Part shown: positions 1-64,000 of the stretch, one piece after another | Numbering within the stretch: the stretch's first letter is position 1 | How the letters are laid out: every line of letters begins with the position of its first letter | Source: Crossiella sp. CA-258035 | GTDB taxonomy: Bacteria > Actinomycetota > Actinomycetes > Mycobacteriales > Pseudonocardiaceae | NCBI RefSeq assembly: GCF_030064675.1 | Contig: NZ_CP116413.1 | Location: 1,149,001 to 1,213,000, forward strand | Direction of reading: 5' to 3' | DNA length: 64,000 nt | Position numbers and translations under genes: made by a program | The notes under the pieces: generated by a model | What the model was told of the DNA's origin: nothing | Databases searched by the model: none | What the model saw: the letters and a program-made list of their open reading frames with translations, nothing else

Positions 1-723
1 CACGCCTACCTGCTGCGCGTCGCCGAACCCGTCCGAGGCCAGACCTCCCGCACCCCGGCCACCTCAGTACGCCGCCAAACCCAGCAGCTGCTCGACGGCC
101 TGTCCGGCCTACCGGCAATGGTGCTCGGCCGACGCATGGAGGTGCTGGCCTGGAACACCCTCGGCGCGGCCCTCTACCTCGACTTCGCCACGCTCCCGCC
201 CGCGGACCGCAACCTGCTGCGGCTGACGTTCCTGGACCCGAGGGTGCGCCCGATGTTCCAGAACTGGGACCAGGTCGTCCGCGACTGCGTGGCCCACCTG
301 CGCGAGGACGCCTCCCGCTACCCGGACGACCCCAAACTGGCCGCCCTGGTCGGCGAGCTCTCGGTGAAGGACCCGGACTTCCGTCACTGGTGGGCCGCCC
401 ACCGAGTCCGCGCCCAGGAGTTCGGCCAAAAAACCCTGCTGCACCCCATCGCGGGCCCGATAACCCTGGACTACCAGACCATGGACCTACGCGACGCGGC
501 GGACCAGAAGCTCGTGGTCTACACGGCCGAACCCAACTCCCGCTCCGCCGAAGCCCTGCACTTCCTGGCCAACTGGGCCAGCACAGCCACCCCGAGCCCA
601 GACGTCGTGAACCGCGCACGCGGCCACCGCCCCCGGACCGCCCCTGCCGCCCCCGGACGCACCACCAGCGGCGGCCTGAACCCCGACGCACAAGCACAGG
701 ACCCGTCACACCCACCTAGCTGA
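1..723 (+). CDS. MmyB-like transcriptional regulator, C-terminal part (5' end outside window)
   Basis: The frame is open from base 1, so the N-terminal part, where an XRE helix-turn-helix would normally lie, is off the window. What is visible is the MmyB-type ligand-binding domain (PF17765 type): it begins near LLDGLSGLPAMVLGRRMEVL, has the conserved WNTLGAALY and FLDPRVRPMFQNWD segments, then DPDFRHWWAAHRVR and a C-terminal strand region ending in VVYTAEPNSRSAEAL. Family members are actinobacterial one-component regulators that bind small, possibly fatty-acid-like ligands in this PAS-like domain. The last 45 or so residues are low-complexity, Pro/Ala/Arg-rich and unlikely to be structured. 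The target is unknown; regulation of a divergent upstream gene is common in the family. Confidence 0.85.
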   Translation, partial: HAYLLRVAEPVRGQTSRTPATSVRRQTQQLLDGLSGLPAMVLGRRMEVLAWNTLGAALYLDFATLPPADRNLLRLTFLDPRVRPMFQNWDQVVRDCVAHLREDASRYPDDPKLAALVGELSVKDPDFRHWWAAHRVRAQEFGQKTLLHPIAGPITLDYQTMDLRDAADQKLVVYTAEPNSRSAEALHFLANWASTATPSPDVVNRARGHRPRTAPAAPGRTTSGGLNPDAQAQDPSHPPS

Positions 724-878
724 CTAGGTCCCCGGTCCGGGCGGTGTCCACGGCTGCCTCACCAAACGCCGAGTGCGGCTGTCGCGCCCGAACTACCGCA
801 ACCGCGCATCGCGCAGCGCGTCCAGGCCATGACCGCCGCCATCTAGACACAACCGCACAACCGGCAGGACTCACTCAC

Positions 879-1418
879 CTAGCGCAGGTACTCCGGCGGC
901 ACCCGATCCGTCAGCCACACCCCATTGGCGCTGACGTAGAACCGGTACCCGGCAACGGACATCCGCGCCGCGTCCACCCGCAACACCACCGGCTTGCCCC
1001 GCCGCGCCCCCACCCGGACCGCGGTCTCCTCCGTGGCGGACAAGTGCACGTGATGCCGCCGCATCGGCCGCAACCCCTCCCGCCAGATGGCGTCCAAGGC
1101 GGCCCCCACCGTCCCGTGGAACAACACCTCCGGCGGCGCGGCCTCCGCCAGCCCCAGGTCCACCGCGACGGAGTGCCCCTGACTCGCCCGGATCAACGTC
1201 CCGGTCTCGTCAAAGGCGAACCGCCGCTTGTCATTGCGCTCCACCACCTCGTCCAGCTCGGCCCGGCTGACCCGGAAACCGTGCTGCCCCAAGCCTTTCA
1301 GCAACTCATCGACGGAAACCCAGCCCCCGTCGCCCAACTCGAGCCCGATCTCGCCGGGCGCATGCCGCAGGTGCCGCGAAAGCCGCTTGGACACCCGAAC
1401 CATCTTCTTCTCATCCAT
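879..1418 (-). CDS. kptA: RNA 2'-phosphotransferase KptA/Tpt1
   Basis: Tpt1/KptA enzymes transfer an internal 2'-phosphate from RNA to NAD+, releasing ADP-ribose 1'',2''-cyclic phosphate and nicotinamide. About 179 residues, the usual KptA size. The N-terminal winged-helix part carries the conserved SRHLRHAPGEIGL (the catalytic Arg-His region). The C-terminal ADP-ribosyltransferase-like part has LFHGTVGAALDAIWREGL and MRRHHVHLSAT. I placed the start at MDEKKMV (ATG at 1418) because the family usually begins just before this basic helix; an upstream in-frame start at 1442 would add eight residues. Its role in bacteria, which lack tRNA splicing of this type, is unclear. It stands alone between a regulator and a PNPOx-like gene. 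Confidence 0.93.
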   Translation of the reverse strand: MDEKKMVRVSKRLSRHLRHAPGEIGLELGDGGWVSVDELLKGLGQHGFRVSRAELDEVVERNDKRRFAFDETGTLIRASQGHSVAVDLGLAEAAPPEVLFHGTVGAALDAIWREGLRPMRRHHVHLSATEETAVRVGARRGKPVVLRVDAARMSVAGYRFYVSANGVWLTDRVPPEYLR

Positions 1419-1621
1419 CTCGGCCCCAGTGAACCCCGCCACCGGCCCCTAGCCCCACCGATTTATCGCCCAGCACTACCAAAAACCACAGCCACATCGG
1501 GATATATAAGACACCCTCCCCCGACCACGCCAGCCCTGCGACGATCAACAACCAGGTTCTCGGCCACGTGACCAGGAACCAGCCGCCGACCAGGACCCCA
1601 ACCCGGCTAGGAGATCCGCCA

Positions 1622-2032
1622 GTGCCCATGTCCGTGCAGGACCGCACCGACTTCCTCGCCGCCCCCCACGTCGCCATCCTGGCCGTCACCCGCGAGAACC
1701 GCGGCCCCCTCGCCGTCCCGGTCTGGTACGACTACCGGGACGGCGAGGTGCTGGTCTGGACCCGCGACAGCTCCCGCAAGGCGCAACTGGTCCGTGCCGC
1801 CGGCCGGTTCAGCCTGGCCGTCCAGCACGCCGAACCCCCGTACGGCTACGTCACCGTCGAGGGCCCGGTCACCTGGCAGTCCAACCCGCCACACGCGACC
1901 CTGCTCCGCATCGTCAGCCGCTACCTGCCCCCGGAAGCAGCAGCCGCCTTCGTCGAAGCGAACCAGACCCCGGACGCGGTCCTGCTCAGCATGCGCCCGG
2001 AGTCTTGGATCAGCGGCTCCCCAGCCAGTTGA
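1622..2032 (+). CDS. PNPOx-fold (pyridoxamine 5'-phosphate oxidase-like) flavin/F420-binding protein
   Basis: A 136-residue split-barrel protein. It opens with FLAAPHVAILAVTRENRGPLAVPVWY, typical of small actinobacterial PPOX-class proteins in which a flavin or F420 binds between two subunits. A strand pair (EVLVWTRDSSRKAQLVR) and YGYVTVEGPV follow. The GTG start at 1622 is preferred over an ATG two codons later because TAGGAG lies eight bases upstream. The substrate cannot be predicted: members reduce diverse compounds with F420H2 or simply bind haem or flavin. The last 23 bases overlap the end of the convergent ThuA-like gene. Confidence 0.85.
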   Translation: MPMSVQDRTDFLAAPHVAILAVTRENRGPLAVPVWYDYRDGEVLVWTRDSSRKAQLVRAAGRFSLAVQHAEPPYGYVTVEGPVTWQSNPPHATLLRIVSRYLPPEAAAAFVEANQTPDAVLLSMRPESWISGSPAS

Positions 2033-2843
2033 GCCCGTCAATCAGAAACTTGTTCTGCGTCTCGCTGGCAAAAGTCGACGACAGCGGCCGGTTGTTCGGA
2101 TAGTCCATGGCGTTGTGCCCGAAGTTGGCGTACAGAACCCGGTAGTTCTTGTTGGTCCACATGATCGGGTAGTACCCCGACCGCCAGGTCTGGTTCGGAT
2201 CCGTCCCCAACGGGAAGCTCGACGGATCCACCGAAGCCAGGATCTGGATGTTCGGATTCTGCCGCAGGTCATTCGTCCAGCTGTACCACTCGCTCACCGA
2301 CGAGGTGAACACCGAAGGCAGCCCAGCCGTAGCCGGATGCGACCGGTTCTCCACCTTGAGCTTGGCCGTGGTCGGCCCCCAGGTGTTGTTCCGGAACCGC
2401 CCCGTCCCCAACAGCGTGTTGTGGTACCAGCCCCACCCGTTGGGATTGTCGTTGTAAGCGGCCACATGGAACCCCAGCCAGCCCCCACCCCGCTCCACGT
2501 ACCGCTGGAACCCACTCCGCTGCGCCGCCGACCCCGGCAACGCGTCCAGGAACATGACCACCTGGTACTGGTTCAACGCGGAGTCATTGGCCAGAATGTT
2601 CCAGTCAGTACTCGCGGTATATGAGAAATTGTGCTGCGCAGCCATCCGCGAAAACCAAGGATTGGCCTCCTTGACAAACGAGATGTGCGCCGCATCCCAA
2701 GTCCCCTGGTACAACCCCAACACTTTGTACCGAGGCGCCGCAGGAGCCGCACTACCCCCTTGCCCAGGCACCAACACAAGAACCACCAACGCCACGAGCA
2801 ACGCAACAACCTGCGTCACCCGAGCACGCCTGCCGTCAGACAT
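2010..2843 (-). CDS. Secreted ThuA-like domain protein
   Basis: 277 residues. The N terminus is a Sec-type signal (basic RRARVTQ, then about 18 hydrophobic residues and an Ala-rich cleavage region near SAAPAAP). The rest is a ThuA-like (trehalose-utilisation, class I glutamine-amidotransferase-like) domain. It shows YKVLGLYQGTWDAAHISFVKEA, the YQVVMFLDALPGSAAQRSGFQRYVERGGGWLGFHVAAY core, SVSEWYSWTNDL and YPIMWTNKNYRVLYANFGHNAMDYP. Secreted ThuA-like proteins occur beside or fused to sugar-binding modules in actinomycetes, but their reaction is not established. The start is fixed by AGGAAGAGGA seven bases upstream of the ATG. Convergent with the PNPOx-like gene. Confidence 0.88.
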   Translation of the reverse strand: MSDGRRARVTQVVALLVALVVLVLVPGQGGSAAPAAPRYKVLGLYQGTWDAAHISFVKEANPWFSRMAAQHNFSYTASTDWNILANDSALNQYQVVMFLDALPGSAAQRSGFQRYVERGGGWLGFHVAAYNDNPNGWGWYHNTLLGTGRFRNNTWGPTTAKLKVENRSHPATAGLPSVFTSSVSEWYSWTNDLRQNPNIQILASVDPSSFPLGTDPNQTWRSGYYPIMWTNKNYRVLYANFGHNAMDYPNNRPLSSTFASETQNKFLIDGLNWLGSR

Positions 2844-3348
2844 GCCGATCCTCTTCCTGTTCCAGGGCGGTGAGAACAGAGCCATGGCGGCGGGATCGTG
2901 GCCGGCCAACGGCAGAGGGAAGGACGCCGTCCACGTTCTCCCGCCACGGTAGCCGCGTGATCGGTCAAGCTGAACAGCCGTTCGTAGGGAAACTTTCCCG
3001 ACCTCTGCTCAGCGTAGAAGGACCGGGTGCCTCGTCGGCAAGCGCACCGATAGGGCACCATCCCTCTTGTTGAGCCAGTCGAGAACCCCGTACAGCCGCC
3101 ACCAGGTCTGGTCCACTTGCGCAGGGGCTCTTGACGAGCCGCTGGCGTGAGCGAGGGCAGCACCAGCCAACACGCAGGACGCTCGCCAGTATCGGGGCTG
3201 CGCGGCACCAGTTTCGAACTTCACCTACGCCTCACAGGTAATGCGACCAGCACGAATTGGCCCGGGTTGCAGCAAAGTGAGGGAAATCAGCAGTTGGTAT
3301 CACTCAGAGCCCGACCAGTTCAGTGTGGGCTCGGTACCAGTTCCGTGA
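2844..3348. other. Intergenic stretch with no supported gene; left edge of the deazaguanine island
   Basis: No open frame here has convincing coding character. A minus-strand frame around 3009-3130 gives a short protein-like run (VDQTWWRLYGVLDWLNKRDG) with no usable start or recognisable domain and may be a relic. The bases just left of 2960 probably hold the ThuA promoter. Base composition drops from here to about 11.85 kb, so this is the likely left boundary of the imported segment. I looked for a copy of the tRNA-Arg 3' end as an attachment site and saw none longer than a few bases. Confidence 0.4.
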
Positions 3349-3918
3349 TCAAACCGCTGATGAGTTAGTGACTCGTCGTCGGCGTAGGCCAATGACGATC
3401 GTGGCCACCAGCACTCCGTAGAGTTTTCCGAGTATCTGGCCTGGCAGAAATTGCAGGGAACCGAAAGCGATCAGCAGGAACACAACCGAGTCCAGGGCCA
3501 ATCCTGCGAGGCCGCCGAAGAAGACTGCCCTCGTCCAGCGAGGGGAGAGCCAGGTGAACAGAACGAAGTCAACGAGTTCGCTCAGTGCGAAGGCTACGGC
3601 CGACGCAGTCGCGACCGCTGGTTCAGCTACCGCAAACGAGAGTGCTGTTCCCACTGCGAGTGCGATGAGCGATATGCGTTTCCCGAGGGACCACTGGACC
3701 AGATCTCGAAAAACAAGAGCGGGACCGACGACGAAGACTCCTGCCGGTGCGGCGAGCCCGAAGCCGACTGGGACGATGCCGAACTCGTCGATGAGCCAGT
3801 TGGCCAGCACGATCGATCCCAGGTACAGGACCACGGCAGTGGAACCCACGACGCGGCGCCGCGTTGCGGTGCGTGGTCCGTGGGATAAGGAGGTGGAGTC
3901 GGTGCTGGTCTGGCTCAT
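3349..3918 (-). CDS. VUT-family (YhhQ/QueT-like) queuosine-precursor transporter
   Basis: 189 residues and five or six membrane segments. The family signature is visible: [39 protein letters not shown] (the conserved FxxRDxxxxxxG of VUT proteins), then [20 protein letters not shown] and [23 protein letters not shown]/YhhQ proteins import preQ0 or preQ1. Its position directly after folE2 in a preQ0 operon suggests salvage backing up de novo synthesis. ATG at 3918 is chosen over an ATG five codons upstream because GAGGAA sits five bases before it. Forty-four bases separate it from folE2 on the same strand. Confidence 0.85.
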
Positions 3919-3962
3919 CGGTTCCTCGTGCAAATTAGTGGGCGTGCAGCGGGCAAACTGGG

Positions 3963-4748
3963 TCAGGCGAAGTCACTGCTGGTGATGACCGCAACAGCGT
4001 CATGGCTGTGGATGCTCTCAAGGTTGCGAACGTGCACCCGGTGGGGGAGCCGTCGCGCACGGCAGGCTGTGGAGAGATCCCGGGCCATGTCTTCGACGAA
4101 TGCGGGGTGGTCGTACGCCTGCATCGTCAACACCCGTTCATCGGGTCGTTTGACTAGCGGGATCACGGGTGCTGATCCGCTCGTCGCGAGCAGCGCGACC
4201 ATCTTTGAAACGGAGAGCGGGTAGGCGGTGTCTCCGCTGCCCTGAATGGTCAGGGTCACCTCACTACGCTGGTTGTGTGCGCCGTAGTCGGAGATCGTCT
4301 TGGAACATGGGCACAGGCTCGTGACTTCAGTTCGAACTGACGTACTGACCCGACAGACCTCACCGTCGAGCCGACCTGCGACTGTGAGGTCGTGGACGGC
4401 GAACGACTCGGCGCCAGAGGCAGGGGCGGTGACCCGCGTCGAGACCGGGAACGAGACAGTCACCTCGATTGCAGGGGCGTCCAGTTCATGAGCTCCCGCC
4501 TTCAGTAGCTGCGGCATCTGCCTAGGGTCGAAGCTCTGGAGGTGTTCGTCAGCGAGGGCCACCATGCGGCTCATGTGGGTTCCTCGGCGCTCGGCCTGAA
4601 GGCGCACCGTCACGGAGACCTCAGCGATCGAGTTCTGGACGAGTTCGCCGTCACTGAACGACACCGGGTAGCGCAAGCCGGCGATGCCCACCTGGTCGAC
4701 CGCGATACCACGTTGGTCCACTTCGTTCTGTACGTCGTGCACGCTCAC
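3963..4748 (-). CDS. folE2: GTP cyclohydrolase I, FolE2 type
   Basis: Converts GTP to 7,8-dihydroneopterin triphosphate, the first step of preQ0 synthesis. 261 residues. FolE2 hallmarks: the N-terminal [39 protein letters not shown], the active-site [20 protein letters not shown] with its reactive Cys, and a C-terminal [12 protein letters not shown] / HSHDAVAVI. FolE2 replaces the zinc enzyme FolE and works with other metals, which fits a self-contained accessory operon. The start is the GTG overlapping the queD stop (GTGA), so it is translationally coupled. Its presence beside queD/E/C and dpdA indicates dedicated precursor supply for DNA modification rather than folate synthesis. Confidence 0.95.
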
Positions 4749-5101
4749 CTTCCTCGGTAGGTGCACCCGGAGGTGCAGGTCTCGCGCACGGTCACCGCCG
4801 AAAGCGCCGGGAGGGCCGGGTACAGCCGGTCCCAGATCCACACAGCCAGGTTCTCACTGGTGGGATTCTCCAATCCGCCCACTTCGTTGAGGTAGTGGTG
4901 GTCGAGTTCGGCCTCCAGCGGCTTGAAGGCGGCCTTCACGTCTCCAAAGTCCATGACCCAGCCAGCCTGCGGGTTGACGGGTGCCTCGACATGCACGATG
5001 ACTCGATAGGAGTGTCCGTGCAGCCTGGCGCACTTGTGGCCCTCCGGCACATTCGGCAGGCGGTGAGCTGCTTCGAAGGTGAACTCGCGAAAGATCTCCA
5101 T
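4745..5101 (-). CDS. queD: 6-carboxytetrahydropterin synthase QueD
   Basis: Second enzyme of the 7-deazaguanine pathway: makes 6-carboxy-5,6,7,8-tetrahydropterin from dihydroneopterin triphosphate. 118 residues, the normal QueD/PTPS size. Zn ligands H13 (FEAAHRL) and H28/H30 (CARLHGHSY), catalytic Cys C24 in CxxxHGH, and ELDHHYLN plus [11 protein letters not shown] for the catalytic His and Glu regions. The start ATG overlaps the queE stop by one base (TGATG). Upstream in-frame codons in the same frame run inside queE and are rejected. Confidence 0.96.
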
Positions 5102-5736
5102 CACTGGATCCCGAGATACTTGTGTGTCTGAAGCGACAACGACCAATGGGGGTTCTTGAGGCAGTACTGGACAGCCGCTCGTGTGTTCTCCTCGACGTCG
5201 GCGCCGTCCATCGGTTGCAGACGGAAGTGCTGGAAGTCGAGGTGCTCGAACTGGGCCGGGTCGCCGCCGACTTGTGGGTAGACGAGTTTGAGTTCGTCCC
5301 CGCTGGTGATCACGAGCTCGGCGCCCGCCTTCGGGCTCACACAAATCCAGTCGAGGCCGACCGGTGCCAGGCGCGTGCCGTTGGTCTCCACAGCCACGGT
5401 GAAACCGCGCGCGTGCAGCTCGTCGATCGCCGCTTCGTCCAGTTGCAGGAGCGGTTCCCCGCCGGTGCAGACGACGAACCGATGATCGCGGCTGTCCGAG
5501 GGCCACTGGCGCTCCACTGCCTCAGCGAGTTCAGCAGCGGTGGCGAACCGACCGCCACCCTCTCCGTCGGTGCCAACGAAGTCCGTGTCGCAGAACTGGC
5601 AGATTGCCCGTGAGCGGTCCTTCTCGAGGCCGGTCCACAAGTTGCACCGCGAGAACCGGCAGAACACCGCAGGCCTGCCGGCGTGACTGCCCTCGCCCTG
5701 CAGGGTGTAGAAGATCTCCTTGATCAAATATGTCAT
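5101..5736 (-). CDS. queE: 7-carboxy-7-deazaguanine synthase QueE (radical SAM)
   Basis: Radical-SAM ring contraction of carboxytetrahydropterin to 7-carboxy-7-deazaguanine. 211 residues. The cluster motif is C31-X14-C46-X2-C49, the expanded spacing found in one QueE clade instead of CX3CX2C. Other signals: [22 protein letters not shown], the SAM-binding [20 protein letters not shown] and WICVSPKAG. The start ATG overlaps the queC stop by four bases (ATGA), so queC-queE-queD-folE2 form one coupled operon. Confidence 0.96.
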
Positions 5737-6434
5737 GCGCGAGCAATCTGGTACCGAGCGGGGTCGCTCATGCCTGCCTCGCTGAACCCCTTGAGACGCA
5801 ACAGACAGGTGTCGCAGCGCCCACACGCCGCGCCCTCCGCGTCGGGGTCATAGCAACTGGAGGTGATCGAGTAGTCCACGCCCAGGCGCAGCCCCTCTCG
5901 GATGATGTCCGCCTTGGACATAGTGATCAGGGGCGAGTGCAGCGTCAATCGGGCCTGCCCCTCCACGCCTGCCTTGGTAGCCAGGTTGGCCATGTTTTCG
6001 TACGCCGCCATGTACTCCGGCCTGCAGTCCGGATAACCGCTGTAGTCGACCGCGGTGACCCCCGTGAAGATGTCCGACGCGCCGACGACCTCCGCGTAGG
6101 CGAGCGCAAACGAGAGGAAGATCGTGTTACGAGCCGGGACGTAGGTCACCGGGATGCTGTCGGCGTCGATGTCGTCGACGCTGTCGTGCTTGGGCACCGC
6201 GACGTCGGAGGTGAGTGCTGAACCGCCGAACAACCGCAAGTCGATCTCGGCGACCTTGTGATCGGCTGCGCCGAGGGATGCAGCCACACGCGCAGCGGCT
6301 TCAAGCTCCACGCTGTGCCTCTGCCCGTACCTGAAGCTCAGGGCGTAGGGCGTGAACCCCTTGTCCTTCGCGATGGCAAGCACCGTCGTGGAATCGAGTC
6401 CACCACTGAGTAGTACGATCGCCGGTCGGCTCAT
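5733..6434 (-). CDS. queC: 7-cyano-7-deazaguanine (preQ0) synthase QueC
   Basis: ATP-dependent conversion of 7-carboxy-7-deazaguanine to preQ0, the base that DpdA inserts into DNA. 233 residues. PP-loop [10 protein letters not shown] near residue 8, [32 protein letters not shown] and the C-terminal zinc site [21 protein letters not shown]. The ATG at 6434 has an almost ideal Shine-Dalgarno (TAAGGAGGTG, 6440-6449), the strongest in the window. It is the first gene of the minus-strand precursor operon, divergent from the DNA-modification genes. Confidence 0.97.
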
Positions 6435-6439
6435 CGACG

Positions 6440-6502
6440 TCACCTCCTTAATAGTGTTGGGTAGCTCGGAGCATCCTAACGCGCTAACTGAGAGATGAGT
6501 AA
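6440..6502 (-). promoter_or_regulatory. Divergent control region of the que and dpd operons
   Basis: On the minus strand, TAGGAT (6473-6478) is a plausible actinobacterial -10 with a weak TTACTC (6497-6502) 18 bases upstream, followed by the queC Shine-Dalgarno at 6440-6449. A direct repeat CTAAC-GCG-CTAAC (6476-6488) straddles the -10 and could be an operator serving both directions. No preQ riboswitch-like fold was recognised. Promoter assignment by eye only. Confidence 0.35.
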
Positions 6503-6542
6503 CCCGCACCGCGGGCGAGTTACGAGGCGGGAGTTTGGGAGC

Positions 6543-7433
6543 GTGAGACAACTGGTCGTGGTGGTGACTTGCACCGATCGCAAGATCGCTGCTGCCGCTC
6601 CTGAGCTCCAGGTGAGGTCCCTGCCAGGGGGCAGCGTTGCGCAGCGCCTCGTCGTGTGGCAGGAACGGCTGAGTCGCGGGGCGTCGAAGGTGCCTCTCGC
6701 CCGGCTCTACAAGGGTGAGCACTGGGTGCAAACCGGGGAGCTCATGCGAGCGGCGGCTTCCGCCGGGTTTGCCCCGGAGCTTTGGGTGGCGTCGGCGGGG
6801 CTAGGCCTCCAGCCGGTGTCGAGCGAGTTCCCCGCGTACGCCGCCACGTTCAGCCCTCGGCACGACGACTCGGTCGCCGCTTCCCCCGTTGATCGGAAGC
6901 TTTGGTGGAAGGGGCTGCAGAAGCAGATGAGCACTCCCCGGGTGGCGGAGTTGGGAGCCCGGCGGTCTGTGCTCTTGGTGCTCTCCGACGTCTACGGGGC
7001 CGTTCTGCACCCTGAGTTGCACGAGTTGGCGCAGTCGAGCGACGACGTCCTCCTCGTTGGCGGCAGTGAAGATGTCGCAGGCATGCGGCGCTTGCCTGCG
7101 AATGGCGCATTGCGCAGCGCGTTGGGAGGAACAATGACAGGCCTCAACGCCAGGATGGCGGCGTCCTGGTTGAGCCAGTGCTCAGGCGGCGTGCTGACCT
7201 CCGACGCAACTTGCCGCAGTTGGGCACGCTGGGCGGAGAGTGCAGCCAACCCGATGCGGTACAACCGGGTGCCGCAGACGGATGCTCAGGTCAAGGACTT
7301 CATCCGCCGCAAGGTCGTCGAACATCCTGAGCACTCGAGGAGCAGGTTGCACCGCATGCTCCGCGACAGCGGCCTGGCCTGTGAGCAGAGCCGGTTCGCG
7401 CAGTTGTTTCTGGAAGTGATGGGGGAGAAATGA
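6543..7433 (+). CDS. Uncharacterised protein of the dpd cassette (candidate DpdC-equivalent)
   Basis: First gene of the plus-strand operon, 296 residues from the GTG at 6543. That start has GGGAG nine bases upstream and begins right at the conserved-looking strand [13 protein letters not shown]; an ATG at 6495 would add 16 residues. Visible features: CTDRK at the N-terminal strand, [34 protein letters not shown] and [10 protein letters not shown], a pattern resembling DUF6884/YaaA-like folds. The C-terminal 50 residues ([20 protein letters not shown]) look like a small helical, possibly DNA-binding module. Its stop overlaps the next start (ATGA). In Salmonella dpd systems DpdC hydrolyses DNA-bound preQ0 to the amide; by position this gene could do an analogous step, but that is inference. 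Confidence 0.6.
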
Positions 7434-8554
7434 TCAAGCGTCGAGCGTTGAGGATCAAACAGCACCCCACGATTCCCCTGTACGTCTTCGCCCTAGCCGC
7501 GCACGAGGTGAGCCAGGTCGCTGACATCGCCCGGATCTCACGCGATGCTGCGGGCAAGTTGCTCGGCTATCAGAGGCCGGAGAAGAAGCAGCACGTCAAC
7601 CAGATCCTCGAGTATCTCGACGGTAACGACGTGTTGTTCCCCAACGGTTTGATCCTGGCTCTGCCTGGAACCGTGCGGTTCCGGGCGAGTCCCGGCCCGG
7701 CCACCGGGTACGACTCCATGGCCGTGAGCGGCACGATCGAGATCCCGCTGCCGGACTCGCCGGATGATCCCCGGCCGGCGTGGATCGTGGACGGGCAGCA
7801 GCGCAGCGCGGCACTGGCGAAGACGAGGAACAAAGACCTGCCGGTCATCGTCGCCGGATTCGTGGCGGAAGACCTTGCCACGCAACGTGACCAGTTCCTC
7901 CGCGTGAACACCGTCTCACCGTTGCCGACGAACCTGGTGTCGGAACTTCTACCCGAGGTGCCAACACCGTTGCCCACCAAGGTGTCCGCGAGAAGGCTGC
8001 CCTCCGCACTCGTCGACGTGCTCAACCAGGACCGAGACTCGCCGTTCAAAGAGTTGATCAAGCGTGCATCGACCCCGCAAGAGCAGCGCAGCTCTGCCGT
8101 CGTCACCGACAACAGCCTCATCACTGCGATCGAGGAGTCGCTCAACTCCTCGTCGGGTGCGCTCTTCTTGTTCCGTAACCTGTCGGCGGGCACGACTGAC
8201 ACCACAGCCATCCGTAAGATCCTCATCTCCTACTGGACGGCGGTGAAGGAGACCTTCCCCGACGCGTGGGGACTGCCACCGACGAAGAGCAGGTTGATGC
8301 ACGGTGTTGGCATCCGTGCGATGGGTAGACTCATGGATCGCGTCATGACCCATGTCGACCCTGGCGCTGACGACATGGTCGGTCTCATCCGCCGGGAACT
8401 CAGCTCGATCGCGGGCAGGTGCCGGTGGACGCAGGGGCGCTGGGAGGAGCTCAACATCGCCTGGAACGAACTGCAGAATACTCCCAGGCACATCAGCATT
8501 TTGTCGAACTTCATTGTCCGCGAATACGTCAGGTCGAGGTCGAACCCTTCGTGA
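7430..8554 (+). CDS. DGQHR-domain (DpdB/DndB-like) protein, copy 1
   Basis: 374 residues. The DGQHR-family motif appears as VDGQQRSAAL (DGQ at 121-123), preceded by LLGYQRPEKKQHVNQILEYL and followed by FLRVNTVSPLPTNLVSELLP, the layout shared with DndB and DpdB ParB-like proteins. DpdB assists DpdA in placing preQ0 into DNA in Salmonella. The C-terminal half (RLMHGVGIRAMGRLMDR, WTQGRWEELNIAWNELQNTP) is shared with the second copy at 9818-10942. ATG start overlaps the preceding stop (ATGA) with GGGGGAGA just upstream. The stop overlaps the dpdA GTG by four bases. Confidence 0.85.
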   Translation: MIKRRALRIKQHPTIPLYVFALAAHEVSQVADIARISRDAAGKLLGYQRPEKKQHVNQILEYLDGNDVLFPNGLILALPGTVRFRASPGPATGYDSMAVSGTIEIPLPDSPDDPRPAWIVDGQQRSAALAKTRNKDLPVIVAGFVAEDLATQRDQFLRVNTVSPLPTNLVSELLPEVPTPLPTKVSARRLPSALVDVLNQDRDSPFKELIKRASTPQEQRSSAVVTDNSLITAIEESLNSSSGALFLFRNLSAGTTDTTAIRKILISYWTAVKETFPDAWGLPPTKSRLMHGVGIRAMGRLMDRVMTHVDPGADDMVGLIRRELSSIAGRCRWTQGRWEELNIAWNELQNTPRHISILSNFIVREYVRSRSNPS

Positions 8555-9825
8555 GATTCTACTTTCCCGACAGTCAGGACTTGGTCAGTCCGACTTATGA
8601 CTTTCTCAACGATGAGTATCTCGCGACCCGAGTTCGACAACGGGATGACGTCTATGCGCACGAGATCGTGGCGCCTCGTCCATACGACGGTATTCTCCTC
8701 AGTAAGGCCATTGTTGATCCCGCAGATTCTCGCAGCGCCGGGAAGTACGCTGCGTCGCAGCGGGCGCGTCTCTACAGGCTGGGTGTCAGGAGGTTCTTCC
8801 GGCTGCCAGACGAGATGGACAGTCTCGGCGACTGCGGCGCGTTCAACTATATCGACGAGGAGTACCCGCCGTACTCGATCGAAGAGGTACTTGATTTCTA
8901 CGATGGCTGCGAGTTCGACGCGGGCGTAAGCATTGACCACGTTATTTTCGGCTATGTCCCTTCGGGGGCAGAGGACGATGTCGACCCTGCCTGGAAGAAG
9001 CGGCGGATAATTTCGCTGGATCTAGCCGAGCAATTCATCGGCGCGGTCAAGGCTCGCGAAAGTTCCCTCGAGCCCGTTGGTGCGGCCCAGGGCTGGAGCC
9101 CGGCCAGTTACGCGGACAGCGTCGTCCAGTTGCAGAAAATGGGATACCGTCGCATCGCCCTCGGTGGCATGGTGCCGCTCAAGACCAGTGAGATCCTTGA
9201 CTGCCTCGTTGAGATCGAGTCGCGGCTGGACGATCAGACCACACTTCACCTACTGGGTATCAACCGAGTGGACAGCATGGAGAAGTTTGCCGAACATGGG
9301 GTGGCAAGCTTCGACAGCACTTCGGTTTTCCGGCAGGCGTTCATGGATGAGCGCAACAACTACCACACGGCCAATGACACCTACGCGGCGATCAGGGTAC
9401 CGCAGGTTGACGGTAATCCTGCATTGAAAAGGCGCGTTTTGGCTGGCTTGGTGTCCCAAGCGGAAGTAATCGCGCTCGAGAGGAAGTGTCTCGCCCTGCT
9501 TCGTGATTACGACAAGTGTCGGGCAGGCATCGAAGAAACGCTCAGTGCGCTGGAGCAATATGAGAAGCTGGTACTGGGTGAAGGTGTCAAGAAGAAGTCT
9601 TATCTCTCTCGGTACCGGCGCACCTTGGAGGAGACGCCGTGGAAGCACTGTCCGTGCGCACTCTGCCAGGAGCACGGAATTGAGATCGCCATCTTCCGTG
9701 GGACTGAGCGGAACAAGCGACGAGGATTCCATAACCTCACAGTGCTCGAAGCCAAGATGCGCAAGCTCAGTTTTGCCGGCCGCCGCACTGGTGAGGCCGC
9801 TCAGATGAGGAGAACAAGTGGCTGA
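8551..9825 (+). CDS. dpdA: DpdA-like DNA-guanine transglycosylase (TGT superfamily)
   Basis: 424 residues. Related to tRNA-guanine transglycosylases but acting on DNA in dpd systems, exchanging guanine for preQ0. Catalytic elements are readable: D94 in GDCGAF matches the general-acid Asp of TGT DSGGF; D255 in VASFDSTSVFR matches the nucleophilic Asp of MFDCVLPTR; IALGGMVPLK (202-211) matches the AIGG substrate loop. C367, C369, C372 and H394 (CPCALC...H) form the TGT-type zinc site. GTG at 8551 is chosen because it overlaps the previous stop (GTGA) and the protein then begins MRFYFPDSQD, typical of the family; upstream in-frame codons lie inside copy 1 of the DGQHR gene. It is read from the same operon as both DGQHR genes. 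Confidence 0.92.
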   Translation: MRFYFPDSQDLVSPTYDFLNDEYLATRVRQRDDVYAHEIVAPRPYDGILLSKAIVDPADSRSAGKYAASQRARLYRLGVRRFFRLPDEMDSLGDCGAFNYIDEEYPPYSIEEVLDFYDGCEFDAGVSIDHVIFGYVPSGAEDDVDPAWKKRRIISLDLAEQFIGAVKARESSLEPVGAAQGWSPASYADSVVQLQKMGYRRIALGGMVPLKTSEILDCLVEIESRLDDQTTLHLLGINRVDSMEKFAEHGVASFDSTSVFRQAFMDERNNYHTANDTYAAIRVPQVDGNPALKRRVLAGLVSQAEVIALERKCLALLRDYDKCRAGIEETLSALEQYEKLVLGEGVKKKSYLSRYRRTLEETPWKHCPCALCQEHGIEIAIFRGTERNKRRGFHNLTVLEAKMRKLSFAGRRTGEAAQMRRTSG

Positions 9826-10942
9826 CCAGTACACGCTGCGACTCCCTGCGCTCGAGGTGCGCCAAGGACGGCGGCGCATCTACTGCTTCGCAGTCGACGG
9901 GAAGAAGTTGCACAGCTTCGCGGCAGTTTCGCGTATCCGGCGGGACGAGGACGAGCAGTTGCTCGGCTACCAGCGGCCAGAGGTGCTCAGCCACATCAGG
10001 AGTATCCGTCGGTATCTCGAGTCGGACGGCGCGATGCTGCCCAACGCGATCGTCGTAGCGTTCGACAGCAGAGTCGAGTTCGTTCCCTCGCTAATGCAGG
10101 GGGAACAAGTTGACTATTCGGTGCTCGGTGAGCTCGTCATCCCTGTCGACGAGACCCTGCCGGAGAACGACAAGCCCGCGTGGCTCGTTGACGGGCAGCA
10201 GCGCAGCGCTGCCATCCGGGACGCCAACATCGCTGAGTTTCCGGTCGCGGTCGTCGGGTTCATCACCGACGCCGAAGAAGAGCAGCGCTCTCAGTTCATC
10301 TTGGTGAACTCCACCAGGGCGTTGCCGAAGGGGCTCATTCACGAATTGTTGCCCAACACTTCCGGCCAGTTGCCAGCCGCATATCTCAAGCGCAAGTTGC
10401 CGGCCGAGTTGATGACGAGGTTGAACGGGCAACGCCGTAGTCCCTTCTATCGGCGCATCGCGACACCTACCGCGCCGAACGGTTACATCAAGGACAACAG
10501 CGTTCTGAAGATGCTGGAGCACAGTCTGTTCAACGGTTCTCTCTTCCAGTATCGCGATCCGAGCGACGGAAGCGGTGATGTGAAAGCGATCCTCGACCAC
10601 TTGGTTCTCTTCTGGTCCGTGGTGCGAGATGTTTTCCAGGAGGAATGGCGGAAGCCGCCCAAGGACTCGAGGCTCACGCACGGTGTAGGAATCCAGTCGC
10701 TCGGCTTTATTATGGACGAGTTGACTGAGGACATCCCGGTGGAGCGGATCAAGGAGGACGAGATCCGGAAAGCGGTCGAGAGTCTCAAGCCACACGTGGC
10801 CTGGACCTCGGGCGTCTGGAAGTTCGGGGAGGGCGAGGAGCGTAAGTGGAACAACCTCCAGAACACGCCGAATGACGTCAAGCAGTTGACTGAGTACCTC
10901 AAGAAGATTGTAAATAGAGGTCTCAAGAAGCGCGCGAGGTAG
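9818..10942 (+). CDS. DGQHR-domain (DpdB/DndB-like) protein, copy 2
   Basis: 374 residues, exactly the length of copy 1 and clearly its paralogue: LLGYQRPEVLSHIRSIRRYL, AWLVDGQQRSAAI (DGQ at 125-127), FILVNSTRALPKGLIHELLP, RLTHGVGIQSLGFIMDEL, WNNLQNTPNDV. The GTG start overlaps the dpdA stop by eight bases and has GAGGAGAA just upstream. Two same-length DGQHR proteins flanking one DpdA suggest a hetero-oligomeric or division-of-labour version of DpdB. No ATPase motif is evident in either copy. Ends ten bases before a strong terminator, so it closes the operon. Confidence 0.85.
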   Translation: MADQYTLRLPALEVRQGRRRIYCFAVDGKKLHSFAAVSRIRRDEDEQLLGYQRPEVLSHIRSIRRYLESDGAMLPNAIVVAFDSRVEFVPSLMQGEQVDYSVLGELVIPVDETLPENDKPAWLVDGQQRSAAIRDANIAEFPVAVVGFITDAEEEQRSQFILVNSTRALPKGLIHELLPNTSGQLPAAYLKRKLPAELMTRLNGQRRSPFYRRIATPTAPNGYIKDNSVLKMLEHSLFNGSLFQYRDPSDGSGDVKAILDHLVLFWSVVRDVFQEEWRKPPKDSRLTHGVGIQSLGFIMDELTEDIPVERIKEDEIRKAVESLKPHVAWTSGVWKFGEGEERKWNNLQNTPNDVKQLTEYLKKIVNRGLKKRAR

Positions 10943-10951
10943 CGATTGACT

Positions 10952-10990
10952 GGGGCGCATCCGACATTGGGTCGGGTGCGCCCCGTCTTT
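10952..10990 (+). terminator. Rho-independent terminator of the dpd operon
   Basis: GGGGCGCATCCGAC pairs with GTCGGGTGCGCCCC across a five-base loop (14 bp with one G-U), followed by GTCTTT. Confidence 0.85.
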
Positions 10991-11853
10991 CAGGGTCTAG
11001 CGATAGAGTCTGTCTCGATCTCTTCAATTGCTGCCGCCACTAAAGATGCCGTTCCATTTCTTGAGTACGATATTGGTGGCTCATCTGGCGGCCAGTTTAG
11101 CGGTGACTAGAACAGGTACGGGTGTCTGAGTTGAGCCTGCCCCGCTACGTTCGGCTCAATCATTTCGAGGTCGAGTGGAAATTCTGGCCTGCGGAACGGA
11201 TGCGTCTAACTGAATCCAGGACTCGGTAGGCTGGCCGCCGCTCTCTGGAACTGTCGACTAGTATCCACTGCCCCACGGTGAGTTCTCGCAACCGATGGAT
11301 ACCGAATGTCATCTGCCGCGCTGAACGGGTCGCGCTCGATGTTGACCAATATGTCCACGTGGGTGCTTGACTGGCCAGTTCGTGCTCTGGGCGGTTGTGG
11401 TGCAGATCGCGGCGACCGCATCGTAGTCTGGCCCCGGCCGCGCTAGGCGCGGGCGGCATGGGTTGCGCAAGCCCTCCAGGAAGAGCTCTCCCCTCAGCCG
11501 AACTGTCGGCGGAGAACGCCGACAAAGCCTCGTCGAAGTCAATCGCGTCAAGATCGACAGTTGCCTGGCGGAACGCATGGTCTATGCATCCAACCCCGAG
11601 TTGATCGACGTCTCACCGCCATCAAGAGTGATGTGCAGCAGTTGCCAAAGGAGTTCGCCTGTGCTCAGGGTGCATCTTCCAGGCTCAAAACGCACCACGC
11701 CGAGACGTCGCTCCAGGCCCGCTGCAGCCAATCGCTCCGCCGACAACGCCGCCGTCACATCACGAAGCAGGTGCGACAAGGCCGCAATCTGTGCAGGCCA
11801 AGGAAGAAGGGAGAGGATGGCCGGATTTTGATGATCATCCGGCCTCATCCTTG
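10991..11853. other. Decayed low-G+C region between the dpd operon and tRNA-Arg
   Basis: No intact gene is convincing. On the minus strand three successive frames each carry a protein-like piece: an 88-codon frame (11582-11848), then ATVDLDAIDFDEALSAFSA (about 11510-11570) and HVDILVNIERDPFSAADDI (about 11300-11360). They follow one another in order, as expected of one or more genes broken by frameshifts. A 44-codon plus-strand frame near 10976-11110 starts inside the terminator stem and is probably chance. The region abuts the 3' end of tRNA-Arg, a common integration target, and may be the remains of an integrative element. Confidence 0.4.
11582..11848 (-). pseudogene. Small hypothetical ORF, probably a gene remnant
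   Basis: An 88-codon frame from an ATG a few bases past the tRNA-Arg 3' end. The middle reads like a real helix (ALSHLLRDVTAALSAERL) and the end is ITLDGGETSINSGLDA. No ribosome-binding site, no domain recognised. An apparently continuous protein continues in another frame just downstream, so it is better read as the first part of a frameshifted gene than as a functional product. Confidence 0.25.
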
Positions 11854-11928
11854 TGGTGCCCCCGGCAGGATTCGAACCTGCGCCCCTGCCTCCGGAGGGC
11901 AGTGCTCTATCCCCTGAGCTACGGGGGC
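11854..11928 (-). tRNA. tRNA-Arg (anticodon CCG)
   Basis: Complete cloverleaf. Acceptor GCCCCCG pairs with CGGGGGC, A73, and CCA is encoded (11854-11856). The anticodon stem CTGCC/GGCAG encloses loop CTCCGGA, anticodon CCG reading CGG. T arm GCAGG-TTCGAAT-CCTGC is canonical. Its 3' end faces the deazaguanine island. Confidence 0.97.
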
Positions 11929-12028
11929 TAACCCGGTCTCCGTACCCCGGTTGAACCCGGTGTCGCGGCGACGAGGAGAAGCTTAGCGCATAGCCGGAGG
12001 GGGTCTGCACGCCCTACCGTCTGAAGGC

Positions 12029-13708
12029 ATGACCGAGGCTGGCTACTGCTCAGTAGATTCTGGTGACCTGCGGCTTGGCGTCTGGGTGGAGGGGGAGCCT
12101 GGGGCGCCGGTGATCGTGTTCGTGCACGGGTTCCCGGATACCGCCGCGTTGTGGGAGCGGGTGGTGGCGGAGCTGGGTGAGCGGTACCGGGTTGTGCGGT
12201 ATGACGTGCGGGGTTGTGGGCGGTCTGGGCGGCCTCGGGGGCGGGACGGGTACCGGGTGGAGCGGTTGGCCGCGGATCTGGTGGCGGTGGCTCGGGCTGT
12301 TTCGCCGGGGCGGGCGGTGCACGTGGTGGGGCATGACTGGGGGTCGGTGCAGGCTTGGGAGGCTGTGACCGATCCCACATATTCTGGGGTGTTCGCCTCG
12401 TTCACGTCGGTGTCGGGGCCTTCTCTCGACCACCTGGGGTGGTGGGTTCGGGGGGCGTTGCGGCGGCCTTCGTGGGATGGGGTTCGGGGGCTGGCGACCA
12501 TCGCGGTGCGGTCGGCCTACACCTGGGTTTTCCGGTCCTGGGCTGGGGAGTTGGTGGCTCCTTTCCTCGCGCGGCGGTTCGGGGTGCGGAGCGGGGATGT
12601 TCGGCGGGGGCTTGAGCTCTACCGGGCGAACCTGCCTGGGCTGGTGCGTTCGGCGAAGGAGCGGTCGGCCTCGTTGCCGGTGCAGTTGGTGGTGCCTGGG
12701 CGGGATCCGTTCGTGACGCCGGCGCATGTGGCGGGGACGGCGCGGTGGGCGGAGCGGTTGTGGCGGCGGGAGTTGCCGGGGGCCGGGCACTGGGTGCCGC
12801 GGACGCATCCGGCGGCGCTGGCGCGGATGGTGGGGGAGTTCGTTGATCATGTGGAGGGGGCGCCCGCTAGCCGGGGGTTGCGGGCCGCGGTGAGCTCGGC
12901 GCGGTTCGGGGAGAAGGTTGTGCTGGTCACGGGTGGGGCCAGTGGGATTGGGCGGGCCTGTGCGCGGGGGTTTGCCGCGGCGGGGGCTGAGGTTGTGGTG
13001 GTTGATGTGGACGGGGCGGGGGCCTCGGCGGTGGCGGCGGAGGTCGGGGGGACCGCTTATGCCGTGGATGTGGCTGACGGGGCTGCGGTGGCGGCGCTGG
13101 CCGAGCGGGTCCGGGCTGAGGTGGGGGTGCCGGATGTGGTGGTGGCCAATGCCGGGGTCGCGGTCACCGGGCCGTTCCTGGACACCTCGGTGGCGGACTG
13201 GGAGCGGGTGGTGGAGGTGAACCTGTGGGGGGTGATCCACACGTTGCGCGCCTTCGGGAAGCAGTTGGCGGAGCGGGGGGAGGGCGGGCAGTTGGTGGTC
13301 ACCGCGTCGATGGCCGCGTACACGCCGACGCGGAACCTGCCCGCCTATGCCACCACCAAGGCCGCGGTGCTGATGCTGGCGCAGTGCCTGCGGGCGGAGC
13401 TGGCGGGGCGGGGGATCGGGGTCTCGGCGATCTGTCCGGGGATCGTGCACACCAACATCACCCGTTCGGCCCGGTTCGCCGGCACGGACCCGGCCACCCA
13501 GGAACGACTGCGGGAGTTCACCACCCGGCGCTACCTGCGGCGGGGCTTCGCGCCGGAGCGGGTGGCCTCGGCGGTGCTGGACGCGGTGGAGCGGAATCTG
13601 GCGGTGGTGCCGGTGACCGGGGAAGCGCGGCTGGGACTGCTGGTTTCCCGGCTCTCACCTGCGGTTTTGCGGGCTGCGGCGCGGGTGGACCTGCTGCCCA
13701 GGAGGTGA
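12029..13708 (+). CDS. EphD-like alpha/beta hydrolase - short-chain dehydrogenase fusion
   Basis: 559 residues in two domains. Residues about 1-285 are an epoxide-hydrolase-type alpha/beta hydrolase: VFVHGFPDTAALWERV (HGxP oxyanion region), VVGHDWGSVQ with nucleophile Asp, and C-terminal GAGHWVPRTHP with the catalytic His. Residues about 300-559 are a classical SDR: VLVTGGASGIGRACARGFA (TGxxxGxG), VVANAGVAV, VTASMAAY with catalytic Ser, YATTKAA (YxxxK) and ICPGIVHT. The same fusion is known from mycobacterial EphD, implicated in mycolate epoxide metabolism. Pseudonocardiaceae lack mycolates, so the substrate here is open. Monocistronic-looking; third positions are even more G-biased than the neighbours. 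Confidence 0.9.
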   Translation: MTEAGYCSVDSGDLRLGVWVEGEPGAPVIVFVHGFPDTAALWERVVAELGERYRVVRYDVRGCGRSGRPRGRDGYRVERLAADLVAVARAVSPGRAVHVVGHDWGSVQAWEAVTDPTYSGVFASFTSVSGPSLDHLGWWVRGALRRPSWDGVRGLATIAVRSAYTWVFRSWAGELVAPFLARRFGVRSGDVRRGLELYRANLPGLVRSAKERSASLPVQLVVPGRDPFVTPAHVAGTARWAERLWRRELPGAGHWVPRTHPAALARMVGEFVDHVEGAPASRGLRAAVSSARFGEKVVLVTGGASGIGRACARGFAAAGAEVVVVDVDGAGASAVAAEVGGTAYAVDVADGAAVAALAERVRAEVGVPDVVVANAGVAVTGPFLDTSVADWERVVEVNLWGVIHTLRAFGKQLAERGEGGQLVVTASMAAYTPTRNLPAYATTKAAVLMLAQCLRAELAGRGIGVSAICPGIVHTNITRSARFAGTDPATQERLREFTTRRYLRRGFAPERVASAVLDAVERNLAVVPVTGEARLGLLVSRLSPAVLRAAARVDLLPRR

Positions 13709-13733
13709 CCGCGTGATCCGGGTCACCGTTGTT

Positions 13734-13755
13734 CATATGCGCATGTCACTATATG
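13734..13755. promoter_or_regulatory. Candidate ArsR/SmtB-type operator before the CDF exporter
   Basis: CATATGCGCATG followed after four bases by TATATG: an A+T-rich imperfect palindrome in a G+C-rich context, 25 bases before the exporter start. It resembles metal-sensor (SmtB/NmtR type) operators. No such regulator gene is adjacent. Judged by eye. Confidence 0.35.
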
Positions 13756-13779
13756 TTGGGAGCCGGAAGGGAGCGTGAG

Positions 13780-14709
13780 ATGGGGCAGGGACACGGGCAC
13801 GGTCATGGGTTGCCGGTGGCGCAGGCCGCCAGTGCTTCGTCGAAGTACGTGAGCCGGTTGTGGTGGGCGGTGGGGCTGGGGCTGGTCACGCTGGTCATGC
13901 AGGTGACCGTCGGCCTGTTCACTTCCTCGCTCGCGCTGCTGTCGGACTCCGCGCACGTCTTCACCGACGTCCTCGGCGTGAGCATGGCGCTGGCCGCGAT
14001 CATCGTGGCGCGCCGGGCCGCGCAGACCGCGGGCCGCACCTTCGGGCTCTACCGGGCCGAGGTGCTGGCGGCGCTGGCCAACACGCTGCTGCTGTTCGGG
14101 GTGGCCATCGGGGTGCTGATCGAGGCGGTGGACCGCTTCGGCTCGCCGCCGGAGGTGCCGGGGCTGCCGGTGACCCTGGTCGCGGTGGTCGGCCTGGTCA
14201 ACAACCTGATCGCGCTGCTCCTGCTGCGCGGCGGGGCGGAGGAGAGCATCAACGTCCGGGGCGCCTACCTGGAGGTGGTGGCCGACGCCATCGGCTCGGT
14301 CGGCGTGCTGATCTCCGGACTGGTGACCATGATCTTCGGCTGGAAGTACGCGGACCCGATCATCGGCGTGGCCATCGGCCTGTTCGTGCTGCCGCGGGCC
14401 TACGTGCTGGGCCGCAAGGCGCTGCGCATCCTGTTCCAGCACGCGCCGGAACGGCTGGATGTGGCCGAGATGTCCCAGGAGCTCCAGCAGCTGCCCAACG
14501 TGATCGAGGTGCACGACCTGCACGTGTGGACGCTGACCTCGGGCATGGAGGTGGCCTCGGCGCACCTGACCGCCAAGCCGGAGGTCGACTTCGCCGACGT
14601 GCTGGCCGCGGCGCAGAAGCTGCTCGCCGAGCGCTACCACATCGAGCACGCCACATTGCAGGTCGAACCGGCGGGCCACGAGGCCAAGTGCCGGGAGCTC
14701 GCCTGGTAG
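13780..14709 (+). CDS. Cation diffusion facilitator (CDF) metal exporter
   Basis: 309 residues. Proton-driven efflux of Zn2+ or another divalent metal. An N-terminal His-rich stretch (GQGHGHGHGLP) precedes six membrane segments. TM2 carries LLSDSAHVFTDV and TM5 has YLEVVADAIGSVGVL, the two HxxxD/DxxxD-type halves of the transport site (here H and D in TM2, D and D in TM5). A soluble C-terminal domain follows (LPNVIEVHDLHVWTLTSGMEVASAHL). The start MGQGHGHG at 13780 is preferred to codons upstream because GGAAGGGAG precedes it and homologues begin at the His-rich tail. The A+T-rich palindrome upstream suggests metal-responsive control. Confidence 0.92.
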   Translation: MGQGHGHGHGLPVAQAASASSKYVSRLWWAVGLGLVTLVMQVTVGLFTSSLALLSDSAHVFTDVLGVSMALAAIIVARRAAQTAGRTFGLYRAEVLAALANTLLLFGVAIGVLIEAVDRFGSPPEVPGLPVTLVAVVGLVNNLIALLLLRGGAEESINVRGAYLEVVADAIGSVGVLISGLVTMIFGWKYADPIIGVAIGLFVLPRAYVLGRKALRILFQHAPERLDVAEMSQELQQLPNVIEVHDLHVWTLTSGMEVASAHLTAKPEVDFADVLAAAQKLLAERYHIEHATLQVEPAGHEAKCRELAW

Positions 14710-14715
14710 CAGCGC

Positions 14716-15210
14716 TCAGCCGGGTAACCGCCAGGCGCGGTTGCCCGGTTGCAGCGGGACCGGCGAAGCGGGCAGTGGGGCTGTCACCGAGATGACGAAC
14801 GCGGCCCTGGCCGGCATCCCCAGCGCCGACCAGAGTCCGCCGACCCCGTGGTCGGCCAGCCGCACCGCCACCGGCTGCCCGGACTCCTGCGCGGTGAGCG
14901 CGTCCAGCGCGCCGTCGAGCAGCTCGTGCTCACCGGCCACGCTGCCCGCCCGCGCGGCGACCAGATAACAGAGTTCGAGATCGCGGGCGGGCCGGTGTGC
15001 CCGGCCCGCCCGCATCTCGTACAGGAACACGTGCACCGCGGGCGGCGGGTCGGCCTCGTTGATCCAGGTCGGGGTCGGCGGTTCCAGCCTGACCTCGACC
15101 CCGTCCGGCAGCCTGCTGCCCAGCAGCCGGCACAGCGCGGTGTCCACCCCTCGGATCACCCCGCCGGTCGGCTCATCATCCGACCGTTCGGGCCGTGACG
15201 AGTTCTCCAT
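14716..15210 (-). CDS. Pvc16/DUF4255 N-terminal domain protein
   Basis: 164 residues. Pvc16-type signature: VDTALCRLLG, VRLEPPTPTWINEADPPPAVHVFLYEMR, then LELCYLVAARAG and an HELLDGALDAL helix. In contractile injection systems (eCIS, PVC, anti-feeding prophage) Pvc16 is the tail-terminator or cap-like subunit. No sheath, tube or baseplate gene is visible in the window, so this is either a solitary homologue or a regulatory or adaptor derivative. It lies 39 bases after a LuxR-type regulator gene on the same strand, with GGGGAG eight bases before ATG, suggesting co-transcription. Confidence 0.8.
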   Translation of the reverse strand: MENSSRPERSDDEPTGGVIRGVDTALCRLLGSRLPDGVEVRLEPPTPTWINEADPPPAVHVFLYEMRAGRAHRPARDLELCYLVAARAGSVAGEHELLDGALDALTAQESGQPVAVRLADHGVGGLWSALGMPARAAFVISVTAPLPASPVPLQPGNRAWRLPG

Positions 15211-15249
15211 GACGCTCCCCGTCTTCGCACACGGCCCGAACGCCGCGGT

Positions 15250-15882
15250 TCAGATCAGCCCCTCCCGGAGCGCGAACGCCACCGCGTGCGAGCGGTTGCG
15301 CAGCTGGAAGCGGTTGGTGATGTCGTGCAAGATGCTCTTCACCGTGCGCTGCGAGTAGCACAGCTGCTCGGCGATCTCGCGGGTGTCCAGACCGTCCGCG
15401 ACCAGCCTGAGCACGTCGGTCTCCCGTTCCGACATGCCTGCCAGGCTCATCCCGTTCGGCCGCAGGACGTTGCGCTGCAACCGGGAGACCCGGTTCAGCA
15501 GCCGGCCCAACAGGTCCGGCGGCAGGGCGCCCTCACCGGCGGCCGCGGCCCGCACCAGGCGGACCAGGGTCTCCGGGGTGGCCTCGGAGCGGCGGACCAC
15601 CGCGCTGACCCCGGTTTCCACCGCGGTCAGCAGGTCCGTGTCGTCCATCTCCCCTGCGATGAGCACTACCTTCGTGTTGCCCCGAACCTGAAGTCCCCGA
15701 AGCAGTTGCTGGGTCCGGGTGTCCGTCCGGTCGGTCACCACGAGGACCACCGCGTCCGGGCGGGCCTCCAGTGAGTCGACCAGCAGGACCTCCGGCCGGG
15801 AGCGAAGCGCGGCCGCGACGCCCGCGCGTGAGATCGCATCCGTTGCGTGCAGAACAACCGGAACACGTTCCGTGTTCGTCAT
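15250..15882 (-). CDS. LuxR-type regulator with degenerate receiver domain
   Basis: 210 residues. The C-terminal half is a GerE/LuxR helix-turn-helix (LAGMSERETDVLRLVADGLDTREIAEQL, QRTVKSILHDI). The N-terminal half has the layout of a response-regulator receiver (VVLHATDAISRAGVAAALRS, VVLIAGEMDDTDLLTAVETG) but lacks the acidic pocket and the usual phosphorylatable Asp: the expected DVVLMDL strand reads DAVVLVVTD. It is likely an orphan, phosphorylation-independent regulator. ATG at 15882 follows GAGGGGG; an earlier in-frame codon at 15987 would add a non-homologous tail. The gene lies between the kinase/regulator pair and the Pvc16 gene on the same strand. Confidence 0.88.
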   Translation of the reverse strand: MTNTERVPVVLHATDAISRAGVAAALRSRPEVLLVDSLEARPDAVVLVVTDRTDTRTQQLLRGLQVRGNTKVVLIAGEMDDTDLLTAVETGVSAVVRRSEATPETLVRLVRAAAAGEGALPPDLLGRLLNRVSRLQRNVLRPNGMSLAGMSERETDVLRLVADGLDTREIAEQLCYSQRTVKSILHDITNRFQLRNRSHAVAFALREGLI

Positions 15883-16039
15883 GATGTTTGGCCCCCTCAA
15901 GCCAAGTGCTGCGCTGACCTTGAGAGCGTGGCCCACCCGGTGTCCCAGGGACATGGGACTAGCTGTCCCGTTGTGCTTCGATTTCACTAATCGTTATACA
16001 AGCCCCGAAAATCTCCAACAAGCAAGGTACTTGTGGTCG

Positions 16040-16687
16040 CTAGTTCTCGCCCAAACCGGCTTCCCTGGCCCGCATGATCGCCTCCGTGCGGTCGGCCACG
16101 TGCAGCTTGGAGAAGATGTTGGACACGTGGTTGCGCACGGTCTTTCCGCTGATCACGAGCTTGCGGGCGATCGCGGCGTTGCCCTCGCCCTGGGCGATGA
16201 GCACCAGCACCTCGTGCTCGCGGGCGGTCAGCTCGGGGAATGCCTCCACCTGGGCGCGGGCGTTGTTGCCGAAGAAGCCGAGCAGCCGGGAGGCGATGGC
16301 GGGGCCGAAGATGGCCTGTCCCTCCCCGACCGCCCGGATGGCCCGGACGATCTCCTCCGGGGTCGCGCCCTTGAGCAGATAACCCCTGGCCCCGGCGCGC
16401 ATCGCGGCGAAGACGGACTCGTTGTCGTCGAACATGGTCAGTACCAGGACACCGATGTGCGGACTGGTGCGCACGATCCGCCTGGTCGCCTCAACGCCGT
16501 TGAAGTCCGGCATGTTCAGGTCCATCACCACGACGTCGGGCTGCAGCGAGTCGGCCATGGCCACCGCGGCCGTGCCGGTGGCCGCCTCGCCAGCCACCTC
16601 GACGTCGGGGACCTGCTGCAACGTCTGGCACAGGCCGAAGCGGAACAGCGGGTGGTCGTCCACCACCAGGATCCGTAGCTGGTCCAA
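16040..16687 (-). CDS. NarL/LuxR-family response regulator
   Basis: 215 residues. Canonical receiver: ILVVDDHPLF acidic pair, VVVMDLNMPDFNG with phospho-acceptor Asp near 55, VLVLTMFDD with Thr, GYLLKGA with Lys. A GerE-type DNA-binding domain follows (LTAREHEVLVLIAQGEGNAAIARKL, KTVRNHVSNIFSKL). The start appears to be TTG at 16687, directly after the kinase stop (GCCTGAGTTGGACC); no ATG or GTG lies nearby upstream of the receiver. It is the cognate partner of the kinase encoded immediately upstream. Confidence 0.94.
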   Translation of the reverse strand: MDQLRILVVDDHPLFRFGLCQTLQQVPDVEVAGEAATGTAAVAMADSLQPDVVVMDLNMPDFNGVEATRRIVRTSPHIGVLVLTMFDDNESVFAAMRAGARGYLLKGATPEEIVRAIRAVGEGQAIFGPAIASRLLGFFGNNARAQVEAFPELTAREHEVLVLIAQGEGNAAIARKLVISGKTVRNHVSNIFSKLHVADRTEAIMRAREAGLGEN

Positions 16688-16688
16688 C

Positions 16689-18968
16689 TCAGGCTTCCTC
16701 CCTCGGCACCGGCAACCGCGCCGCGACGCGGGTTCCCCTCACCTTGTCACGGGACTCCACCTGGAAGTCACCGCCGAGCTCACCGGCCCGTTCCCGCATC
16801 GAGCGCAGCCCGACCCCGTTGCGCCTGGTCTCGCCGAGCCCGAGGCCGTCGTCGAGCACCTCCACGTGCAGGTCCCGGTCCAGCCAGACCCGGACCAGGC
16901 AGCTCTGCGCGCCGGAGTGCCTGGCCACGTTGGTCAGCGCCTCGCACACGATCCGGTAGGCGGCCACCTCGACCGCGGCCGGCAGCGGGGGCAGCTGGTC
17001 GGAGACGTCCACCGAGATGGTCAGCGGGGCGTCCCCGTTGCCGCCGATCCGCCCGGCCAGCGTGGCCGCGTGCTCGCGCACCGCGGTGGCCAGGCCCAGC
17101 TGGTCCAGCACCGGCGGCCGCAGCCCGTGCGCGACCCGGCGGATCTCGCCGATCGCGCCCTGCAGCTCGTCCTCCAGCCTGCTCAGCATCTCCTCGGCCG
17201 CGCCCTGGTTGGTGTTCATCACCTGCCGGACGACTTGCAGGCCCAGCGCGGCCGCGGCCAGCGTGGGCCCGACCCCGTCGTGCAGGTCGTGCAGCAGCCG
17301 CCGCCGTTCCTCCTCGCGGGCGCGAACGAGCCTGCTGCGGCTGCGGGCCAGGTCGGTGGTCAGCCGGGCGGTGTAGGCCACCGCGCCGGCGTGCCTGGCC
17401 ACGTCGGCGAGCACCCGCAGGTCCGGGTCGTTGAACTCCTCGCCCGCGCCGCGGGCGCAGACCACCAGGTCGCCGATGCGCTCGCCCTGGTAGACCAGGG
17501 GCAGCCGGACCGGCTCGCCGACCGGTTCGCCGTAGTCGGCGACCACCTCGAGGCCCTTGTCCCGCTCCAGCTCGATCGCGGTGTAGGGCAGCCGCAGCGC
17601 GTGCCCGATGGTCTCCACCAGCGCGGGCAGCATGGCCTCCGGGGTCTGGGTCTGCTCCAGCCGGGCGGAGAGCGCGGAAACCACCCGATAGGGGTCGTCC
17701 CGGTAGCCGAAGAGGCGTTCGTTGACCAGCTTCGCCAGCCGGTCGTGCAGCGGCAGCACGATGAGCGCGGCCGCCGCGGCGGCCACCGCCTGCTCGGCGA
17801 GGTCGTTGGAGTGTGGCAGCACCAGCCAGCGCAGCAGGCCGACCAGCGCCAGGTACCCGCAGACGACGAACACCGACAGGATCACGTACGTCGCCGAGCG
17901 GCTGAGCACGATCTCGATGTCCATCACCTGGTAGCGCAGCACCGCCATGGCCACGGTCAGCGGCACCGGCAGGAACACCAGGACGTGGTACTGGTAGGCG
18001 AAGATCTCCTCGCCGAACAGGGCCACCGGCAGGCCCCACAACAGCGCGTAGAGCACCGTGGCCAGGCCGAGCGAGGCGGCCAGCCAGCGCAGCCGCATCC
18101 GGGTCAGGTGGCTCTTGCTCGCGCGGTACTTGTGCACGAGCACGCCGAAGACCAGCAGCGGGTAGACGAAGAGCACGGTGCGGATCGGCGAGGCCCAGAC
18201 GTTGAGCGCCTCCACCGGGTTGTCCGTCATGGGCAGCCCGATGGCGACCGTGGCCCCGTAGAGCACCAGGCCGCCGCCGTAGCCGAGCGCGAGCAGCAGG
18301 CCGTACCTGGTCTTGGTGGTCACCTCGGGGTAGGCCAGGGCGAAGTGCAGCATGCCGCCCCACAGCAGCACCCAGAAGATCTGGCCGCCGTACCAGCGGT
18401 AGAACTGCTCGCCCGCGATGAGGTCCAGCGCCTCGATGCCGAAGTAGCCCGACCCGGCCAGCGTGATCATGGCGATGGAGGAGGCGACCACCGCGGCCCG
18501 TGCGGCTGGGTCCCGTGGCCGGCGGGCGAACAGGTAGACCGCGGCGCCGAAGAGCAGGAACAGCACCAGCAGGTTGGGCCAGTTGTGGATCAGCTGGCCG
18601 AGCAGCGGGTACTGGGTCAGGGTGACCGGGATGGTCAGCCGCTCGCGCCCGCGCAGCACCTCGTAGTCGAGGGTCTGGCCCTCCCGGAACGCCGGGCCGC
18701 CCGGCTGCCTGGCGCCTTCGCTGGTGTCGCGGCCGTCGATGGCGATGATCACGTCGCCCACCCGCAACGGGCCGTCGCGGGTCTCGCCCAGCACCTTCAC
18801 CACGCCGTCCGGGGTGGCGAAGTCGTTCTGGTTGACCAGGGTGCCGTCGGAGGGGGCCAGTGCCCTGCTGAGCACGCACACCACCGCGAGCGCGACGGAG
18901 AGGACGGCGAAAGCCGCCACCAGGATGACCCGCCCCCTCGAACCCGACACGGGGTAATCGTGCTGCAT
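16689..18968 (-). CDS. ComP-like membrane sensor histidine kinase with PDZ-like domain
   Basis: 759 residues. After one N-terminal membrane segment comes an extracytoplasmic PDZ-like domain (GVVKVLGETRDGPLRVGDVIIAIDGRDT). About eight further membrane segments (roughly 125-390) follow, then a GAF-type domain and a HisKA_3 dimerisation helix with the phospho-acceptor in RRRLLHDLHDGVGP. The HATPase has ALTNVARHSGAQ, VLDDGLGLG and GVGLRSMRERAGELGG. This architecture matches ComP of Bacillus quorum sensing. It sits one base from its response regulator. The ligand is not predictable; the PDZ-plus-multi-TM sensor suggests a peptide or lipid-like signal. Confidence 0.92.
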   Translation of the reverse strand: MQHDYPVSGSRGRVILVAAFAVLSVALAVVCVLSRALAPSDGTLVNQNDFATPDGVVKVLGETRDGPLRVGDVIIAIDGRDTSEGARQPGGPAFREGQTLDYEVLRGRERLTIPVTLTQYPLLGQLIHNWPNLLVLFLLFGAAVYLFARRPRDPAARAAVVASSIAMITLAGSGYFGIEALDLIAGEQFYRWYGGQIFWVLLWGGMLHFALAYPEVTTKTRYGLLLALGYGGGLVLYGATVAIGLPMTDNPVEALNVWASPIRTVLFVYPLLVFGVLVHKYRASKSHLTRMRLRWLAASLGLATVLYALLWGLPVALFGEEIFAYQYHVLVFLPVPLTVAMAVLRYQVMDIEIVLSRSATYVILSVFVVCGYLALVGLLRWLVLPHSNDLAEQAVAAAAAALIVLPLHDRLAKLVNERLFGYRDDPYRVVSALSARLEQTQTPEAMLPALVETIGHALRLPYTAIELERDKGLEVVADYGEPVGEPVRLPLVYQGERIGDLVVCARGAGEEFNDPDLRVLADVARHAGAVAYTARLTTDLARSRSRLVRAREEERRRLLHDLHDGVGPTLAAAALGLQVVRQVMNTNQGAAEEMLSRLEDELQGAIGEIRRVAHGLRPPVLDQLGLATAVREHAATLAGRIGGNGDAPLTISVDVSDQLPPLPAAVEVAAYRIVCEALTNVARHSGAQSCLVRVWLDRDLHVEVLDDGLGLGETRRNGVGLRSMRERAGELGGDFQVESRDKVRGTRVAARLPVPREEA

Positions 18969-19026
18969 ACCCCGATTGAGTGCGACAACGTTCTGGCACC
19001 GAATTCTTGAGGTCGCTGGTCAGTCC

Positions 19027-19058
19027 TTGAACCGGTCCCACACTCGCGGTTCTAGACT
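19027..19058 (+). promoter_or_regulatory. Weak candidate promoter of the ROK gene
   Basis: TTGAAC (19027-19032) and TAGACT (19053-19058) are separated by 20 bases, longer than optimal. It lies in the divergent region with the sensor kinase and 33 bases before the GTG. Confidence 0.3.
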
Positions 19059-19091
19059 TCACCGCACCAAGTTGAGGAAAGCGGGTAGCGC

Positions 19092-20300
19092 GTGACGGGC
19101 CAGTCGAGCCATCCGGTCGGAACACCGGCCAGCATGCGGGTGCTCAACCAGCGTGCGGTGCTCGAACTGCTACGCCGATCGGGTCCGGCGACCCGGCCGC
19201 AGGTGGCCAAGGGCACCGGCCTGTCCAAACCCACGGTCGGCCAGGCCCTGCTCGGGCTGGAGCAGGCCGGCCTGGTGCGCCCGGCCGGTCGCACCTCGGC
19301 CGGGCCGGGGCGCTCGGCGGTGGTCTACGAGGCCAACCCGGCCGCCGGCTACGTGCTCGCGGTGGACATCGGCCGGGAGCGGATCCGGCTGTCCCTGGTC
19401 GACCTGGGCGGGACCGAGGCGGCCCGCTGCGACGAGCGCAACCGCTGCCGCTCGGCCTCCGCGCTGGTGCGGCAGGTCAGGGAGCTGGCCGATCGCATCG
19501 TCGGCTCGGCCGGGATCCGGTTCGACCAGGTGGTGGCCAAGGTGGTCGGCAGCCCCGGAGTGGCCGACCGGAACAGCAGGGCGTTGCAGCTGGCGCCGAA
19601 CCTGCCGGGCTGGGGCCGCAAGGGCCTGCTGGACGAGCTGGAGTCGGTGCTCGGGCCGGGGCTGGTGGTGGAGAACGACGCGAACCTGGCCGCGCTCGGC
19701 GAGCGGGAACGCGGCGTCGCCCGGGAGGCGCGGGCGTTCGTGCTGGTCACCGTGGGCACCGGGGTCGGCATGGGGATCGTGATGGACGGGCAGCTGGTCC
19801 GCGGCGCGAACGGCGCGGCAGGCGAGATCGGCTACCTGCCCTACGGACGCTTCGACGAGCAGGCGGTGCTCTCCGGCGAGCTGGCGCCCTCGCCGCGCGG
19901 GCTGCTGGAGCAGGCCGCCGGGGCCGGCGCGGTGGTCGAGCTGGCCCACGAGCTGGGCCTGGACCAGGCCCGCAGCGCCAAGGACGTGTTCGACGCGGCC
20001 CGCGCCCAGGAGCCGACCGCGCTGCGGGTGGTCGAGCTGATCGCGGCCAGGCTGGCCTACGGCATCGCCTCGGTGACCGCGGTGATCGATCCGGAGCTGG
20101 TGGTGCTCGGCGGCGGGGTCGGCCGCAACTACGAGCTGCTGATCGAGCCGATGGAGCGGGCGCTGCGCTACCTCAGCCCGCTGCTGCCCACCGTGGTCGG
20201 CGGGGAGTTGGGCGATGACGCGGTGCTGGCCGGGGCGGTCGCGGTGGGCCTGCGCGCGGCGGAGGAAACCGTGTTCGACCGCCATGTGCACACCGGCTGA
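19092..20300 (+). CDS. ROK-family transcriptional regulator
   Basis: 402 residues. An N-terminal winged helix (LNQRAVLELLRRSGPATRPQVAKGTGLSKPTVGQAL) is joined to a ROK sugar-kinase-like domain with VLAVDIGRERIRLSLVDLGG, VENDANLAALGE, VTVGTGVGMGIV and the GAAGEIGYLP loop. The ROK zinc motif CxCGxxGCxE is absent (the segment reads GRFDEQAVLSGE), so zinc-dependent kinase activity is unlikely and the protein is a sugar-responsive repressor or activator of the NagC/XylR type. GTG start with GAGGAAAG upstream. Transcribed away from the ComP-like kinase; the target genes are unknown. Confidence 0.92.
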   Translation: MTGQSSHPVGTPASMRVLNQRAVLELLRRSGPATRPQVAKGTGLSKPTVGQALLGLEQAGLVRPAGRTSAGPGRSAVVYEANPAAGYVLAVDIGRERIRLSLVDLGGTEAARCDERNRCRSASALVRQVRELADRIVGSAGIRFDQVVAKVVGSPGVADRNSRALQLAPNLPGWGRKGLLDELESVLGPGLVVENDANLAALGERERGVAREARAFVLVTVGTGVGMGIVMDGQLVRGANGAAGEIGYLPYGRFDEQAVLSGELAPSPRGLLEQAAGAGAVVELAHELGLDQARSAKDVFDAARAQEPTALRVVELIAARLAYGIASVTAVIDPELVVLGGGVGRNYELLIEPMERALRYLSPLLPTVVGGELGDDAVLAGAVAVGLRAAEETVFDRHVHTG

Positions 20301-20302
20301 AC

Positions 20303-20331
20303 GCCGCGCGTCAGCGAAACGTCAGCGCGGC
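20303..20331 (+). terminator. Hairpin after the ROK gene
   Basis: GCCGCGC (20303-20309) pairs with GCGCGGC (20325-20331). The loop holds a direct repeat of CGTCAGCG. No T-tract, so termination is uncertain. Confidence 0.4.
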
Positions 20332-20402
20332 TGCCTACTCTGAAGTATGTCGAGGGCAGGCCCGCTGCGCTGCTGCCGCCTTCGGCCGTAGGCGTCAGGC
20401 TG

Positions 20403-20493
20403 ACGGGATGTCCGCATCCCGACCCACCCGGCCGGCGCTGCGAGCCCTGCCTGGTCCCAGCGCTTCCCCAGGGCACTGGAGCAGGCAGGGCTC
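20403..20493. other. Structured intergenic sequence, possible non-coding RNA
   Basis: Two strong hairpins in a non-coding stretch. CGGGATG-TCCG-CATCCCG lies at 20403-20420. A perfect 12-bp arm GAGCCCTGCCTG (20442-20453) pairs with CAGGCAGGGCTC (20482-20493) across a 28-base, itself foldable loop. A third partial copy (AGCCCTGCC) follows near 20513. It does not match any riboswitch or SRP/RNase P/6S layout I can recall. Confidence 0.4.
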
Positions 20494-20574
20494 CCCCTAC
20501 TCGGGAATGCCCAGCCCTGCCACGGTGTTGAGCCGGTGTCACGAGCGCCGTTGAGTCCACTGTGGAGGGTCGAG

Positions 20575-20910
20575 ATGCTGGAGAACTACCGCTGGGCGGA
20601 GTCGTTGCTGGCCCAGGGCGACCCGCTGGGCGCGCTGCAGGTGCTGGCGCCGGTGCTGGGCGAGGACGCGGAGTTCTCGGTGCGGCTGCTGGCCGCCCGC
20701 GCCTACTACCACTCCGCGCAGCTGGGCCGGGCCGAGCGGCTGCTCACCGAGCTGACCGAGGCCGACCCGACCGACCACTACGTCCGCTTCCTGCTCGGCC
20801 GCACCTTGGAGCGCGCGGGCAGGCGGCCGGAGTCGGCGCCGCACTTCCGGCTGGCCGCGGCGCTCTCGCCGAGCCAGGACTACGCGGAGGCGCTGGCCAG
20901 GGTGGCCTGA
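20575..20910 (+). CDS. Small tetratricopeptide-repeat protein
   Basis: 111 residues, essentially three TPR-like helical pairs (YRWAESLLAQGDPLGALQVLAPVL, SVRLLAARAYYHSAQLGRAERLL, HYVRFLLGRTLERAGRRPES). Such proteins mediate protein-protein contacts; no partner can be named. The start ATG at 20575 is chosen for GGAGGGTCGAG immediately upstream and because the repeat begins at once; an earlier in-frame codon at 20536 has no ribosome-binding site. It is followed after 12 bases by a strong bidirectional terminator. Confidence 0.8.
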   Translation: MLENYRWAESLLAQGDPLGALQVLAPVLGEDAEFSVRLLAARAYYHSAQLGRAERLLTELTEADPTDHYVRFLLGRTLERAGRRPESAPHFRLAAALSPSQDYAEALARVA

Positions 20911-20922
20911 GCAGAACAGACG

Positions 20923-20959
20923 AACGGCCCGGCCGCGGCAGGAACGCGGCCGGGCCGTT
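20923..20959. terminator. Bidirectional terminator between convergent genes
   Basis: Perfect 15-bp stem AACGGCCCGGCCGCG / CGCGGCCGGGCCGTT with a seven-base loop, separating the TPR gene and the protease gene. Confidence 0.9.
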
Positions 20960-20973
20960 TCGCTTGTTCGAGA

Positions 20974-21522
20974 TCAGCCCGCGAGGGCCCACTCCCGGCC
21001 GTCGGTGCTGAACGGCTCCACGCTGCCGAAGCCGTTGGCGAAGTTGCGCTCCACCTGGGCCTTCTCCGCGGCGTTCGGGTTGACGTTCTTGCAGCTGGTG
21101 CCCGCGCTGGCGCCGGACATCAGGTCGACGCACAGGCCGGTGCGCCGGTCCGGCAGGCCGAGGATGTGCCCCAGCTCGTGCGTGGTGATCCGCGGGATGT
21201 GGTGCCCGTCGTTGACCGCGGTGCGGCCCATCCACACGGTGCCGCGGCCGAGGCTGGTCACCTGCGCGCGCGGCCAGCCGTTGTCGGCCAGGATCCGGAC
21301 CTGGGCCGGCGTGCCCGGCTCGAACCGGACGTTCTTGACCGAGGCGTTCCAGACCCGGGCGCCCTCGTCCCAGGCCGCCTTGAACTCCTGCGCCTGGCTG
21401 GTGTCGTACTTGATCACTCGGACCGCGCTGGTCTCCGCGGCCGCGGGTGAGATGACCACGAGCAGCGAGGCCGCCGCGGTGACCACCCCGACCACCAGCC
21501 GCCTGATCTTGTTCTGGAGCAC
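20974..21522 (-). CDS. Snapalysin-like secreted zinc metalloprotease (M7)
   Basis: 182 residues. Sec signal (KIRRLVVGVVTAAASLLVVI, then SPAAAET), then a compact metzincin: the zinc motif THELGHILGLPDRR gives HExxHxxGxxD, the third ligand being Asp as in snapalysin, followed by a Met-turn-like DLMSG. Two Cys (GLCVDLMSG, TSCKN) likely form a disulfide. Snapalysins are small extracellular proteases of streptomycetes and relatives. Start at the ATG 21522 before the basic N terminus. Confidence 0.92.
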   Translation of the reverse strand: MLQNKIRRLVVGVVTAAASLLVVISPAAAETSAVRVIKYDTSQAQEFKAAWDEGARVWNASVKNVRFEPGTPAQVRILADNGWPRAQVTSLGRGTVWMGRTAVNDGHHIPRITTHELGHILGLPDRRTGLCVDLMSGASAGTSCKNVNPNAAEKAQVERNFANGFGSVEPFSTDGREWALAG

Positions 21523-21704
21523 GGTTCATCTCCTAGCGATGCAGGGGAAAAGAGCTGCCCCCAGCTAATCGCGCCGAGCCCGACACATCAACGGCCACGC
21601 ATATACCAATGCCCCCCAATCCTGGGGTTATGGCGCAAAGACAGGACCGTCGGCCCGGGTGAGTAGTCGTGACCGGTGCAGACCAATGGCGGGTTGCGGG
21701 TCAG

Positions 21705-22505
21705 TTAGGCGAGCACGCGGTAGTGGGTTTGGTAGACGGTCCGGAATCCGGCGTTGGCGTAGAGGAGAAGCGCCGCCGGGTTGTCGTCCATCACCTGGAG
21801 GTAGAGCTTGCTCGCGCCGTCGGCCCGGCCCCAGCGGGCGAGCGCGTGCAGGATCGCGCGGGCCGCGCCCCTGCGTTGCGCCGAGGGCAGGGTGGCCTGG
21901 CAGTAGATGCCCAGCCAGTCCTGTTCGCGCACGCCCAAGGCGATCGCGACCGGCTCGCCGTCCAGGCGAACCGAGGCGTAGGCGGTGGGCAGTGCGATGC
22001 GGCGCAGGATCCTGGCGCGAATGTCGGCGCTCTCCGGAGTGAGCCGGTCCGCGGACTCCTCGGCGTCCGCGCTTATTCTCGGCGACTCGGATCTGCAGTA
22101 GGCGCCGAACCATTCTTCGTCGATGACCGGGGTTATCCGCACTTCCGGCGCTGCGGGGGCGGCGGTGCGGTCGAGCACCTCGTCCACCTCGGCGGCTTGG
22201 ACCGCGGTAGGCCACTTCCACTGATAGCCGCGCCGGGCCAGCGCCTCATCAAGTTCTTCGGGCAAACCGGCTGGGGACAGCTGGAATGACGGCGGCAGGC
22301 CGCGTTCACCGTAGAACTTCTCGACCTGGGCGATCCGGGTGTCCAGGTCCAGCTCGCCGCTGAGCTCGTTCGGCCAGGCCGCGTTCGCCCGCCGGGTGAC
22401 CCCGGCGCCGTACCGGAGCCGCCAGCCGCCGAGCTCCTCGATGCTCAGCGCCGGCCACGCGTGGATCGCCAGCTCTTCCAGCAATCGTGCCGTCTCCAGG
22501 CTCAT
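21705..22505 (-). CDS. GNAT-family N-acetyltransferase
   Basis: 266 residues. The C-terminal half has the GNAT acetyl-CoA site (ATLPSAQRRGAARAILHALARWG, the R/Q-x-x-G-x-A type loop) and the closing KLYLQVMDDNPAALLLYANAGFRTVYQTHYR. The N-terminal half (ELAIHAWPALSIEELGGWRLRYGAGVTRRANAAWP) is the second, degenerate GNAT-like domain of the family that includes mycobacterial Rv-type two-domain acetyltransferases. The ATG at 22505 is preferred over a TTG twelve codons upstream. It is divergent from the biosynthetic cluster and probably not part of it; the substrate is unknown. Confidence 0.87.
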   Translation of the reverse strand: MSLETARLLEELAIHAWPALSIEELGGWRLRYGAGVTRRANAAWPNELSGELDLDTRIAQVEKFYGERGLPPSFQLSPAGLPEELDEALARRGYQWKWPTAVQAAEVDEVLDRTAAPAAPEVRITPVIDEEWFGAYCRSESPRISADAEESADRLTPESADIRARILRRIALPTAYASVRLDGEPVAIALGVREQDWLGIYCQATLPSAQRRGAARAILHALARWGRADGASKLYLQVMDDNPAALLLYANAGFRTVYQTHYRVLA

Positions 22506-22584
22506 TCCCGGAGTGTGCGTGCGGCCCGTTGGAGTGGTCAAACATTTGCCACTCCGGCCGGTCCGCTATTCACTGTGATCGGTG

Positions 22585-23943
22585 ATGACCAGCACTGTTC
22601 TCGTCAGCAAGCGGGGGCCTGCGGAGTTTCGGCTGAATGCGCGCACCGGCGCGGTCGAGCCGCGAAATCCGCACGGCGCGGCCACCGGTGTGGTCAGCGC
22701 GATGGCGCGGCGGCTGGGCGCCGGCGTGCCCTGGATCTCCAGCGCGACCAGTGACGGCGACCGGCAGTTGGCCCGTGAGCACCCCGGCGGGTTCGAGATG
22801 GCCATCGGCGACGGCCACACCAGGCTGCACCTGCTCGAGCACCGGGCCGAGGTGTTCGCCGCGGTGCAGGACCGGATGAGCAGCGGGCTGCTGTGGCAGG
22901 CGCTGCACGGGGTGTGGGACCGCTGGTCCGAGCCCACCTTCGACGAGGGCACCCGGCGGGACTGGGCGGCCATGGGCGAGTTCTGCCAGGACTACGCGGA
23001 CCGGATCGCCAGGGTCGTCGGCGGCGAGCCCGGCGCGCGGGTGGTGCTGCACGACTACCAGTTCACCGGGCTGCCGGCGCGGCTGCGCGCGGCGGTGCCG
23101 GGCGTGTCGATCTGCACGGTCATCCACGTCGCCTGGCCGGATCCCGGGCAGCTGCGGGTGCTGCCGCGGTACATGCGGGAGGAGATGATCCGCGGCCTGC
23201 TGAGCTCGGACCTGGTCGTGGTGCTGGCCGAGCGGTGGGCGCGCAACATCCTGGACTGCGCGCGGGAGTTCGGCGGCGCGGAGCTCGGCGGCCGGGTCGT
23301 GGTCCAGCCACTGGGCTACAGCCCGGACCTGTTGCGGCAGGCGGAGTTCCCGCCGGAGGACGCGCGGTGGGCGGCGGGGCGTCCGCTGGTCGTGCACTAC
23401 GGCCGGACCGATCCGATCAAGAACGCGCCCAGGGCGATCCAGGCCTTCCGGCTGGCCCTGGCCGGGGAGCCCCGGCTGCGGGAGAGCCGGTTGCTGGTGC
23501 GCGCCGCGCCGCACCACCTCGGGCACACCGCGAACCTGCGCTACCTGGAGCAGGTCGAGGCCGAGGCGGCGCTGACGAACAAGGAGCTGGGCGCGGAGGC
23601 GGTGCGGGTGGTCCAGGTCAACGACGTGGCGGCCACCTTCGGCGCCTACGCGCACGCGGACGTGCTGGTGGCCAACTCGGTGGTGGACGGCCAGAACGTC
23701 GGGCCGTTCGAGGCGGCCATGCTCAACGACCGGCTGCGGATCGTGCTCTCGGAGAACGCGGGCGCGGCCGAGGTGCTGGGCGAGCACGTGCTGGTGGTCA
23801 ACCCCTTCGACGTGGCCGAGCAGGCCGAGGCGCTGTGCCGGGGACTGCTCAGCGGCCCCTCGGCAGGGCTGCGTGCGGCCGTGGCGCCGCACACCTGGGA
23901 GTCCTGGGCCGACAGCGTGCTCGCACTGCTCGCGGAAAGGTGA
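22585..23943 (+). CDS. VldE/ValL-like GT20 (pseudo)glycosyltransferase
   Basis: 452 residues. Related to trehalose-6-phosphate synthase and closest by motif to VldE/ValL, which couple GDP-valienol to valiolamine 7-phosphate in validamycin biosynthesis without touching a glycosidic oxygen. Visible: VLVSKRGPAEF at the N-terminal loop, VWDRWSEPTF (111-120), HDYQF (D157), VIHVAWPDP (H181), the donor-binding Arg/Lys pair R274 and K279 in GRTDPIKN, VDGQNVGPFEA with D368 and E376, and SENAGAAEVLGE / VNPFDVAEQAEAL. Donor-site residues of OtsA are kept, so a nucleotide-activated sugar or cyclitol is the likely donor. An in-frame GTG lies one codon upstream. No Shine-Dalgarno is seen; the transcript may be leaderless. 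First gene of the proposed cluster, followed five bases later by an exporter. Confidence 0.88.
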   Translation: MTSTVLVSKRGPAEFRLNARTGAVEPRNPHGAATGVVSAMARRLGAGVPWISSATSDGDRQLAREHPGGFEMAIGDGHTRLHLLEHRAEVFAAVQDRMSSGLLWQALHGVWDRWSEPTFDEGTRRDWAAMGEFCQDYADRIARVVGGEPGARVVLHDYQFTGLPARLRAAVPGVSICTVIHVAWPDPGQLRVLPRYMREEMIRGLLSSDLVVVLAERWARNILDCAREFGGAELGGRVVVQPLGYSPDLLRQAEFPPEDARWAAGRPLVVHYGRTDPIKNAPRAIQAFRLALAGEPRLRESRLLVRAAPHHLGHTANLRYLEQVEAEAALTNKELGAEAVRVVQVNDVAATFGAYAHADVLVANSVVDGQNVGPFEAAMLNDRLRIVLSENAGAAEVLGEHVLVVNPFDVAEQAEALCRGLLSGPSAGLRAAVAPHTWESWADSVLALLAER

Positions 23944-23948
23944 GATCC

Positions 23949-25142
23949 ATGCGACAGGACATCCGCCGCCTGGCGCCGGTGTCGGCGTTCTTCGCCCTGA
24001 GCGGCTTCGCCCACGGCAGCTGGACGCCGCGGCTGCCGGGCATCGTGGAGCAGATCGGGGCCGACGTCGGCATCCTCGGCATCACGCTGACCGGGTCCAG
24101 CATCGGCATGATCATCGCGGCCTCGCTGGCCGGCCGGCTGTGCATGGCCTTCGGCGCGCGCCGGATGCTGGCGGCCAGCACGCTGCTGGTCTGCCTGACG
24201 CTGCCGCTGCTCGGCTCGGTCACCACGGTGGTGGCCTTCGGCATCGCGCTGGTCGTGCTCGGGCTCGGCATCGGCCTGCTCGACGTGGCGATGAACGTGG
24301 CCGCGGCCGCCATGGAACAGCGGCTCGACCGCCCGGTGATGTCGATCTTCCACGCGGCCCTGCCCATCGGCGGCGTGCTCGCCTCCCTGGCCGCCGCGCT
24401 GGCCGCCGGACTCAAGATCAGCCCGCAGGCGCACCTGCTGGTGGTGGGCGTGGTCGGCCTGGCCGCCACGCTGACCGCGCTGCGGGCCATCCCCAAGGAC
24501 CTCACCGGCCAGCCGAAGCAGGACGAGGCCGGGCGCACCGGCCGGGCGCCGTTCCGCCTGCCCGCGCTGTGGCTGCTGGCCGGGGTCGCGCTGTGCTCGG
24601 TGATCGCCGAGGGCACCGCGGGCAAGTGGTCCGCGCTGTTCCTGGTGGGCGACCGGGGCGTGTCCGAGGGCGCGGCCGCGCTGGCCTACACGGTCTTCGC
24701 CGCCTCGATGATGGTGGCCAGGCTGTTCGGCGAGCAGGTGCGCAACCGGTGGAGCGCGGCCCGGATCCTGGTCTGCACCAGCGTGGTCGGCGCCTTCGGC
24801 CTGCTGAGCGCGGTGCTGGTGCCCTCGGCCCTGGTCAGCTACCTGGGCTTCGCGCTCGCCGGAGTTGGCCTGGCCTACGCGTTCCCGGTGGCGCTGGCGA
24901 TGGCGGGCAAGGCGGGCCGGGACAACGGCGGCGACGGGGCGCGCGAGATCGGGTTCGTCACCACGGTGGCCTACTGCGGCTCCTTCGCCGGATCGCCGCT
25001 GGTCGGCGGCATCGCCCAGGTCAGCAGCCTGGCGGTGGCGTTCGTCGTGGTGGGACTGCTGGCCGCGCTGATCGGCCCGCTCGGGGCGTCGGCCCAGGCC
25101 GTGCTGGGGAAGAAGAAGCAGCCTGAGCCGACCGCCCGCTAG
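23949..25142 (+). CDS. MFS transporter (YbjJ-like), probable product exporter
   Basis: 397 residues with 12 predicted membrane segments. Begins LAPVSAFFALSGFAHGSWTPRLPG, typical of the YbjJ/FucP-like subgroup, with the MFS loop LAGRLCMAFGARRML between TM2 and TM3 and IFHAALPIGGVLASL in TM5. Coupled to the glycosyltransferase (five-base gap, GGAAAGG before ATG). Placement suggests export of the pathway product or import of a sugar precursor. Ends in a four-base convergent overlap with the dehydrogenase gene. Lys/Pro-rich hydrophilic C-terminal tail. Confidence 0.85.
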   Translation: MRQDIRRLAPVSAFFALSGFAHGSWTPRLPGIVEQIGADVGILGITLTGSSIGMIIAASLAGRLCMAFGARRMLAASTLLVCLTLPLLGSVTTVVAFGIALVVLGLGIGLLDVAMNVAAAAMEQRLDRPVMSIFHAALPIGGVLASLAAALAAGLKISPQAHLLVVGVVGLAATLTALRAIPKDLTGQPKQDEAGRTGRAPFRLPALWLLAGVALCSVIAEGTAGKWSALFLVGDRGVSEGAAALAYTVFAASMMVARLFGEQVRNRWSAARILVCTSVVGAFGLLSAVLVPSALVSYLGFALAGVGLAYAFPVALAMAGKAGRDNGGDGAREIGFVTTVAYCGSFAGSPLVGGIAQVSSLAVAFVVVGLLAALIGPLGASAQAVLGKKKQPEPTAR

Positions 25143-26134
25143 GGCGCGAAGGCGAGCTTGCCCGCGCCGTAACCGCTGCCGGGTCCCAGCGCGAGCAGCT
25201 CGAAGGCCGCGCTGGACTCGGTGAGTGGGAAGACGTCGGTGACCAGCTGCTCGCAGGGCAGGCCGCGGATCAGCTCGATCGCGGCCGGGAACACCTGCGC
25301 GTGGTAGTCGCAGCTGCCGATCAGGCTGACGCAGCGGCCGGTCAGGTCGAAGGGCCGGACCGTGGCGGTGGCCGCGGTGTCGCAGCCCAGCAGCAGCACC
25401 CGCCCGCCGTCCTGCACCGTGCGCAGGCTCGGCTCCAGCAGCGAGCCGGTGGTGTCCACCACGACCGTCGGCGGCGGGGAGGCTGACTCGTCGAGCTCGG
25501 CCAGCGGGGTCAGGCCGGTGACCGCCTCGGCCAGCTCGCGCCGGTACGGGTCGGGCTCGACCAGGCTGACCCGCGCCGCCCAGCGGACCGCGAGCAGGGC
25601 GGAGAGCACGCCCATCGGGCCGCCGCCGAGCACGACCACCCGGTCGTCAGGGCCGACCGCGGCCGCGCGCAGCCCGGTCAGCACGCAGGCCAGCGGCTCG
25701 ATCAGCACGCCACGCCGGTCCGGCACGTCGGCCGGCAGCGGGTAGAGCGCCTGCTCCTCGACGGTGAGCAGCTGGGCGAAGGCGCCGTCCCGGCCGACGC
25801 CGATCTCCAGCGCCGACTTGTTCGCGCAGTGGCTGCTCTCCGCGCGCAGGCACCGGTCGCAGCGGCCGCAGGACTGGGTCGGATCCAGCACCACCCGGTC
25901 GCCGGGCCGCAGCCTGGTCACCCCTTCGCCGACCTCGGTCACCACGCCGACCGCCTCGTGCCCGAGCACCCTGGGCGGCTCGCAGTGGTAGCGGCCGAGG
26001 TAGATCGCCCGGTCGGTGCCGCAGACCCCGGCCAGCGTGGGCCGGAAGGTCACCTGGCCCGGTCCGGGCGCGGGCGGGGCGGCCCGCTGTTCCAGCGTCA
26101 GCTCACCGGGTCCGCGGAACTGAAGGACATGCAT
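25139..26134 (-). CDS. Zinc-dependent medium-chain alcohol/sugar dehydrogenase
   Basis: 331 residues. MDR family: catalytic-zinc Cys in GVCGTDRAIYLG, GHEAVGVVTEVGEGV, the structural-zinc CGRCDRCLRAESSHC, and the NAD-binding VVVLGGGPMGVLSALLA. Closest in type to threonine, sorbitol or glucose dehydrogenases. Oxidation of a polyol or aminopolyol hydroxyl fits its place next to an aminotransferase; in azasugar clusters an MDR enzyme (GutB1 type) oxidises the aminated hexitol before ring closure. ATG at 26134 is 14 bases after the aminotransferase stop, so the two genes are co-transcribed. Confidence 0.92.
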   Translation of the reverse strand: MHVLQFRGPGELTLEQRAAPPAPGPGQVTFRPTLAGVCGTDRAIYLGRYHCEPPRVLGHEAVGVVTEVGEGVTRLRPGDRVVLDPTQSCGRCDRCLRAESSHCANKSALEIGVGRDGAFAQLLTVEEQALYPLPADVPDRRGVLIEPLACVLTGLRAAAVGPDDRVVVLGGGPMGVLSALLAVRWAARVSLVEPDPYRRELAEAVTGLTPLAELDESASPPPTVVVDTTGSLLEPSLRTVQDGGRVLLLGCDTAATATVRPFDLTGRCVSLIGSCDYHAQVFPAAIELIRGLPCEQLVTDVFPLTESSAAFELLALGPGSGYGAGKLAFAP

Positions 26135-26148
26135 GTTGTCCGTGCCTT

Positions 26149-27414
26149 TCAGAGTGAGGTGAGGACGCGGTCCAGCCGGTCGCAGATGAGGTCCGCCTCC
26201 TCGTGGGTCAGGATCAGCGGCGGGCGGATCTTCACCACGTTGCCGAGGCCGTACCGCGAGGAACGCAACAGCAGGCCGTGTTCCCGGCCTTTCCGGACGA
26301 TCTCGTTGGTCAGCGCGGGCGAAGGCGTGCCGTCCCGGTCGACCACTTCGAAACCGATCATCAGGCCGACGCCGCGAATGTCGTCGACACACCGGTGCCG
26401 ATTCCGGAGCTCGGTCAGCCTGCACAGGATGTGTGCGCCGACCTCGCGCACATTCGCCAGGAAATCCTCGTCGTCCACCACGCTCAGGGTGGCGTTGGCC
26501 GCCGCGGCGGCGAGCACGTTCGCGCCGGAGGTGAAGGAGAGGTATTCGGTCTCCATCGGCCCCAGTTTCGGATCGGAGAGCATCGCGGCGACCTGCGCGC
26601 CACCGCCGAGACCCTTGCCAATGGTGATGACATCCGGCTGCACGCCGAAGTGCTCGGCGGCGAACATCCGGCCGGTCCGGCCGATGCCGGTCTGGATCTC
26701 GTCGAAGATGAGCACGATGTCGCGCTCATCGCAGAACTCGCGCAGGCGGGCGAGATAACCGTCCGGCGCGACCACGTTGCCGCCGTTGCCGGTGATCGGC
26801 TCGACGATGACCGCGGCGACACTGCCGGAGCTGGCGAACTCGATGAAGTCGTCGATCCGGTTCACGCACATCAGGCCGCAGGTCTCCCGCCGCTGCCCGT
26901 AGAAACAGCGGTGGCAGTACGGGTCCGGCACGATCAGCCTGCTGATCCCCACCTCCGGGAAGGGCGCGCGGCGGAAGGCGTTGCCGGAGATCGCGGTGGT
27001 GGCCATGGTCTGGCCGTGGTGGCCGCGGAACAGGCTGATGATGTCCCGGCGGCCGGTGGCCCGCTGGGCCAGTTTGATCGCGCCCTCATTGGCATCCGAG
27101 CCGCTGGCCACTTTCAGGTGCACGCGCTGGATGTTCTCCGGCGACACCGAGACGAGTTTGCGCACCAGCTCGTTCACCGGGTGGTTCTGGAACGACGAGG
27201 ACGCGTGCACCAGCAGCTCGGCCTGGTGCTGAATCGCCTTGACCAGTGCGGGATGGCGATAACCGATGCTCAGGTTGAAAGTTCCGGCGGCGCAGTCGAG
27301 GTATTTGTTCCCCTCGGCGTCGCAGGCGTAAACACCCTCCCCGTCGACGATGGTGACCGTTCCGACGCTGTAGGAGTACAACTCCCTGACGTCGCCCACC
27401 AGATTGGTAGCCAT
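26149..27414 (-). CDS. Class III PLP-dependent aminotransferase
   Basis: 421 residues. Fold-type I, subgroup II: GSDANEGAIKLAQRATGR, VEPITGNGGN, PLP Asp D238 in IFDEIQTGIGRTGRM and Schiff-base Lys K267 in TIGKGLGGG. A Cys-rich insertion (C167, C170, C179, C183) resembles that of several AGXT2/GabT-like enzymes. GabT1-type members aminate ketose phosphates in azasugar pathways, and class III enzymes aminate cyclitol or sugar ketones in aminoglycosides. AGAGGAGG six bases before ATG. Upstream 67 bases separate it from the HAD gene, room for an internal promoter. Confidence 0.92.
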   Translation of the reverse strand: MATNLVGDVRELYSYSVGTVTIVDGEGVYACDAEGNKYLDCAAGTFNLSIGYRHPALVKAIQHQAELLVHASSSFQNHPVNELVRKLVSVSPENIQRVHLKVASGSDANEGAIKLAQRATGRRDIISLFRGHHGQTMATTAISGNAFRRAPFPEVGISRLIVPDPYCHRCFYGQRRETCGLMCVNRIDDFIEFASSGSVAAVIVEPITGNGGNVVAPDGYLARLREFCDERDIVLIFDEIQTGIGRTGRMFAAEHFGVQPDVITIGKGLGGGAQVAAMLSDPKLGPMETEYLSFTSGANVLAAAAANATLSVVDDEDFLANVREVGAHILCRLTELRNRHRCVDDIRGVGLMIGFEVVDRDGTPSPALTNEIVRKGREHGLLLRSSRYGLGNVVKIRPPLILTHEEADLICDRLDRVLTSL

Positions 27415-27481
27415 CGAACCTCCTCTTGGCTGACAGAGGAAATTCTATGGACGGGTAAGAGTGGTTGCGAACAAAGGAAAT

Positions 27482-28141
27482 TCAGCGCAAACCGAGGAGT
27501 CGGGGCAGCTCGCGCATGTCCTCGAACTCAATGGTGCGCTCGCCGGTCAGCGCGCCCGGCGGCACCAGTTCAGTGCGGTAGCCGAGCACCGTCATACCGG
27601 CCGCCCGTCCGGCGGCGACACCGGCCGGGCTGTCCTCGACCACGGCGCAGCGGTCCGGCGGCACGCCCATCTTCCTGGCGGCGTGCAGGAAGAGGTCGGG
27701 CGCCGGTTTGCCGTGCTCGACCTCCACCGCGCTGAAGATCCGGCCGTCGAAGCGGTCGGCCAGCCCGGTGATGCCCAGCGTGGTGGCCATCTTCTCCGGG
27801 GTGCCGCTGGAGGCCACGCAGGTCGGCACACCCGCGGCGGCGATCGCGTCCAGTGCCGCCACCACGCCGGGGACCGCGGTGAGGTCGCGGCGGAACCGGT
27901 CCCGGTAGCGCTCGTGCAGCCCGGCCAGCCAGTCCGCGCCCAGCGCCCGGCCCACCTGGCGCTCGATCTCGGCCAGCATGTGCTCATCCGACTTGCCCAG
28001 GAACCGGCCGGCCACCTCCGCCGGCGTCAGCGGCCACCCGGTCTGGGTGATCAGCTCCGCCTCGACCTGGACGCAGAGCCGCTCGCTGTCCACCAGCACG
28101 CCGTCGCAGTCGAAGATCACCAGGTCGAAGTGGCCGTTCAC
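27482..28141 (-). CDS. HAD-IA phosphatase / beta-phosphoglucomutase-like
   Basis: 219 residues. HAD motifs: nucleophile pair in FDCDGVLVDSE (10-18), motif II in VASSGTPEK, motif III Lys in EVEHGKPAPDLF and motif IV in VVEDSPAGVAAG. The cap domain is the small four-helix type. Such proteins dephosphorylate sugar phosphates or isomerise hexose phosphates; in a cluster with a kinase, a transketolase and an aminotransferase a sugar- or cyclitol-phosphate phosphatase is most likely. GTG start overlaps the transketolase stop by four bases (GTGA). Confidence 0.9.
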   Translation of the reverse strand: MNGHFDLVIFDCDGVLVDSERLCVQVEAELITQTGWPLTPAEVAGRFLGKSDEHMLAEIERQVGRALGADWLAGLHERYRDRFRRDLTAVPGVVAALDAIAAAGVPTCVASSGTPEKMATTLGITGLADRFDGRIFSAVEVEHGKPAPDLFLHAARKMGVPPDRCAVVEDSPAGVAAGRAAGMTVLGYRTELVPPGALTGERTIEFEDMRELPRLLGLR

Positions 28142-30009
28142 CGGTCCAGGTCACCGCCTCGAAGTAGGTCGCGGGCCGCGGCCGCGATGTGCCCGGCCGA
28201 GATCCCGGCCAGGTCGAGCTGTTCGGCAGGCGAGGCGGAACCGGGCATGGTCCGCACCGCCAGGTGCCGGGCACGATACGTGATCTCCTGCTCCGCCAGC
28301 CCCTCGAATATGGCGGCACCGAGCCCGCCTTCCGGCCGGTGGTCCTCGGCGACCACCAGCCGTCCGCCGGTGGCGGCCAGCGCCAGCCGGACCGTGGCCG
28401 TGTCGCAGGGCTTCACCGAGTAGAGGTCCAGCACCCTGGCGTGGATCCCTTGCGCGGCAAGGGTGTCCGCCGCCTCCAGCGCCTCGTGCACGGTCACCCC
28501 GGCGGCCGCGAGCACCACCGAGTCCCGCTCGTCCGAGCGCGGCGTCTTGGCACCGCCCACCGGGAACTGCTCCTCGGGGCCGTACAGCACCGGCCGGGCG
28601 TTGCGGGTGATCCGCAGGTAGCAGATGCCGCCGGTGTCCAGCGCGGCTTTGGTCAGCGCCCCCGCGGAGACCGCCTCGCTGGGGTAGAGCACCACCGAGC
28701 CGTGGATGGCGCGCATCGCGGCCAGGTCCTCCAGCGCCATCTGGCTGGGGCCGTCCCGGCCGATCTCCACCCCGCCGTGCGAACCGGCCAGCACCAGCCG
28801 CGACCGCGAGATCGCGGCCATCCGGACGAAGTCGTAGCCCCGGCTCAGGAACGCGCCGTAGGTGGAGACCACCGGGGTGAAACCGCGCGCGGACAGGCCG
28901 ACCGCGGTGCCCAGCATCTGCTGCTCGGCGATGTAGGTCTCGATGAACCGGCCGGGGTGCCGGGCGGCGAACCGGTCGGTGCGCATGGACACCGTCACGT
29001 CGCCGTCGATCACCACCACCTCCGGGCGCTCGCCCAGCTCGGCCAGCGCGTCCCCGAAGGCGTCCCGGATGGCGACCGCCGCGCCGACGGCGTAACGGGG
29101 GAGGCGCACCTCGGTCCGGGCGGGCGGCGGTTGCGCGGGCTTGCGCGGGGGCGGCGGTCCGGTCAGCCGCACTCGTTCCGGCGGTTCGATCAGGGCCAGC
29201 GCGCGGCGGGCGGTGGCCTCGTCCAGGGCCGCGCCGTGCATCTCGGCGCGGTGGGTGATCTCCTCGAAGCCCTGCCCCTTCACCGTGCGCGCGACGATGG
29301 CCAGCGGCTCGGCGTTCGTGCCTGCTTGGGCGAGTGCGGCGTCCACCTGGTCGAGGTCGTGGCCGTCGATCTCGGCGACCTGCCAGCCGAAGGCGCGCAG
29401 CCGGGCCGCGTAGGTCTCGGCCGGGCTCCGGTGCGGCACCGGCCCGGACTGGCCGTAGCCGTTCACGTCGATGATCGCGGTCAGGTTGGCCAGCCGGTGG
29501 ATCGCGGCCTTGTCGAATGCCTCCCACATCGAGCCCTCGGCCAGTTCGCCGTCCCCGCACAGCACCCACACCCGGTACGGGCGGCGGGCCAGCCGCGCGG
29601 CCAGCGCCATGCCGACCCCGATCGGCAGTCCCTGACCGAGCGAGCCGGTGGCCACGTCCACCCACGGCAGGTCGGGCGTCGGGTGGCCCTGCAACCGGGA
29701 ACCGCGCTGGCGGTAGGTGGACAGCTCCTCGACCTCGATCGCGCCCGCCGCGGCCAGCACCGAGTACCAGAGCCCGGAGACGTGTCCCTTGGACAGGACC
29801 AGGCGGTCGTTGTCCGGGTGCGCGGGATCGGCCCAGTCGTAGCGGAAGTGGCGGCTCATCAGCGTGGCGACCACATCGGCGCAGGACATCGCCGAGGTGG
29901 GGTGCCCCGATCCGGCCGCGGTGCTGGTGCGGATCGCGTCCGCGCGGAGCTGGTCGGCGAGCCGGCGCAGCTGGGTCTTGGTCACCTCGCTGCCTGCGAG
30001 CTCGGTCAT
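28138..30009 (-). CDS. Transketolase (single chain)
   Basis: 623 residues, N- and C-terminal halves in one polypeptide. The TPP domain has GSGHPTSAMSCADVV, HPDNDRLVLSKGHVSG, TGSLGQGLPIGVGMA and GDGELAEGSMWEAFDKA...NVNGYGQ-type Mg/TPP site. The Pyr domain has VVVIDGDVTVSM, FIETYIAEQQMLGTAVGLSARG and SHGGVEIGRDGPSQMALEDLA. A C-terminal Rossmann-like domain ends the chain. It makes or consumes ketose phosphates such as sedoheptulose 7-phosphate, the feedstock of C7-cyclitol cyclases, or builds a branched or extended carbon chain. GGGAGGAG precedes the ATG, which overlaps the kinase stop (ATGA). Slightly shorter than housekeeping actinobacterial transketolases, as expected for a pathway paralogue. 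Confidence 0.93.
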   Translation of the reverse strand: MTELAGSEVTKTQLRRLADQLRADAIRTSTAAGSGHPTSAMSCADVVATLMSRHFRYDWADPAHPDNDRLVLSKGHVSGLWYSVLAAAGAIEVEELSTYRQRGSRLQGHPTPDLPWVDVATGSLGQGLPIGVGMALAARLARRPYRVWVLCGDGELAEGSMWEAFDKAAIHRLANLTAIIDVNGYGQSGPVPHRSPAETYAARLRAFGWQVAEIDGHDLDQVDAALAQAGTNAEPLAIVARTVKGQGFEEITHRAEMHGAALDEATARRALALIEPPERVRLTGPPPPRKPAQPPPARTEVRLPRYAVGAAVAIRDAFGDALAELGERPEVVVIDGDVTVSMRTDRFAARHPGRFIETYIAEQQMLGTAVGLSARGFTPVVSTYGAFLSRGYDFVRMAAISRSRLVLAGSHGGVEIGRDGPSQMALEDLAAMRAIHGSVVLYPSEAVSAGALTKAALDTGGICYLRITRNARPVLYGPEEQFPVGGAKTPRSDERDSVVLAAAGVTVHEALEAADTLAAQGIHARVLDLYSVKPCDTATVRLALAATGGRLVVAEDHRPEGGLGAAIFEGLAEQEITYRARHLAVRTMPGSASPAEQLDLAGISAGHIAAAARDLLRGGDLDR

Positions 30010-30941
30010 CTCGGGTCTCCTCCCTCGGCCAGGCCGAGCAGTGGCCCGCACCGCCTCGCGATCTCCGGTCCCGGCGCGCGCGGACCGACGTGCTCACAGG
30101 TCGCCGCACCAGCGACCGCACCCGCCGTGGCGGCCTTCGCTGGAGCGAGTCCGGCGATCCGGGCGGCCACGTAGGCGCCGTGGAAGGCATCGCCCGCACC
30201 GGTGGAGTCGATCACCTTGGCCGCAGCCGCAGGCACCCGGTCGACCCGACCGTCCGCGTCGGCGACCACCGAGCCGCGCGCGCCGAGGGTCACCACCACG
30301 ACCTCGGGGCCGCCGGCCAGCAGCTTGCGCGCGGCGTCCTCGGCCACCTCGGTGCCGGCGAACCGGACGGCCACGTGTTCGGGCACGATCAGCTCGTCGA
30401 TGTCGGCCAGCGCGGCGCCGAGCCAGTCGGCGTCCTCGACGTCGGCGAAGGTGCGCACCCCGAGTCCCTTGGCGGCTTCGAGGCCGTACCGGCTGAACTC
30501 GGCCTCCCTGCCGTCGGAGAAGAAGGCGCCGCAGCGGCGCAGCAGGCTCGGCGGCAGCTGGGTGTGGTCCGGGGTCAGCGCCGGGTCCTTCTGGGTCACG
30601 ATGGTCCGTTCGCCATTTCCGTCCACCACCACCGCGGCGAAATGGTGGTCGGCGCCCGGCACCAGAATCGAGCCCTCGACCGCGCAGCCGTGGTCGAGCA
30701 GGAAACGGCGGTGCTGTTCGCCGTCGGGATCCGCGCCAAAACGGCCAACGAAGTTGGTGCGCAGGCCCAGCACGCTCATCACCAGGCAGGCGTTGGTCGC
30801 TTCCCCGCCGACCGCCCTGGCCAGCTCGTGCGCCACCTGCTTGTGGCCGGGGCTGAGCGCTTCGCCGATGCGCAGGGTGTAGTCGATCGTGGCATTTCCG
30901 ACGACCACCACGTCGTAGCGCGTTTCCGGTGGACTCGTCAT
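30006..30941 (-). CDS. PfkB-family (ribokinase-like) sugar or cyclitol kinase
   Basis: 311 residues. N-terminal VVVVGNATIDYTLRIGE and VGGEATNACLVMSVLGLRTNFVGRFGAD; C-terminal signature VIDSTGAGDAFHGAYVA with the catalytic Asp and anion hole. ATP-dependent phosphorylation of a ketose, nucleoside or cyclitol. As first gene of the kinase-transketolase-phosphatase operon it likely primes the substrate. The ATG at 30941 is chosen; a GTG three codons upstream is equally near to an AGGG. The region to the divergent deoxyribosyltransferase-like gene (30942-31006) is short and must hold both promoters. Confidence 0.9.
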   Translation of the reverse strand: MTSPPETRYDVVVVGNATIDYTLRIGEALSPGHKQVAHELARAVGGEATNACLVMSVLGLRTNFVGRFGADPDGEQHRRFLLDHGCAVEGSILVPGADHHFAAVVVDGNGERTIVTQKDPALTPDHTQLPPSLLRRCGAFFSDGREAEFSRYGLEAAKGLGVRTFADVEDADWLGAALADIDELIVPEHVAVRFAGTEVAEDAARKLLAGGPEVVVVTLGARGSVVADADGRVDRVPAAAAKVIDSTGAGDAFHGAYVAARIAGLAPAKAATAGAVAGAATCEHVGPRAPGPEIARRCGPLLGLAEGGDPR

Positions 30942-31006
30942 GGAAAGCACCCTGCCGGAGCAGGCGGAGAGCGCGCAAACACGTCGATTCGCCTTACGCT
31001 CGCCGG

Positions 31007-31465
31007 GTGCGCGTCCTCCATTGCCCCGATCCCGTCGAGTCGGTCACCAGCGGCCCGCGCCTGTTCCTGGCCGGTCCGTCACCGCGGAACTCCACCGCGT
31101 CCTGGCGCGATGAGGCCTGCGCCCATCTGCGCAAAGTCCAGTTCACCGGAGTGGTGCTGCACCCGCAGTCCCGGCCGGGCGAACCGGCCGTTCCGGTCGA
31201 GGTGCAGTTGCGCTGGGACTGGCTGGCCGGCGCGCACGCCGACGCGATCGTGTTCTGGATTCCCCGGGTCATGCCGGAACTGCCCGGCCTGACCTCCAAT
31301 TTCGAGTTCGGCCTCTGGGCCCGTTCCGGCAAGGCCGTGCTGGGCGCGCCGCCGGAAGCCGCCGAGATGGCCTATCTCCGCGGCACCGCCGAGCTGTTCG
31401 GCGTGCCCCAGGCCGACACCCTGCCGGACGCACTCGACCAGGCGCTCTTGGTGCTCGCCGCCTAA
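31007..31465 (+). CDS. Nucleoside 2-deoxyribosyltransferase-like protein
   Basis: 152 residues. The opening PRLFLAGPSPRNSTASWRDEA (G-PS region) and AHADAIVFWIPR...GLTSNFEFGLWARSGKAVLGAP match the Nuc_deoxyri_tr2-type fold (PF15891), in which the conserved Glu of SNFEFG is the nucleophile. Solitary members occur near nucleoside or sugar clusters and phages, often of unknown substrate. The GTG lies about ten bases after a TACGCT -10-like element, suggesting a leaderless transcript. Divergent from the PfkB gene, overlapping the convergent phosphotransferase gene by four bases. Confidence 0.82.
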   Translation: MRVLHCPDPVESVTSGPRLFLAGPSPRNSTASWRDEACAHLRKVQFTGVVLHPQSRPGEPAVPVEVQLRWDWLAGAHADAIVFWIPRVMPELPGLTSNFEFGLWARSGKAVLGAPPEAAEMAYLRGTAELFGVPQADTLPDALDQALLVLAA

Positions 31466-32229
31466 TCCGCGAGCCGGTTCGCTTCGAGATAGGCGATATC
31501 CCGTTCGTAGAGCAGGTGGTGGCCGAGCTCGAACACCCGCTGTTGCGCCGGATCACCATTCCGAGCCCGGCCCACGATGAACTCGACCATTTCCCGAAGT
31601 CGCCGGACGGCCGTCGCGGCCACCGCACCGGGCGTGATCTCAGCCATTCCGTAGGCCGCCACGAACAACGCCAGCCGCCTGCGCTGTTCCGCGAGACCTG
31701 GATAGGGCACATCGGGATTTTCCGGGTCGGTCAGCGGCACGAACCGGTAGGCCGTGTACGCCAGGTCCCACACCCGCGGACCGGGGGAGATGGTGTCGAA
31801 GTCGATGACCCCGGTAAGCCGGTCTCCCTCGAACATCAGGTTGTACGGGGCGAAATCGTTGTGGCACAGCACTTCCACCGGTTCGTGCGCGGGCAGCTGC
31901 CAGACCGCGCCTTCCGGTGGCCGGAAGTCGACGGTGGCCTCGTGGTAGTCGCGCAGCAGTTCCGCGACCGCGATGAGGGTGCGGTCGCTGAGCACGTGCG
32001 CGGGCAGCGGGTAGTGCGCCACCGCGCCGGGCAGCAGGCTGATGACCTCCCGGCCCTGCTCATCCAGGCCCAATGCCTCCGGCGCGCGGTCGAAGCCGCG
32101 CCGGCGCAGGTGGTCGAGCAGCGCGTGCACCGAGGGTGTCCACGGCCCGGCGGTCCGCCGGACCGTGTCACCCACTTTCACCACGCTGGTCATGTTGCCG
32201 CCGGTCAGGATTTCTTCCACGAGCGCCAC
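31462..32229 (-). CDS. Aminoglycoside-phosphotransferase-family kinase
   Basis: 255 residues. APH-fold: glycine loop near VEEILTGGNMTSVVKVGDTVRR, catalytic loop VLCHNDFAPYNLM (HxDxxxxN) and metal Asp in GVIDFDTISPGPRVWDLAY. Members include self-resistance kinases and small-molecule kinases. Downstream of a StrR-type activator, a resistance or pathway kinase role is plausible, though broad-family homologues are common in actinomycete genomes. Start uncertain: GTG at 32229 (six bases after the regulator stop) or GTG at 32220; homologues begin near VEEILTGGN. Likely co-transcribed with the StrR-type gene. Confidence 0.83.
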   Translation of the reverse strand: MALVEEILTGGNMTSVVKVGDTVRRTAGPWTPSVHALLDHLRRRGFDRAPEALGLDEQGREVISLLPGAVAHYPLPAHVLSDRTLIAVAELLRDYHEATVDFRPPEGAVWQLPAHEPVEVLCHNDFAPYNLMFEGDRLTGVIDFDTISPGPRVWDLAYTAYRFVPLTDPENPDVPYPGLAEQRRRLALFVAAYGMAEITPGAVAATAVRRLREMVEFIVGRARNGDPAQQRVFELGHHLLYERDIAYLEANRLAD

Positions 32230-32234
32230 CCTAA

Positions 32235-33209
32235 CTATTCTTCCGGCGGGGTCTCCAGCCGACGGTTGATCTCCTTCCACGCCTCCGCGTAGTACTGGGC
32301 GAGTTTGGCCACCGGATCGGAACAATGCGCGGGCAGGCCGTCGATCGCGCCGTAGAGGCTGTGCAGCGCACCGGCTTGCAGGTGAATCCAGCGCAGCAGT
32401 GTCCGGCCCGAACTGGTCAGCCGCAAACTCGGATCGCTGTTCATGCTCTGCACGATCGCCCCGATCCGCGCCAGCCGCGAAGAATCCTCCTCCGCCGCCA
32501 CGACCGCCGGTCCAGCAGGCTTGCGCCGGGCGACCGGATCCTCACCCCGGTTCAGCCGCATCCGCACATCGCGCGCGGTGGACAGCGAAATCCCGGCCTC
32601 CTTGGCGATCTGCCGCAACGAGGCATCCGGGTTGTCCCGGACAAACCGGGAGGCGCGAATCCGGCCGGCCGCCGGACTGATCGGCCGGACCCGGCCGTCC
32701 GCGCCGATCCGGGTGTTCGACTGCGCAATTCCGGGATTCGAACGGGCCCGGATCGTGGCCACCGTGCGCGGTGACAGTCCGGTGGTGCCGCCGACCACCC
32801 GATCCGACCATTCCGGGGTGGCCGCGATGATCCGTTCCGCCGCGGCCCGCCGATCGGCCAGGGTCAGCGGCAGGCCGTGCATGGTGTTGAGCCGCACGGC
32901 CAGCACAAATGCCTCCGCTTCACTGCCTTCGAAGAATTCCGCCTCGATCTCGGTCCGCCGCAACAGGATCGCGGCCCGCACCCGGTGCACGCCGTCGATC
33001 ACCCGCAGGGACGGCCAGTGCACCAGAATCGGCGGCAGCGCGGCAGCTGAACCGGCCAGTTTCGCCACGTGCTCCGCATCGGCCCCGGCCGAACGCGGCG
33101 AATCCCGCAAGCTCAGACTGCTGATCGGCACGATCCGAGTGCGGCCGCCATCCCGGACCGGACTCGTCAAATGTTCCGCTCGCTCCAGTTGCCGGACGTC
33201 GTCCTGCAC
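32235..33209 (-). CDS. StrR-type ParB-like pathway-specific activator
   Basis: 324 residues. StrR-family layout: an N-terminal ParB-like domain (VPISSLSLRDSPRSAGADAE, ILVHWPSLRVIDGVHRVRAA, EGSEAEAFVLAVRLNTMHGL), the invariant RPISPAAGRIRASRFV segment, then the DNA-binding helix-turn-helix (LRQIAKEAGISLSTARDVRMRL). Relatives StrR, KasT, NovG and Tei15 activate aminoglycoside, aminocoumarin and glycopeptide clusters. This is the best single argument that the adjacent genes form a secondary-metabolite cluster. GTG start with GGGGAGG nine bases upstream. No classical StrR palindrome was spotted by eye in the promoter regions. Confidence 0.92.
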   Translation of the reverse strand: MQDDVRQLERAEHLTSPVRDGGRTRIVPISSLSLRDSPRSAGADAEHVAKLAGSAAALPPILVHWPSLRVIDGVHRVRAAILLRRTEIEAEFFEGSEAEAFVLAVRLNTMHGLPLTLADRRAAAERIIAATPEWSDRVVGGTTGLSPRTVATIRARSNPGIAQSNTRIGADGRVRPISPAAGRIRASRFVRDNPDASLRQIAKEAGISLSTARDVRMRLNRGEDPVARRKPAGPAVVAAEEDSSRLARIGAIVQSMNSDPSLRLTSSGRTLLRWIHLQAGALHSLYGAIDGLPAHCSDPVAKLAQYYAEAWKEINRRLETPPEE

Positions 33210-33346
33210 GTAGACCGCCTCCCCAGCGCCGTCTCGTGTGGCCTAACCGCTAGCAGAAAGAACGTTTGCGCGACAGCCCCAAGTGCATCCCCAGTTCTGA
33301 TCTCCCCAACGGAGCCGGTCCGAAACCGAACCGTGATAAGAACCAG

Positions 33347-33375
33347 ACGTAACCTACCCGCCGGGCCACTGTCAA
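33347..33375 (-). promoter_or_regulatory. Promoter of the StrR-type gene
   Basis: TTGACA (33370-33375) and TTACGT (33347-33352), 17 bases apart, minus strand, in a locally A+T-rich stretch, giving a leader of roughly 130 bases before the GTG at 33209. Confidence 0.5.
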
Positions 33376-33486
33376 GACTGGTTACGGTGATCGGGTTTGG
33401 CCGAGATCAGCAACGAATGGCCGGTATCCAGCGGGTTTCGCGTGTGCGTGAATTCAGTCCGGCACGGCATTCGCGACACCGGACAA

Positions 33487-34260
33487 CTAAGCCGCACCCC
33501 GGATGACCTCCACCAGACTCGCGAAGCTCGCCGAGCCGAAGCCAGCGGCGACACCCCGCGCGGTCAGCGACTCCACCAGCCGCGGCAACGCCGAATCCAG
33601 CCCGCGCTCCTCGCTGGCCCGCACCAGGTTCGCCATCAGCGGCCAGTCCAGCTCCAGCCAGTCCTGCTCGCCCGGATACGCACCGTGATCCACCTGTTCT
33701 GCGTAGTCGGCGACAACTTCGGAGACGGTGCCGCGCAGCCACCGGGTGAGCATCGGCGTCACCGCGCTGGCCCGCACCCCGTCCGCGGTGAGCAGCGCGG
33801 CGGTGTGCAGGTAGCCGACGAGCGTGGCCCAGGCGAAGTTCAGCAGCGCGATGTCGTAGAGGGCCGCCGTGCCGGGGTCCGCGCCGAGGTAGGTCGCGTT
33901 GCCCAGCCGGTCCAGCACCGCCCGGTGCCGCTCGAACACCGCCGCGTCCCCGCTGTAGACCAGCTCCGTCTCCGGTCGGCCCACGTGCTCGGGATGCGCC
34001 ATCAGCGCCCCGTCGAGGTACCGCCCGCCCCTGGCCGCCACCCGAGCCGCGGTCTCCCGGGCCTCCGCGCTGGTGCCCGAGGTGAGGTTGACCAGGTCCC
34101 GCCCACCAAGATCCCGCGCCAGCAACGACCACAGCTCGTCGTGGTCCGCCGCGCACAACACCACCAGCGCCGCATCGAAGGAGTCCCCGGCCACCACCCC
34201 CAACGCCCCGGCCAGCCCGGTCCCACGGGCATTGACCCCCACCACCGCAACCTGCTCCAC
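33487..34260 (-). CDS. Imine-reductase-like NAD(P)-binding protein with shortened Rossmann part
   Basis: 257 residues, shorter than the usual 290. The C-terminal helical domain is typical of imine reductases/beta-hydroxyacid dehydrogenases (ALYDIALLNFAWATLVGYLHTAALL, DWLELDWPLMANLVRASEERG), and the middle has LVNLTSGTSAEARETAARVAARGGRYLDGALMAHPEH. The N terminus VAVVGVNARGTGLAGALGVVAG lacks the standard GLGxMG and runs directly into FDAALVVLCAADHDE, so about 30 residues of the nucleotide fold are missing. It may be inactive or a non-redox derivative. GTG start with GGAGGACGC upstream. Divergent from a TetR gene. Confidence 0.78.
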   Translation of the reverse strand: MEQVAVVGVNARGTGLAGALGVVAGDSFDAALVVLCAADHDELWSLLARDLGGRDLVNLTSGTSAEARETAARVAARGGRYLDGALMAHPEHVGRPETELVYSGDAAVFERHRAVLDRLGNATYLGADPGTAALYDIALLNFAWATLVGYLHTAALLTADGVRASAVTPMLTRWLRGTVSEVVADYAEQVDHGAYPGEQDWLELDWPLMANLVRASEERGLDSALPRLVESLTARGVAAGFGSASFASLVEVIRGAA

Positions 34261-34271
34261 GCGTCCTCCAA

Positions 34272-34302
34272 CCTACAAAACATAACCTACGTTCTGTAGG
34301 AT
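34272..34302 (+). promoter_or_regulatory. Autoregulatory operator and -10 of the TetR gene
   Basis: CCTAC-GTTCT-GTAGG (34286-34300) is a perfect inverted repeat, and a further CCTACA (34272-34277) is a direct copy of its left arm. TAGGAT (34297-34302) is a good -10 placed so that transcription would begin at the ATG (34309), a leaderless mRNA. It lies between divergent genes, so one repressor site could control both. Confidence 0.55.
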
Positions 34303-34308
34303 AAGCAC

Positions 34309-34995
34309 ATGGCAGACCAACGCCTCAACCGCCAGGACCGCCGCAGGCAACTCCTGGACACCGCCACCGAGATCATCGCCACCGAGGGCGCCGCCGCCCT
34401 GACCCTGGTCCGCCTCGCCGAACGCGCCCGCGTCTCCCGCCCCGTCGCCTACGACCACTTCACCACCAGAGAAGGCCTGCTCCTGGCCCTGTACCGGGAC
34501 TACGACGAGCAGCTGAGCGAGGCCATGCGCACGGCAAGGGCCCGGGCGGGCTCACTCCACCAGGTGGCCACCGCGGTCGTCACGGCCTACGTCGACGGCC
34601 TGCTCGCCGCGGGCCCGGAATGCGCGGAGATCAAAGCGGCCCTCTCCGGCCACCCGGAAACCCGCCACTTCCGCCACCAGTCGGAGCAGTTGTACCGGGA
34701 TGAGCTCCGCGCCGCCTTCCGCCCCTTCGCCCCAGCCACCCCGCCAGTCATCACCGGCCTGTTCCACGCCCTGGACGGCCTGGCCACCGCGGCGGCCGAG
34801 GGCAGGACGACCCGGGCCAAGGCGGTAACGGCGGCGGTCACCATCGTGGTCAGCACGCTGCGCGCGGCAGGTCAGGGCGGCGGCAGCTCCACCAGAACCT
34901 CCGCCACGCCATCGAGCAGCTCGGGCGCGGGTCGCCCGGACAGCGGCTCCGCCTCGGCGACCACCACCAGCTTCCCGTCCCGCCGCGAGTCGTAG
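34309..34995 (+). CDS. TetR/AcrR-family regulator
   Basis: 228 residues. N-terminal helix-turn-helix RRQLLDTATEIIATEGAAALTLVRLAERARVSRPVAYDHFTTREGLLLAL. The ligand domain ends near VTIVVSTLRAAGQ; the last 35 residues are low-complexity Ser/Thr-rich and are read antisense to the next gene, so the natural stop has probably been lost by read-through. No SD is visible; leaderless start. Probably represses the divergent imine-reductase-like gene. Confidence 0.9.
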   Translation: MADQRLNRQDRRRQLLDTATEIIATEGAAALTLVRLAERARVSRPVAYDHFTTREGLLLALYRDYDEQLSEAMRTARARAGSLHQVATAVVTAYVDGLLAAGPECAEIKAALSGHPETRHFRHQSEQLYRDELRAAFRPFAPATPPVITGLFHALDGLATAAAEGRTTRAKAVTAAVTIVVSTLRAAGQGGGSSTRTSATPSSSSGAGRPDSGSASATTTSFPSRRES

Positions 34996-35534
34996 TACCG
35001 CCCGGTGAACGTCACGCCCGCCGCCCCCACCAGCCCCGCGGCCAACGGCGACACGTTGCCGGTGCCGTCCAGATCGACCAGCGTCCGGAACCGCTCAGCC
35101 TCCGCCGCGACCGGCATCCGCACCCACGCCACCGACACGATCATGGTGTCGCCCTGCCCGCCATCGAGGGCGAACAACATCCGGTCCAGCGACCGGCAGG
35201 GCGACCGGAGGAAGAACTGCCGCACCTCGCCGTAGGAGTGCAGCGCACACGAGGCGGCTTTGCGCCCGGCCTCCTTCACCCGCCGCAACCGCATCCCACG
35301 CCAGACATCGCCCCGCTTCCCCTTCCGGGCGGCGTCCTTGCCACTGCGGACCGCGCCACGAAGCGCCTGCCCCACCGACGACTGCACCGAGACAGCACTC
35401 CCTGCCCCGGCCCCGCCGCCAACCGAAACCGCTCCAGCGCCAACAGCGACGGCCGCCACAACGGCCAAGGCAGGGCGACTCGCGCGAGGTATCCACTTCC
35501 CGTCCGGACCGCGCGGTTGATCAGGCTTGCCCAT
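34872..35534 (-). CDS. Hypothetical membrane-anchored protein
   Basis: 220 residues. N terminus MGKPDQPRGPDGKW is hydrophilic and Pro-rich, followed by one membrane segment (ALAVVAAVAVGAGAVSVGG) and a globular part with conserved-looking RQFFLRSPCRSLDRMLFAL, DTMIVSVAWVRMP, ERFRTLVDLDGTGNVSPL and FTGRYYDSRRDGKLVVVAEA. No family recognised. ATG at 35534 follows AGGGGGG; the 25 codons upstream are not coding-like. Its 3' end overlaps the TetR C terminus by 124 bases. Confidence 0.7.
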   Translation of the reverse strand: MGKPDQPRGPDGKWIPRASRPALAVVAAVAVGAGAVSVGGGAGAGSAVSVQSSVGQALRGAVRSGKDAARKGKRGDVWRGMRLRRVKEAGRKAASCALHSYGEVRQFFLRSPCRSLDRMLFALDGGQGDTMIVSVAWVRMPVAAEAERFRTLVDLDGTGNVSPLAAGLVGAAGVTFTGRYYDSRRDGKLVVVAEAEPLSGRPAPELLDGVAEVLVELPPP

Positions 35535-35667
35535 CAGTCCCCCCTGGAGTGACGTCTCGCCGATGGTGCGCCAGAACAACGGGGAAGAGGCCAACAAGCG
35601 CCAGATCAACGCAAAATCCCAGGTAGAAAGCCCAGGTAAGCCGAGAAAAGAGAAAGATCAAGACGAG

Positions 35668-35865
35668 CGGAGAACCACGGCGACACCCCCGCAAAGCGAC
35701 CGGTGACCCGTGGCGGCACCCCCGCAAAGCGACCGGTGACCCGTGGCGACACCCGCACAAAGTGACCGGGGACCCGTGGCGGCACCCCCGCCAAGCGACC
35801 GGGGACCCGTGGCGGCACCCCCGCCAAGCGACCGGAGAACCACGGCGACACCCCCGCCAAGCGAG
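35668..35865. repeat. Six-copy 33-bp minisatellite
   Basis: Six contiguous units of exactly 33 bases starting at 35668, 35701, 35734, 35767, 35800 and 35833. Units are of the form CGGNGACCCGTGGCGGCACC plus CCCGCNAAGCGAC. Copies 4 and 5 are identical; copies 1 and 6 share the variant GAACCACGGCGAC. Not coding: any product would be a low-complexity (11-residue)n repeat read from a tRNA. Not CRISPR, since there are no spacers. Confidence 0.9.
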
Positions 35866-35899
35866 CGGGGGTCCGGGGGCAGAGCCCGCCGGGCGGGGT

Positions 35900-35918
35900 C
35901 CGGGGGTCGCACCCCCGG
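35900..35918 (-). terminator. Hairpin beyond the tRNA 3' end
   Basis: CCGGGGGT-CGC-ACCCCCGG, perfect 8-bp stem, about 65 bases downstream of the minus-strand tRNA. No T-tract. Confidence 0.4.
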
Positions 35919-35982
35919 TGTGATGAATGGAGTCGCCCCGGCGAAGCGCGCAGCGCGAGCAGGGGCGACCCAGTCGACGGAA

Positions 35983-36056
35983 TGGGGCCGGTGGGAGTCG
36001 AACCCACACTGGCACGGACCTAAACCGTGTGCCTCTGCCAATTGGGCTACGGCCCC
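35983..36056 (-). tRNA. tRNA with Leu (UAG) anticodon and short variable arm
   Basis: Folds fully. Acceptor GGGGCCG/CGGCCCC, D arm with loop AATTGGCAG, anticodon stem CACGG/CCGTG around loop TTTAGGT (anticodon TAG), five-base variable loop CCAGT, T arm GTGGG-TTCGACT-CCCAC, A73, CCA not encoded. Bacterial tRNA-Leu normally has a long class II variable arm; this one has a class I body. Confidence 0.85.
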
Positions 36057-36174
36057 GTCGGCGTACAGCCTAACCGGCGACACCTGCCGGGTGGAGGCGG
36101 ACTGGGTGACGCGGCGTGGCGGGTTGGGGCTACCGTGATCCCGCGTCAGACATTCGTCCTGCGAGGAGGGACCT

Positions 36175-36396
36175 GTGGCTCGGGATCCGGAGAGCATTCA
36201 GCGTGACATCGAGCAGGCGCGGGACTCGCTGGCCGCGACCTTGGACGAGCTGGCGGTGCGGGCTAATCCGAAGAAGTTCGTGGATGAGTCCAAGGCCGCG
36301 GTGAAGTCCAAGCTGGACGACCCGCGGATCAAGTACTCCTTGATCGCCTTTGGCGTGCTGGTGGTGCTCGCGCTGGTGCGCAAGATCTTCCGCTGA
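36175..36396 (+). CDS. DUF3618 small membrane protein
   Basis: 73 residues. ARDPESIQRDIEQARDSLAATLDELAVRANPKK is the DUF3618 signature (amphipathic helix with a conserved IExTR/Q-type segment); one C-terminal membrane helix (YSLIAFGVLVVLALVRKIF) ends in a basic tail. Widespread in actinobacteria, function unknown, perhaps a membrane stress or envelope protein. GTG start with GAGGAGGGACC upstream. Confidence 0.88.
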   Translation: MARDPESIQRDIEQARDSLAATLDELAVRANPKKFVDESKAAVKSKLDDPRIKYSLIAFGVLVVLALVRKIFR

Positions 36397-36422
36397 GTGG
36401 GGCCGGGCCTGCTGCCGCGGGG

Positions 36423-37055
36423 TCAGTTGAGCAGCGGTAGCAGGGCCTGCTCCAGGAGCTTGTCGACGAACGCCTCGTCGATGGGCTCGCCGGTGAGCAT
36501 CAGGCGGTAGGTCAGGGTGGCGCCGGCCAGCTCGTTCACCATGCCCAGCGGTGCGTGCCGGTTGATCTCGCCGCGTTCGGCTCCGCGTTCCAGGATGCGG
36601 CGCAGCATGCCGCGCTGGCCGGTGAGGAAGCTGTCGCGGAAGGCGGTGGCCAGTTCTGGCTCGTGCGGGAGCTCGCCGACCAGGGCCTGGGCCGCTTTGC
36701 CGGAGGGGCCGGTCAGGAAGTCGACGTAGCCCAGCAGGAACTCGCGCAGGTCGCCGGCGACCGAACCGGTGTCGGGTTCGGGGACGCTGCGGCTGACCAG
36801 CTCGTTGCAGGTGTCGATGACCAGTTCGAGCTTGGACTCCCAGCGGCGGTAGATGGTCGCCTTGCCCGCCTTCGCCCTGGCCGCGACCGCGTCCATGGTC
36901 AGCGCGCGGTAGCCGACCTCGGCCATCACTTCCAGGGTGGCCTTGCGCAGGGCGTCGTCGCGGGTCGCGTCGCGCGGTCTGCCCCGGGGCGCTCCACCTG
37001 CTTCCTTGGCTCGGCTGCTGCCGTGCAACTCCTCAGTGCCTGGCGCAGTCGCCAA
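36423..37055 (-). CDS. TetR/AcrR-family regulator
   Basis: 210 residues. Helix-turn-helix region RDDALRKATLEVMAEVGYRALTMDAVAARAKAGKATIYRRWESKLELVID, with a TetR C-terminal domain of the AcrR-like C_11 kind (FLLGYVDFLTGPSGKAAQALVGEL). The start is a TTG at 37055 with GGGGGCAGG just upstream; a later codon would cut into the basic arm RGRPRDATRDD that often precedes the HTH. No adjacent target is obvious; it stands opposite the DUF3618 gene end. Confidence 0.88.
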   Translation of the reverse strand: MATAPGTEELHGSSRAKEAGGAPRGRPRDATRDDALRKATLEVMAEVGYRALTMDAVAARAKAGKATIYRRWESKLELVIDTCNELVSRSVPEPDTGSVAGDLREFLLGYVDFLTGPSGKAAQALVGELPHEPELATAFRDSFLTGQRGMLRRILERGAERGEINRHAPLGMVNELAGATLTYRLMLTGEPIDEAFVDKLLEQALLPLLN

Positions 37056-37170
37056 ACCTGCCCCCTCTCACCGCCGCCGACGCCTGTGTCGGCGACGTGA
37101 CCGCCCGTGTCCTGCCATCCTAGGGGCGCGGTGCGGCCTGGGGTGTCAACCGGTCGTCCGAAGTGGAAGG

Positions 37171-37500
37171 TCAGCCGGTGTTGGTGGCCGCCTGCGCGCC
37201 TTGTTCTTCCGCTTCTTCCACTTCCTCGCCGTCGGGCTGGGTGGGCGCTTCGGCCACCGGGGTCAGGCCGTGCCGGGCGTGCAGGTAGGCCGTGGTGAAG
37301 GCGAAGGCGTCGCCGTCGAGCAGGTGCACCGCCCTGCTGGGGGTGCCGGGGGCGATCCGTTCCAGGATCTGGTCCGCCTGGTCGCGGGCGGCGATCAGGC
37401 CTGGCGCGGTGGCCGCCTCCTCCAGCTGGCCGTACCGGACCGTGACGGTCCAGTCCTCGCCTTCGGGCATGTAGTCGACGGTGATCGGTGTGTGGTCCAT
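37171..37500 (-). CDS. Hypothetical acidic-tailed protein
   Basis: 109 residues. ITVDYMPEGEDWTVTVRYGQLEEAATAPGLIAARDQADQILERI looks like a small two-layer fold similar to HicB-type proteins, followed by DGDAFAFTTAYLHARHG and a very acidic tail (EEVEEAEEQ). No partner toxin gene is adjacent, so an antitoxin role is not supported. ATG at 37500 is preceded by GGGAGGCG. Longer upstream frames in the same register are not coding-like. Confidence 0.65.
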   Translation of the reverse strand: MDHTPITVDYMPEGEDWTVTVRYGQLEEAATAPGLIAARDQADQILERIAPGTPSRAVHLLDGDAFAFTTAYLHARHGLTPVAEAPTQPDGEEVEEAEEQGAQAATNTG

Positions 37501-37820
37501 TGACGCCTCCCGCTCGGCCTCGTCCCATGGTGAGAGACCTGGCGGGGACGCGCATGACGGTTTGGCGGCTGACATCCCCCGGACGGTCGTACTCACTCGT
37601 CCGAGTGGACCTGGGTTGCCTGTGTAACCCGAGCGGTGGTCGGAGGAGATATCCCGGGCAACGGCGCGGTTCCGGTCGAGGTTCCGCCACGGTCGAGCAG
37701 GGGCAGCGCGACTGTGGCGGGGCTGCTGGCCGCCTGCTGCCGGACTTCCCGTGTCGAAGGGGCATGCGGGAGGTGCGGGCGGCTCCCGGTCGACGCGGAA
37801 TCGGGAGCCACCCGCAACAC
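37501..37820. other. Intergenic region with two palindromes
   Basis: No gene supported. CACTCG-TC-CGAGTG (37594-37607) and GGGTT-GCCTGTGT-AACCC (37613-37630) lie close together and could be an operator and a hairpin. The stretch also holds the promoter of the 109-residue protein. Confidence 0.35.
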
Positions 37821-39068
37821 TCACACCGGCACCGGGGTGAGCCGCCCGGAACGGTCCATCCGGTGCACGGCGAACGTGCCGAGCAGGCCCAGCGCCAGCA
37901 GTGTCAGCCACGGGATCGCCGGTACCCCAGCGGATCTGGCCAGGTCGAGCGCGCGGCCGGCGACCAGGTTGCCGATGGTGATGCCGATGCCGGACAGGGT
38001 GCTGTACAGGCCGTAGTGCGTGGCGACCAGCCTGCCGCCGGAGAGCGTGGCGATGGTGTCCATCTCGAACGGGTAGGTCACCACCGTGCCCACCGTGAGC
38101 AGCAGCGTGGTCAGCAGCAGCACCGGCAGCCACAGGCCGGGCCCGCCCTGCTGCTGGGGGTCCAGCAGGCCGGTCAGCAGCGGCGGCAGGAACGCGCCGG
38201 TCATCAGCGCCAGCCCGAGCGTGATGCACCGGGCCGGGCCGTAGCGCGCCCGGCACCAGGCGGTGATCCGCAGCTGGCCGAGCACCGCGACCAGCCCGGA
38301 CACCGCGAACAGCGCGCCCACGCCGACCGTGGCGGCCAGCTCGCCGCCCGCGATCGCCCTGACCTGCAAGGGCAGCGTCAGGTAGATCTGGAAGGACAGC
38401 ACGTACGAGCCGATCATGGCCACCGAGAACAGCAGGAACGGCCGGTTGCGCACCGCCTCGCCGACCCCGCCGAGCACGCTGCCGCCGCCACCGGGGGCCG
38501 ACCGCGCGGGCAGCTCCCTGACCTGCAGGACGGTCAGCACGGCGAAGACCACCGCGGCGACCAGGCAGGTCAGCGAGAAGGCCACCCCGGTCAGCAGCAG
38601 CCCGATCAGCGGCCCGATCAGGATGCCCACCTGGTAGAAGACGTTGAACAGCGCGAAGGCCTCCACCCGCCGCTCACCCGACTCCGCGGTCAGGTAGGCC
38701 CTGGAGGCGGGGTTGAACAGCGCCCCGGCCAGTCCGGTGGCGGCCGAGGCGGCGATCAGCGCGGGCAGGCTGTCCACGAAGCCGAGCAGCCCGAAGCCGA
38801 CCGTGCGCAGGGACAGGCCCGCGATGATCATCGGTTTGTAGCCGAACCGGTCGGCCAGCGCGCCGCCGAAGAGGAACATGCCCTGCTGGGACAGGTTCCG
38901 CACGCCGAGCACCAGCCCGACCAGCCAGGCGGCCAGGCCGAGACCGCCGGAGAGGTGCGCGGCCAGGTAGGGCATCAGCATGTAGAAGCCCAGGTTGATG
39001 GTCAGCTGGTTGACCAGCAGCAGGCGGACCGGCCTCGGGAAGGACCGGTACTGGGTGAGGACCTGCAT
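37821..39068 (-). CDS. MFS exporter paired with an SbnA-like synthase
   Basis: 415 residues, 12 membrane segments. LVNQLTINLGFYMLMPYLAAHL (TM1) and the loop GGALADRFGYKPMIIAGLSLRTVG between TM2 and TM3 place it among DHA1-type exporters; GLAGALFNPASRAYL follows. The ATG overlaps the stop of the upstream PLP enzyme gene by one base, so the pair is translationally coupled and this protein probably exports the enzyme's product. Pro/Gly-rich central loop at about residues 190-210. Confidence 0.88.
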   Translation of the reverse strand: MQVLTQYRSFPRPVRLLLVNQLTINLGFYMLMPYLAAHLSGGLGLAAWLVGLVLGVRNLSQQGMFLFGGALADRFGYKPMIIAGLSLRTVGFGLLGFVDSLPALIAASAATGLAGALFNPASRAYLTAESGERRVEAFALFNVFYQVGILIGPLIGLLLTGVAFSLTCLVAAVVFAVLTVLQVRELPARSAPGGGGSVLGGVGEAVRNRPFLLFSVAMIGSYVLSFQIYLTLPLQVRAIAGGELAATVGVGALFAVSGLVAVLGQLRITAWCRARYGPARCITLGLALMTGAFLPPLLTGLLDPQQQGGPGLWLPVLLLTTLLLTVGTVVTYPFEMDTIATLSGGRLVATHYGLYSTLSGIGITIGNLVAGRALDLARSAGVPAIPWLTLLALGLLGTFAVHRMDRSGRLTPVPV

Positions 39069-40174
39069 CACGGCGCTCCGGGGGCGGGGTCCAGCACGGT
39101 GCGGCAGCGCGTCCAGGACGTCACCTCGGTCTCGCCGGGGTGTGCGATCTCGGCCGGGCCGGTGGGCGGCGGGCCGTCCAGCAGGCCGTGCGCATCGCAG
39201 TACTCGTCGTTGAACACCGTGGTGTAGTAGCGCTGCGGGCCGTCCGGGAAGATCGCCGCGATCCGGGTGTCCGGCTCGGCGTTGCGGGCCAGCCAGCCCG
39301 CGACCAGCGCCACCGCGCCCACGCTCCAGCCGCCGGTGGCGAAGCTGGTCCGCGCCAGCGCCCTGCTGGCCCACACCGACTCGCCCGGCGCGACCCAGTG
39401 CACCTCGTCGAAGGCGGGGTAGGCCACGTTGCGCGGGTAGATGCTGGACCCCAGGCCGCGCATCAGCCTGCGCCGGGCCGGCTGGCCGAAGATGGTGGAG
39501 CCGATGGTGTCCACCCCGACCAGGCGCAGGTCCGGGCAGAACTCCCGCAGCACCCGGGACACCCCGGCGGAGTGGCCGCCGGTGCCCACCGAGCACACCA
39601 GCACGTCCACCCGGCCGAGCTGGGCCACCAGCTCCAGTGCCAGCGCCGAGTAGGCGGCCACGTTGTCCGGGTTGTGGTACTGGTCGGGGCAGTACGCGCC
39701 GGGGTTGGCGGCCAGCACCTCGGCCACCCGCTGCCGCCTGGCCTCCTGCCAGCCGCCGGTCGGGTGCGCCTCGCCGACCAGCTCGATCCGCGCGCCGTAG
39801 GCGGTGAGCAGCCGGTGCAGGATCGGTTCCATGCCGGGGTCGGTGACCAGGGTGACCGGGTGCCCGTAGGCGATCCCGGCCAGCGCCAGGCCGAGGCCGA
39901 GGGTGCCGCTGGTGGACTCGACGATCATCGCGCCGGGCGCCAGCTCGCCGCGGCGGCGGGCGCACTCGACCATGTGCAGGGCGGGGCGGTCCTTCATGCC
40001 GCCGGGGTTGGCGCCTTCGAGCTTGGCCCAGAAACCGTTGCCGGGCTTGGCGAAGGGCTCGTCGATCCACAACACCGGGGTGTTGCCGACCGCGGCGCGC
40101 AGGTTCTGGCAGCGCGGCGCGCTGGTGAGCAGCTGAGCCGGGGACGTGCGGGCAGGAGGCAGCAGCAGATCCAT
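39068..40174 (-). CDS. PLP-dependent cysteine-synthase/SbnA-like enzyme
   Basis: 368 residues, fold-type II. Core: [41 protein letters not shown], where K of GGMKDRPA is the Schiff-base Lys; the phosphate loop is [17 protein letters not shown] and the substrate loop [12 protein letters not shown]. The extended C terminus (WTRCRTVL) differs from housekeeping CysK. SbnA-like enzymes condense O-phosphoserine with glutamate or aspartate to make aminopropionate units of metallophores (staphyloferrin B, EDDS-type). Coupling to an exporter fits such a role. ATG at 40174 with GAGGAAG ten bases upstream. Confidence 0.88.
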
Positions 40175-40229
40175 GACGTGGTTCTTCCTCGGGAAAGAGG
40201 TACGGGTGAAGGCGGGTTGCGGCTGCTGC

Positions 40230-40592
40230 TCAGTTCCGGAACACGCAGTTGACGAGCTGGATCGACTGTCCACTGTGGACAGGTATGGGGTCGGCACACC
40301 AGGTGGGCGCGGACAACGCTTGCGGGGCAAGGGAAATCGGCGCGGTGACGGCCAGGTCCGGCAGGACCGGGAGGTCGGTCGGCTGGTCGCCGCGGGGCAG
40401 CGCGAGGCAGAGCTCGTCGGTGCCGTCGTGGTGGCCGCCGTCGCAGTCGTGCTGACCGTGGTCGACGGCGGAAGTGTTGTGTGCATGGGAATGCACGTCA
40501 GCGGTGTGCGCTACGAAGCACTCGCCACCGAGGTGGAGAGTGAGGTAGAGGACCCCGAGCAGCAGTGCCACCACGGGGCGGGCCAGACGCAC
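40230..40592 (-). CDS. Small exported His-rich protein
   Basis: 120 residues. An N-terminal signal or anchor ([20 protein letters not shown]) is followed by a His/Asp-rich segment with eleven His in about 30 residues ([25 protein letters not shown]), suggesting a metal-binding periplasmic or surface protein. Four Cys are present. GTG start with a TACGTT element about 13 bases upstream, possibly leaderless. On the same strand as, and 55 bases before, the SbnA-like gene, hence a plausible metal-handling unit. A 17-base perfect palindrome (40266-40282) lies inside the coding sequence. Confidence 0.6.
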
Positions 40593-40633
40593 ACCGCCAA
40601 CGTACCGGATCTTCCGGCCGGGTCACGGGCCGG

Positions 40634-42316
40634 TCACGACGAAGGTTGTAGGCCTTCCGGGTTGTCTTCGGCGGCGAGCTCGTCCAGCGCCCTGGTGACC
40701 TCGGCCATCGGGTAGCCGGAGCGGAACGCGCGGGCGCCGGTTCCGCCGCGCTGCCAAGGCTTCGGGTCCCCCAGCGGCCGGTACTCCACGCCCGCCGCGT
40801 CCAATCTGGACAGCTGCGCGCGCACCCGCTCCGGCTCCTCCGGCCAGGTCGACGGCGCACCCGTCCAGGCCACCTCGGCCAGCGCGCACACGCGGGGGAA
40901 GGCGCGGTAGTCCAGCAGCCGGGCGTGCGGCAGGTACTCGCTCCACAGCTGCGCCTGCACGCCGATCACGTTGGCGTTCTCCGCCTCGGTGAACGTCGCG
41001 GGGCGCGGGTCCAGCGCGGCCACGTCGGCCAGCCGCACCGGGCCGCCGATGGCCAGCGGCTCCCTCGGGTCGTCGTCGCTGTAGTAGTCGAGGTAGGTGG
41101 GGAACACCGGGGTGCGCACCACCTGGAACCCGGCGGCCGCGGCCTTGCGGGCCACCTCGTCGCCGCGCCAGGCCATCACGACCGAGTCCGGCCGCAGCCC
41201 GCCGCTGCCGAAGGCCTCGTCCCAGAACACCGCGCGCACGCCCCGGCCGGCCAGCCGGTCGGCCAGCCGCCGCAGGAAGTCGCCGTGCAGCGCGGCCATG
41301 GTCGGCAGGCCACGGGACTCGCGGTAGGCCTGGATCTCCGGGTTGTCCTCCCACTGGCCGAGCGGGCACTCGTCGCCGCCGAGGTGCACGAACGGGCTGG
41401 GCAGCACCTCCAGCAGCTCGCCGAGCAGCTCGTCCACCACCTGCTCCACCGCGGGCAGCGGGGACAGCAGGTTCGGGAAGATGCCCCAGGTGGTCTGCAC
41501 CTCGTACTTGCCGCCGGGCACCGAGCCCAGTTCGGGCAGCGCGGCCAGCAGCGCGGAGGCGTGGCCGGGCACGTCCAGCTCGGGCACCACGGTGACCGCC
41601 CGCTCGTGGGCGTAGGCGCCGATCTCGGCCAGGTCGTCCCGGGTGTAGTAGCCGCCGTGCGGGGTGCCGTCGTGGCCGCTGTGCTCGGCGCCGTGGCCGA
41701 GCGCGGTGTGCGGCCGGTGGCTGGCCAGCTCGGTCAGCTGGGGGTAGCGGGCGCTCTCGATCCGCCAGCCCTGGTCGTCGGCCAGGTGCAGGTGCAGCCG
41801 GTTCAGCTTGTGCATGGCCAGCAGGTCGATCATCCGCAGCACCTCCCGCTTGGGCAGGAAGTGCCGGGACACGTCGAGCATCACCCCGCGCCAGTCGGTG
41901 GCTGGGGCGTCGGTGACCTCGCAGCAGGCCAGCTCCCACACCGTGCCCCTGGCTGCGGCGGCCCGCCAGGCCACCTCCGGCAGCAGCTGGCGCAGGGTGG
42001 ACACGGCGTAGGTCGCGCCCGCGGTGGAACCGGCCACGATGTCCAGCCGGTCCGGCCGGACCAGCAGCTGGTAGCCCTCCGGGCCGTGCGCGGCCGGGTC
42101 GAGGGTCACAACCAGCGACCCCGGCTCGGGCGTGCCGCGCTGGGGCAGGGGCAGGCGCAGGAAGGACAGCGCGCGGCGCACCAGGTCGGTGCTGCCGTCA
42201 GCGCCGGGACCAGCGACGATGCTGGTGCGCTCGGTGAAGGTGAAGGTGCCGGTGAGCCCACGCGCGCTCCGGGGGCGGGGCAACAGGGTGGCGAGTCGAT
42301 CGGTCACAGGACACAT
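40634..42316 (-). CDS. Beta-N-acetylhexosaminidase (GH20)
   Basis: 560 residues. Catalytic TIM barrel: WRGVMLDVSRHFLPKREVLRMIDLLAMHKLNRLHLHLADDQ-type opening (split here by text limits), VPELDVPGHASALLAALPEL and the signature FVHLGGDECP with the catalytic Asp-Glu pair, then MAWRGDEVARKAAAAGFQVV and a Trp-rich QAQLWSEYLPHARLLDYRAFPRVCALAEVAW. An N-terminal GH20b alpha/beta domain (residues 10-140) precedes it. Releases terminal GlcNAc/GalNAc from chito-oligosaccharides or muropeptides. No signal peptide, so intracellular. ATG at 42316 with GGTGAAG just upstream; no clear DasR site. Confidence 0.94.
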   Translation of the reverse strand: MCPVTDRLATLLPRPRSARGLTGTFTFTERTSIVAGPGADGSTDLVRRALSFLRLPLPQRGTPEPGSLVVTLDPAAHGPEGYQLLVRPDRLDIVAGSTAGATYAVSTLRQLLPEVAWRAAAARGTVWELACCEVTDAPATDWRGVMLDVSRHFLPKREVLRMIDLLAMHKLNRLHLHLADDQGWRIESARYPQLTELASHRPHTALGHGAEHSGHDGTPHGGYYTRDDLAEIGAYAHERAVTVVPELDVPGHASALLAALPELGSVPGGKYEVQTTWGIFPNLLSPLPAVEQVVDELLGELLEVLPSPFVHLGGDECPLGQWEDNPEIQAYRESRGLPTMAALHGDFLRRLADRLAGRGVRAVFWDEAFGSGGLRPDSVVMAWRGDEVARKAAAAGFQVVRTPVFPTYLDYYSDDDPREPLAIGGPVRLADVAALDPRPATFTEAENANVIGVQAQLWSEYLPHARLLDYRAFPRVCALAEVAWTGAPSTWPEEPERVRAQLSRLDAAGVEYRPLGDPKPWQRGGTGARAFRSGYPMAEVTRALDELAAEDNPEGLQPSS

Positions 42317-42411
42317 ACTTCACCAATTTCGGGGACACGAACCGCTCCAATCGGTGAACCGACAGGTTGTCGCGTTGTGCCGCCGGGCGGCGCGCACCCA
42401 GGGTGTGGCAC

Positions 42412-43719
42412 ATGGCGAGCCTGCTCGACTGGTCCCTGATCGACGGGGCGGTCCCGGCCGTGCTCACCTTCGCCGGTGGCGCCGCCTTCGCCGTGCTGCT
42501 GGCCGATGGCCGCCGGGTGTGGTGGCGGCGGATCGTGCCGCTGGCGCTGCTCGGCATGGTGCTGCTCGGCCTGCTGGTCGAGCTGGTGGTCAACCAGCTG
42601 TGGCGGCCGTTCGCGGACCGGCTGCCGACCAACGTGACGCTGTGGATCACCGTGCTCGCCGGTGGCCTGGTGCTCGGCGTGTTCCGCGCGCTGCCGCTGC
42701 GCTGGCCGGCCAGGGTCGGCATCGCGCTGGCGGTGGTGGTGCTCGCGGTGTGTGGGGCGGCCGATGTGAACCGGTTCTTCGGCCAGTTCCCGACCGTCGG
42801 GGCGGCGCTGGGCGGCGGGCAGGGCAGGACCGCTGACCTGTCCGAGGCGGCCAAACCCGCCGCGAGCACCGTGGTGGTGCCGCCGGGCAAGGCGCTCAGC
42901 GAGGTGTGGCGACCCCCGGGCGACCTGCCGACGCAGGGCACGGTCTCGGAGGTGACCATCCCGTCCTCGGCCGGGTTCGGCGCCCGCACCGGCCGGGTCT
43001 ACCTGCCCCCGGCCTACCAGGCCAGCCCGCGGCCCAAGCTGCCGGTGCTGGTGCTGCTGGCCGGGCAGCCCGGTTCCCCCACCGACTGGTTGGTCGGCGG
43101 CCAGCTGAGCACGACCATGGACAACTACGCCGCGGAGAACAAGGGCCTCGCGCCGGTGGTGGTGCTGCCGGACCACCTGGGCAGCGAGCTGGCCAACCCG
43201 CTGTGCCTGGACTCCAAGCTGGGCAACGCCGAGACCTACCTGGCCAAGGACGTGCCGAACTGGGTCCGGCAGAACCTCCAGGTGGAGACCGAGCCGCAGG
43301 CCTGGACCATCGGCGGGCTCTCCCAGGGCGGCACCTGCGCGCTGCAGCTGGCGGTGCGCGCGCCCGAGGTCTACCGCAACTTCATCGACATCTCCGGGCA
43401 GCGCGAGCCCTCGCTGGGCAACCGCAAGGACACCGTGAACGCGGCCTTCGGCGGGGACGAGGCGGCGTTCAAGAAGGTCAACCCGCTGGACATCCTGGCC
43501 ACCGCGAAGTTCCCGAAGACCGCGGGCCTGATCGCTTCCGGCAACAAGGACGGCGAGTTCCGGCCGCAGCAGCAGGAGGTGCTCAAGGCCTGCCGCCGGG
43601 CCGGCCTGCAGGTGGACTGGCTGGAACTGCCCGGCGCGCACAACTGGGTGGTGTGGCGGCCCGCGCTGGCGCAGTCCCTGCCGTGGCTGGCCCAGCACAC
43701 CGGACTGACCCCGCGATGA
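42412..43719 (+). CDS. Membrane-anchored esterase-D-type alpha/beta hydrolase
   Basis: 435 residues. Four N-terminal membrane helices (roughly residues 12-130) are followed by an extracytoplasmic esterase-D/mycolyltransferase-like domain: VSEVTIPSSAGFGARTGRVYLPPAY, LPVLVLLAGQPGSPTDW, nucleophile in IGGLSQGGTCALQL (GLSQGG), and His in ELPGAHNWVVW. The same architecture occurs in corynebacterial and other actinobacterial envelope esterases. A twelve-base gap separates it from the MprF-like gene, indicating one operon for envelope modification. ATG at 42412; a GTG three codons upstream is an alternative. Confidence 0.87.
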   Translation: MASLLDWSLIDGAVPAVLTFAGGAAFAVLLADGRRVWWRRIVPLALLGMVLLGLLVELVVNQLWRPFADRLPTNVTLWITVLAGGLVLGVFRALPLRWPARVGIALAVVVLAVCGAADVNRFFGQFPTVGAALGGGQGRTADLSEAAKPAASTVVVPPGKALSEVWRPPGDLPTQGTVSEVTIPSSAGFGARTGRVYLPPAYQASPRPKLPVLVLLAGQPGSPTDWLVGGQLSTTMDNYAAENKGLAPVVVLPDHLGSELANPLCLDSKLGNAETYLAKDVPNWVRQNLQVETEPQAWTIGGLSQGGTCALQLAVRAPEVYRNFIDISGQREPSLGNRKDTVNAAFGGDEAAFKKVNPLDILATAKFPKTAGLIASGNKDGEFRPQQQEVLKACRRAGLQVDWLELPGAHNWVVWRPALAQSLPWLAQHTGLTPR

Positions 43720-43731
43720 TCGGAGCCACAA

Positions 43732-46296
43732 GTGTCCACTGAGGACAGTCACGCGGATGGTCCGCCCGCGCCGCGCCGGGGAGCCCCGGTCCGGCTGGCG
43801 CACCAGGGCATGGCCGCGCTGCGCGGACTGCTCGGGCTGCTCGCGCACGCGCCGCTGACCCTGGTGTTCCTGCTCGCGCTGTGGACGGTGGGCGCGCTGA
43901 CCGGCAGCTTGCTGGACGGGCCGCCGGAGGAGCTGCTCCGGCAGGTCGGCATCGGCACCGGCTCGCTGGCCCACGGTCACTGGTGGGCGCCGGTGAGCAG
44001 CGCGCTGTGGTGCCTGGACCTGACCGGCTACCTGGCCAGTTCGGTGCTGCTGCTGGGTTTCGGCGCGGCGGGGGAGCGGCTGCTGGGCCCGGGGCGGACC
44101 GCGGTGCTGTTCCTGGCCGCGCAGGTCGGCGGCACCCTGCTGGGCATCGGGGTGGTCAAGCTCGGCTCGTTGGCCGGCTGGCTGTGGCTGAACTTCCTGG
44201 ACGATCCGGCCGAGCTGGCGCTGAGCCCGTCCACCGGCGCGGTCGGGCTGGGACTGGCGCTGAGCTCGCGGCTGCCCGCGTTGTGGCGCAGGCGGTTGCG
44301 GCTGGTGCTGATCGTCGCGCTGGTGACGCTGGCGCTGTTCTCCGGCTACGCCCAGGACGTGGTGCGGCTGTGCGGCGGGCTGGTCGGCCTGCTCGCCGGG
44401 GTGGCCGTGTTCGGGCGGGTCGGCAAGACGCTGGGCGCGCCGTCCCGGTCCGAGACCAGGGTGCTGGTCGCGCTGCTGCTCGCGGCCTGCGCGCTGGGGC
44501 CGGTGTTCATGCTGCTCAACCCCTACAGCGCCGGGCCGCTGGTGGCGCTGGGCGATGTGCTGACCGCGCCCACCCCCAGCGCCGAGGAGGTGGCGGCGGT
44601 CTGCGCGGACCCGGAGCTGGCCGCGCAGTGCCGGGAGCACCGGGCCAGGGCGAGTTTCGACGGGCTGCCCAGCGCGGTCCTCTCCGTGCTGCCCGCGCTG
44701 TTCCTGCTGGTGCTGGCCGAGGGGCTGCGGCGGGGGCGGGTGCTGGCCTGGTGGTCGGCCACCGTGGCCAACCTGGCGCTGCTGGTCTGGTTCGTGCAGT
44801 CGGTGGTGGACCTCGCGCTGACCCCGGCCGAGGACATCGTCGGGCTGGCCCCGCACACCAAGGCGCAGCTGGTGTTCGACTCCTCGATGCCGCTGCTGCT
44901 GTCGGTGGCCATGCTGGCCGGGCTGGTCATCACCCGCAGGCAGTTCACCGTGACCGGGCCGCGCCGGTCCCGGCGGAGGCTGCTGGCCTTCGTGCTGACC
45001 GCGTTCCTGTCCCTCGGCGCGCTGTACGTGCTCGGCGGGTACCTGTGGCGGGACCAGTTCGACCCCCGGCCCAGCTTCGGCGAGCTGCTGGCGGACGCGC
45101 CCTCGCGGTTCCTGCCGCCGGGCTACCTCGACCTGTTCCCGGTGCGGTTCATCGCCACCGGCGGCGCGGCCGAGGTGCTGTGCGAGTACCTGGGCGTGGT
45201 GTTCTGGCTGCTGGTGCTCGGCGGGTTCCTGGTCACCTTCTGGCGGGCCGCGCCGCCGACCGACGCGACCGCGGCCGCCCGCGCCCGCGAGCTGGCGGAG
45301 AAGTTCGGCGGCTCCTCGCTGGCGCACATGACCACCTGGCCCGGCAACAACTACTGGTTCACCCAGGACGAGCGGGCCGCGGTGGCCTACCGGGTGGTCG
45401 CCACCATCGCGATCACCACCGGCGACCCGGTCGGCGAGCCGGCCGCGCGGACCGAGGCGGTGCGCGGGTTCGCCGACTTCTGCGCCCGCAACGGCTGGAC
45501 GCCCTGCTTCTACAGCGTCACCGAGCAGGTCAGGCAGGCCACCGCCGAGTTCGGCTGGAGCGCGGTGCAGGTGGCCGAGGACACCCTGGTGCCGCTGCCC
45601 GAGCTGGCCTTCACCGGCAAGAAGTGGCAGGACGTGCGCACCGCGCTGAACAAGGCGGGCAAGGCCGGGATCACCGCGGAGTGGTGGAGCTACGCCAAGG
45701 CGCCGCTGGCCATCACCGACCAGGTGCGCTCGATCTCCGAGGAGTGGGTGGCGGACAAGGGCCTGCCGGAGATGGGCTTCACCCTGGGCGGCCTGGACGA
45801 GCTCAACGACCCGGAGGTGCGCTGCCTGGTCGCGGTGGACGCGGACCGGACCGTGCACGGCATCACCAGCTGGCTGCCGGTGCACCGGGACGGGCAGGTG
45901 GTGGGCTGGACGCTGGACTTCATGCGGCGGCGGGCCACCGGCTTCCGCGGCGTGATGGAGTTCCTGATCGCCTCGGCCGCGCTGAGCTTCAAGGAGGAGG
46001 GCGCGGAGTTCCTCAGCCTCTCCGGCGCCCCGCTGGCCAGGCTGGACCGCGGGCAGCAGCCCGGCGCGCTGCAACGGCTGCTGGACTTCACCGGGCGGGC
46101 GCTGGAGCCGGTGTACGGGTTCCGCTCGCTGTTCGCGTTCAAGGCCAAGTTCCAGCCGACCTACCAGCCGCTCTACCTGGCCTACCCGGATCCGGCCGCC
46201 CTGCCGCGCATCGCGAACGCGATCAGCCGGGCATATCTGCCGAATATGGGGCCCCGGCAGGGTCTACGCCTGGTGCGAAGGGTGCTCAGCCGTTAG
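43732..46296 (+). CDS. MprF-like aminoacyl-phosphatidylglycerol synthase with rhomboid-like N terminus
   Basis: 854 residues. The C-terminal DUF2156 domain (about 530-850) is that of lysyl/alanyl-PG synthases: FTQDERAAVAYRVVATIAITTGDPVGE, FYSVTEQVRQATAEFGWSAVQVAED, GKKWQDVRTALNKAGKAGI and YGFRSLFAFKAKFQPTYQPLYLAY. The N-terminal membrane part is not the usual flippase: the first seven helices read like a rhomboid (HGHWWAPVSSALWCLD, GFGAAGERLLGP, SPSTGAVGLGLAL) but lack the GxSG serine and the catalytic His, so it is a pseudo-rhomboid. Four or five further helices connect it to the synthase. Predicted to aminoacylate membrane lipid, lowering negative charge and antimicrobial-peptide sensitivity. 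GTG start. Confidence 0.9.
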   Translation: MSTEDSHADGPPAPRRGAPVRLAHQGMAALRGLLGLLAHAPLTLVFLLALWTVGALTGSLLDGPPEELLRQVGIGTGSLAHGHWWAPVSSALWCLDLTGYLASSVLLLGFGAAGERLLGPGRTAVLFLAAQVGGTLLGIGVVKLGSLAGWLWLNFLDDPAELALSPSTGAVGLGLALSSRLPALWRRRLRLVLIVALVTLALFSGYAQDVVRLCGGLVGLLAGVAVFGRVGKTLGAPSRSETRVLVALLLAACALGPVFMLLNPYSAGPLVALGDVLTAPTPSAEEVAAVCADPELAAQCREHRARASFDGLPSAVLSVLPALFLLVLAEGLRRGRVLAWWSATVANLALLVWFVQSVVDLALTPAEDIVGLAPHTKAQLVFDSSMPLLLSVAMLAGLVITRRQFTVTGPRRSRRRLLAFVLTAFLSLGALYVLGGYLWRDQFDPRPSFGELLADAPSRFLPPGYLDLFPVRFIATGGAAEVLCEYLGVVFWLLVLGGFLVTFWRAAPPTDATAAARARELAEKFGGSSLAHMTTWPGNNYWFTQDERAAVAYRVVATIAITTGDPVGEPAARTEAVRGFADFCARNGWTPCFYSVTEQVRQATAEFGWSAVQVAEDTLVPLPELAFTGKKWQDVRTALNKAGKAGITAEWWSYAKAPLAITDQVRSISEEWVADKGLPEMGFTLGGLDELNDPEVRCLVAVDADRTVHGITSWLPVHRDGQVVGWTLDFMRRRATGFRGVMEFLIASAALSFKEEGAEFLSLSGAPLARLDRGQQPGALQRLLDFTGRALEPVYGFRSLFAFKAKFQPTYQPLYLAYPDPAALPRIANAISRAYLPNMGPRQGLRLVRRVLSR

Positions 46297-46305
46297 TTTG
46301 CCCGG

Positions 46306-48156
46306 GTGACGAACCCGGCGAAAGGCGGCGACGTGCGATCCCTACGACCCTTGCGCGCGGCGGTGGTGCTGTGCGCCACCGCGGCGGTGACCCTGACCAG
46401 CGTGCCGGTCGCACTGGCCGCTGATGCTGGTCAGAGCGGCAAGCAGCCGACGCAGACCGGGTACGGCGGCGCGGTGTCCACGGTTGACGAGGACGCCAGC
46501 AAGGCCGGGATCGAGGTGTTGCGCCGGGGTGGCAACGCGGTCGACGCGGCGGTGGCCGCGGCCGCGGCGCTGGGCGTGACCGAACCGTTCTCCGCCGGGA
46601 TCGGCGGCGGCGGGTTCTTCGTCTACTACGAGGCGCGCACCGGGAAGGTGCACACCATCGACGGCCGGGAGACCGCGCCCAAGGCGATGAAGAAGGACTC
46701 CTTCGTCGAGAACGGCAAGGCCATCCCGTTCGAGGAGGCGGTCACCTCCGGGCTGTCCGTCGGCGTGCCCGGCACCCCGCTGACCTGGCAGCGCGCCCTG
46801 GACAAGTGGGGGCGCAAGAGCCTGGCCGAGACGCTGCGCCCGGCGATCAGGCTGGCCCGCGACGGGTTCACCGTGGACAAGGAGTACCGGGACCACACCT
46901 GGCAGAACGAGGACCGCTTCCGGGCCATCGCGCCGACCGCCAAGCTGTTCCTGCCCGGCGGCAAGCTGCCCGAGGTGGGCAGCACCTTCCGCAACCCGGA
47001 GCTGGCCGAGACCTACCGGGGCCTGGCGGACAAGGGACTGGACTGGCTCTACCGCGGTGAGCTGGGCCGGGAGATCGTGCACACGGTGAACCAGCCGCCG
47101 GTGGCCGATGGCGCCACCATCAAGGTGCGGCCGGGCCTGATGGTGACCGAGGACCTGGCGCGCTACCGGGCCGAGGACCGCGCGCCGACGAAGATCGGCT
47201 ACCGCGGGCTGGACGTCTACGGCATGGCCCCGCCCTCCTCCGGCGGTTCCACGGTCGGCGAGGCGCTCAACATCATGGAGCGGTTCCCGTTGTCCCGCAA
47301 GGACGTCAACGGGGCCACGCACACCTACCTGGAGGCCAGCAGGCTGGCCTACGCGGACCGGAACAAGTGGCTCGGCGATCCGTCCTTTGTGGACGTTCCG
47401 CTGAAACCGCTGCTGTCGGACGCCTTCGCCAAGGACCGGGCCTGCCTGATCGATGCGAAGAAGGCCATGCCGCACCCGGCCCCGGCGGGCGATCCGCTCA
47501 AGCCCGGCGGCTGCAAGACCGCCGCGCCCGGCCCCGACCGCTACGAGGGCACCTCCACCACGCACCTGACCACGGCCGACGCCTGGGGCAACGTGGTGGC
47601 CTACACGCTGACCATCGAGCAGACCGGCGGCAGCGCGATCACCGTGCCGCACCGGGGTTTCCTGCTCAACAACGAGCTGACCGACTTCGACTTCGCGCCC
47701 CCGGCCGCCGGGCAGCCGTGGCCGGCGAACGCGCCCGACGGTGGCAAGCGACCGCGCAGCAGCATGTCGCCGACCATCGTGCTCAAGCACGGCAAACCGT
47801 TGCTGGCCCTGGGTTCCCCCGGCGGCTCGACCATCATCACCACCGTGCTGCAGACCCTGGTCAACCGGCTGGACCTGGGCATGACGCTGCCGCAGGCGGT
47901 GGCCGCGCCCCGGCTCTCCCAGCGCAACCGGGCCAAGACCGAGGCCGAGCCAGCCTTCTTCAACTCGCCCAAGCGGGCCGAGCTGGAGGCCTACGGGCAC
48001 CAGTTCGAGCTGCCGTCCACCACCTTCACCCCGAACCCGGAGATCGGCACCGTGGCCGCGCTGGAGTTCCTGGGCTGGGGCCGGATCCAGGCGGTGGCCG
48101 AACCCGTCCGCCGCGGCGGCGGCAGCGCGAAGGTCGTCTTCCCAGTCGGCCGCTGA
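46306..48156 (+). CDS. ggt: Gamma-glutamyltransferase
   Basis: 616 residues, secreted (signal LRAAVVLCATAAVTLTSVPVALAAD). Ntn-hydrolase: GGNAVDAAVAAAAALGVTEPFSAGIGG-type opening, the self-cleavage site in GTSTTHLTTAD with the catalytic Thr at the start of the small subunit, NNELTDFDFAP and the oxyanion SSMSPTI motif with GSPGGSTIITTVLQTL. Transfers gamma-glutamyl groups from glutathione-like donors. Mycothiol producers lack glutathione, so poly-gamma-glutamyl or foreign peptides are likelier substrates. GTG start ten bases after the MprF-like stop; may be the last gene of that operon. Confidence 0.95.
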   Translation: MTNPAKGGDVRSLRPLRAAVVLCATAAVTLTSVPVALAADAGQSGKQPTQTGYGGAVSTVDEDASKAGIEVLRRGGNAVDAAVAAAAALGVTEPFSAGIGGGGFFVYYEARTGKVHTIDGRETAPKAMKKDSFVENGKAIPFEEAVTSGLSVGVPGTPLTWQRALDKWGRKSLAETLRPAIRLARDGFTVDKEYRDHTWQNEDRFRAIAPTAKLFLPGGKLPEVGSTFRNPELAETYRGLADKGLDWLYRGELGREIVHTVNQPPVADGATIKVRPGLMVTEDLARYRAEDRAPTKIGYRGLDVYGMAPPSSGGSTVGEALNIMERFPLSRKDVNGATHTYLEASRLAYADRNKWLGDPSFVDVPLKPLLSDAFAKDRACLIDAKKAMPHPAPAGDPLKPGGCKTAAPGPDRYEGTSTTHLTTADAWGNVVAYTLTIEQTGGSAITVPHRGFLLNNELTDFDFAPPAAGQPWPANAPDGGKRPRSSMSPTIVLKHGKPLLALGSPGGSTIITTVLQTLVNRLDLGMTLPQAVAAPRLSQRNRAKTEAEPAFFNSPKRAELEAYGHQFELPSTTFTPNPEIGTVAALEFLGWGRIQAVAEPVRRGGGSAKVVFPVGR

Positions 48157-48170
48157 CCCGATCACCCCGA

Positions 48171-48313
48171 GTGTTGGCCGAAGTCGTACGCGGTGTTGGC
48201 CGTTGTCGTACCGCAGGTTGGCCGGGCGGAGTGTGGCTTCGGCCAACACGGCTGCGACAACGGCCAACACGGCTGCGATGACGGCCAAGACTGCGTACGA
48301 CAACGGCCAACAC
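48171..48313. repeat. Inverted GTGTTGGCCG repeat array 1
   Basis: Forward copies of GTGTTGGCCG (48171, 48193, partial near 48216) are followed by reverse copies CGGCCAACAC (48240, 48261, 48304). Matched arms: GTGTTGGCCGAAG / CTTCGGCCAACAC (48171-48183, 48237-48249) and a 19-bp pair GTGTTGGCCGTTGTCGTAC / GTACGACAACGGCCAACAC (48193-48211, 48295-48313). It fills the gap between ggt and the next gene. Same family as 62112-62265. Confidence 0.9.
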
Positions 48314-48332
48314 GATGGTTAGGGTCGGGGGT

Positions 48333-48932
48333 ATGGGCTTTTTCGACGATGAGCCGGATGTTGGTCCTGGGCCCGCGGCCGAGCTGCCCCGTCCCGCGCG
48401 GGCGGTGTGGCTCGGCCCGCCGGAGGACGTGCCAGGGGTGCTGGTGCCGCTGGATTCGGTGGTGACCAGGACGGCGAACGCGGTGGTGTTCCTGGTCGGT
48501 GCGCGGGCTTACCCGAACGGGTGCCAGGTCGAGGTGCGGGTGGCGGCGCGGCGGGACGGGCTGGCTGAGGACGCCTGGTGGGAGCTGCACGACGGGTTGT
48601 TCGGCGCGCACCGGCGGCGCTGGAACCGGGATCCGTCCACCGAGTCGGCCCCGCACTTCAGCGTGCGGCTGGCCGACGGGACCGAGGTCGCCGCGGTCGG
48701 GTCGGCCCCGGAGGACCAGCCCGCGGGGCCGTTGCTGGTGTGCAGCCCGGACGGTGGCACCGCGGACAGCGGCACGGTGGACTCGCACTTCCAGCTGTGG
48801 CTGCACCCGTTGCCGGACACCGAGTTCGAGCTGCGGGTGGAGTGGGCGAGCGCCGGGGTCAACACCACCGCCAAGGTCGACGGGGCGGCCATCGCCGGGG
48901 CGGCGGAGCGGGCTCAGCCCTACTGGCCCTGA
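48333..48932 (+). CDS. Conserved-looking hypothetical protein
   Basis: 199 residues, all-beta in character. ARAVWLGPPEDVPGVLVPLDSVV, TANAVVFLVGARAYPNGCQVEVRVAARR, PHFSVRLADGTEVAAVG and SHFQLWLHPLPDTEFELRVEWASAGV suggest an immunoglobulin- or C2-like sandwich. No family named. Starts MGFFDDEPD at 48333 after GGTCGGGGG; the upstream ATG at 48315 adds six residues. Its end overlaps the convergent membrane-protein remnant by a few bases. Confidence 0.7.
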   Translation: MGFFDDEPDVGPGPAAELPRPARAVWLGPPEDVPGVLVPLDSVVTRTANAVVFLVGARAYPNGCQVEVRVAARRDGLAEDAWWELHDGLFGAHRRRWNRDPSTESAPHFSVRLADGTEVAAVGSAPEDQPAGPLLVCSPDGGTADSGTVDSHFQLWLHPLPDTEFELRVEWASAGVNTTAKVDGAAIAGAAERAQPYWP

Positions 48933-49158
48933 AAGTCCTCGGGATCGTCGTCCGGCAGCGTCCAGGCCAGCAGCACGGCTCCGGTCGCGCCCACCGCCGG
49001 GGAGCGCAGGTCCACCAGCAGGATCGCGACCAGCGCGAACGGGAACAGCGTGCACAGCACGGCCAGCCGCCGCCGGTGCCGCCTGGTGCGCCAGCCCGGC
49101 GGCTGAACTTCGCCGTCCGGCGGCGCTCGAACTCGGTGTACCGCTCGCGCAGGCTCAG
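48920..49158 (-). pseudogene. Frameshifted small membrane protein downstream of the XRE regulator
   Basis: One frame gives LSLRERYTEFERRR from a CTG overlapping the regulator stop; the next frame continues DGEVQPPGWRTRRHRRRL and then two membrane helices (LAVLCTLFPFALVAILLVDL, VGATGAVLLAWTL) and ends DDDPEDFQGQ. The two pieces join naturally if one base is restored in the G/C run near 49112. Small two-helix proteins in an operon with short XRE regulators are common next to ABC exporters. Either a real frameshift or a sequencing error. No ordinary start codon, another sign of damage. Confidence 0.5.
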
Positions 49159-49424
49159 GCCCCGCCCCCTCGATAGACCTGCTCGGACAGCGGGGTGAAC
49201 GGCTCGCGGCTGAACACCGCCTCCACCGGCAGCCCGAACACCTCGCAGATCCGGAAGGCCAGGTCCAGGCTCGGGTAGTGGTCGCCGCGCTCCAGGGCGC
49301 CGATGGTCTGCGGGTTGACCTCCACCGCTTCGGCCAGTGCGACCCGGGACAGGCCGCGTTCGGCGCGCAGCACCGGGAGCCGGTTGTAGATCGGCAGGTC
49401 CTTGCCCCGTCGCACTGGGCTCAC
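49155..49424 (-). CDS. Short XRE-type helix-turn-helix regulator
   Basis: 89 residues. The XRE domain fills almost the whole protein (YNRLPVLRAERGLSRVALAEAVEVNPQTIGALERGDHYPSLDLAFRICEVFGLPVEAVF). These YgzD/HTH_3-type mini-regulators commonly neighbour ABC exporters and repress them. The GTG at 49424 is chosen over upstream codons because the extra N-terminal residues fall in the divergent promoter. Probably regulates the ABC genes through the palindrome at 49450-49461. Confidence 0.88.
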   Translation of the reverse strand: MSPVRRGKDLPIYNRLPVLRAERGLSRVALAEAVEVNPQTIGALERGDHYPSLDLAFRICEVFGLPVEAVFSREPFTPLSEQVYRGGGA

Positions 49425-49449
49425 GGGACTAAGTTTGGCACAACCAGCT

Positions 49450-49490
49450 AGTTGGACAACTTGACAGTTTGTTGGGTTTTTACAACACTT
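49450..49490 (+). promoter_or_regulatory. Divergent promoter and probable XRE operator before the ABC genes
   Basis: AGTTG-GA-CAACT (49450-49461) is a perfect palindrome overlapping TTGACA (49461-49466). AACACT 18 bases further serves as a -10, putting the transcript start close to the ATG at 49497 (leaderless or nearly so). The palindrome would let the short XRE protein block RNA polymerase. Confidence 0.5.
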
Positions 49491-49496
49491 TGCCAC

Positions 49497-50429
49497 ATGA
49501 ACGCATCAGTGAGGGCGGGAGTGGATCTCGGCCTGGAGGTGGATCGGCTCGGCAAGCGCTATGGCGAGCGGCGGGCGCTGGACGGGATGAGCTTCCTGGT
49601 GCGGCCGGGCGAGCTGTTCGGCTTCGTCGGCGGCAACGGCGCGGGCAAGACCACGACCATGCGGATCGTGCTCGGCGTGCTCACCGCCGACGAGGGCGAG
49701 GTGCGCTGGGACGGCGCGCCGCTGGGCTTCGCCGGGCGCCGCCGGATCGGCTACATGCCGGAGGAGCGCGGGCTCTACCCGAAGATGAAGGTCGGCGAGC
49801 AGCTGACCTACCTGGCCCGCCTGCACGGTTTCACCCCGAGGGCGGCCCGGCGGGAGACCGAGGAGTGGCTGGCCCGCCTGGGTGTGGCCGAGCGGCGTGA
49901 TGACGAGGTGCAGAAGCTCAGCCTGGGCAACCAGCAGCGGGTGCAGCTGGCCGCCGCGCTGGTGTACCGGCCGATGCTGCTGGTGCTGGACGAGCCGTTC
50001 TCCGGCCTGGATCCGGTGGCGGTGGACGTGCTCAGCGAGGTGCTGCGCGAGCAGTGCGCGCGGGGTGTGCCGGTGTTGTTCTCCAGCCACCAGCTCGACC
50101 TGGTGGAGCGGCTGTGCGACCGGGTCGGCATCGTCCGGCAGGGCCGGATGGTGGCCTGTGGCACCGTTTCCGACCTCCAGCGCGCGGGTTCGGCGCGGCT
50201 GGTGGTGGACGCGCCCTCGGCCGCGCCCGGCTGGGCCGACGGCATTCCCGGCGTCCACACGGTGTCCACAGAGGACGGACAGACGGTGCTGGAGCTGGCC
50301 GAGGGCGCGGACGACCAGCTGGTGCTGGCCGCGGCGCTGCGCACCGGGCCGGTGCGCGGGTTCGGGCACAGGCAGCCCACTTTGACCGAGACCTACCGGC
50401 ACATCGTCACCGAGGAGGCGGGCGCGTGA
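49497..50429 (+). CDS. ABC exporter ATP-binding protein (NatA-like)
   Basis: 310 residues. Walker A GFVGGNGAGKTTTMRI, signature KLSLGNQQRVQLAAAL, Walker B LLVLDEPFSGLDP, and H-loop FSSHQLDLVE. The C-terminal extension (EEDG-type, ending TLTETYRHIV) is typical of the NatA/YhaQ subfamily. Powers efflux with the adjacent permease. ATG at 49497 just beyond the divergent promoter. Confidence 0.95.
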   Translation: MNASVRAGVDLGLEVDRLGKRYGERRALDGMSFLVRPGELFGFVGGNGAGKTTTMRIVLGVLTADEGEVRWDGAPLGFAGRRRIGYMPEERGLYPKMKVGEQLTYLARLHGFTPRAARRETEEWLARLGVAERRDDEVQKLSLGNQQRVQLAAALVYRPMLLVLDEPFSGLDPVAVDVLSEVLREQCARGVPVLFSSHQLDLVERLCDRVGIVRQGRMVACGTVSDLQRAGSARLVVDAPSAAPGWADGIPGVHTVSTEDGQTVLELAEGADDQLVLAAALRTGPVRGFGHRQPTLTETYRHIVTEEAGA

Positions 50430-51574
50430 ACACCCAGCTCGGACCACTCCGCGGCGCCTGGCTGGTGGCCGGCCGCGAGATCAGCACCCGGATGCGCGGC
50501 AAGTCCTTCGTGCTCGGCACCCTGCTGATGCTGGCCATCGTCGGCGGCCTGGTCGGCTTCTCCGCGCTCGGCGGCGCCAACGAGCGCACCGCGGCGGTCA
50601 CCGCGCAGAGCGCCCAGACCGGGGAGGCGCTGCGGGCGCAACTCCAGGCCACCGGCGGGAAACTGGCCCTGCGCCCGGTGGCGGACGCGGCCGAGGGCGA
50701 GCGCCTGGTCCGCGACGGTGACGTGGATGTGTTCCTGGCCAACGGTTCCGGGGTGTCCGCGGTGGTGGACCGGGACACCGACGGCGAGCTGCGCGGCGCG
50801 CTGGACGTGCTCGCGGTCAAGGCCGTGCTGGCCGAGGCCGGACGCGCGCCGGAACCGGCCCAGGTGCGCGCGCTGACCCCGGCCGACCCGGATCGCGGGT
50901 CCCGGCTGATGCTGGCCTTCGCCACCGCGATGCTGCTGTACTTCGCGCTGGTCGGCTACGGGGTGACGGTGGCCCAGGGCGTGGTGGAGGAGAAGAGCAG
51001 CCGGGTGGTCGAGCTGCTGCTGGCCGCGGTCCGGCCCTGGCAGCTGCTGGCGGGCAAGGTGATCGGCATCGGCCTGGTCGGGCTGACCCAGCTCGCGCTG
51101 GTCGCCGGGGCCGGACTGGCCGCCGCTTCCGCCTCGGGGGTGGTGACGCTGCCCGGGGGCACGGTGGGCACGGTCGCCGGGATGATCGGCTGGTACCTGC
51201 TCGGGTTCACCCTCTACGCCACGCTGTTCGCCGCGACCGGCGCGCTGGTCTCTCGGCAGGAGGACATGCAGTCGGTGATCACCCCGGTGATGATGCTGCT
51301 CATCCTGCCGTTCGCGGCCGGGCTGCCGCTGCTGCTGCGCAACCCGGCCGACCGGCTGGTCGAGTGGGCCTCGATGCTGCCGCCGTTCGCGCCGATGCTG
51401 ATGCCGATCAGGGCTGCCCTCGGCGCGGCCCCGCTGTGGCAGCAGCTGCTCGCGGCCGGGCTGATGCTGCCCGCGATCGGCCTGCTGCTCTGGCTCGGCG
51501 GCCGGGTCTACGCGAACACCGTGCTGCGGGTGGGGGCCCGCACCAGGCTCGCGGAAGCGTTGAGCCGCAACTGA
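50426..51574 (+). CDS. ABC exporter permease (NatB/YhaP-like)
   Basis: 382 residues. One N-terminal membrane helix (GKSFVLGTLLMLAIVGGLVGF), a large extracytoplasmic domain (ERTAAVTAQSAQ to DRGSRL), then five helices starting LMLAFATAMLLYFALVGYGVTVAQGVVEEKSSRVVELLLAAVRP, the conserved ABC-2 VEEKSSRVVE segment. Likely Na+, peptide or antibiotic efflux. GTG start overlaps the ATPase stop (GTGA). Confidence 0.93.
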   Translation: MNTQLGPLRGAWLVAGREISTRMRGKSFVLGTLLMLAIVGGLVGFSALGGANERTAAVTAQSAQTGEALRAQLQATGGKLALRPVADAAEGERLVRDGDVDVFLANGSGVSAVVDRDTDGELRGALDVLAVKAVLAEAGRAPEPAQVRALTPADPDRGSRLMLAFATAMLLYFALVGYGVTVAQGVVEEKSSRVVELLLAAVRPWQLLAGKVIGIGLVGLTQLALVAGAGLAAASASGVVTLPGGTVGTVAGMIGWYLLGFTLYATLFAATGALVSRQEDMQSVITPVMMLLILPFAAGLPLLLRNPADRLVEWASMLPPFAPMLMPIRAALGAAPLWQQLLAAGLMLPAIGLLLWLGGRVYANTVLRVGARTRLAEALSRN

Positions 51575-51580
51575 AAACCC

Positions 51581-51611
51581 GGCGCCCCCGGCCACCTCGG
51601 CCGGGGGCGCC
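51581..51611. terminator. Bidirectional terminator
   Basis: Perfect 13-bp stem GGCGCCCCCGGCC / GGCCGGGGGCGCC, five-base loop, between the ABC permease and the convergent HD-domain gene; AAAA on the left side serves as T-tract for the minus strand. Confidence 0.9.
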
Positions 51612-51615
51612 GCGG

Positions 51616-52188
51616 TCAGCGCCCGCGCCAGGCCATGGTGGACACGCTCAGCGCGGCCTCGGCCACCCGGCGGGCCGCCTCGGTGTGCAGCGCCTTGCGC
51701 GAGGAGTCGATCCAGCCCTGCACGCCCCGGTACCCGCTCTCCCGGTACTCCACGGCTTGCAGCAGGCATTCCAGCTTGTCCGCGTCCTTGGCGCAGCGCG
51801 CCTCCGCGGTGCCAGCCGACTCGTACTCGTGCACCACCTCCTGCACCGTCTTGCGCGCGGTGTCCGGCAGCGCGGCGGTCTGGTCCGCGGTGATCCGCTC
51901 GTTGGAGGCGGCCTGCAGGTAGTCCCGGGCGGTGTGCGTGAGGTCGCCGATCCTGGTCTCCTGGGAGTCGTGCCAGAGCGCGAGCAACGCGGCACGGGCG
52001 GGGTCGGCGCCCTCCATGGCGGCGAGCATGGTGGCGAGCTGGGCGACCCGCAGGCTGTGCTCGGCGACCGACTCGGGGTCGCGGACGCCGACGTGCCACC
52101 AACCAGCCCGGCGGGTGCGCTTGAGCACCCCCAGCTCGAAGGCGAACTCGGCGACCGCGGCCGCTTCGCGGTCGTGCTTGTCGTTCAC
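51616..52188 (-). CDS. HD-domain phosphohydrolase (YfbR-like)
   Basis: 190 residues. HD signature: ESVAEHSLRVAQLATMLAAM (first His), LWHDSQETRIGDL (HD pair) and the distal Asp in CAKDADKLECLLQAVEY. YfbR-type members are 5'-deoxynucleotidases. The entry RRAGWWHVGVRDPESVAEHS is the family's conserved GWxxxGVxxPESVAEHS. GTG start with GAGAGGTC upstream. Confidence 0.9.
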   Translation of the reverse strand: MNDKHDREAAAVAEFAFELGVLKRTRRAGWWHVGVRDPESVAEHSLRVAQLATMLAAMEGADPARAALLALWHDSQETRIGDLTHTARDYLQAASNERITADQTAALPDTARKTVQEVVHEYESAGTAEARCAKDADKLECLLQAVEYRESGYRGVQGWIDSSRKALHTEAARRVAEAALSVSTMAWRGR

Positions 52189-52239
52189 TGGCTGACCTCT
52201 CTCCTAGGTAGTCACGTACCCGGAGCCATCCCGGCCCGC

Positions 52240-53367
52240 TCAGCGCGCGGCCAGGCGGATGGCGTAGTCAAGTCCGGTCAGTTCGCGATGGGCCTGCTTG
52301 GCCAGCTCCCGGTCCGCGCTCATGCCGTCCACCCGCTCCCTGGCCAGGCGGCGCAGGCCGGGGTTGGCGTCCAGCAGCGCGGGACGGGCCAGCACCAGCG
52401 ACCACAGGCTGTGGATGTTCAGCTCGGCGTGGTCGCCGCCGGGCAGCAGCCGGACCAGCAGGTGCCGCAACAGGTCCTCGCCGGTCCAGGACCGCACGCC
52501 CAGCTCGGTCATGAAACCGTCGTCGGTCTGCACGTCGGCGACCTCGCCCACCCAGTAGGCCCAGTAGTTCAGGTTGGCGATCTCCTGCGCCTCGTTGGTC
52601 AGCGCGGTGCGCACGAAGGCGCGCAACGGATCGCGGTCACCGGAACGGCTCAGCGCGATCGCCGAGGAGCGCACCTCCACCCAGGACGGCACGTGGTCGG
52701 TGCGGCCCGCGCTGCGCAGCGCCCGGCGCTGTTCGGTGGCCAGCCACTCCGCGGTGGGGCCCCGGCCGTCGAAGCCGAGCAGGTACACCGCCTGCCTGCG
52801 CAGCAGCGCCTGGTCCTCGGCGGCCTCGGCGTCCGCGGTGACCAGCAGGTGGTCGAAGAACCGGTCCGTCTCGGCGGCGCCGAGGGCGGGCCGGTCCGGC
52901 ACCGGGCCGCGGCGCTGGTGGCTCTGCCGGTCCAGGTCACGCAGGCTCGGCGGCACCAGGCCGGTGAACGGCCAGGTGATCATGTTGGTCAGGTTGCGCC
53001 GGTGCACGCACTGCGCCAGCGGGTGGTCGCCGACCCCGGCCGGGCGGTCGCCGGTCTCCACCGCGTGCCCGATCAGCAGGTCCGCCTCCAGCGCGTCCTC
53101 CAACGCGGCGAACACCTTCGGCGGCACGCCCAGCCGGATCAGCTTGACGCGCAGTCGGATCAGGTCGGCGGTGCGGATCGCGGTCAGCGGCCTGCGTCCG
53201 CTTTCCCATCCCTGCACCGTGGTCAGGTCAACGCCAAGGTGTTCGGCCAGCACCGACTGGCTCAACGGGACGGACTCCCTGGCCAGCTTGAGCACATAGC
53301 CGGAGACGATTCCGACACAGCGCGGAGAACGTTGACCCGTTCGCAGTCTTCCGGACCGATCGGCCAC
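52240..53367 (-). CDS. XRE-type regulator with long C-terminal domain
   Basis: 375 residues. The HTH is YVLKLARESVPLSQSVLAEHLGVDLTTVQGWESGRRPLTAI. The rest is a long alpha-helical domain (VFAALEDALEADLLIGHAVETG, TDRFFDHLLVTADAEAAEDQALLRRQAVYLLGFDG, NLNYWAYWVGEVADVQTDDGFM) seen in actinomycete XRE proteins of unknown ligand. The N terminus reads SGVADRSG; GTG at 53367 has GGGAGGG upstream; a GTG at 53391 is possible. Divergent from a small CxxC protein gene. Confidence 0.85.
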   Translation of the reverse strand: MADRSGRLRTGQRSPRCVGIVSGYVLKLARESVPLSQSVLAEHLGVDLTTVQGWESGRRPLTAIRTADLIRLRVKLIRLGVPPKVFAALEDALEADLLIGHAVETGDRPAGVGDHPLAQCVHRRNLTNMITWPFTGLVPPSLRDLDRQSHQRRGPVPDRPALGAAETDRFFDHLLVTADAEAAEDQALLRRQAVYLLGFDGRGPTAEWLATEQRRALRSAGRTDHVPSWVEVRSSAIALSRSGDRDPLRAFVRTALTNEAQEIANLNYWAYWVGEVADVQTDDGFMTELGVRSWTGEDLLRHLLVRLLPGGDHAELNIHSLWSLVLARPALLDANPGLRRLARERVDGMSADRELAKQAHRELTGLDYAIRLAAR

Positions 53368-53595
53368 GCCGCTCGCCCTCCCGCCGAGCACCGGCCGGAG
53401 TGAGCCAACCCGTACTTCCGGTCAGTCCTCTTGTCGCGTCAGGTTCCCTAACGTTGTACAGACAGTGGTTGATCCACTGCCATGGGTAAGCAGGTTACCG
53501 GGGACAACCGCTGGGTCGGACCCCTCCGATCAGCCGGTTGTGTCGGAGGGGAGAGGTCGTGTGCCACTACTACGCGCCGCGGGACGGTGGTGCGG

Positions 53596-53820
53596 ATGGC
53601 GGCCAATGACGATCTGGCCTGGTGGCGTAGCTGGCGGGACAAGCAGGTGCACGGTTTCCGGGTGGCCACCCTGCGCCCGGAGACACCGCCGGATGATCTC
53701 ACCGCCTTGTGCGGACATGTGGCCCCACTAGCCGTGATCGAACCGACCAGCTCCGGGATGCCCTGTGTCCTGTGCGTGGCGCGGATCCCGATGCCGCACC
53801 AGCACGAGATCGACCGGTGA
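53596..53820 (+). CDS. Small Cys/His-containing hypothetical protein
   Basis: 74 residues. DDLAWWRSWRDKQVHGFRVATLRPE, then TALCGHVAPLAVIEPTSSGMPCVLCVARIPMPHQHEID: C-x-H and CxxC could bind one zinc. Similar small proteins are frequent in Pseudonocardiaceae, next to XRE regulators, without known function. ATG at 53596; two GTGs lie a few codons upstream. Ends 11 bases before a strong terminator. Confidence 0.65.
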   Translation: MAANDDLAWWRSWRDKQVHGFRVATLRPETPPDDLTALCGHVAPLAVIEPTSSGMPCVLCVARIPMPHQHEIDR

Positions 53821-53831
53821 CATCCCTCCCA

Positions 53832-53881
53832 GGCTCGTGTCCCCCGTTCCTCTCCCTGGTCGCGGGCGGGGGACACGAGCC
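53832..53881 (+). terminator. Long-stem terminator
   Basis: Perfect 15-bp stem GGCTCGTGTCCCCCG / CGGGGGACACGAGCC with a 20-base loop, no T-tract. Confidence 0.8.
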
Positions 53882-54041
53882 CGTTCGGACTAGCTCCCGC
53901 CGGTGAATTCTGTCCACAGTGGACGGACTAAGTCGACGGTTCACCCGAACGCCAGGTTTAGACCACCTTTGCAGGTGCCTGCGGCGCATCGCCTGCCGCT
54001 AGCTTCGGGCTCCGGTATCGCCTGGTGGTAGGAGGGGCACC

Positions 54042-57000
54042 TTGTCGAGACATCGGAGAGTCGTCGCCAGTCTGGCGGCATTGGGCCTGGTGGCAAGCGG
54101 TGTGGCCGGGGGAGTGGGCACCGCGTCGCCGCAGCCGAGACCCGGTCAGGACGTGCCGGTCCGGTCTGCGGAACTGACCCTGGTCACCGGGGACACCGTG
54201 GCCCTCGACCACTACGCGGACGGCCGTCAGGCCGCGCGGGTCCGCGGCTCCGAGCAGTACCGCACGTACACCGTGGACGAACAGGCCCACGTCATCCCGT
54301 TCGCCGCCGAGCCCTACCTGGCGGCCGGGCTGCTGGACGAGCGGCTGTTCAACGTCACCAGGCTGGTGGAGCAGGGTTTCGACCGGCAGGACTCGCTGCC
54401 GCTGATCCTCACTTACCGCCAGCAGCAGCTGTCGATCACCGCGACCCCGCCGGCCGGTAGCCGCCGCCAGGCCGTGCTGGCCAGCGCCAGTGCGCAGGCG
54501 GTGCGCGCGGACCGGGGCAAGCTCGGCGAGTTCTGGGCCGCGCTGACCAACCCCGGGGCCAAGGCGCTGAACCACGGGGTGGCCAAGGTCTGGCTGGACG
54601 GCCAGGTCAAGTCCACTTTGGACACCAGCGTGCCGCAGATCGGCGCGCCCGCGGCCTGGCAGGCCGGGTTCGACGGGAGTGGCGGCACGGTCGCGGTGCT
54701 GGACACCGGGATCGACGACACGCACCCGGACCTGGCCGGGAAAGTGGTGGAGCACAAGAACTTCAGCACCGCGCCGGACGCCACCGACAAGCACGGCCAC
54801 GGCACCCACGTCGCCTCCACCGTGGCCGGTTCCGGCGCGGCGGCCGGTGGCACCAAGAAGGGCGTCGCGCCGGGCGCGAAGTTGTTGAACGGCAAGGTGT
54901 TGAGCGACAGCGGGTCCGGCTCCGAGTCCGGCATCATCGCCGGGATGGAGTGGGCCGCGAGCAAGGCCAAGGTGGTCAGCATGAGCCTCGGTGGCGGGCC
55001 CACCGACGGCACCGACCCGATGAGCGTTGCGGTCAACCGGATCTCCGCGGACACCGGCGCGCTGTTCGTGATCGCGGCTGGCAACTCCGGGCGCGGTGGT
55101 ACGGAGACGGTGTCCTCGCCCGGCGCGGCCGACTCGGCGCTGACCGTCGCCGCGGTGGACAAGCAGGACCGGCTGGCCGACTTCTCCAGCAAGGGACCGC
55201 GGTACGGCGACAACGCGCTCAAGCCGGACATCGCCGCGCCCGGCGTGGCGATCAGCGCGGCCAGGGCGAACTCCGCGGGCGGCGACCGGTACCTGTCGGC
55301 CGACGGCACCTCGATGGCCACCCCGCACGTGGCCGGTGCGGCCGCGATCCTGGCCCAGCGCAACCCGAAGTGGACCGCGGCGCAGCTCAAGGCCGCGCTG
55401 ATGCAGACCGCCAAGCCGCTGCCGAACATCAGCGCCTACGACCAGGGCGCGGGCCGGGTTGAGGCCGGGGTGGCCGCGACCGCGCAGCAGCAGCTGCGGG
55501 CGGACGCGGGCTCGCTGAGCCTGGGCCGCTTCCTCGGTCCCTACGGCTCGATCGAACCGGTGACCCGCAAGGTGACCTACACCAACGACTCCGCTGCCGA
55601 GGCGCAGCTCGACCTCACCGTCGCGGCCAAGTCCGCCACCGGCGCGAGCGCACCGGCGGAGCTGCTCTCGGTGAGCCCGGCCACCGTGTCGATCCCGGCC
55701 GGTGGCTCGGCCACGGCGACCGTCACGGTCAACCCGAACGCGGGCGAGCTGGGCCTGTACTCCGGCGCGCTCACCGCCAGCCAGCGCGGCGGCACCGCGG
55801 TGCTGCGGACCGTGCTGGGCTTCCACAAGGACCTCCAGCACAAGGTCTCGATCAGCGCGATCGGCCGCGACGGCAAGGCCCCCGGCTACGCCGCGATCTC
55901 GGCCTGGAACCTGGACAACGCGCGCTACCACCGGGTCAGCGTGGACGCCACCGGCTCCGGCGGCCTGCTGCTGCCGCCCGGCCGGTACTTCCTCGGCAGC
56001 TTCCTCTCCACCGCCGACCCCAGCCGCAACGACACCGAGTACACCGTGGTGACCAAGGACGAGCTGGAGGTCAACGGCGCCACCTCGATCACCCTGGACG
56101 CCCGCGGTGGCAAGGAGGTCCAGGCCCGCACACCGGAGCGGACCGAACCGGTCACCCTGTCCCAGACCTGGACCAGGGCCACCGGCAACAACCGTTTCAC
56201 CAGCGGGTTCTTCTACGGCCGCACCGTGGACCGGATCTACGCCGTGCCCGCCGAGCCGGTCCGGCGCGGGGAGTTCGAGCTGGCCAACCGGATGTGGCTG
56301 GAGGCGCCCAAGCTCTCCGCCAAGGTGCTCGCGCCGGAGACCGTGCTCCGCCCCGACTACCTGGGCACCGGCCAAGAGCTCGGCAACCGGATCGACGGCA
56401 CGCACCGCCTGCCGGTGGTCTACGTGGGCACCGGCACCCCGGCCGAGTTCGCCGGGCGGGACGTGCGCGGCAAGATCGCGCTGATCCAGCAGTCCAAGGA
56501 CATCACGCCGAACGACCAGGTGCGCAACGCGGCCAACGCCAAGGCGGGAGTGGCCGCGGTGTTCGGGTCGGGACCGGGCCGCTTCGCCGACTACACCACC
56601 CGCAACCCGGCCATCCCCGGTCTCGAACTGTCCAATGTGGAGGGCAAGCGGCTGCTGGAGCTGCTGGCCAGGGGACCGGTCACGGTGGAGCTCAAGGGCA
56701 CCGCGCACAGCCCGGTGCAGTACCACCTGGTGCAGCCCTTCGCGCAGAGCATCCCCTCGGACCTGTCCTTCGCGGTGAGCCCGGCGACGGTGGCCACCGA
56801 GCGGACCAGGCTGCACGCGGTGCGGCCGGACCAGGTTGGCTCGCAGGGCATGTTCAGCTTCCGGCCGTACGACTTCATCGCGATCTCGATGAGCTTCGAG
56901 CGGCGCATTCCCAGTGACCACCTGCGCTACTTCTCCGCCAACGGCACCCGGTACCAGCCGCTGTTCTACGGCTCGGGTGGCGCGGACGGCATGGCGGGCA

Positions 57001-57728
57001 ACGGCAACGCGCCGCCGCCGGTGGCGGGCAGCAGCCGGACCGTGTCCTGGTACCAGGGGCCGTTCCAGCCCGGCGTGTCCAGGGCGCTGGTCCCGGTGAG
57101 CCGCACCGACGACAAGCTGCGGCTCAACTTCGCCGAGTTCCTGGACAGCGATCCCGACCACTACCTGCGCGACCTCGGCGCGAGCACGGTGGCCAGGGTG
57201 TACCGGGACGGCGAGCAGGTGGCCGAACAGCCGCACGCGCTCGGCGAGGTGGCCGTCGGCGTGGCGGAGAAGGCGAACTACCGGGTGGAGCTGGACGTCA
57301 ACCAGGGCCGTCCCGGCTGGTCGGTCGGCACCGAGTCGTTCTCCTCGTGGAGCTTCAGCTCCGCACGGGGCGAGGCGGGCAAGACGGTGCCGCTGCCGGT
57401 GCTCCAGGCCCGGTGGAACCTGGACCTCGACCTGGACAACGCGGCCCCGGCGGACCGGCTGTTCGCGCTGAACCTGACCGCGGCCACCCAGCCGGGCGCG
57501 CCCCCGGTCAAGGTCGCCGGGGCCAGGGCCGAGGTGTCCTTCAACGACGGCGGCACCTGGGAACCGGTCGAGCTCAGCGCGATCGGCGGCGACGGCGGCT
57601 ACCGCGGGGCGGTCCAGCACCCGCGCAAGGCCGACAGCAGCGGGTTCGTCTCGCTGCGGGTGCACGCCACCGATGTGGACGGCAACGCGGTGGAGCAGAC
57701 CCTGATCAGGGCCTACGCACTGAAGTAA
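54042..57728 (+). CDS. Large secreted subtilisin-family (S8) protease
   Basis: 1228 residues. Signal (RRVVASLAALGLVASGVAGG), prodomain to about 200, then the S8 catalytic domain: Asp in VAVLDTGIDDTHPD, His in HGHGTHVASTVAG, oxyanion Asn in FVIAAGNSGRG, and Ser in GTSMATPHVAGAAAI. A C-terminal region of about 700 residues follows, with an Fn3/IG-like beta domain after the catalytic part and a PA-like insert (GTPAEFAGRDVRGKIALIQQS). The start is a TTG at 54042, chosen because TAGGAGGGG lies seven bases upstream and the signal follows directly. Such proteases process extracellular proteins or propeptides. Alone in its operon, with a terminator behind it. Confidence 0.95.
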   Translation: MSRHRRVVASLAALGLVASGVAGGVGTASPQPRPGQDVPVRSAELTLVTGDTVALDHYADGRQAARVRGSEQYRTYTVDEQAHVIPFAAEPYLAAGLLDERLFNVTRLVEQGFDRQDSLPLILTYRQQQLSITATPPAGSRRQAVLASASAQAVRADRGKLGEFWAALTNPGAKALNHGVAKVWLDGQVKSTLDTSVPQIGAPAAWQAGFDGSGGTVAVLDTGIDDTHPDLAGKVVEHKNFSTAPDATDKHGHGTHVASTVAGSGAAAGGTKKGVAPGAKLLNGKVLSDSGSGSESGIIAGMEWAASKAKVVSMSLGGGPTDGTDPMSVAVNRISADTGALFVIAAGNSGRGGTETVSSPGAADSALTVAAVDKQDRLADFSSKGPRYGDNALKPDIAAPGVAISAARANSAGGDRYLSADGTSMATPHVAGAAAILAQRNPKWTAAQLKAALMQTAKPLPNISAYDQGAGRVEAGVAATAQQQLRADAGSLSLGRFLGPYGSIEPVTRKVTYTNDSAAEAQLDLTVAAKSATGASAPAELLSVSPATVSIPAGGSATATVTVNPNAGELGLYSGALTASQRGGTAVLRTVLGFHKDLQHKVSISAIGRDGKAPGYAAISAWNLDNARYHRVSVDATGSGGLLLPPGRYFLGSFLSTADPSRNDTEYTVVTKDELEVNGATSITLDARGGKEVQARTPERTEPVTLSQTWTRATGNNRFTSGFFYGRTVDRIYAVPAEPVRRGEFELANRMWLEAPKLSAKVLAPETVLRPDYLGTGQELGNRIDGTHRLPVVYVGTGTPAEFAGRDVRGKIALIQQSKDITPNDQVRNAANAKAGVAAVFGSGPGRFADYTTRNPAIPGLELSNVEGKRLLELLARGPVTVELKGTAHSPVQYHLVQPFAQSIPSDLSFAVSPATVATERTRLHAVRPDQVGSQGMFSFRPYDFIAISMSFERRIPSDHLRYFSANGTRYQPLFYGSGGADGMAGNGNAPPPVAGSSRTVSWYQGPFQPGVSRALVPVSRTDDKLRLNFAEFLDSDPDHYLRDLGASTVARVYRDGEQVAEQPHALGEVAVGVAEKANYRVELDVNQGRPGWSVGTESFSSWSFSSARGEAGKTVPLPVLQARWNLDLDLDNAAPADRLFALNLTAATQPGAPPVKVAGARAEVSFNDGGTWEPVELSAIGGDGGYRGAVQHPRKADSSGFVSLRVHATDVDGNAVEQTLIRAYALK

Positions 57729-57755
57729 CCCTGCGCTCGAGTAACACTGCGGGTG

Positions 57756-57793
57756 AGAAGGGGGCGGACCCAGACGGGTTCGCCCCCTTCTCG
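57756..57793. terminator. Bidirectional terminator
   Basis: Perfect 12-bp stem GAGAAGGGGGCG / CGCCCCCTTCTC with a 14-base loop between the protease and the convergent anti-sigma gene. Confidence 0.85.
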
Positions 57794-57802
57794 TTGACCC
57801 AC

Positions 57803-58474
57803 TCAGGCAGGCACGCTGACCAGCACCTTCTTGTCCAGCGTGCGCACCTCGAACTTGGCGATGTCGCCCGGCTTCATCGCCGCGCCGCCGCGCATCATCA
57901 GCGGCTGCGGCCAGCCGGGCACGCCGTAGCCCCAGGAGGGCACCAGCCAGCTGTTCACGGTGGCCTCCTGCCCGTTCTTGCCCACCGCGATCAGCTCGCA
58001 CTTCTCCGGGCCGCGCACGCCCTTGAGCGAGAGCACCACGTCCGAGCCCCAGCCCTTCTCCTGCACGGTCAGCTCGATGTTGGCGCCGGTCGGTCCGGAA
58101 CCGGTCAGCTTGGGCACCCCGTCCGGGAAGGCGACCACGTTCGGGTCGGTCGCGGTCAGCGCCGCGGTCACGATCGGACCGGCGATGATCGCGATGGTCG
58201 CGACGGCCGCGGCCACCCAGGTGACGATCCGGCGCCTGCGGCGGCGCGCGGCCACCTCGTCCAGCAGCCTGGGCATCTCCACCGCGACCGGCGCGGGGGC
58301 CGAGGGCGGTTCGCGCAGCTCGTCGAGCAGGTCGGGCAGCGCGGACAGCGACTTCAGCTCCGCCTGGCAGAGCTCGCAGCCGAGCAGGTGGGCCTCGAAC
58401 GCCTCGGCCTCGTGCGCGTCCAGCACGCCGAGGACGTAGGCGCCCACGTCCGTGTGGTCGATCGGCGGCGTCAT
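57803..58474 (-). CDS. Zinc-finger anti-sigma factor (RsrA/RskA-like)
   Basis: 223 residues. N-terminal anti-sigma domain with HTDVGAYVLGVLDAHEAEAFEAHLLGCELCQAEL (the HxxxCxxC-like ZAS site), one membrane helix (RRIVTWVAAAVATIAIIAGPIVTAAL) and an extracytoplasmic beta-rich domain (VVLSLKGVRGPEKCELIAVGKNGQ, MKPGDIAKFEVRTL). It should hold the ECF sigma factor at the membrane until a signal releases it. ATG overlaps the sigma stop (ATGA), the standard co-translated arrangement. Confidence 0.93.
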   Translation of the reverse strand: MTPPIDHTDVGAYVLGVLDAHEAEAFEAHLLGCELCQAELKSLSALPDLLDELREPPSAPAPVAVEMPRLLDEVAARRRRRRIVTWVAAAVATIAIIAGPIVTAALTATDPNVVAFPDGVPKLTGSGPTGANIELTVQEKGWGSDVVLSLKGVRGPEKCELIAVGKNGQEATVNSWLVPSWGYGVPGWPQPLMMRGGAAMKPGDIAKFEVRTLDKKVLVSVPA

Positions 58475-59019
58475 GGCGTGACTCCCTGTTCTTCCAAGGT
58501 CCGGCGCAGTGCCCGCAGCGCGTAGAACACCCGCGACTTCACTGTGCCAGGCGGAACGCCCAGCACGGCGGCGGCCTCGGTCACCGAGCGGTCCCGGAGG
58601 TAGGTCTGCTCGACCGCCTCCCGGTGCTCGGCGCTGAGGCTGTCCAGCGCTGTTTTGATCACGATGCGGGAGAGCGCCTCGTCGGTGCGCGCGGGCTCCG
58701 GCAGCACCTCCAGGGGCGCCGGATCCACCTCCTGCGGCCGGATTCCCTTGCTGCGGCGGGCATCGATGACGATCCGGCGGGCCACGGTGAACAACCAGGC
58801 GCGCAACAGGTCCGGATCGCGGTCCAGCTTCTCCGCGTGCCGCCAGGCCCGCAGCAGCGTCTCCTGCACCACGTCCTCGGCCCAGTACTTGTCGTTGCCG
58901 GTGAGGCGCATCGCGTGCCGCATCAGCACCTGGCCGTACTGGCGGTACAGCAGCGCGATGAGCTGGCGCTCCGCTTCGTCCTTGCGCTTCTCCGGCTTGC
59001 CGAAGCGCCGTACGTTCAC
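58471..59019 (-). CDS. ECF sigma factor
   Basis: 182 residues. Region 2: LIALLYRQYGQVLMRHAMRLTGNDKYWAEDVVQETLLRAWRHAE with the aromatic -10 recognition segment and RAWLFTVARRIVIDARRS. Region 4: LDSLSAEHREAVEQTYLRDRSVTEAAAVLGVPPGTVKSRVFYALRALR. Group-IV factor paired with the anti-sigma gene directly downstream. GTG start. The 228-base gap to the divergent lipoprotein gene probably contains an autoregulated promoter. Confidence 0.96.
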   Translation of the reverse strand: MNVRRFGKPEKRKDEAERQLIALLYRQYGQVLMRHAMRLTGNDKYWAEDVVQETLLRAWRHAEKLDRDPDLLRAWLFTVARRIVIDARRSKGIRPQEVDPAPLEVLPEPARTDEALSRIVIKTALDSLSAEHREAVEQTYLRDRSVTEAAAVLGVPPGTVKSRVFYALRALRRTLEEQGVTP

Positions 59020-59247
59020 CGCGCTGCCTTTCGTCGGCGACTCATCTGGCCTCGCTCCTTCGCGCTGCTCACAGGGCGTCCTTCCCGTGGGATACGAGGA
59101 GTCCGCGGTTCCGGTTCAGGAAGCTGGGTTGTTCTAGGACATTCGGCCGTTTCTGCCGTCGAGCTGAACCCGCGCGGCCGATGGGCTCGTATTCCACGGC
59201 GTCCGCCTGCTGGGCGGGACACCGAGGACTTCGTGGAGGGATGAGCC

Positions 59248-60183
59248 GTGCAGACTCGACGCGTGCGCACCATGATCATGGCAGTTTCCGCTGTGTCCGC
59301 CGTGCTGCTGGCCGGCGCGTGTGGGTCCGGAGTGGACGGTGCCGCACCCCAGCTCCAGCCGCCGGCGCCGACGCCGCAGCCCACCAGCAGCCAGGCCCCG
59401 GCGCCGGCCACGCTGAACGTCTCGACCATGGCGCAGCTGGGCGAGGTCGTCACCGACGGCAACGGGAGGACCCTGTACCGCTTCGACAAGGACACCGCCA
59501 AGCCGCCGAAGTCCAACTGCGCGGACAAGTGCCTCGAGGCCTGGCCCCCGGCGCTGGTCGAGGGGCAGCCTACGGTGCAGGGCGTGGACTCCGCGCTGGT
59601 GGGGTCGCTCAAGCGGGCCGACGGCACCGAGCAGCTGACCCTGGCCGGCTGGCCGCTCTACACCTTCGCCAAGGACACCGCGCCGGGTGAGGCGAAGGGC
59701 CAGGGCGTGCAGGGCACCTGGTTCGCGGCCACCCCGGAGGGCAAGAAGGCCAAGGCGAGCAGCGGCGGCGGCCAGAACGCCGCGGCCACGCTCAACGCGG
59801 TGGCCTCCAGCGAGCTGGGCAACATCGTCACCGACGTCAACGGCCTGACCCTGTACCGCTTCGACAAGGACACCGCCAAGCCGTCCAAGTCCAACTGCGC
59901 GGGCAAGTGCCTGGAAGCCTGGCCGCCGGTGCTGGTCAACGGCAACGTCACCGTGCAGGGCGTGGACTCCGCGCTGGTCGGCTCGGTCAAGCGGCCCGAC
60001 GGCTCCGAGCAGGTGACCCTCGGCGGCTGGCCGCTGTACCGCTTCACCCAGGACGCCAAGGCCGGTGACACCAAGGGCCAGGCCGTGCAGGGCACCTGGT
60101 TCGTCGCGGCCCCCGACGGCAAGAAGGCCAAGAACGCGGCCGGTGGCAGCGCCAAGGGCGGCGGCGCGACCGGCGGCTACTGA
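59248..60183 (+). CDS. Lipoprotein with two tandem COG4315-type domains
   Basis: 311 residues. Lipobox LLAGAC after a hydrophobic signal, a Pro/Thr/Gln-rich linker, then two copies of the secreted repeat (COG4315). Each copy has LGEVVTDGNGRTLYRFDKDT / LGNIVTDVNGLTLYRFDKDT, CADKCLEAWPP / CAGKCLEAWPP, GVDSALVGS and GGWPLYRF. The two halves are about 75 per cent alike by eye, indicating recent duplication. Function unknown, but members neighbour ECF sigma/anti-sigma pairs. GTG start. Followed by a perfect-stem terminator. Confidence 0.88.
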   Translation: MQTRRVRTMIMAVSAVSAVLLAGACGSGVDGAAPQLQPPAPTPQPTSSQAPAPATLNVSTMAQLGEVVTDGNGRTLYRFDKDTAKPPKSNCADKCLEAWPPALVEGQPTVQGVDSALVGSLKRADGTEQLTLAGWPLYTFAKDTAPGEAKGQGVQGTWFAATPEGKKAKASSGGGQNAAATLNAVASSELGNIVTDVNGLTLYRFDKDTAKPSKSNCAGKCLEAWPPVLVNGNVTVQGVDSALVGSVKRPDGSEQVTLGGWPLYRFTQDAKAGDTKGQAVQGTWFVAAPDGKKAKNAAGGSAKGGGATGGY

Positions 60184-60195
60184 GCCACCGGGACG

Positions 60196-60226
60196 GCCGC
60201 CCGTGTCCACTGTGGACACGGGCGGC
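60196..60226 (+). terminator. Terminator built on a GTCCAC-T-GTGGAC palindrome
   Basis: Perfect 15-bp stem GCCGCCCGTGTCCAC / GTGGACACGGGCGGC around a single T. Centre identical to the recurring palindrome at 40266 and similar to 53912. Confidence 0.8.
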
Positions 60227-60238
60227 GGCGTGCGCGGG

Positions 60239-61099
60239 CTAGATCCGGTCCAGGTGCGCGATCTCCTCCGCGCTGAGCTCCAGGTGCACCGCGGCGACCG
60301 AGTCCAGCACCGAGGCGGTCCGGCTGGCGCCCGGGATCGGGATGACCACCTCGGACTTGGCCAGCATCCAGGCCAGGCAGACCTGCTGCGGGCTCACCCC
60401 GCGGCCGTCGGCGACCTCGGCGAAGGCGGCGAACCCGCTGCCCAGCTCGGCCGCCTTGGCGATGCCGCCCAGCGGGCTCCAGGGCAGGAACGCGATGCCC
60501 AGCTCGGCGCACAGCGCCAGCTCCGGCTCGCTGGAGCGGAAGGCGGGGGAGTACTGGTTCTGCACCGAGACCAGCCTGCCGCCGAGGATCTCGTTGGCCT
60601 GCCGGATCTCGGCCGGGTTGAAGTTGGACACCCCGGCGTAGCGGATCTTCCCGGCGTCCAGCAGGTCGCGCAGCGCGCTCACCGAGTCACCGATCGGCAC
60701 CCTCGGGTCCGGCCGGTGGAACTGGTAGAGGCCGATCACGTCCACGCCGAGCCGCTTCAGCGAGGCATCGCAGGCCTGCTTCAGGTAGCCGGGGTCGCCG
60801 TTGAGGCCCCAGGCCCCCTGCTCGTCGCGGGTGTGCCCGCCCTTGGTGGCCACCAGCACCGCGCTGGTGTCACCTGGGTAGGCGGCCAGCACCTCGGCCA
60901 CGAAGCGCTCGTTGTCCCCGAAGTCGGCGCTGCTGGTGCAGTAGGCGTCCGCGGTGTCGATGAGCGTGACCCCGGCCTCCAGCGCGGCGTGCACGGTGGT
61001 CAGCGACGCCTGCCGGTCCTTGCCGAACTCCGATGACATGGGCATCGCGCCCAGGCCGATCGCGCTCACCTCGACGTCGCCGATGCGGCGAGTCCTCAT
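60239..61099 (-). CDS. Aldo/keto reductase
   Basis: 286 residues. TIM-barrel AKR: GLGAMPMSSEFG, catalytic Asp/Tyr in LIDTADAYCTSSADFGDNE, Lys in LVATKGGHTR, His in GLYQFHRPDP, VSNFNPAEIRQ and C-terminal NADPH site PIPGASRTASVLDSV. Reduces small aldehydes or ketones. AGGAGCAAGT before ATG. Divergent from a LysR gene, which probably controls it. Confidence 0.93.
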   Translation of the reverse strand: MRTRRIGDVEVSAIGLGAMPMSSEFGKDRQASLTTVHAALEAGVTLIDTADAYCTSSADFGDNERFVAEVLAAYPGDTSAVLVATKGGHTRDEQGAWGLNGDPGYLKQACDASLKRLGVDVIGLYQFHRPDPRVPIGDSVSALRDLLDAGKIRYAGVSNFNPAEIRQANEILGGRLVSVQNQYSPAFRSSEPELALCAELGIAFLPWSPLGGIAKAAELGSGFAAFAEVADGRGVSPQQVCLAWMLAKSEVVIPIPGASRTASVLDSVAAVHLELSAEEIAHLDRI

Positions 61100-61204
61100 A
61101 CTTGCTCCTGTCCTCAGCTGTGGGCGTTTCTCCAGCTTGCGGTGTGGTCTCGGTTGAGTCCAACAGCAGAACCTGCTGGCACTCATCGGCTAACGTGCAC
61201 AGTC

Positions 61205-62098
61205 GTGGAGCTTCGGCACCTGGAGTACTTCGTCGCGGTAGCGGAAGAACGGCACTTCACACGAGCCGCCGAGCGGGTGCGGGTCGCGCAGTCCGGTCTC
61301 TCCGCCTCGATCAAAGCACTGGAACGCGAACTCGGCGCGCCGTTGTTCGTGCGCAGCACCCGACGGGTGGAACTCACCGAGGCGGGACGCGCGCTGCTGG
61401 TGGAGGCCAGGCGCACACTGGTCAGCGTGGCCGCGGCCAAGGACGCGGTGGCCGCGGTGCAGGGCGTGCTGCGCGGCACCCTGTCGGTGGGCATGGTGCA
61501 GTGCCTCGGCGTGATCGACGCCCCCGCGCTGCTGGCCCGCTTCCACGCCGCGCACCCCGGCGTCGAGGTCCGGCTGACCCAGTCCGGCGGCGCCAAGCTC
61601 ATCGAAGGGGTGAAAGCGGGCCGGCTGGACCTGGCCCTGGTCGACCAGCCCCGCCCGGCCCCCGACGGCGTCAGCCTGGCCCACCTGGCCACCGAGCCGA
61701 TGCTGCTGGTCTGCGGCCGCGAGCACCGCTTCGCCCGGCGGGACCGGGTGGAGTGGGCGGAGCTGACCGATGAGGTGTTCGTGGACTTCCAGAGCGACTG
61801 GGGCGCCCGCCAGCTCACCGACCGGGTCTTCGCCGCCCAGGGCATGACCCGCAGGGTGGCCCTGGAGCTCAACGACGTGCACAGCCTGCTGGAGCTGGTC
61901 GGGCACGGCCTCGGCGTCGCGGTGGTGCCCCGGCCGATGGCCTACAAGAAGGGCTTCCCGGTCTGCATCGCCGAGCTCAACCCGGCCGCGCCGAACTGGG
62001 AGGCCAGCATCGCGCTGCGCTCCGGCGAACACGTCAGCCCCTCCGCCCAGGCCTTCCTCCGCCTGGTCCTCGGCAGCGACACGCTCCCGGTCACCTGA
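61205..62098 (+). CDS. LysR-family transcriptional regulator
   Basis: 297 residues. HTH ELRHLEYFVAVAEERHFTRAAERVRVAQSGLSASIKALERELGAPLF, then the LysR substrate domain (GTLSVGMVQCLGVIDAPALLARFHAAHPGVEVRL, LDLALVDQP, DVHSLLELVGHGLGVAVVP). GTG start without Shine-Dalgarno but with TAACGT at a leaderless -10 distance. Likely activates the divergent aldo/keto reductase. Confidence 0.94.
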   Translation: MELRHLEYFVAVAEERHFTRAAERVRVAQSGLSASIKALERELGAPLFVRSTRRVELTEAGRALLVEARRTLVSVAAAKDAVAAVQGVLRGTLSVGMVQCLGVIDAPALLARFHAAHPGVEVRLTQSGGAKLIEGVKAGRLDLALVDQPRPAPDGVSLAHLATEPMLLVCGREHRFARRDRVEWAELTDEVFVDFQSDWGARQLTDRVFAAQGMTRRVALELNDVHSLLELVGHGLGVAVVPRPMAYKKGFPVCIAELNPAAPNWEASIALRSGEHVSPSAQAFLRLVLGSDTLPVT

Positions 62099-62111
62099 CC
62101 AACCCCCCGGA

Positions 62112-62265
62112 GTGTTGGCCGTTGTGGACGCCGTGTTGGCCGATCTCGTACGCCTCGTTGGCCGTTGTGGGCGGTGCCGGCACCTACGAGCCGAAAGCCG
62201 GTGTCCCACAACGGCAAACGCACCGTCCACAACGGCCAACGCACCGTACGAGATCGGCCAACACG
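62112..62265. repeat. Inverted GTGTTGGCCG repeat array 2
   Basis: Forward units GTGTTGGCCG at 62112 and 62133, and GTTGGCCG at 62157, carry different tails (TTGTGGACG, ATCTCGTACG, TTGTGGG). Reverse units follow in the second half. Pairs: GTGTTGGCCGATCTCGTACG (62133-62152) with its 20-bp perfect complement (62246-62265), and TTGGCCGTTGTGGACG (62115-62130) with 62225-62240. The arm order A-B-C...C'-A'-B' is not a simple nested hairpin. Confidence 0.9.
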
Positions 62266-62274
62266 CGGTAAAGG

Positions 62275-62315
62275 GCCCGGGGGACCGTCTGGTGTGGACG
62301 GTCCCCCGGGCTTTT
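62275..62315. terminator. Rho-independent terminator
   Basis: Perfect 15-bp stem GCCCGGGGGACCGTC / GACGGTCCCCCGGGC, seven-base loop, then TTTT. Between convergent LysR and cellulase genes. Confidence 0.92.
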
Positions 62316-62331
62316 CCTGTGGAGGTTCGCC

Positions 62332-63423
62332 TCAGAACTCGTCCGGGGTGCGCATGCGCTCCCGGATCCAGGCGCCGGCCGGCTTCAGCACGCCGGTGCC
62401 GCTGAAGTTGTTGCCGGCACAGGTGCCCGGCTTGAAGACCGCGCCGGAGCGGTTGTCGTCGGAGAAGTTCCAGTTGGTCCAGCTGATCTTCTTCTGCTTC
62501 ATGAAGTCGAGGTACTTCTGCGACCAGGTGAAGTCGTTGCCGCCGTCACCGGTGGCGGTCTGGGTGCCGAACTCGGTCACGAACAGCGGCAGCTTGGCGG
62601 CCGCGCGGGTGAACGCGTCCAGGTACTGCTGCTTGTGCGAGGCCGCGTAGAAGTGGAACGTGTACATGATGTTCGGGATCTTGATCTGGTTGTTGATGAT
62701 GTCCTGCTCGTTGCGGCCGTCGGAGATCCCGAGCGAGCCCCAGCCGTGCGTGCCGACCAGGATCAGGCTGTCCGGGTCCTCCGCGCGGATGGTCGGCATG
62801 ACGGCCTCGGCGTAGGTCTTGATCTTCGCCCAGGACACCCCGTTGGGCTCGTTGGCGATGTCGTAGATGATGTTGGTCTTGTCCTTGTGCCGCTGGGCGA
62901 TCTCCTTGAAGAAGGTCTTGGCCCGCGCGGTGTTGTGGTTCGGGTCGCCAGGGTTGAGCTGGTGCCAGTCGATCAGCGCGTAGAGGCCGCGCTTGGTGGC
63001 CTCCTCGATGTACCCGTGCACCATGTCGGTGAACTTCCGGGGGTTGGTCTCATAACCACCCTCCTGGATGTACATCGCGATGCGCAGCACGTCGCCGCCC
63101 CAGTCCTTGGCCAGCGCGTCCAGCGAAGCGGTCTTCAGACACTGGCTGTACCACTGGATGCCGTGCGTGCTCATGCCGCGCAGCTGGATCGGCTTGCCGT
63201 TCTTGTTGCACAGTTGCAGGCCACAGACCTTGAGCTGGCCGTTGATCGCCGCGGGGGTGCCGGGTGGCAGGGCGGCCGGCCCCAGCGGTGCGGTGGCGGC
63301 GTTCGCCACCGCCGGTTCGGGGGTAGGAGAGCCCTGTGCGCTGGTGGCAAGCACACCGGTTGTGGCCAGTGCGGCGGCGGCGATGACGCCGAGTGCACGC
63401 CTGACTACCTTGAGCCGTCCCAT
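62332..63423 (-). CDS. Secreted endoglucanase (GH5)
   Basis: 363 residues. Signal (VVRRALGVIAAAALATTGVLATSAQG), Pro/Ala linker, then a GH5 domain: GKPIQLRGMSTHGIQWYSQCL, VLRIAMYIQEGGYETNP, acid/base Glu in IIYDIANEPNGVSWAKI, YTFHFYAASHKQQY and nucleophile Glu in PLFVTEFGTQTATG. Hydrolyses beta-1,4-glucans. No carbohydrate-binding module; ends at the catalytic barrel. Start ATG at 63423. Upstream palindrome GTTAGG-N7-CCTAAC suggests sugar-responsive control. Confidence 0.94.
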   Translation of the reverse strand: MGRLKVVRRALGVIAAAALATTGVLATSAQGSPTPEPAVANAATAPLGPAALPPGTPAAINGQLKVCGLQLCNKNGKPIQLRGMSTHGIQWYSQCLKTASLDALAKDWGGDVLRIAMYIQEGGYETNPRKFTDMVHGYIEEATKRGLYALIDWHQLNPGDPNHNTARAKTFFKEIAQRHKDKTNIIYDIANEPNGVSWAKIKTYAEAVMPTIRAEDPDSLILVGTHGWGSLGISDGRNEQDIINNQIKIPNIMYTFHFYAASHKQQYLDAFTRAAAKLPLFVTEFGTQTATGDGGNDFTWSQKYLDFMKQKKISWTNWNFSDDNRSGAVFKPGTCAGNNFSGTGVLKPAGAWIRERMRTPDEF

Positions 63424-63520
63424 CGTTTGCGCTCCTCTCGTCCGGAGCCCCAGGGCAGGGTGGGGCCGCCGAGCTGTGCGAGTTTGCGGCGGTGCGTGGC
63501 GGCGGTTGGTTCACAACATT

Positions 63521-63539
63521 GTTAGGTTAGTTTCCTAAC
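63521..63539 (-). promoter_or_regulatory. Candidate operator of the cellulase gene
   Basis: GTTAGG (63521-63526), seven bases, CCTAAC (63534-63539): a perfect inverted repeat in an A+T-rich island about 100 bases before the GH5 start. Similar GTTAGGAAANTTTCCTAAC-type elements precede many actinomycete glycosidase genes; the regulator is not established. Confidence 0.45.
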
Positions 63540-63613
63540 AGTGGGACGGATGTTAGTGACCCCGCTCACCGGCCGTCAAGGGTTGATGGTCGGCAAGCGG
63601 GGTCCGATTTGTC

Positions 63614-64000
63614 TTACTCGCAGCTCAGCCGGACATCGGCCCAGTCGGCGTGGTCGTTGCTCTGCCCGTCACCGGCGTCGGTGACCACCAGCCGGAGCAG
63701 GGTGGCGCCGGAGACGTTGGCCTGCAACGGTTCTGCCGGGTCTGCCGCGGTCAGCACGCCGCTGTCGGCGACCTTGGCCGCGTCCGCGTAGACCTGGAAG
63801 ACCACCGAGCCGGCGTTCTTCTCGTCGTCCACGCCGACCTGCGCGGAGACCGTCGAGCAGCGGCCGCCCAGGTGGTACTCCACCGTGCTCGGCGCGTGCA
63901 CGCCGAGACCCTTGGCGAAGACCACCCCGTTGATGGTGATCGGCCTGCCGTCGCCTGCCTTGCTCTCGCCGTTGCTGGTGTTGACCTCCACCGGCCCGAA
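63614..64000 (-). CDS. NPCBM/NEW2-domain protein, C-terminal part (gene continues past the window)
   Basis: The visible 128 residues are one NPCBM module: PVEVNTSNGESKAGDGRPI, ITINGVVFAKGLGVHAPSTVEYHLGG, STVSAQVGVDDE and VVFQVYADAAKV with the closing LRLVVTDAGDGQSNDHADWADVRL. NPCBM domains cap actinomycete glycoside hydrolases (GH27, GH97, GH95 and others) and bind galactose-like sugars. The upstream, larger domain lies beyond 64000. Same strand as the cellulase, so possibly a polysaccharide-use locus. Confidence 0.88.
   Translation of the reverse strand, partial: FGPVEVNTSNGESKAGDGRPITINGVVFAKGLGVHAPSTVEYHLGGRCSTVSAQVGVDDEKNAGSVVFQVYADAAKVADSGVLTAADPAEPLQANVSGATLLRLVVTDAGDGQSNDHADWADVRLSCE

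Follow-up and report, generated by a model that had tools for sequence, protein, structure and literature searches.

Azasugars and validamycin-type pseudo-sugars are both well known as ways in which bacteria arrive at inhibitors of glycosidases and trehalases, and the two have been treated as separate pathways. Pseudoglycosyltransferases of the VldE type are characterized by a GDP-valienol donor and a non-glycosidic C–N bond. In the azasugar trio, the phosphate leaves prior to ring closure, and the aminotransferase carries the motif SGNxFRxxxFP...LxVPxPYCxRC; the source, an azasugar-cluster survey from 2021, mentions ValM solely as a relative not belonging to that pathway (PMC8382821). For VldE, the excerpted text of PMC3441724 states that the enzyme links an amine to its donor, that R326 touches the phosphate of the acceptor, and that N325 touches the phosphorylated acceptor; it also credits OtsA Arg9, the counterpart of VldE R12, with recognition of the acceptor's phosphate.

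Here, we analyzed a locus of Crossiella sp. CA-258035 within a 64,000-nucleotide stretch of contig NZ_CP116413.1 (the window). The original prediction had described this locus as an aminocyclitol/azasugar-type cluster making an N-linked or azasugar-containing pseudo-disaccharide, likely to inhibit a glycosidase or trehalase.

Results

Borders and conservation of the unit

The genes named in the original prediction were confirmed at or very close to their predicted positions, and a GNAT gene and a nucleoside-deoxyribosyltransferase-like gene, which it had not mentioned, both lie within the same variable unit of about 11.8 kb, whose genes are intact (Table 1). Synteny with two other Crossiella genomes ends at window position 21705 and restarts at 33497, and a break at 21694 was also found with a third; the left synteny border against other Crossiella is at 21694–21706. 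In three other Crossiella genomes, the unit is missing at the site, and these genomes gave no GT20 match. A same-species genome carries the complete unit, with dN/dS values of 0–0.33 for all genes (11/11).

Within the unit, the PfkB and transketolase genes overlap by 4 bases, as do the transketolase and HAD genes; the aminotransferase gene follows HAD after 67 bases and the dehydrogenase gene follows the aminotransferase gene after 14 bases. Conservation in the second genome, the 4-base overlaps, and the missing unit in three other Crossiella genomes indicate more than a chance grouping. The genes are real and intact and form one dedicated cluster, as had been claimed; they are not scattered, since they co-occur in the second genome and are jointly missing from the site in the three others. 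An imine-reductase-like gene at 33487–34260 was rejected as a member: its position is past the synteny break, and 2/3 other Crossiella genomes have a counterpart. A search for inverted repeats in six gaps yielded nothing convincing. Across the 84,980 species searched, 39 VldE-like loci were found, and that of Crossiella is the sole one with such a gene make-up.

Table 1. Features of the Crossiella unit in window coordinates, with the supporting evidence.
Feature	Position	Strand	Evidence
Whole variable unit (cluster)	21706..33490	.	missing at site in three other Crossiella genomes
GNAT acetyltransferase, Rv0428c-like	21705..22505	-	PF24553 1.2e-24, PF00583 1.6e-12
GT20, VldE superclade; H310/H311 at acceptor-phosphate residues	22585..23943	+	PDB matches, tree, residue table
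MFS transporter, presumed exporter	23949..25142	+	PF07690 4.1e-25
Zn-dependent dehydrogenase, GutB1 (aminopolyol dehydrogenase) group	25139..26134	-	bit scores, tree
Class III aminotransferase, azasugar (GabT1) type, motif SGNAFRRAPFPEVGISRLIVPDPYCHRC	26149..27414	-	relatives, motif (PMC8382821), tree
HAD phosphatase, like phosphatase of Paenibacillus azasugar trio	27482..28141	-	PF00702 4.2e-30
Transketolase, short type	28138..30009	-	NF004559 832 bits, cut-off 488
PfkB-family sugar kinase, starts PfkB–transketolase–HAD–aminotransferase–dehydrogenase run	30006..30941	-	PF00294 8.9e-36
Nucleoside 2-deoxyribosyltransferase-like protein	31007..31465	+	PF15891 4.7e-11
APH-type phosphotransferase, possible tailoring or self-protection	31462..32223	-	PF01636 2.9e-18
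ParB/StrR-like regulator	32235..33209	-	PHROG ParB-like match, HTH matches
StrR-type palindrome GTTCGACTG-N11-GATTCGAAC	32715..32743	.	within regulator gene

Affiliation of the aminotransferase, dehydrogenase, and phosphatase

The two closest relatives of the aminotransferase (62–63%; 249 family genomes, own species excluded) belong to azasugar-type trios, and its identity to the full-length aminotransferases beside VldE-like GT20s was 45–55%. The strict azasugar motif was present in the window aminotransferase and in SN42, and in none of the 43 aminotransferases adjoining VldE-like GT20s outside Crossiella (41 full length and 2 fragments, duplicate contigs counted). The FP-to-L spacing in the window motif is 6, like that of its relatives L172 and L173, against 8 in the printed consensus. 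Since the strict motif occurred in only 6/14 azasugar-type loci scanned, one a 3.2 kb fragment, we regard it as suggestive and not required. In the aminotransferase tree, from which 11/54 hits were left out as duplicates or fragments, the window enzyme fell outside the 100/100 clade of those beside VldE-like GT20s and at a branching between azasugar and C7-cyclitol enzymes that the tree did not settle; constraining it with the C7-cyclitol enzymes was not rejected (p-AU 0.057).

The dehydrogenase scored 238 and 225 bits against azasugar-cluster dehydrogenases and 177 bits against the P. polymyxa gene annotated gutB1, far above the 45–64 bits obtained against C7-cyclitol loci (6/7 matched). Phylogenetic analysis placed it in the GutB1 group, in a tree built from two sets gathered with different queries and with no third-group outgroup. 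The HAD enzyme matched 2/5 azasugar-type loci, showing 37% identity (103 bits) to the HAD encoded next to an annotated gutB1 on a plasmid of P. polymyxa (L174), and matched none of the seven C7-cyclitol loci. Azasugar three-gene clusters pair a GabT1-group aminotransferase with an adjacent GutB1-group dehydrogenase and an adjacent phosphatase of either the IMPase or the HAD kind, and this arrangement is present here. Taken together, these comparisons bring all three enzymes closer to the published azasugar trio than to the validamycin enzymes, which bears out the azasugar half of the proposed "aminocyclitol/azasugar-type" assignment.

The aminocyclitol half, and with it the idea of joined cyclitol units, did not hold. 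Searches of the unit turned up neither a cyclase nor a cyclitol kinase or nucleotidyltransferase; a genome search for AroB-like (DHQ-synthase-like) cyclases returned one gene and no second, and that gene has a counterpart in each of the five Crossiella genomes searched. A cyclase match was present in the fetched stretch of 30/39 VldE-like loci, and not in that of SN42. In these comparisons, C7-cyclitol genes were named (Pfam/NCBIfam) from L023 and three genes of L020 and L029, the others being BLAST-matched to L023.

The GT20 enzyme and its acceptor site

Against the PDB, the best five matches of the GT20 were VldE/ValL or unnamed-glycosyltransferase entries, from 4.7e-87 (VldE) to 1.3e-85, followed by trehalose-phosphate synthase 5lqd at 1.1e-41. 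Phylogenetic analysis placed the enzyme within the VldE superclade (100/100), consistent with the predicted VldE-like character, and apart from the genome's own OtsA-like gene, which is located elsewhere (genome position 428702–430087); the tree ruled out an OtsA paralogue. Within the superclade, it lies outside the main C7-cyclitol VldE clade (96/91), as does the cyclase-bearing locus L058. Ten loci (duplicates or fragments) and 13/29 deep GT20s were left out of this tree; the residue table was compiled without L004 and L055, and the family loci L019–L032 stand outside both, most of their contigs being included under other locus numbers. No match to the GT20 was found on plasmids at 1e-40.

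The residue table revealed that the acceptor-contact pair N325/R326 of VldE is replaced by H310/H311 in the window GT20, and that the R326 position is Arg in 66/67 other GT20s. The acceptor-phosphate arginine is lost. The core of the donor site is preserved, and equivalents of R12, D158, Y159, H182, R290, K295, R321, D362, T366, D383–N386, and E391 are retained. Given the role credited to OtsA Arg9, the retained R12 makes some binding of an acceptor phosphate possible. On the donor side, the guanine-contact residue N323 is replaced by Ala and L387/S388 by Val/Gly, suggesting that the donor may differ.

Transketolase, kinase, and accessory genes

The nearest solved relatives of the transketolase are those of the 4kxu group, and its substrate-contact residues are retained. 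Homologues (49–57%) occurred in 29/119 other genomes searched. In 20 transketolase neighbourhoods (six genes either side, limit 1e-8), no PfkB, HAD, or azasugar-type aminotransferase was found, and a catabolic transketolase/PfkB/HAD operon was rejected on this result. Scans of the stretches fetched for 14 azasugar-type loci revealed neither a GT20 nor a transketolase; these loci therefore provide no precedent linking them to the trio.

The regulator, a presumed pathway activator, gave weak Pfam HTH matches and a PHROGs ParB-like match (1.9e-5); these matches and a StrR-type palindrome within the gene support the StrR label only indirectly. The palindrome within its gene shows 0 mismatches to GTTCGA-N17-TCGAAC, based on the StrR target sequence printed in the excerpt of PMC8406272, and is one of four found across the genome (9.17 Mb). 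When as many as 3 mismatches were allowed, the pattern matched 49 times in the window against 21 expected; as 16/49 of these lay inside the unit, the exact site alone was used. The GNAT enzyme is possibly a tailoring or self-protection enzyme.

Discussion

On balance, we consider it probable that the unit is dedicated to producing a glycosylated azasugar, with the trio making the azasugar and the GT20 glycosylating it. The kinship of the trio and of the GT20, like the loss of the arginine and the borders of the unit, can be read from the sequence; we infer substrates, step order, donor, bond type, product, and activity, together with the roles of PfkB, transketolase, MFS, GNAT, APH, and regulator, as follows. 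A sugar would be phosphorylated by PfkB and its chain length set by the transketolase, yielding a phosphorylated ketose, on whose keto carbon the class III aminotransferase would place an amino group. The HAD enzyme would take off the terminal phosphate, and the Zn-dehydrogenase would oxidize the freed hydroxyl, allowing the amine to close onto the carbonyl and form the azasugar. The GT20 would then glycosylate the unphosphorylated azasugar with a hexose, for which the donor is probably a GDP-sugar, giving a pseudo-disaccharide. MFS may export the product, the StrR-like protein may switch on the cluster, and GNAT and APH may serve in product modification or self-protection.

Because the phosphate leaves the azasugar trio before ring closure, the pathway would offer the GT20 an acceptor without that phosphate, which fits an enzyme lacking the acceptor-phosphate arginine. 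A more specific version is possible and is offered tentatively: the product may represent a new class of pseudo-disaccharides, a trehalose mimic with a ring nitrogen that arises where the azasugar and validamycin logics merge. In this version, a VldE-type enzyme no longer requiring a phosphorylated acceptor would attach the hexose to an azasugar, and the transketolase of the cluster would determine how many carbons that azasugar has, for instance seven if sedoheptulose 7-phosphate is the precursor.

Other products can be drawn from the same genes. The GT20 might couple the hexose to the open-chain aminopolyol or directly to the amine nitrogen, giving an N-glycosylated aminopolyol or imine-bridged pseudo-disaccharide and not an azasugar O-glycoside. 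The aminotransferase product is indeed an amine, and VldE, whose superclade includes this GT20, is itself described as linking an amine to its donor; however, a blocked nitrogen would hamper the ring closure that is the purpose of a GutB1-type dehydrogenase, and we think this outcome unlikely. An inositol-derived aminocyclitol glycoside, in which the dehydrogenase oxidizes inositol, the aminotransferase forms an inosamine, and the GT20 glycosylates it, would likewise present an acceptor without phosphate, and among NCBIfam models scyllo-inosose 3-dehydrogenase ranks second for the Zn-dehydrogenase, at 132 bits and far under the cut-off of 450. This route is quite improbable: the dehydrogenase groups with GutB1-type enzymes (in a tree without inositol dehydrogenases), the aminotransferase bears the azasugar motif, and the transketolase, PfkB, and HAD would be left without an evident role.

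Transketolases, PfkB kinases, HAD enzymes, and MFS proteins are found in catabolic operons, and the MFS protein could be an importer, so that the unit might instead be an island for sugar salvage, with a paralogue of trehalose synthase, that makes no secondary metabolite. The azasugar-type aminotransferase and the position of the GT20 apart from OtsA argue against it, as do the StrR-like regulator with its StrR-type palindrome, the APH, and the GNAT, and we regard it as very improbable. A validamycin-type C7 aminocyclitol cluster with genes lost or outsourced is largely refuted and retains hardly any likelihood. The superclade of the GT20 would accommodate it, and so would the aminotransferase, through its identity to the full-length enzymes beside VldE-like GT20s and its unrejected placement among them; against this stand the failure to find a cyclase, kinase, or nucleotidyltransferase in the unit, the single AroB-like gene found, with counterparts in all five Crossiella searched, the cyclase matches of 30/39 VldE-like loci but not of SN42's, and a dehydrogenase and HAD that do not fit.

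If a glycosylated azasugar is indeed made, the azasugar trio and VldE-type GT20 would constitute a natural route to such compounds, and the predicted consequence would be a new kind of sugar-enzyme inhibitor. Titles and abstract openings in the open-access literature yielded no report of this combination. The cluster also provides a residue-level hypothesis for an acceptor change in GT20 enzymes, and points to a transketolase and kinase of its own as a means of setting the chain length of an azasugar.

Like validamycin/validoxylamine-type clusters (VldE/ValL, ValM), the Crossiella unit has a GT20 of the VldE superclade, an MFS protein, and a class III aminotransferase related to theirs. It differs in that its GT20 is without the acceptor-phosphate arginine and in that searches of the unit found neither a cyclase nor a cyclitol kinase, a nucleotidyltransferase, or an RmlD-like reductase. 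OtsA is alike in GT20 family and in the donor-site catalytic and phosphate-contact positions, and differs by its separate clade. The plasmid cluster of Streptomyces sp. NBC_00715 (L175) carries, besides an aminotransferase (42%) and a dehydrogenase (34%) of azasugar-like type, two glycosyltransferase-type genes; these, however, are annotated glycogen/starch synthase and glycosyltransferase, the strict aminotransferase motif was not found, and neither a transketolase nor a phosphatase is among the listed genes of the stretch. With the azasugar three-gene cluster (gabT1-yktC1-gutB1, and its aminotransferase–dehydrogenase–HAD form in Paenibacillus polymyxa), the Crossiella unit shares the aminotransferase type and motif, the GutB1-type dehydrogenase, the HAD phosphatase, and an MFS neighbour; its order is HAD–aminotransferase–dehydrogenase, and it adds the VldE-type GT20, transketolase, PfkB, APH, GNAT, and StrR-like regulator.

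Borders and organization of the unit

The window corresponds to positions 1149001-1213000 of a single-contig genome of 9.17 Mb, and all the genes named in the original prediction were present in it. To delimit the unit, we mapped the window against three other Crossiella genomes (G185, G186 and G187) using blastn pieces of more than 250 bases. The left flank, and further on the right flank, were present in all three. The space between the break points is filled in G187 by a different, 316-codon gene and in G185 by approximately 1.5 kb with no blastn match of that length to the window. These breaks therefore delimit a unit that includes a GNAT gene omitted by the original prediction. An imine-reductase-like gene, considered as a member, was rejected because it lies beyond the border, as does a TetR-like gene. 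The same-species genome SN42 carries the cluster, and dN/dS between the two copies was 0 to 0.33 in all 11 genes.

On the minus strand, the PfkB kinase, transketolase, HAD phosphatase, aminotransferase and dehydrogenase genes run in this order, with 4-base overlaps at the PfkB/transketolase and transketolase/HAD junctions and gaps of 67 bases after HAD and 14 bases after the aminotransferase. GT20 and MFS lie on the plus strand, the MFS and dehydrogenase genes overlapping tail to tail by 4 bases.

Coordinates of the unit, its borders and additional observations
Location	Coordinates	Feature	Observation
Window	~21706-33490	Gene unit	
Window	21705-21706; 33497	Synteny stop; restart	G185 and G187
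Window	21694; 35861	Synteny stop; restart	G186
Window	32715-32743	StrR-type site	GTTCGACTG-N11-GATTCGAAC
Window	33487-34995	Imine-reductase-like and TetR-like genes	Outside the unit
Window	33487-34260	Reductive-aminase-like (the imine-reductase-like) gene	Directly adjoins the unit; counterpart in two of the three other Crossiella
Window	3963-10942	FolE2, QueD, radical-SAM (QueE-like), QueC and two DndB-like genes	G+C 59-65% vs ~70-72% around; looks like a 7-deazaguanine DNA-modification island
L175 (Streptomyces sp. NBC_00715 plasmid)	5277-11418	Azasugar-like aminotransferase and dehydrogenase between glycogen/starch synthase, epimerase and glycosyltransferase genes	Possibly an independent glycosylated-azasugar cluster
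L189 (genome G571)	9213-10748	Azasugar-type aminotransferase (62%)	No phosphatase or dehydrogenase match nearby; neighbours, by eye, resemble ABC transporter and other biosynthesis genes
L194 (genome G830)	2235-10584	Additional genes resembling, by eye, asparagine synthetase and inositol-phosphatase relatives	A further azasugar-like variant that includes a kinase

A reductive-aminase-like enzyme could convert a cyclic imine into a 1-deoxyazasugar; for bacterial azasugar pathways, no gene for this step had been identified as of PMC8382821.

An azasugar-type trio

Beal and Horenstein (PMC8382821) define the azasugar signature as an aminotransferase, a phosphatase (IMPase or HAD) and a dehydrogenase, give a motif for the aminotransferases of such clusters, and describe ValM as a relative but ValN as only 23% similar to GutB1. 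Aminotransferase matches at 1e-95 occurred in 17 of 249 family genomes, the window's own included. The two closest outside the species (62-63%; the remaining ones 49-55%) both sit in azasugar-type clusters, together with a Zn-dehydrogenase and a gene read as an inositol-phosphatase relative; HAD lies alongside in these clusters and MFS in one. A 394-genome sample of the class yielded nine more places in seven genomes, eight at 57-62% and one at 46%.

The azasugar motif was present in the window's aminotransferase and in none of the 43 aminotransferases (41 full length and two fragments, duplicate contigs counted) beside VldE-like GT20s outside Crossiella. Phylogenetic analysis placed 33 rows from beside VldE-like GT20s in one clade (100/100), with the window's enzyme outside. 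The fork joining this enzyme to the azasugar-type enzymes lacks resolution, and a tree with the window's enzyme inside the clade was not rejected (p-AU 0.057).

The dehydrogenase tells the kind of trio more clearly than the aminotransferase does. It scored 238, 225 and 177 bits against azasugar-type dehydrogenases, the last annotated gutB1, versus 45-64 bits in the six of seven C7-cyclitol loci with a match, and a 29-sequence tree grouped it with the azasugar set (100/100). HAD matched the phosphatase of the P. polymyxa trio (37%, 103 bits) and, more faintly, its Erwinia counterpart (52 bits), with no match in the other three of the five azasugar-type loci compared or in any of seven C7-cyclitol loci.

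A VldE-type GT20 with altered acceptor contacts

GT20 matched VldE at 4.7e-87, versus 1.1e-41 for the next kind, 5lqd, which we take to be Streptomyces OtsA. In a 46-sequence tree it fell within the VldE superclade (100/100), outside the main C7-cyclitol clade (96/91), and the genome's own OtsA lay on the opposite side. Its weakly supported neighbours (83/58) were three Streptomyces enzymes and one from a Streptosporangiaceae MAG; a cyclase match occurs at the locus of the MAG enzyme (L058).

Taking the VldE contact residues from PMC3441724, we found R12, D158, Y159, H182, R290, K295, R321, D362, T366, D383, G384, Q385, N386 and E391 retained, and N323 altered to Ala, N325 to His, R326 to His, L387 to Val and S388 to Gly. 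Of 67 other GT20s, 66 have Arg at the R326 position and the exception is a broken fragment; among the GT20s compared, His at this position is confined to the two Crossiella copies. VldE uses R326 to hold the phosphate of the acceptor, and its N325 also contacts the phosphorylated acceptor (PMC3441724).

The azasugar route takes the phosphate off to free the masked hydroxyl for oxidation; a GT20 acting after the trio must therefore use an acceptor without that phosphate. The loss of the acceptor arginine and the phosphate-free trio product are two independent observations that fit together, and this is our strongest inference here. Against a phosphate-free acceptor stands the retention of R12: recognition of the acceptor phosphate has been assigned to the corresponding residue of OtsA (PMC3441724).

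A third kind of VldE-superclade cluster was seen in Streptomyces zingiberis, S. cyaneochromogenes and S. physcomitrii (L065, L066 and L069, about 7.5-17 kb). These loci share GT20, MFS, nucleotidyltransferase and a gene read by eye as an amidohydrolase, with no aminotransferase or cyclase match; their GT20 has His at N325 and retains R326.

Transketolase, PfkB kinase and regulator

Among solved structures, the transketolase was nearest to short transketolases (7e-148, group of 4kxu, presumably human transketolase). An alignment showed that R318, S345, H416, Q428 and R474 (human numbering), which we assume to be substrate contacts of the human enzyme, are retained, so the enzyme should handle phosphorylated sugars. 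A search of 119 other genomes gave single-gene homologues (49-57% identity) in 29, and the 20 neighbourhoods examined were unrelated.

Azasugar aminotransferases use ketose phosphates (PMC8382821). Fructose 6-phosphate requires no dedicated enzyme, so transketolase and PfkB would supply a different ketose phosphate. In L194, a PfkB sharing 36% identity with that of the window is found close to an aminotransferase (46%) and a dehydrogenase (36%) of azasugar-like kind, which supports a role for the kinase.

The StrR-like gene gave weak profile matches. The StrR target printed in PMC8406272 is GTTCGACTG-N11-CAGTCGAAC; the window contains a single site that matches the outer half-sites exactly. 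Because this site falls within the gene of the regulator itself, its function is uncertain. The 9.17 Mb genome holds four exact sites of this type, and the reversed control none.

Comparison with C7-cyclitol clusters and known systems

A similar GT20 (41-45%) occurs at 13 other loci of the family, which look like C7-cyclitol clusters. L023, the one with full annotation, shares GT20, aminotransferase, dehydrogenase, HAD and MFS with the unit and also encodes a DHQ-synthase-like cyclase, a kinase-like/isomerase-like fusion, a nucleotidyltransferase and an RmlD-like reductase. The cyclase was called in nine of the 13 and found by tblastn in a tenth, contig L025 (= L055); none occurred in the stretch examined at L029-L031, all three from one genus. 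Across 84,980 species, exact peptide patterns applied to contigs of at least 3 kb picked out 39 loci with a VldE-like GT20; the fetched DNA showed a cyclase match at 30 of them and the transketolase at one, SN42. At 1e-10, the window's genome has a single DHQ-synthase-like gene; each of the four other Crossiella searched has one of about the same similarity, and the gene was therefore taken as AroB.

The original prediction of an aminocyclitol/azasugar-type cluster divides: its azasugar half is well supported, and its cyclitol half was not upheld. None of 14 azasugar-type loci had a GT20 or transketolase match in the fetched stretches. Searches of an open-access library gave no report of an azasugar trio combined in this way with a VldE-type GT20, a transketolase and a kinase, which does not imply absence elsewhere. 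Set against known systems, the unit is a new variant, in which an azasugar trio is accompanied by a VldE-type GT20 and by a transketolase and a kinase of its own.
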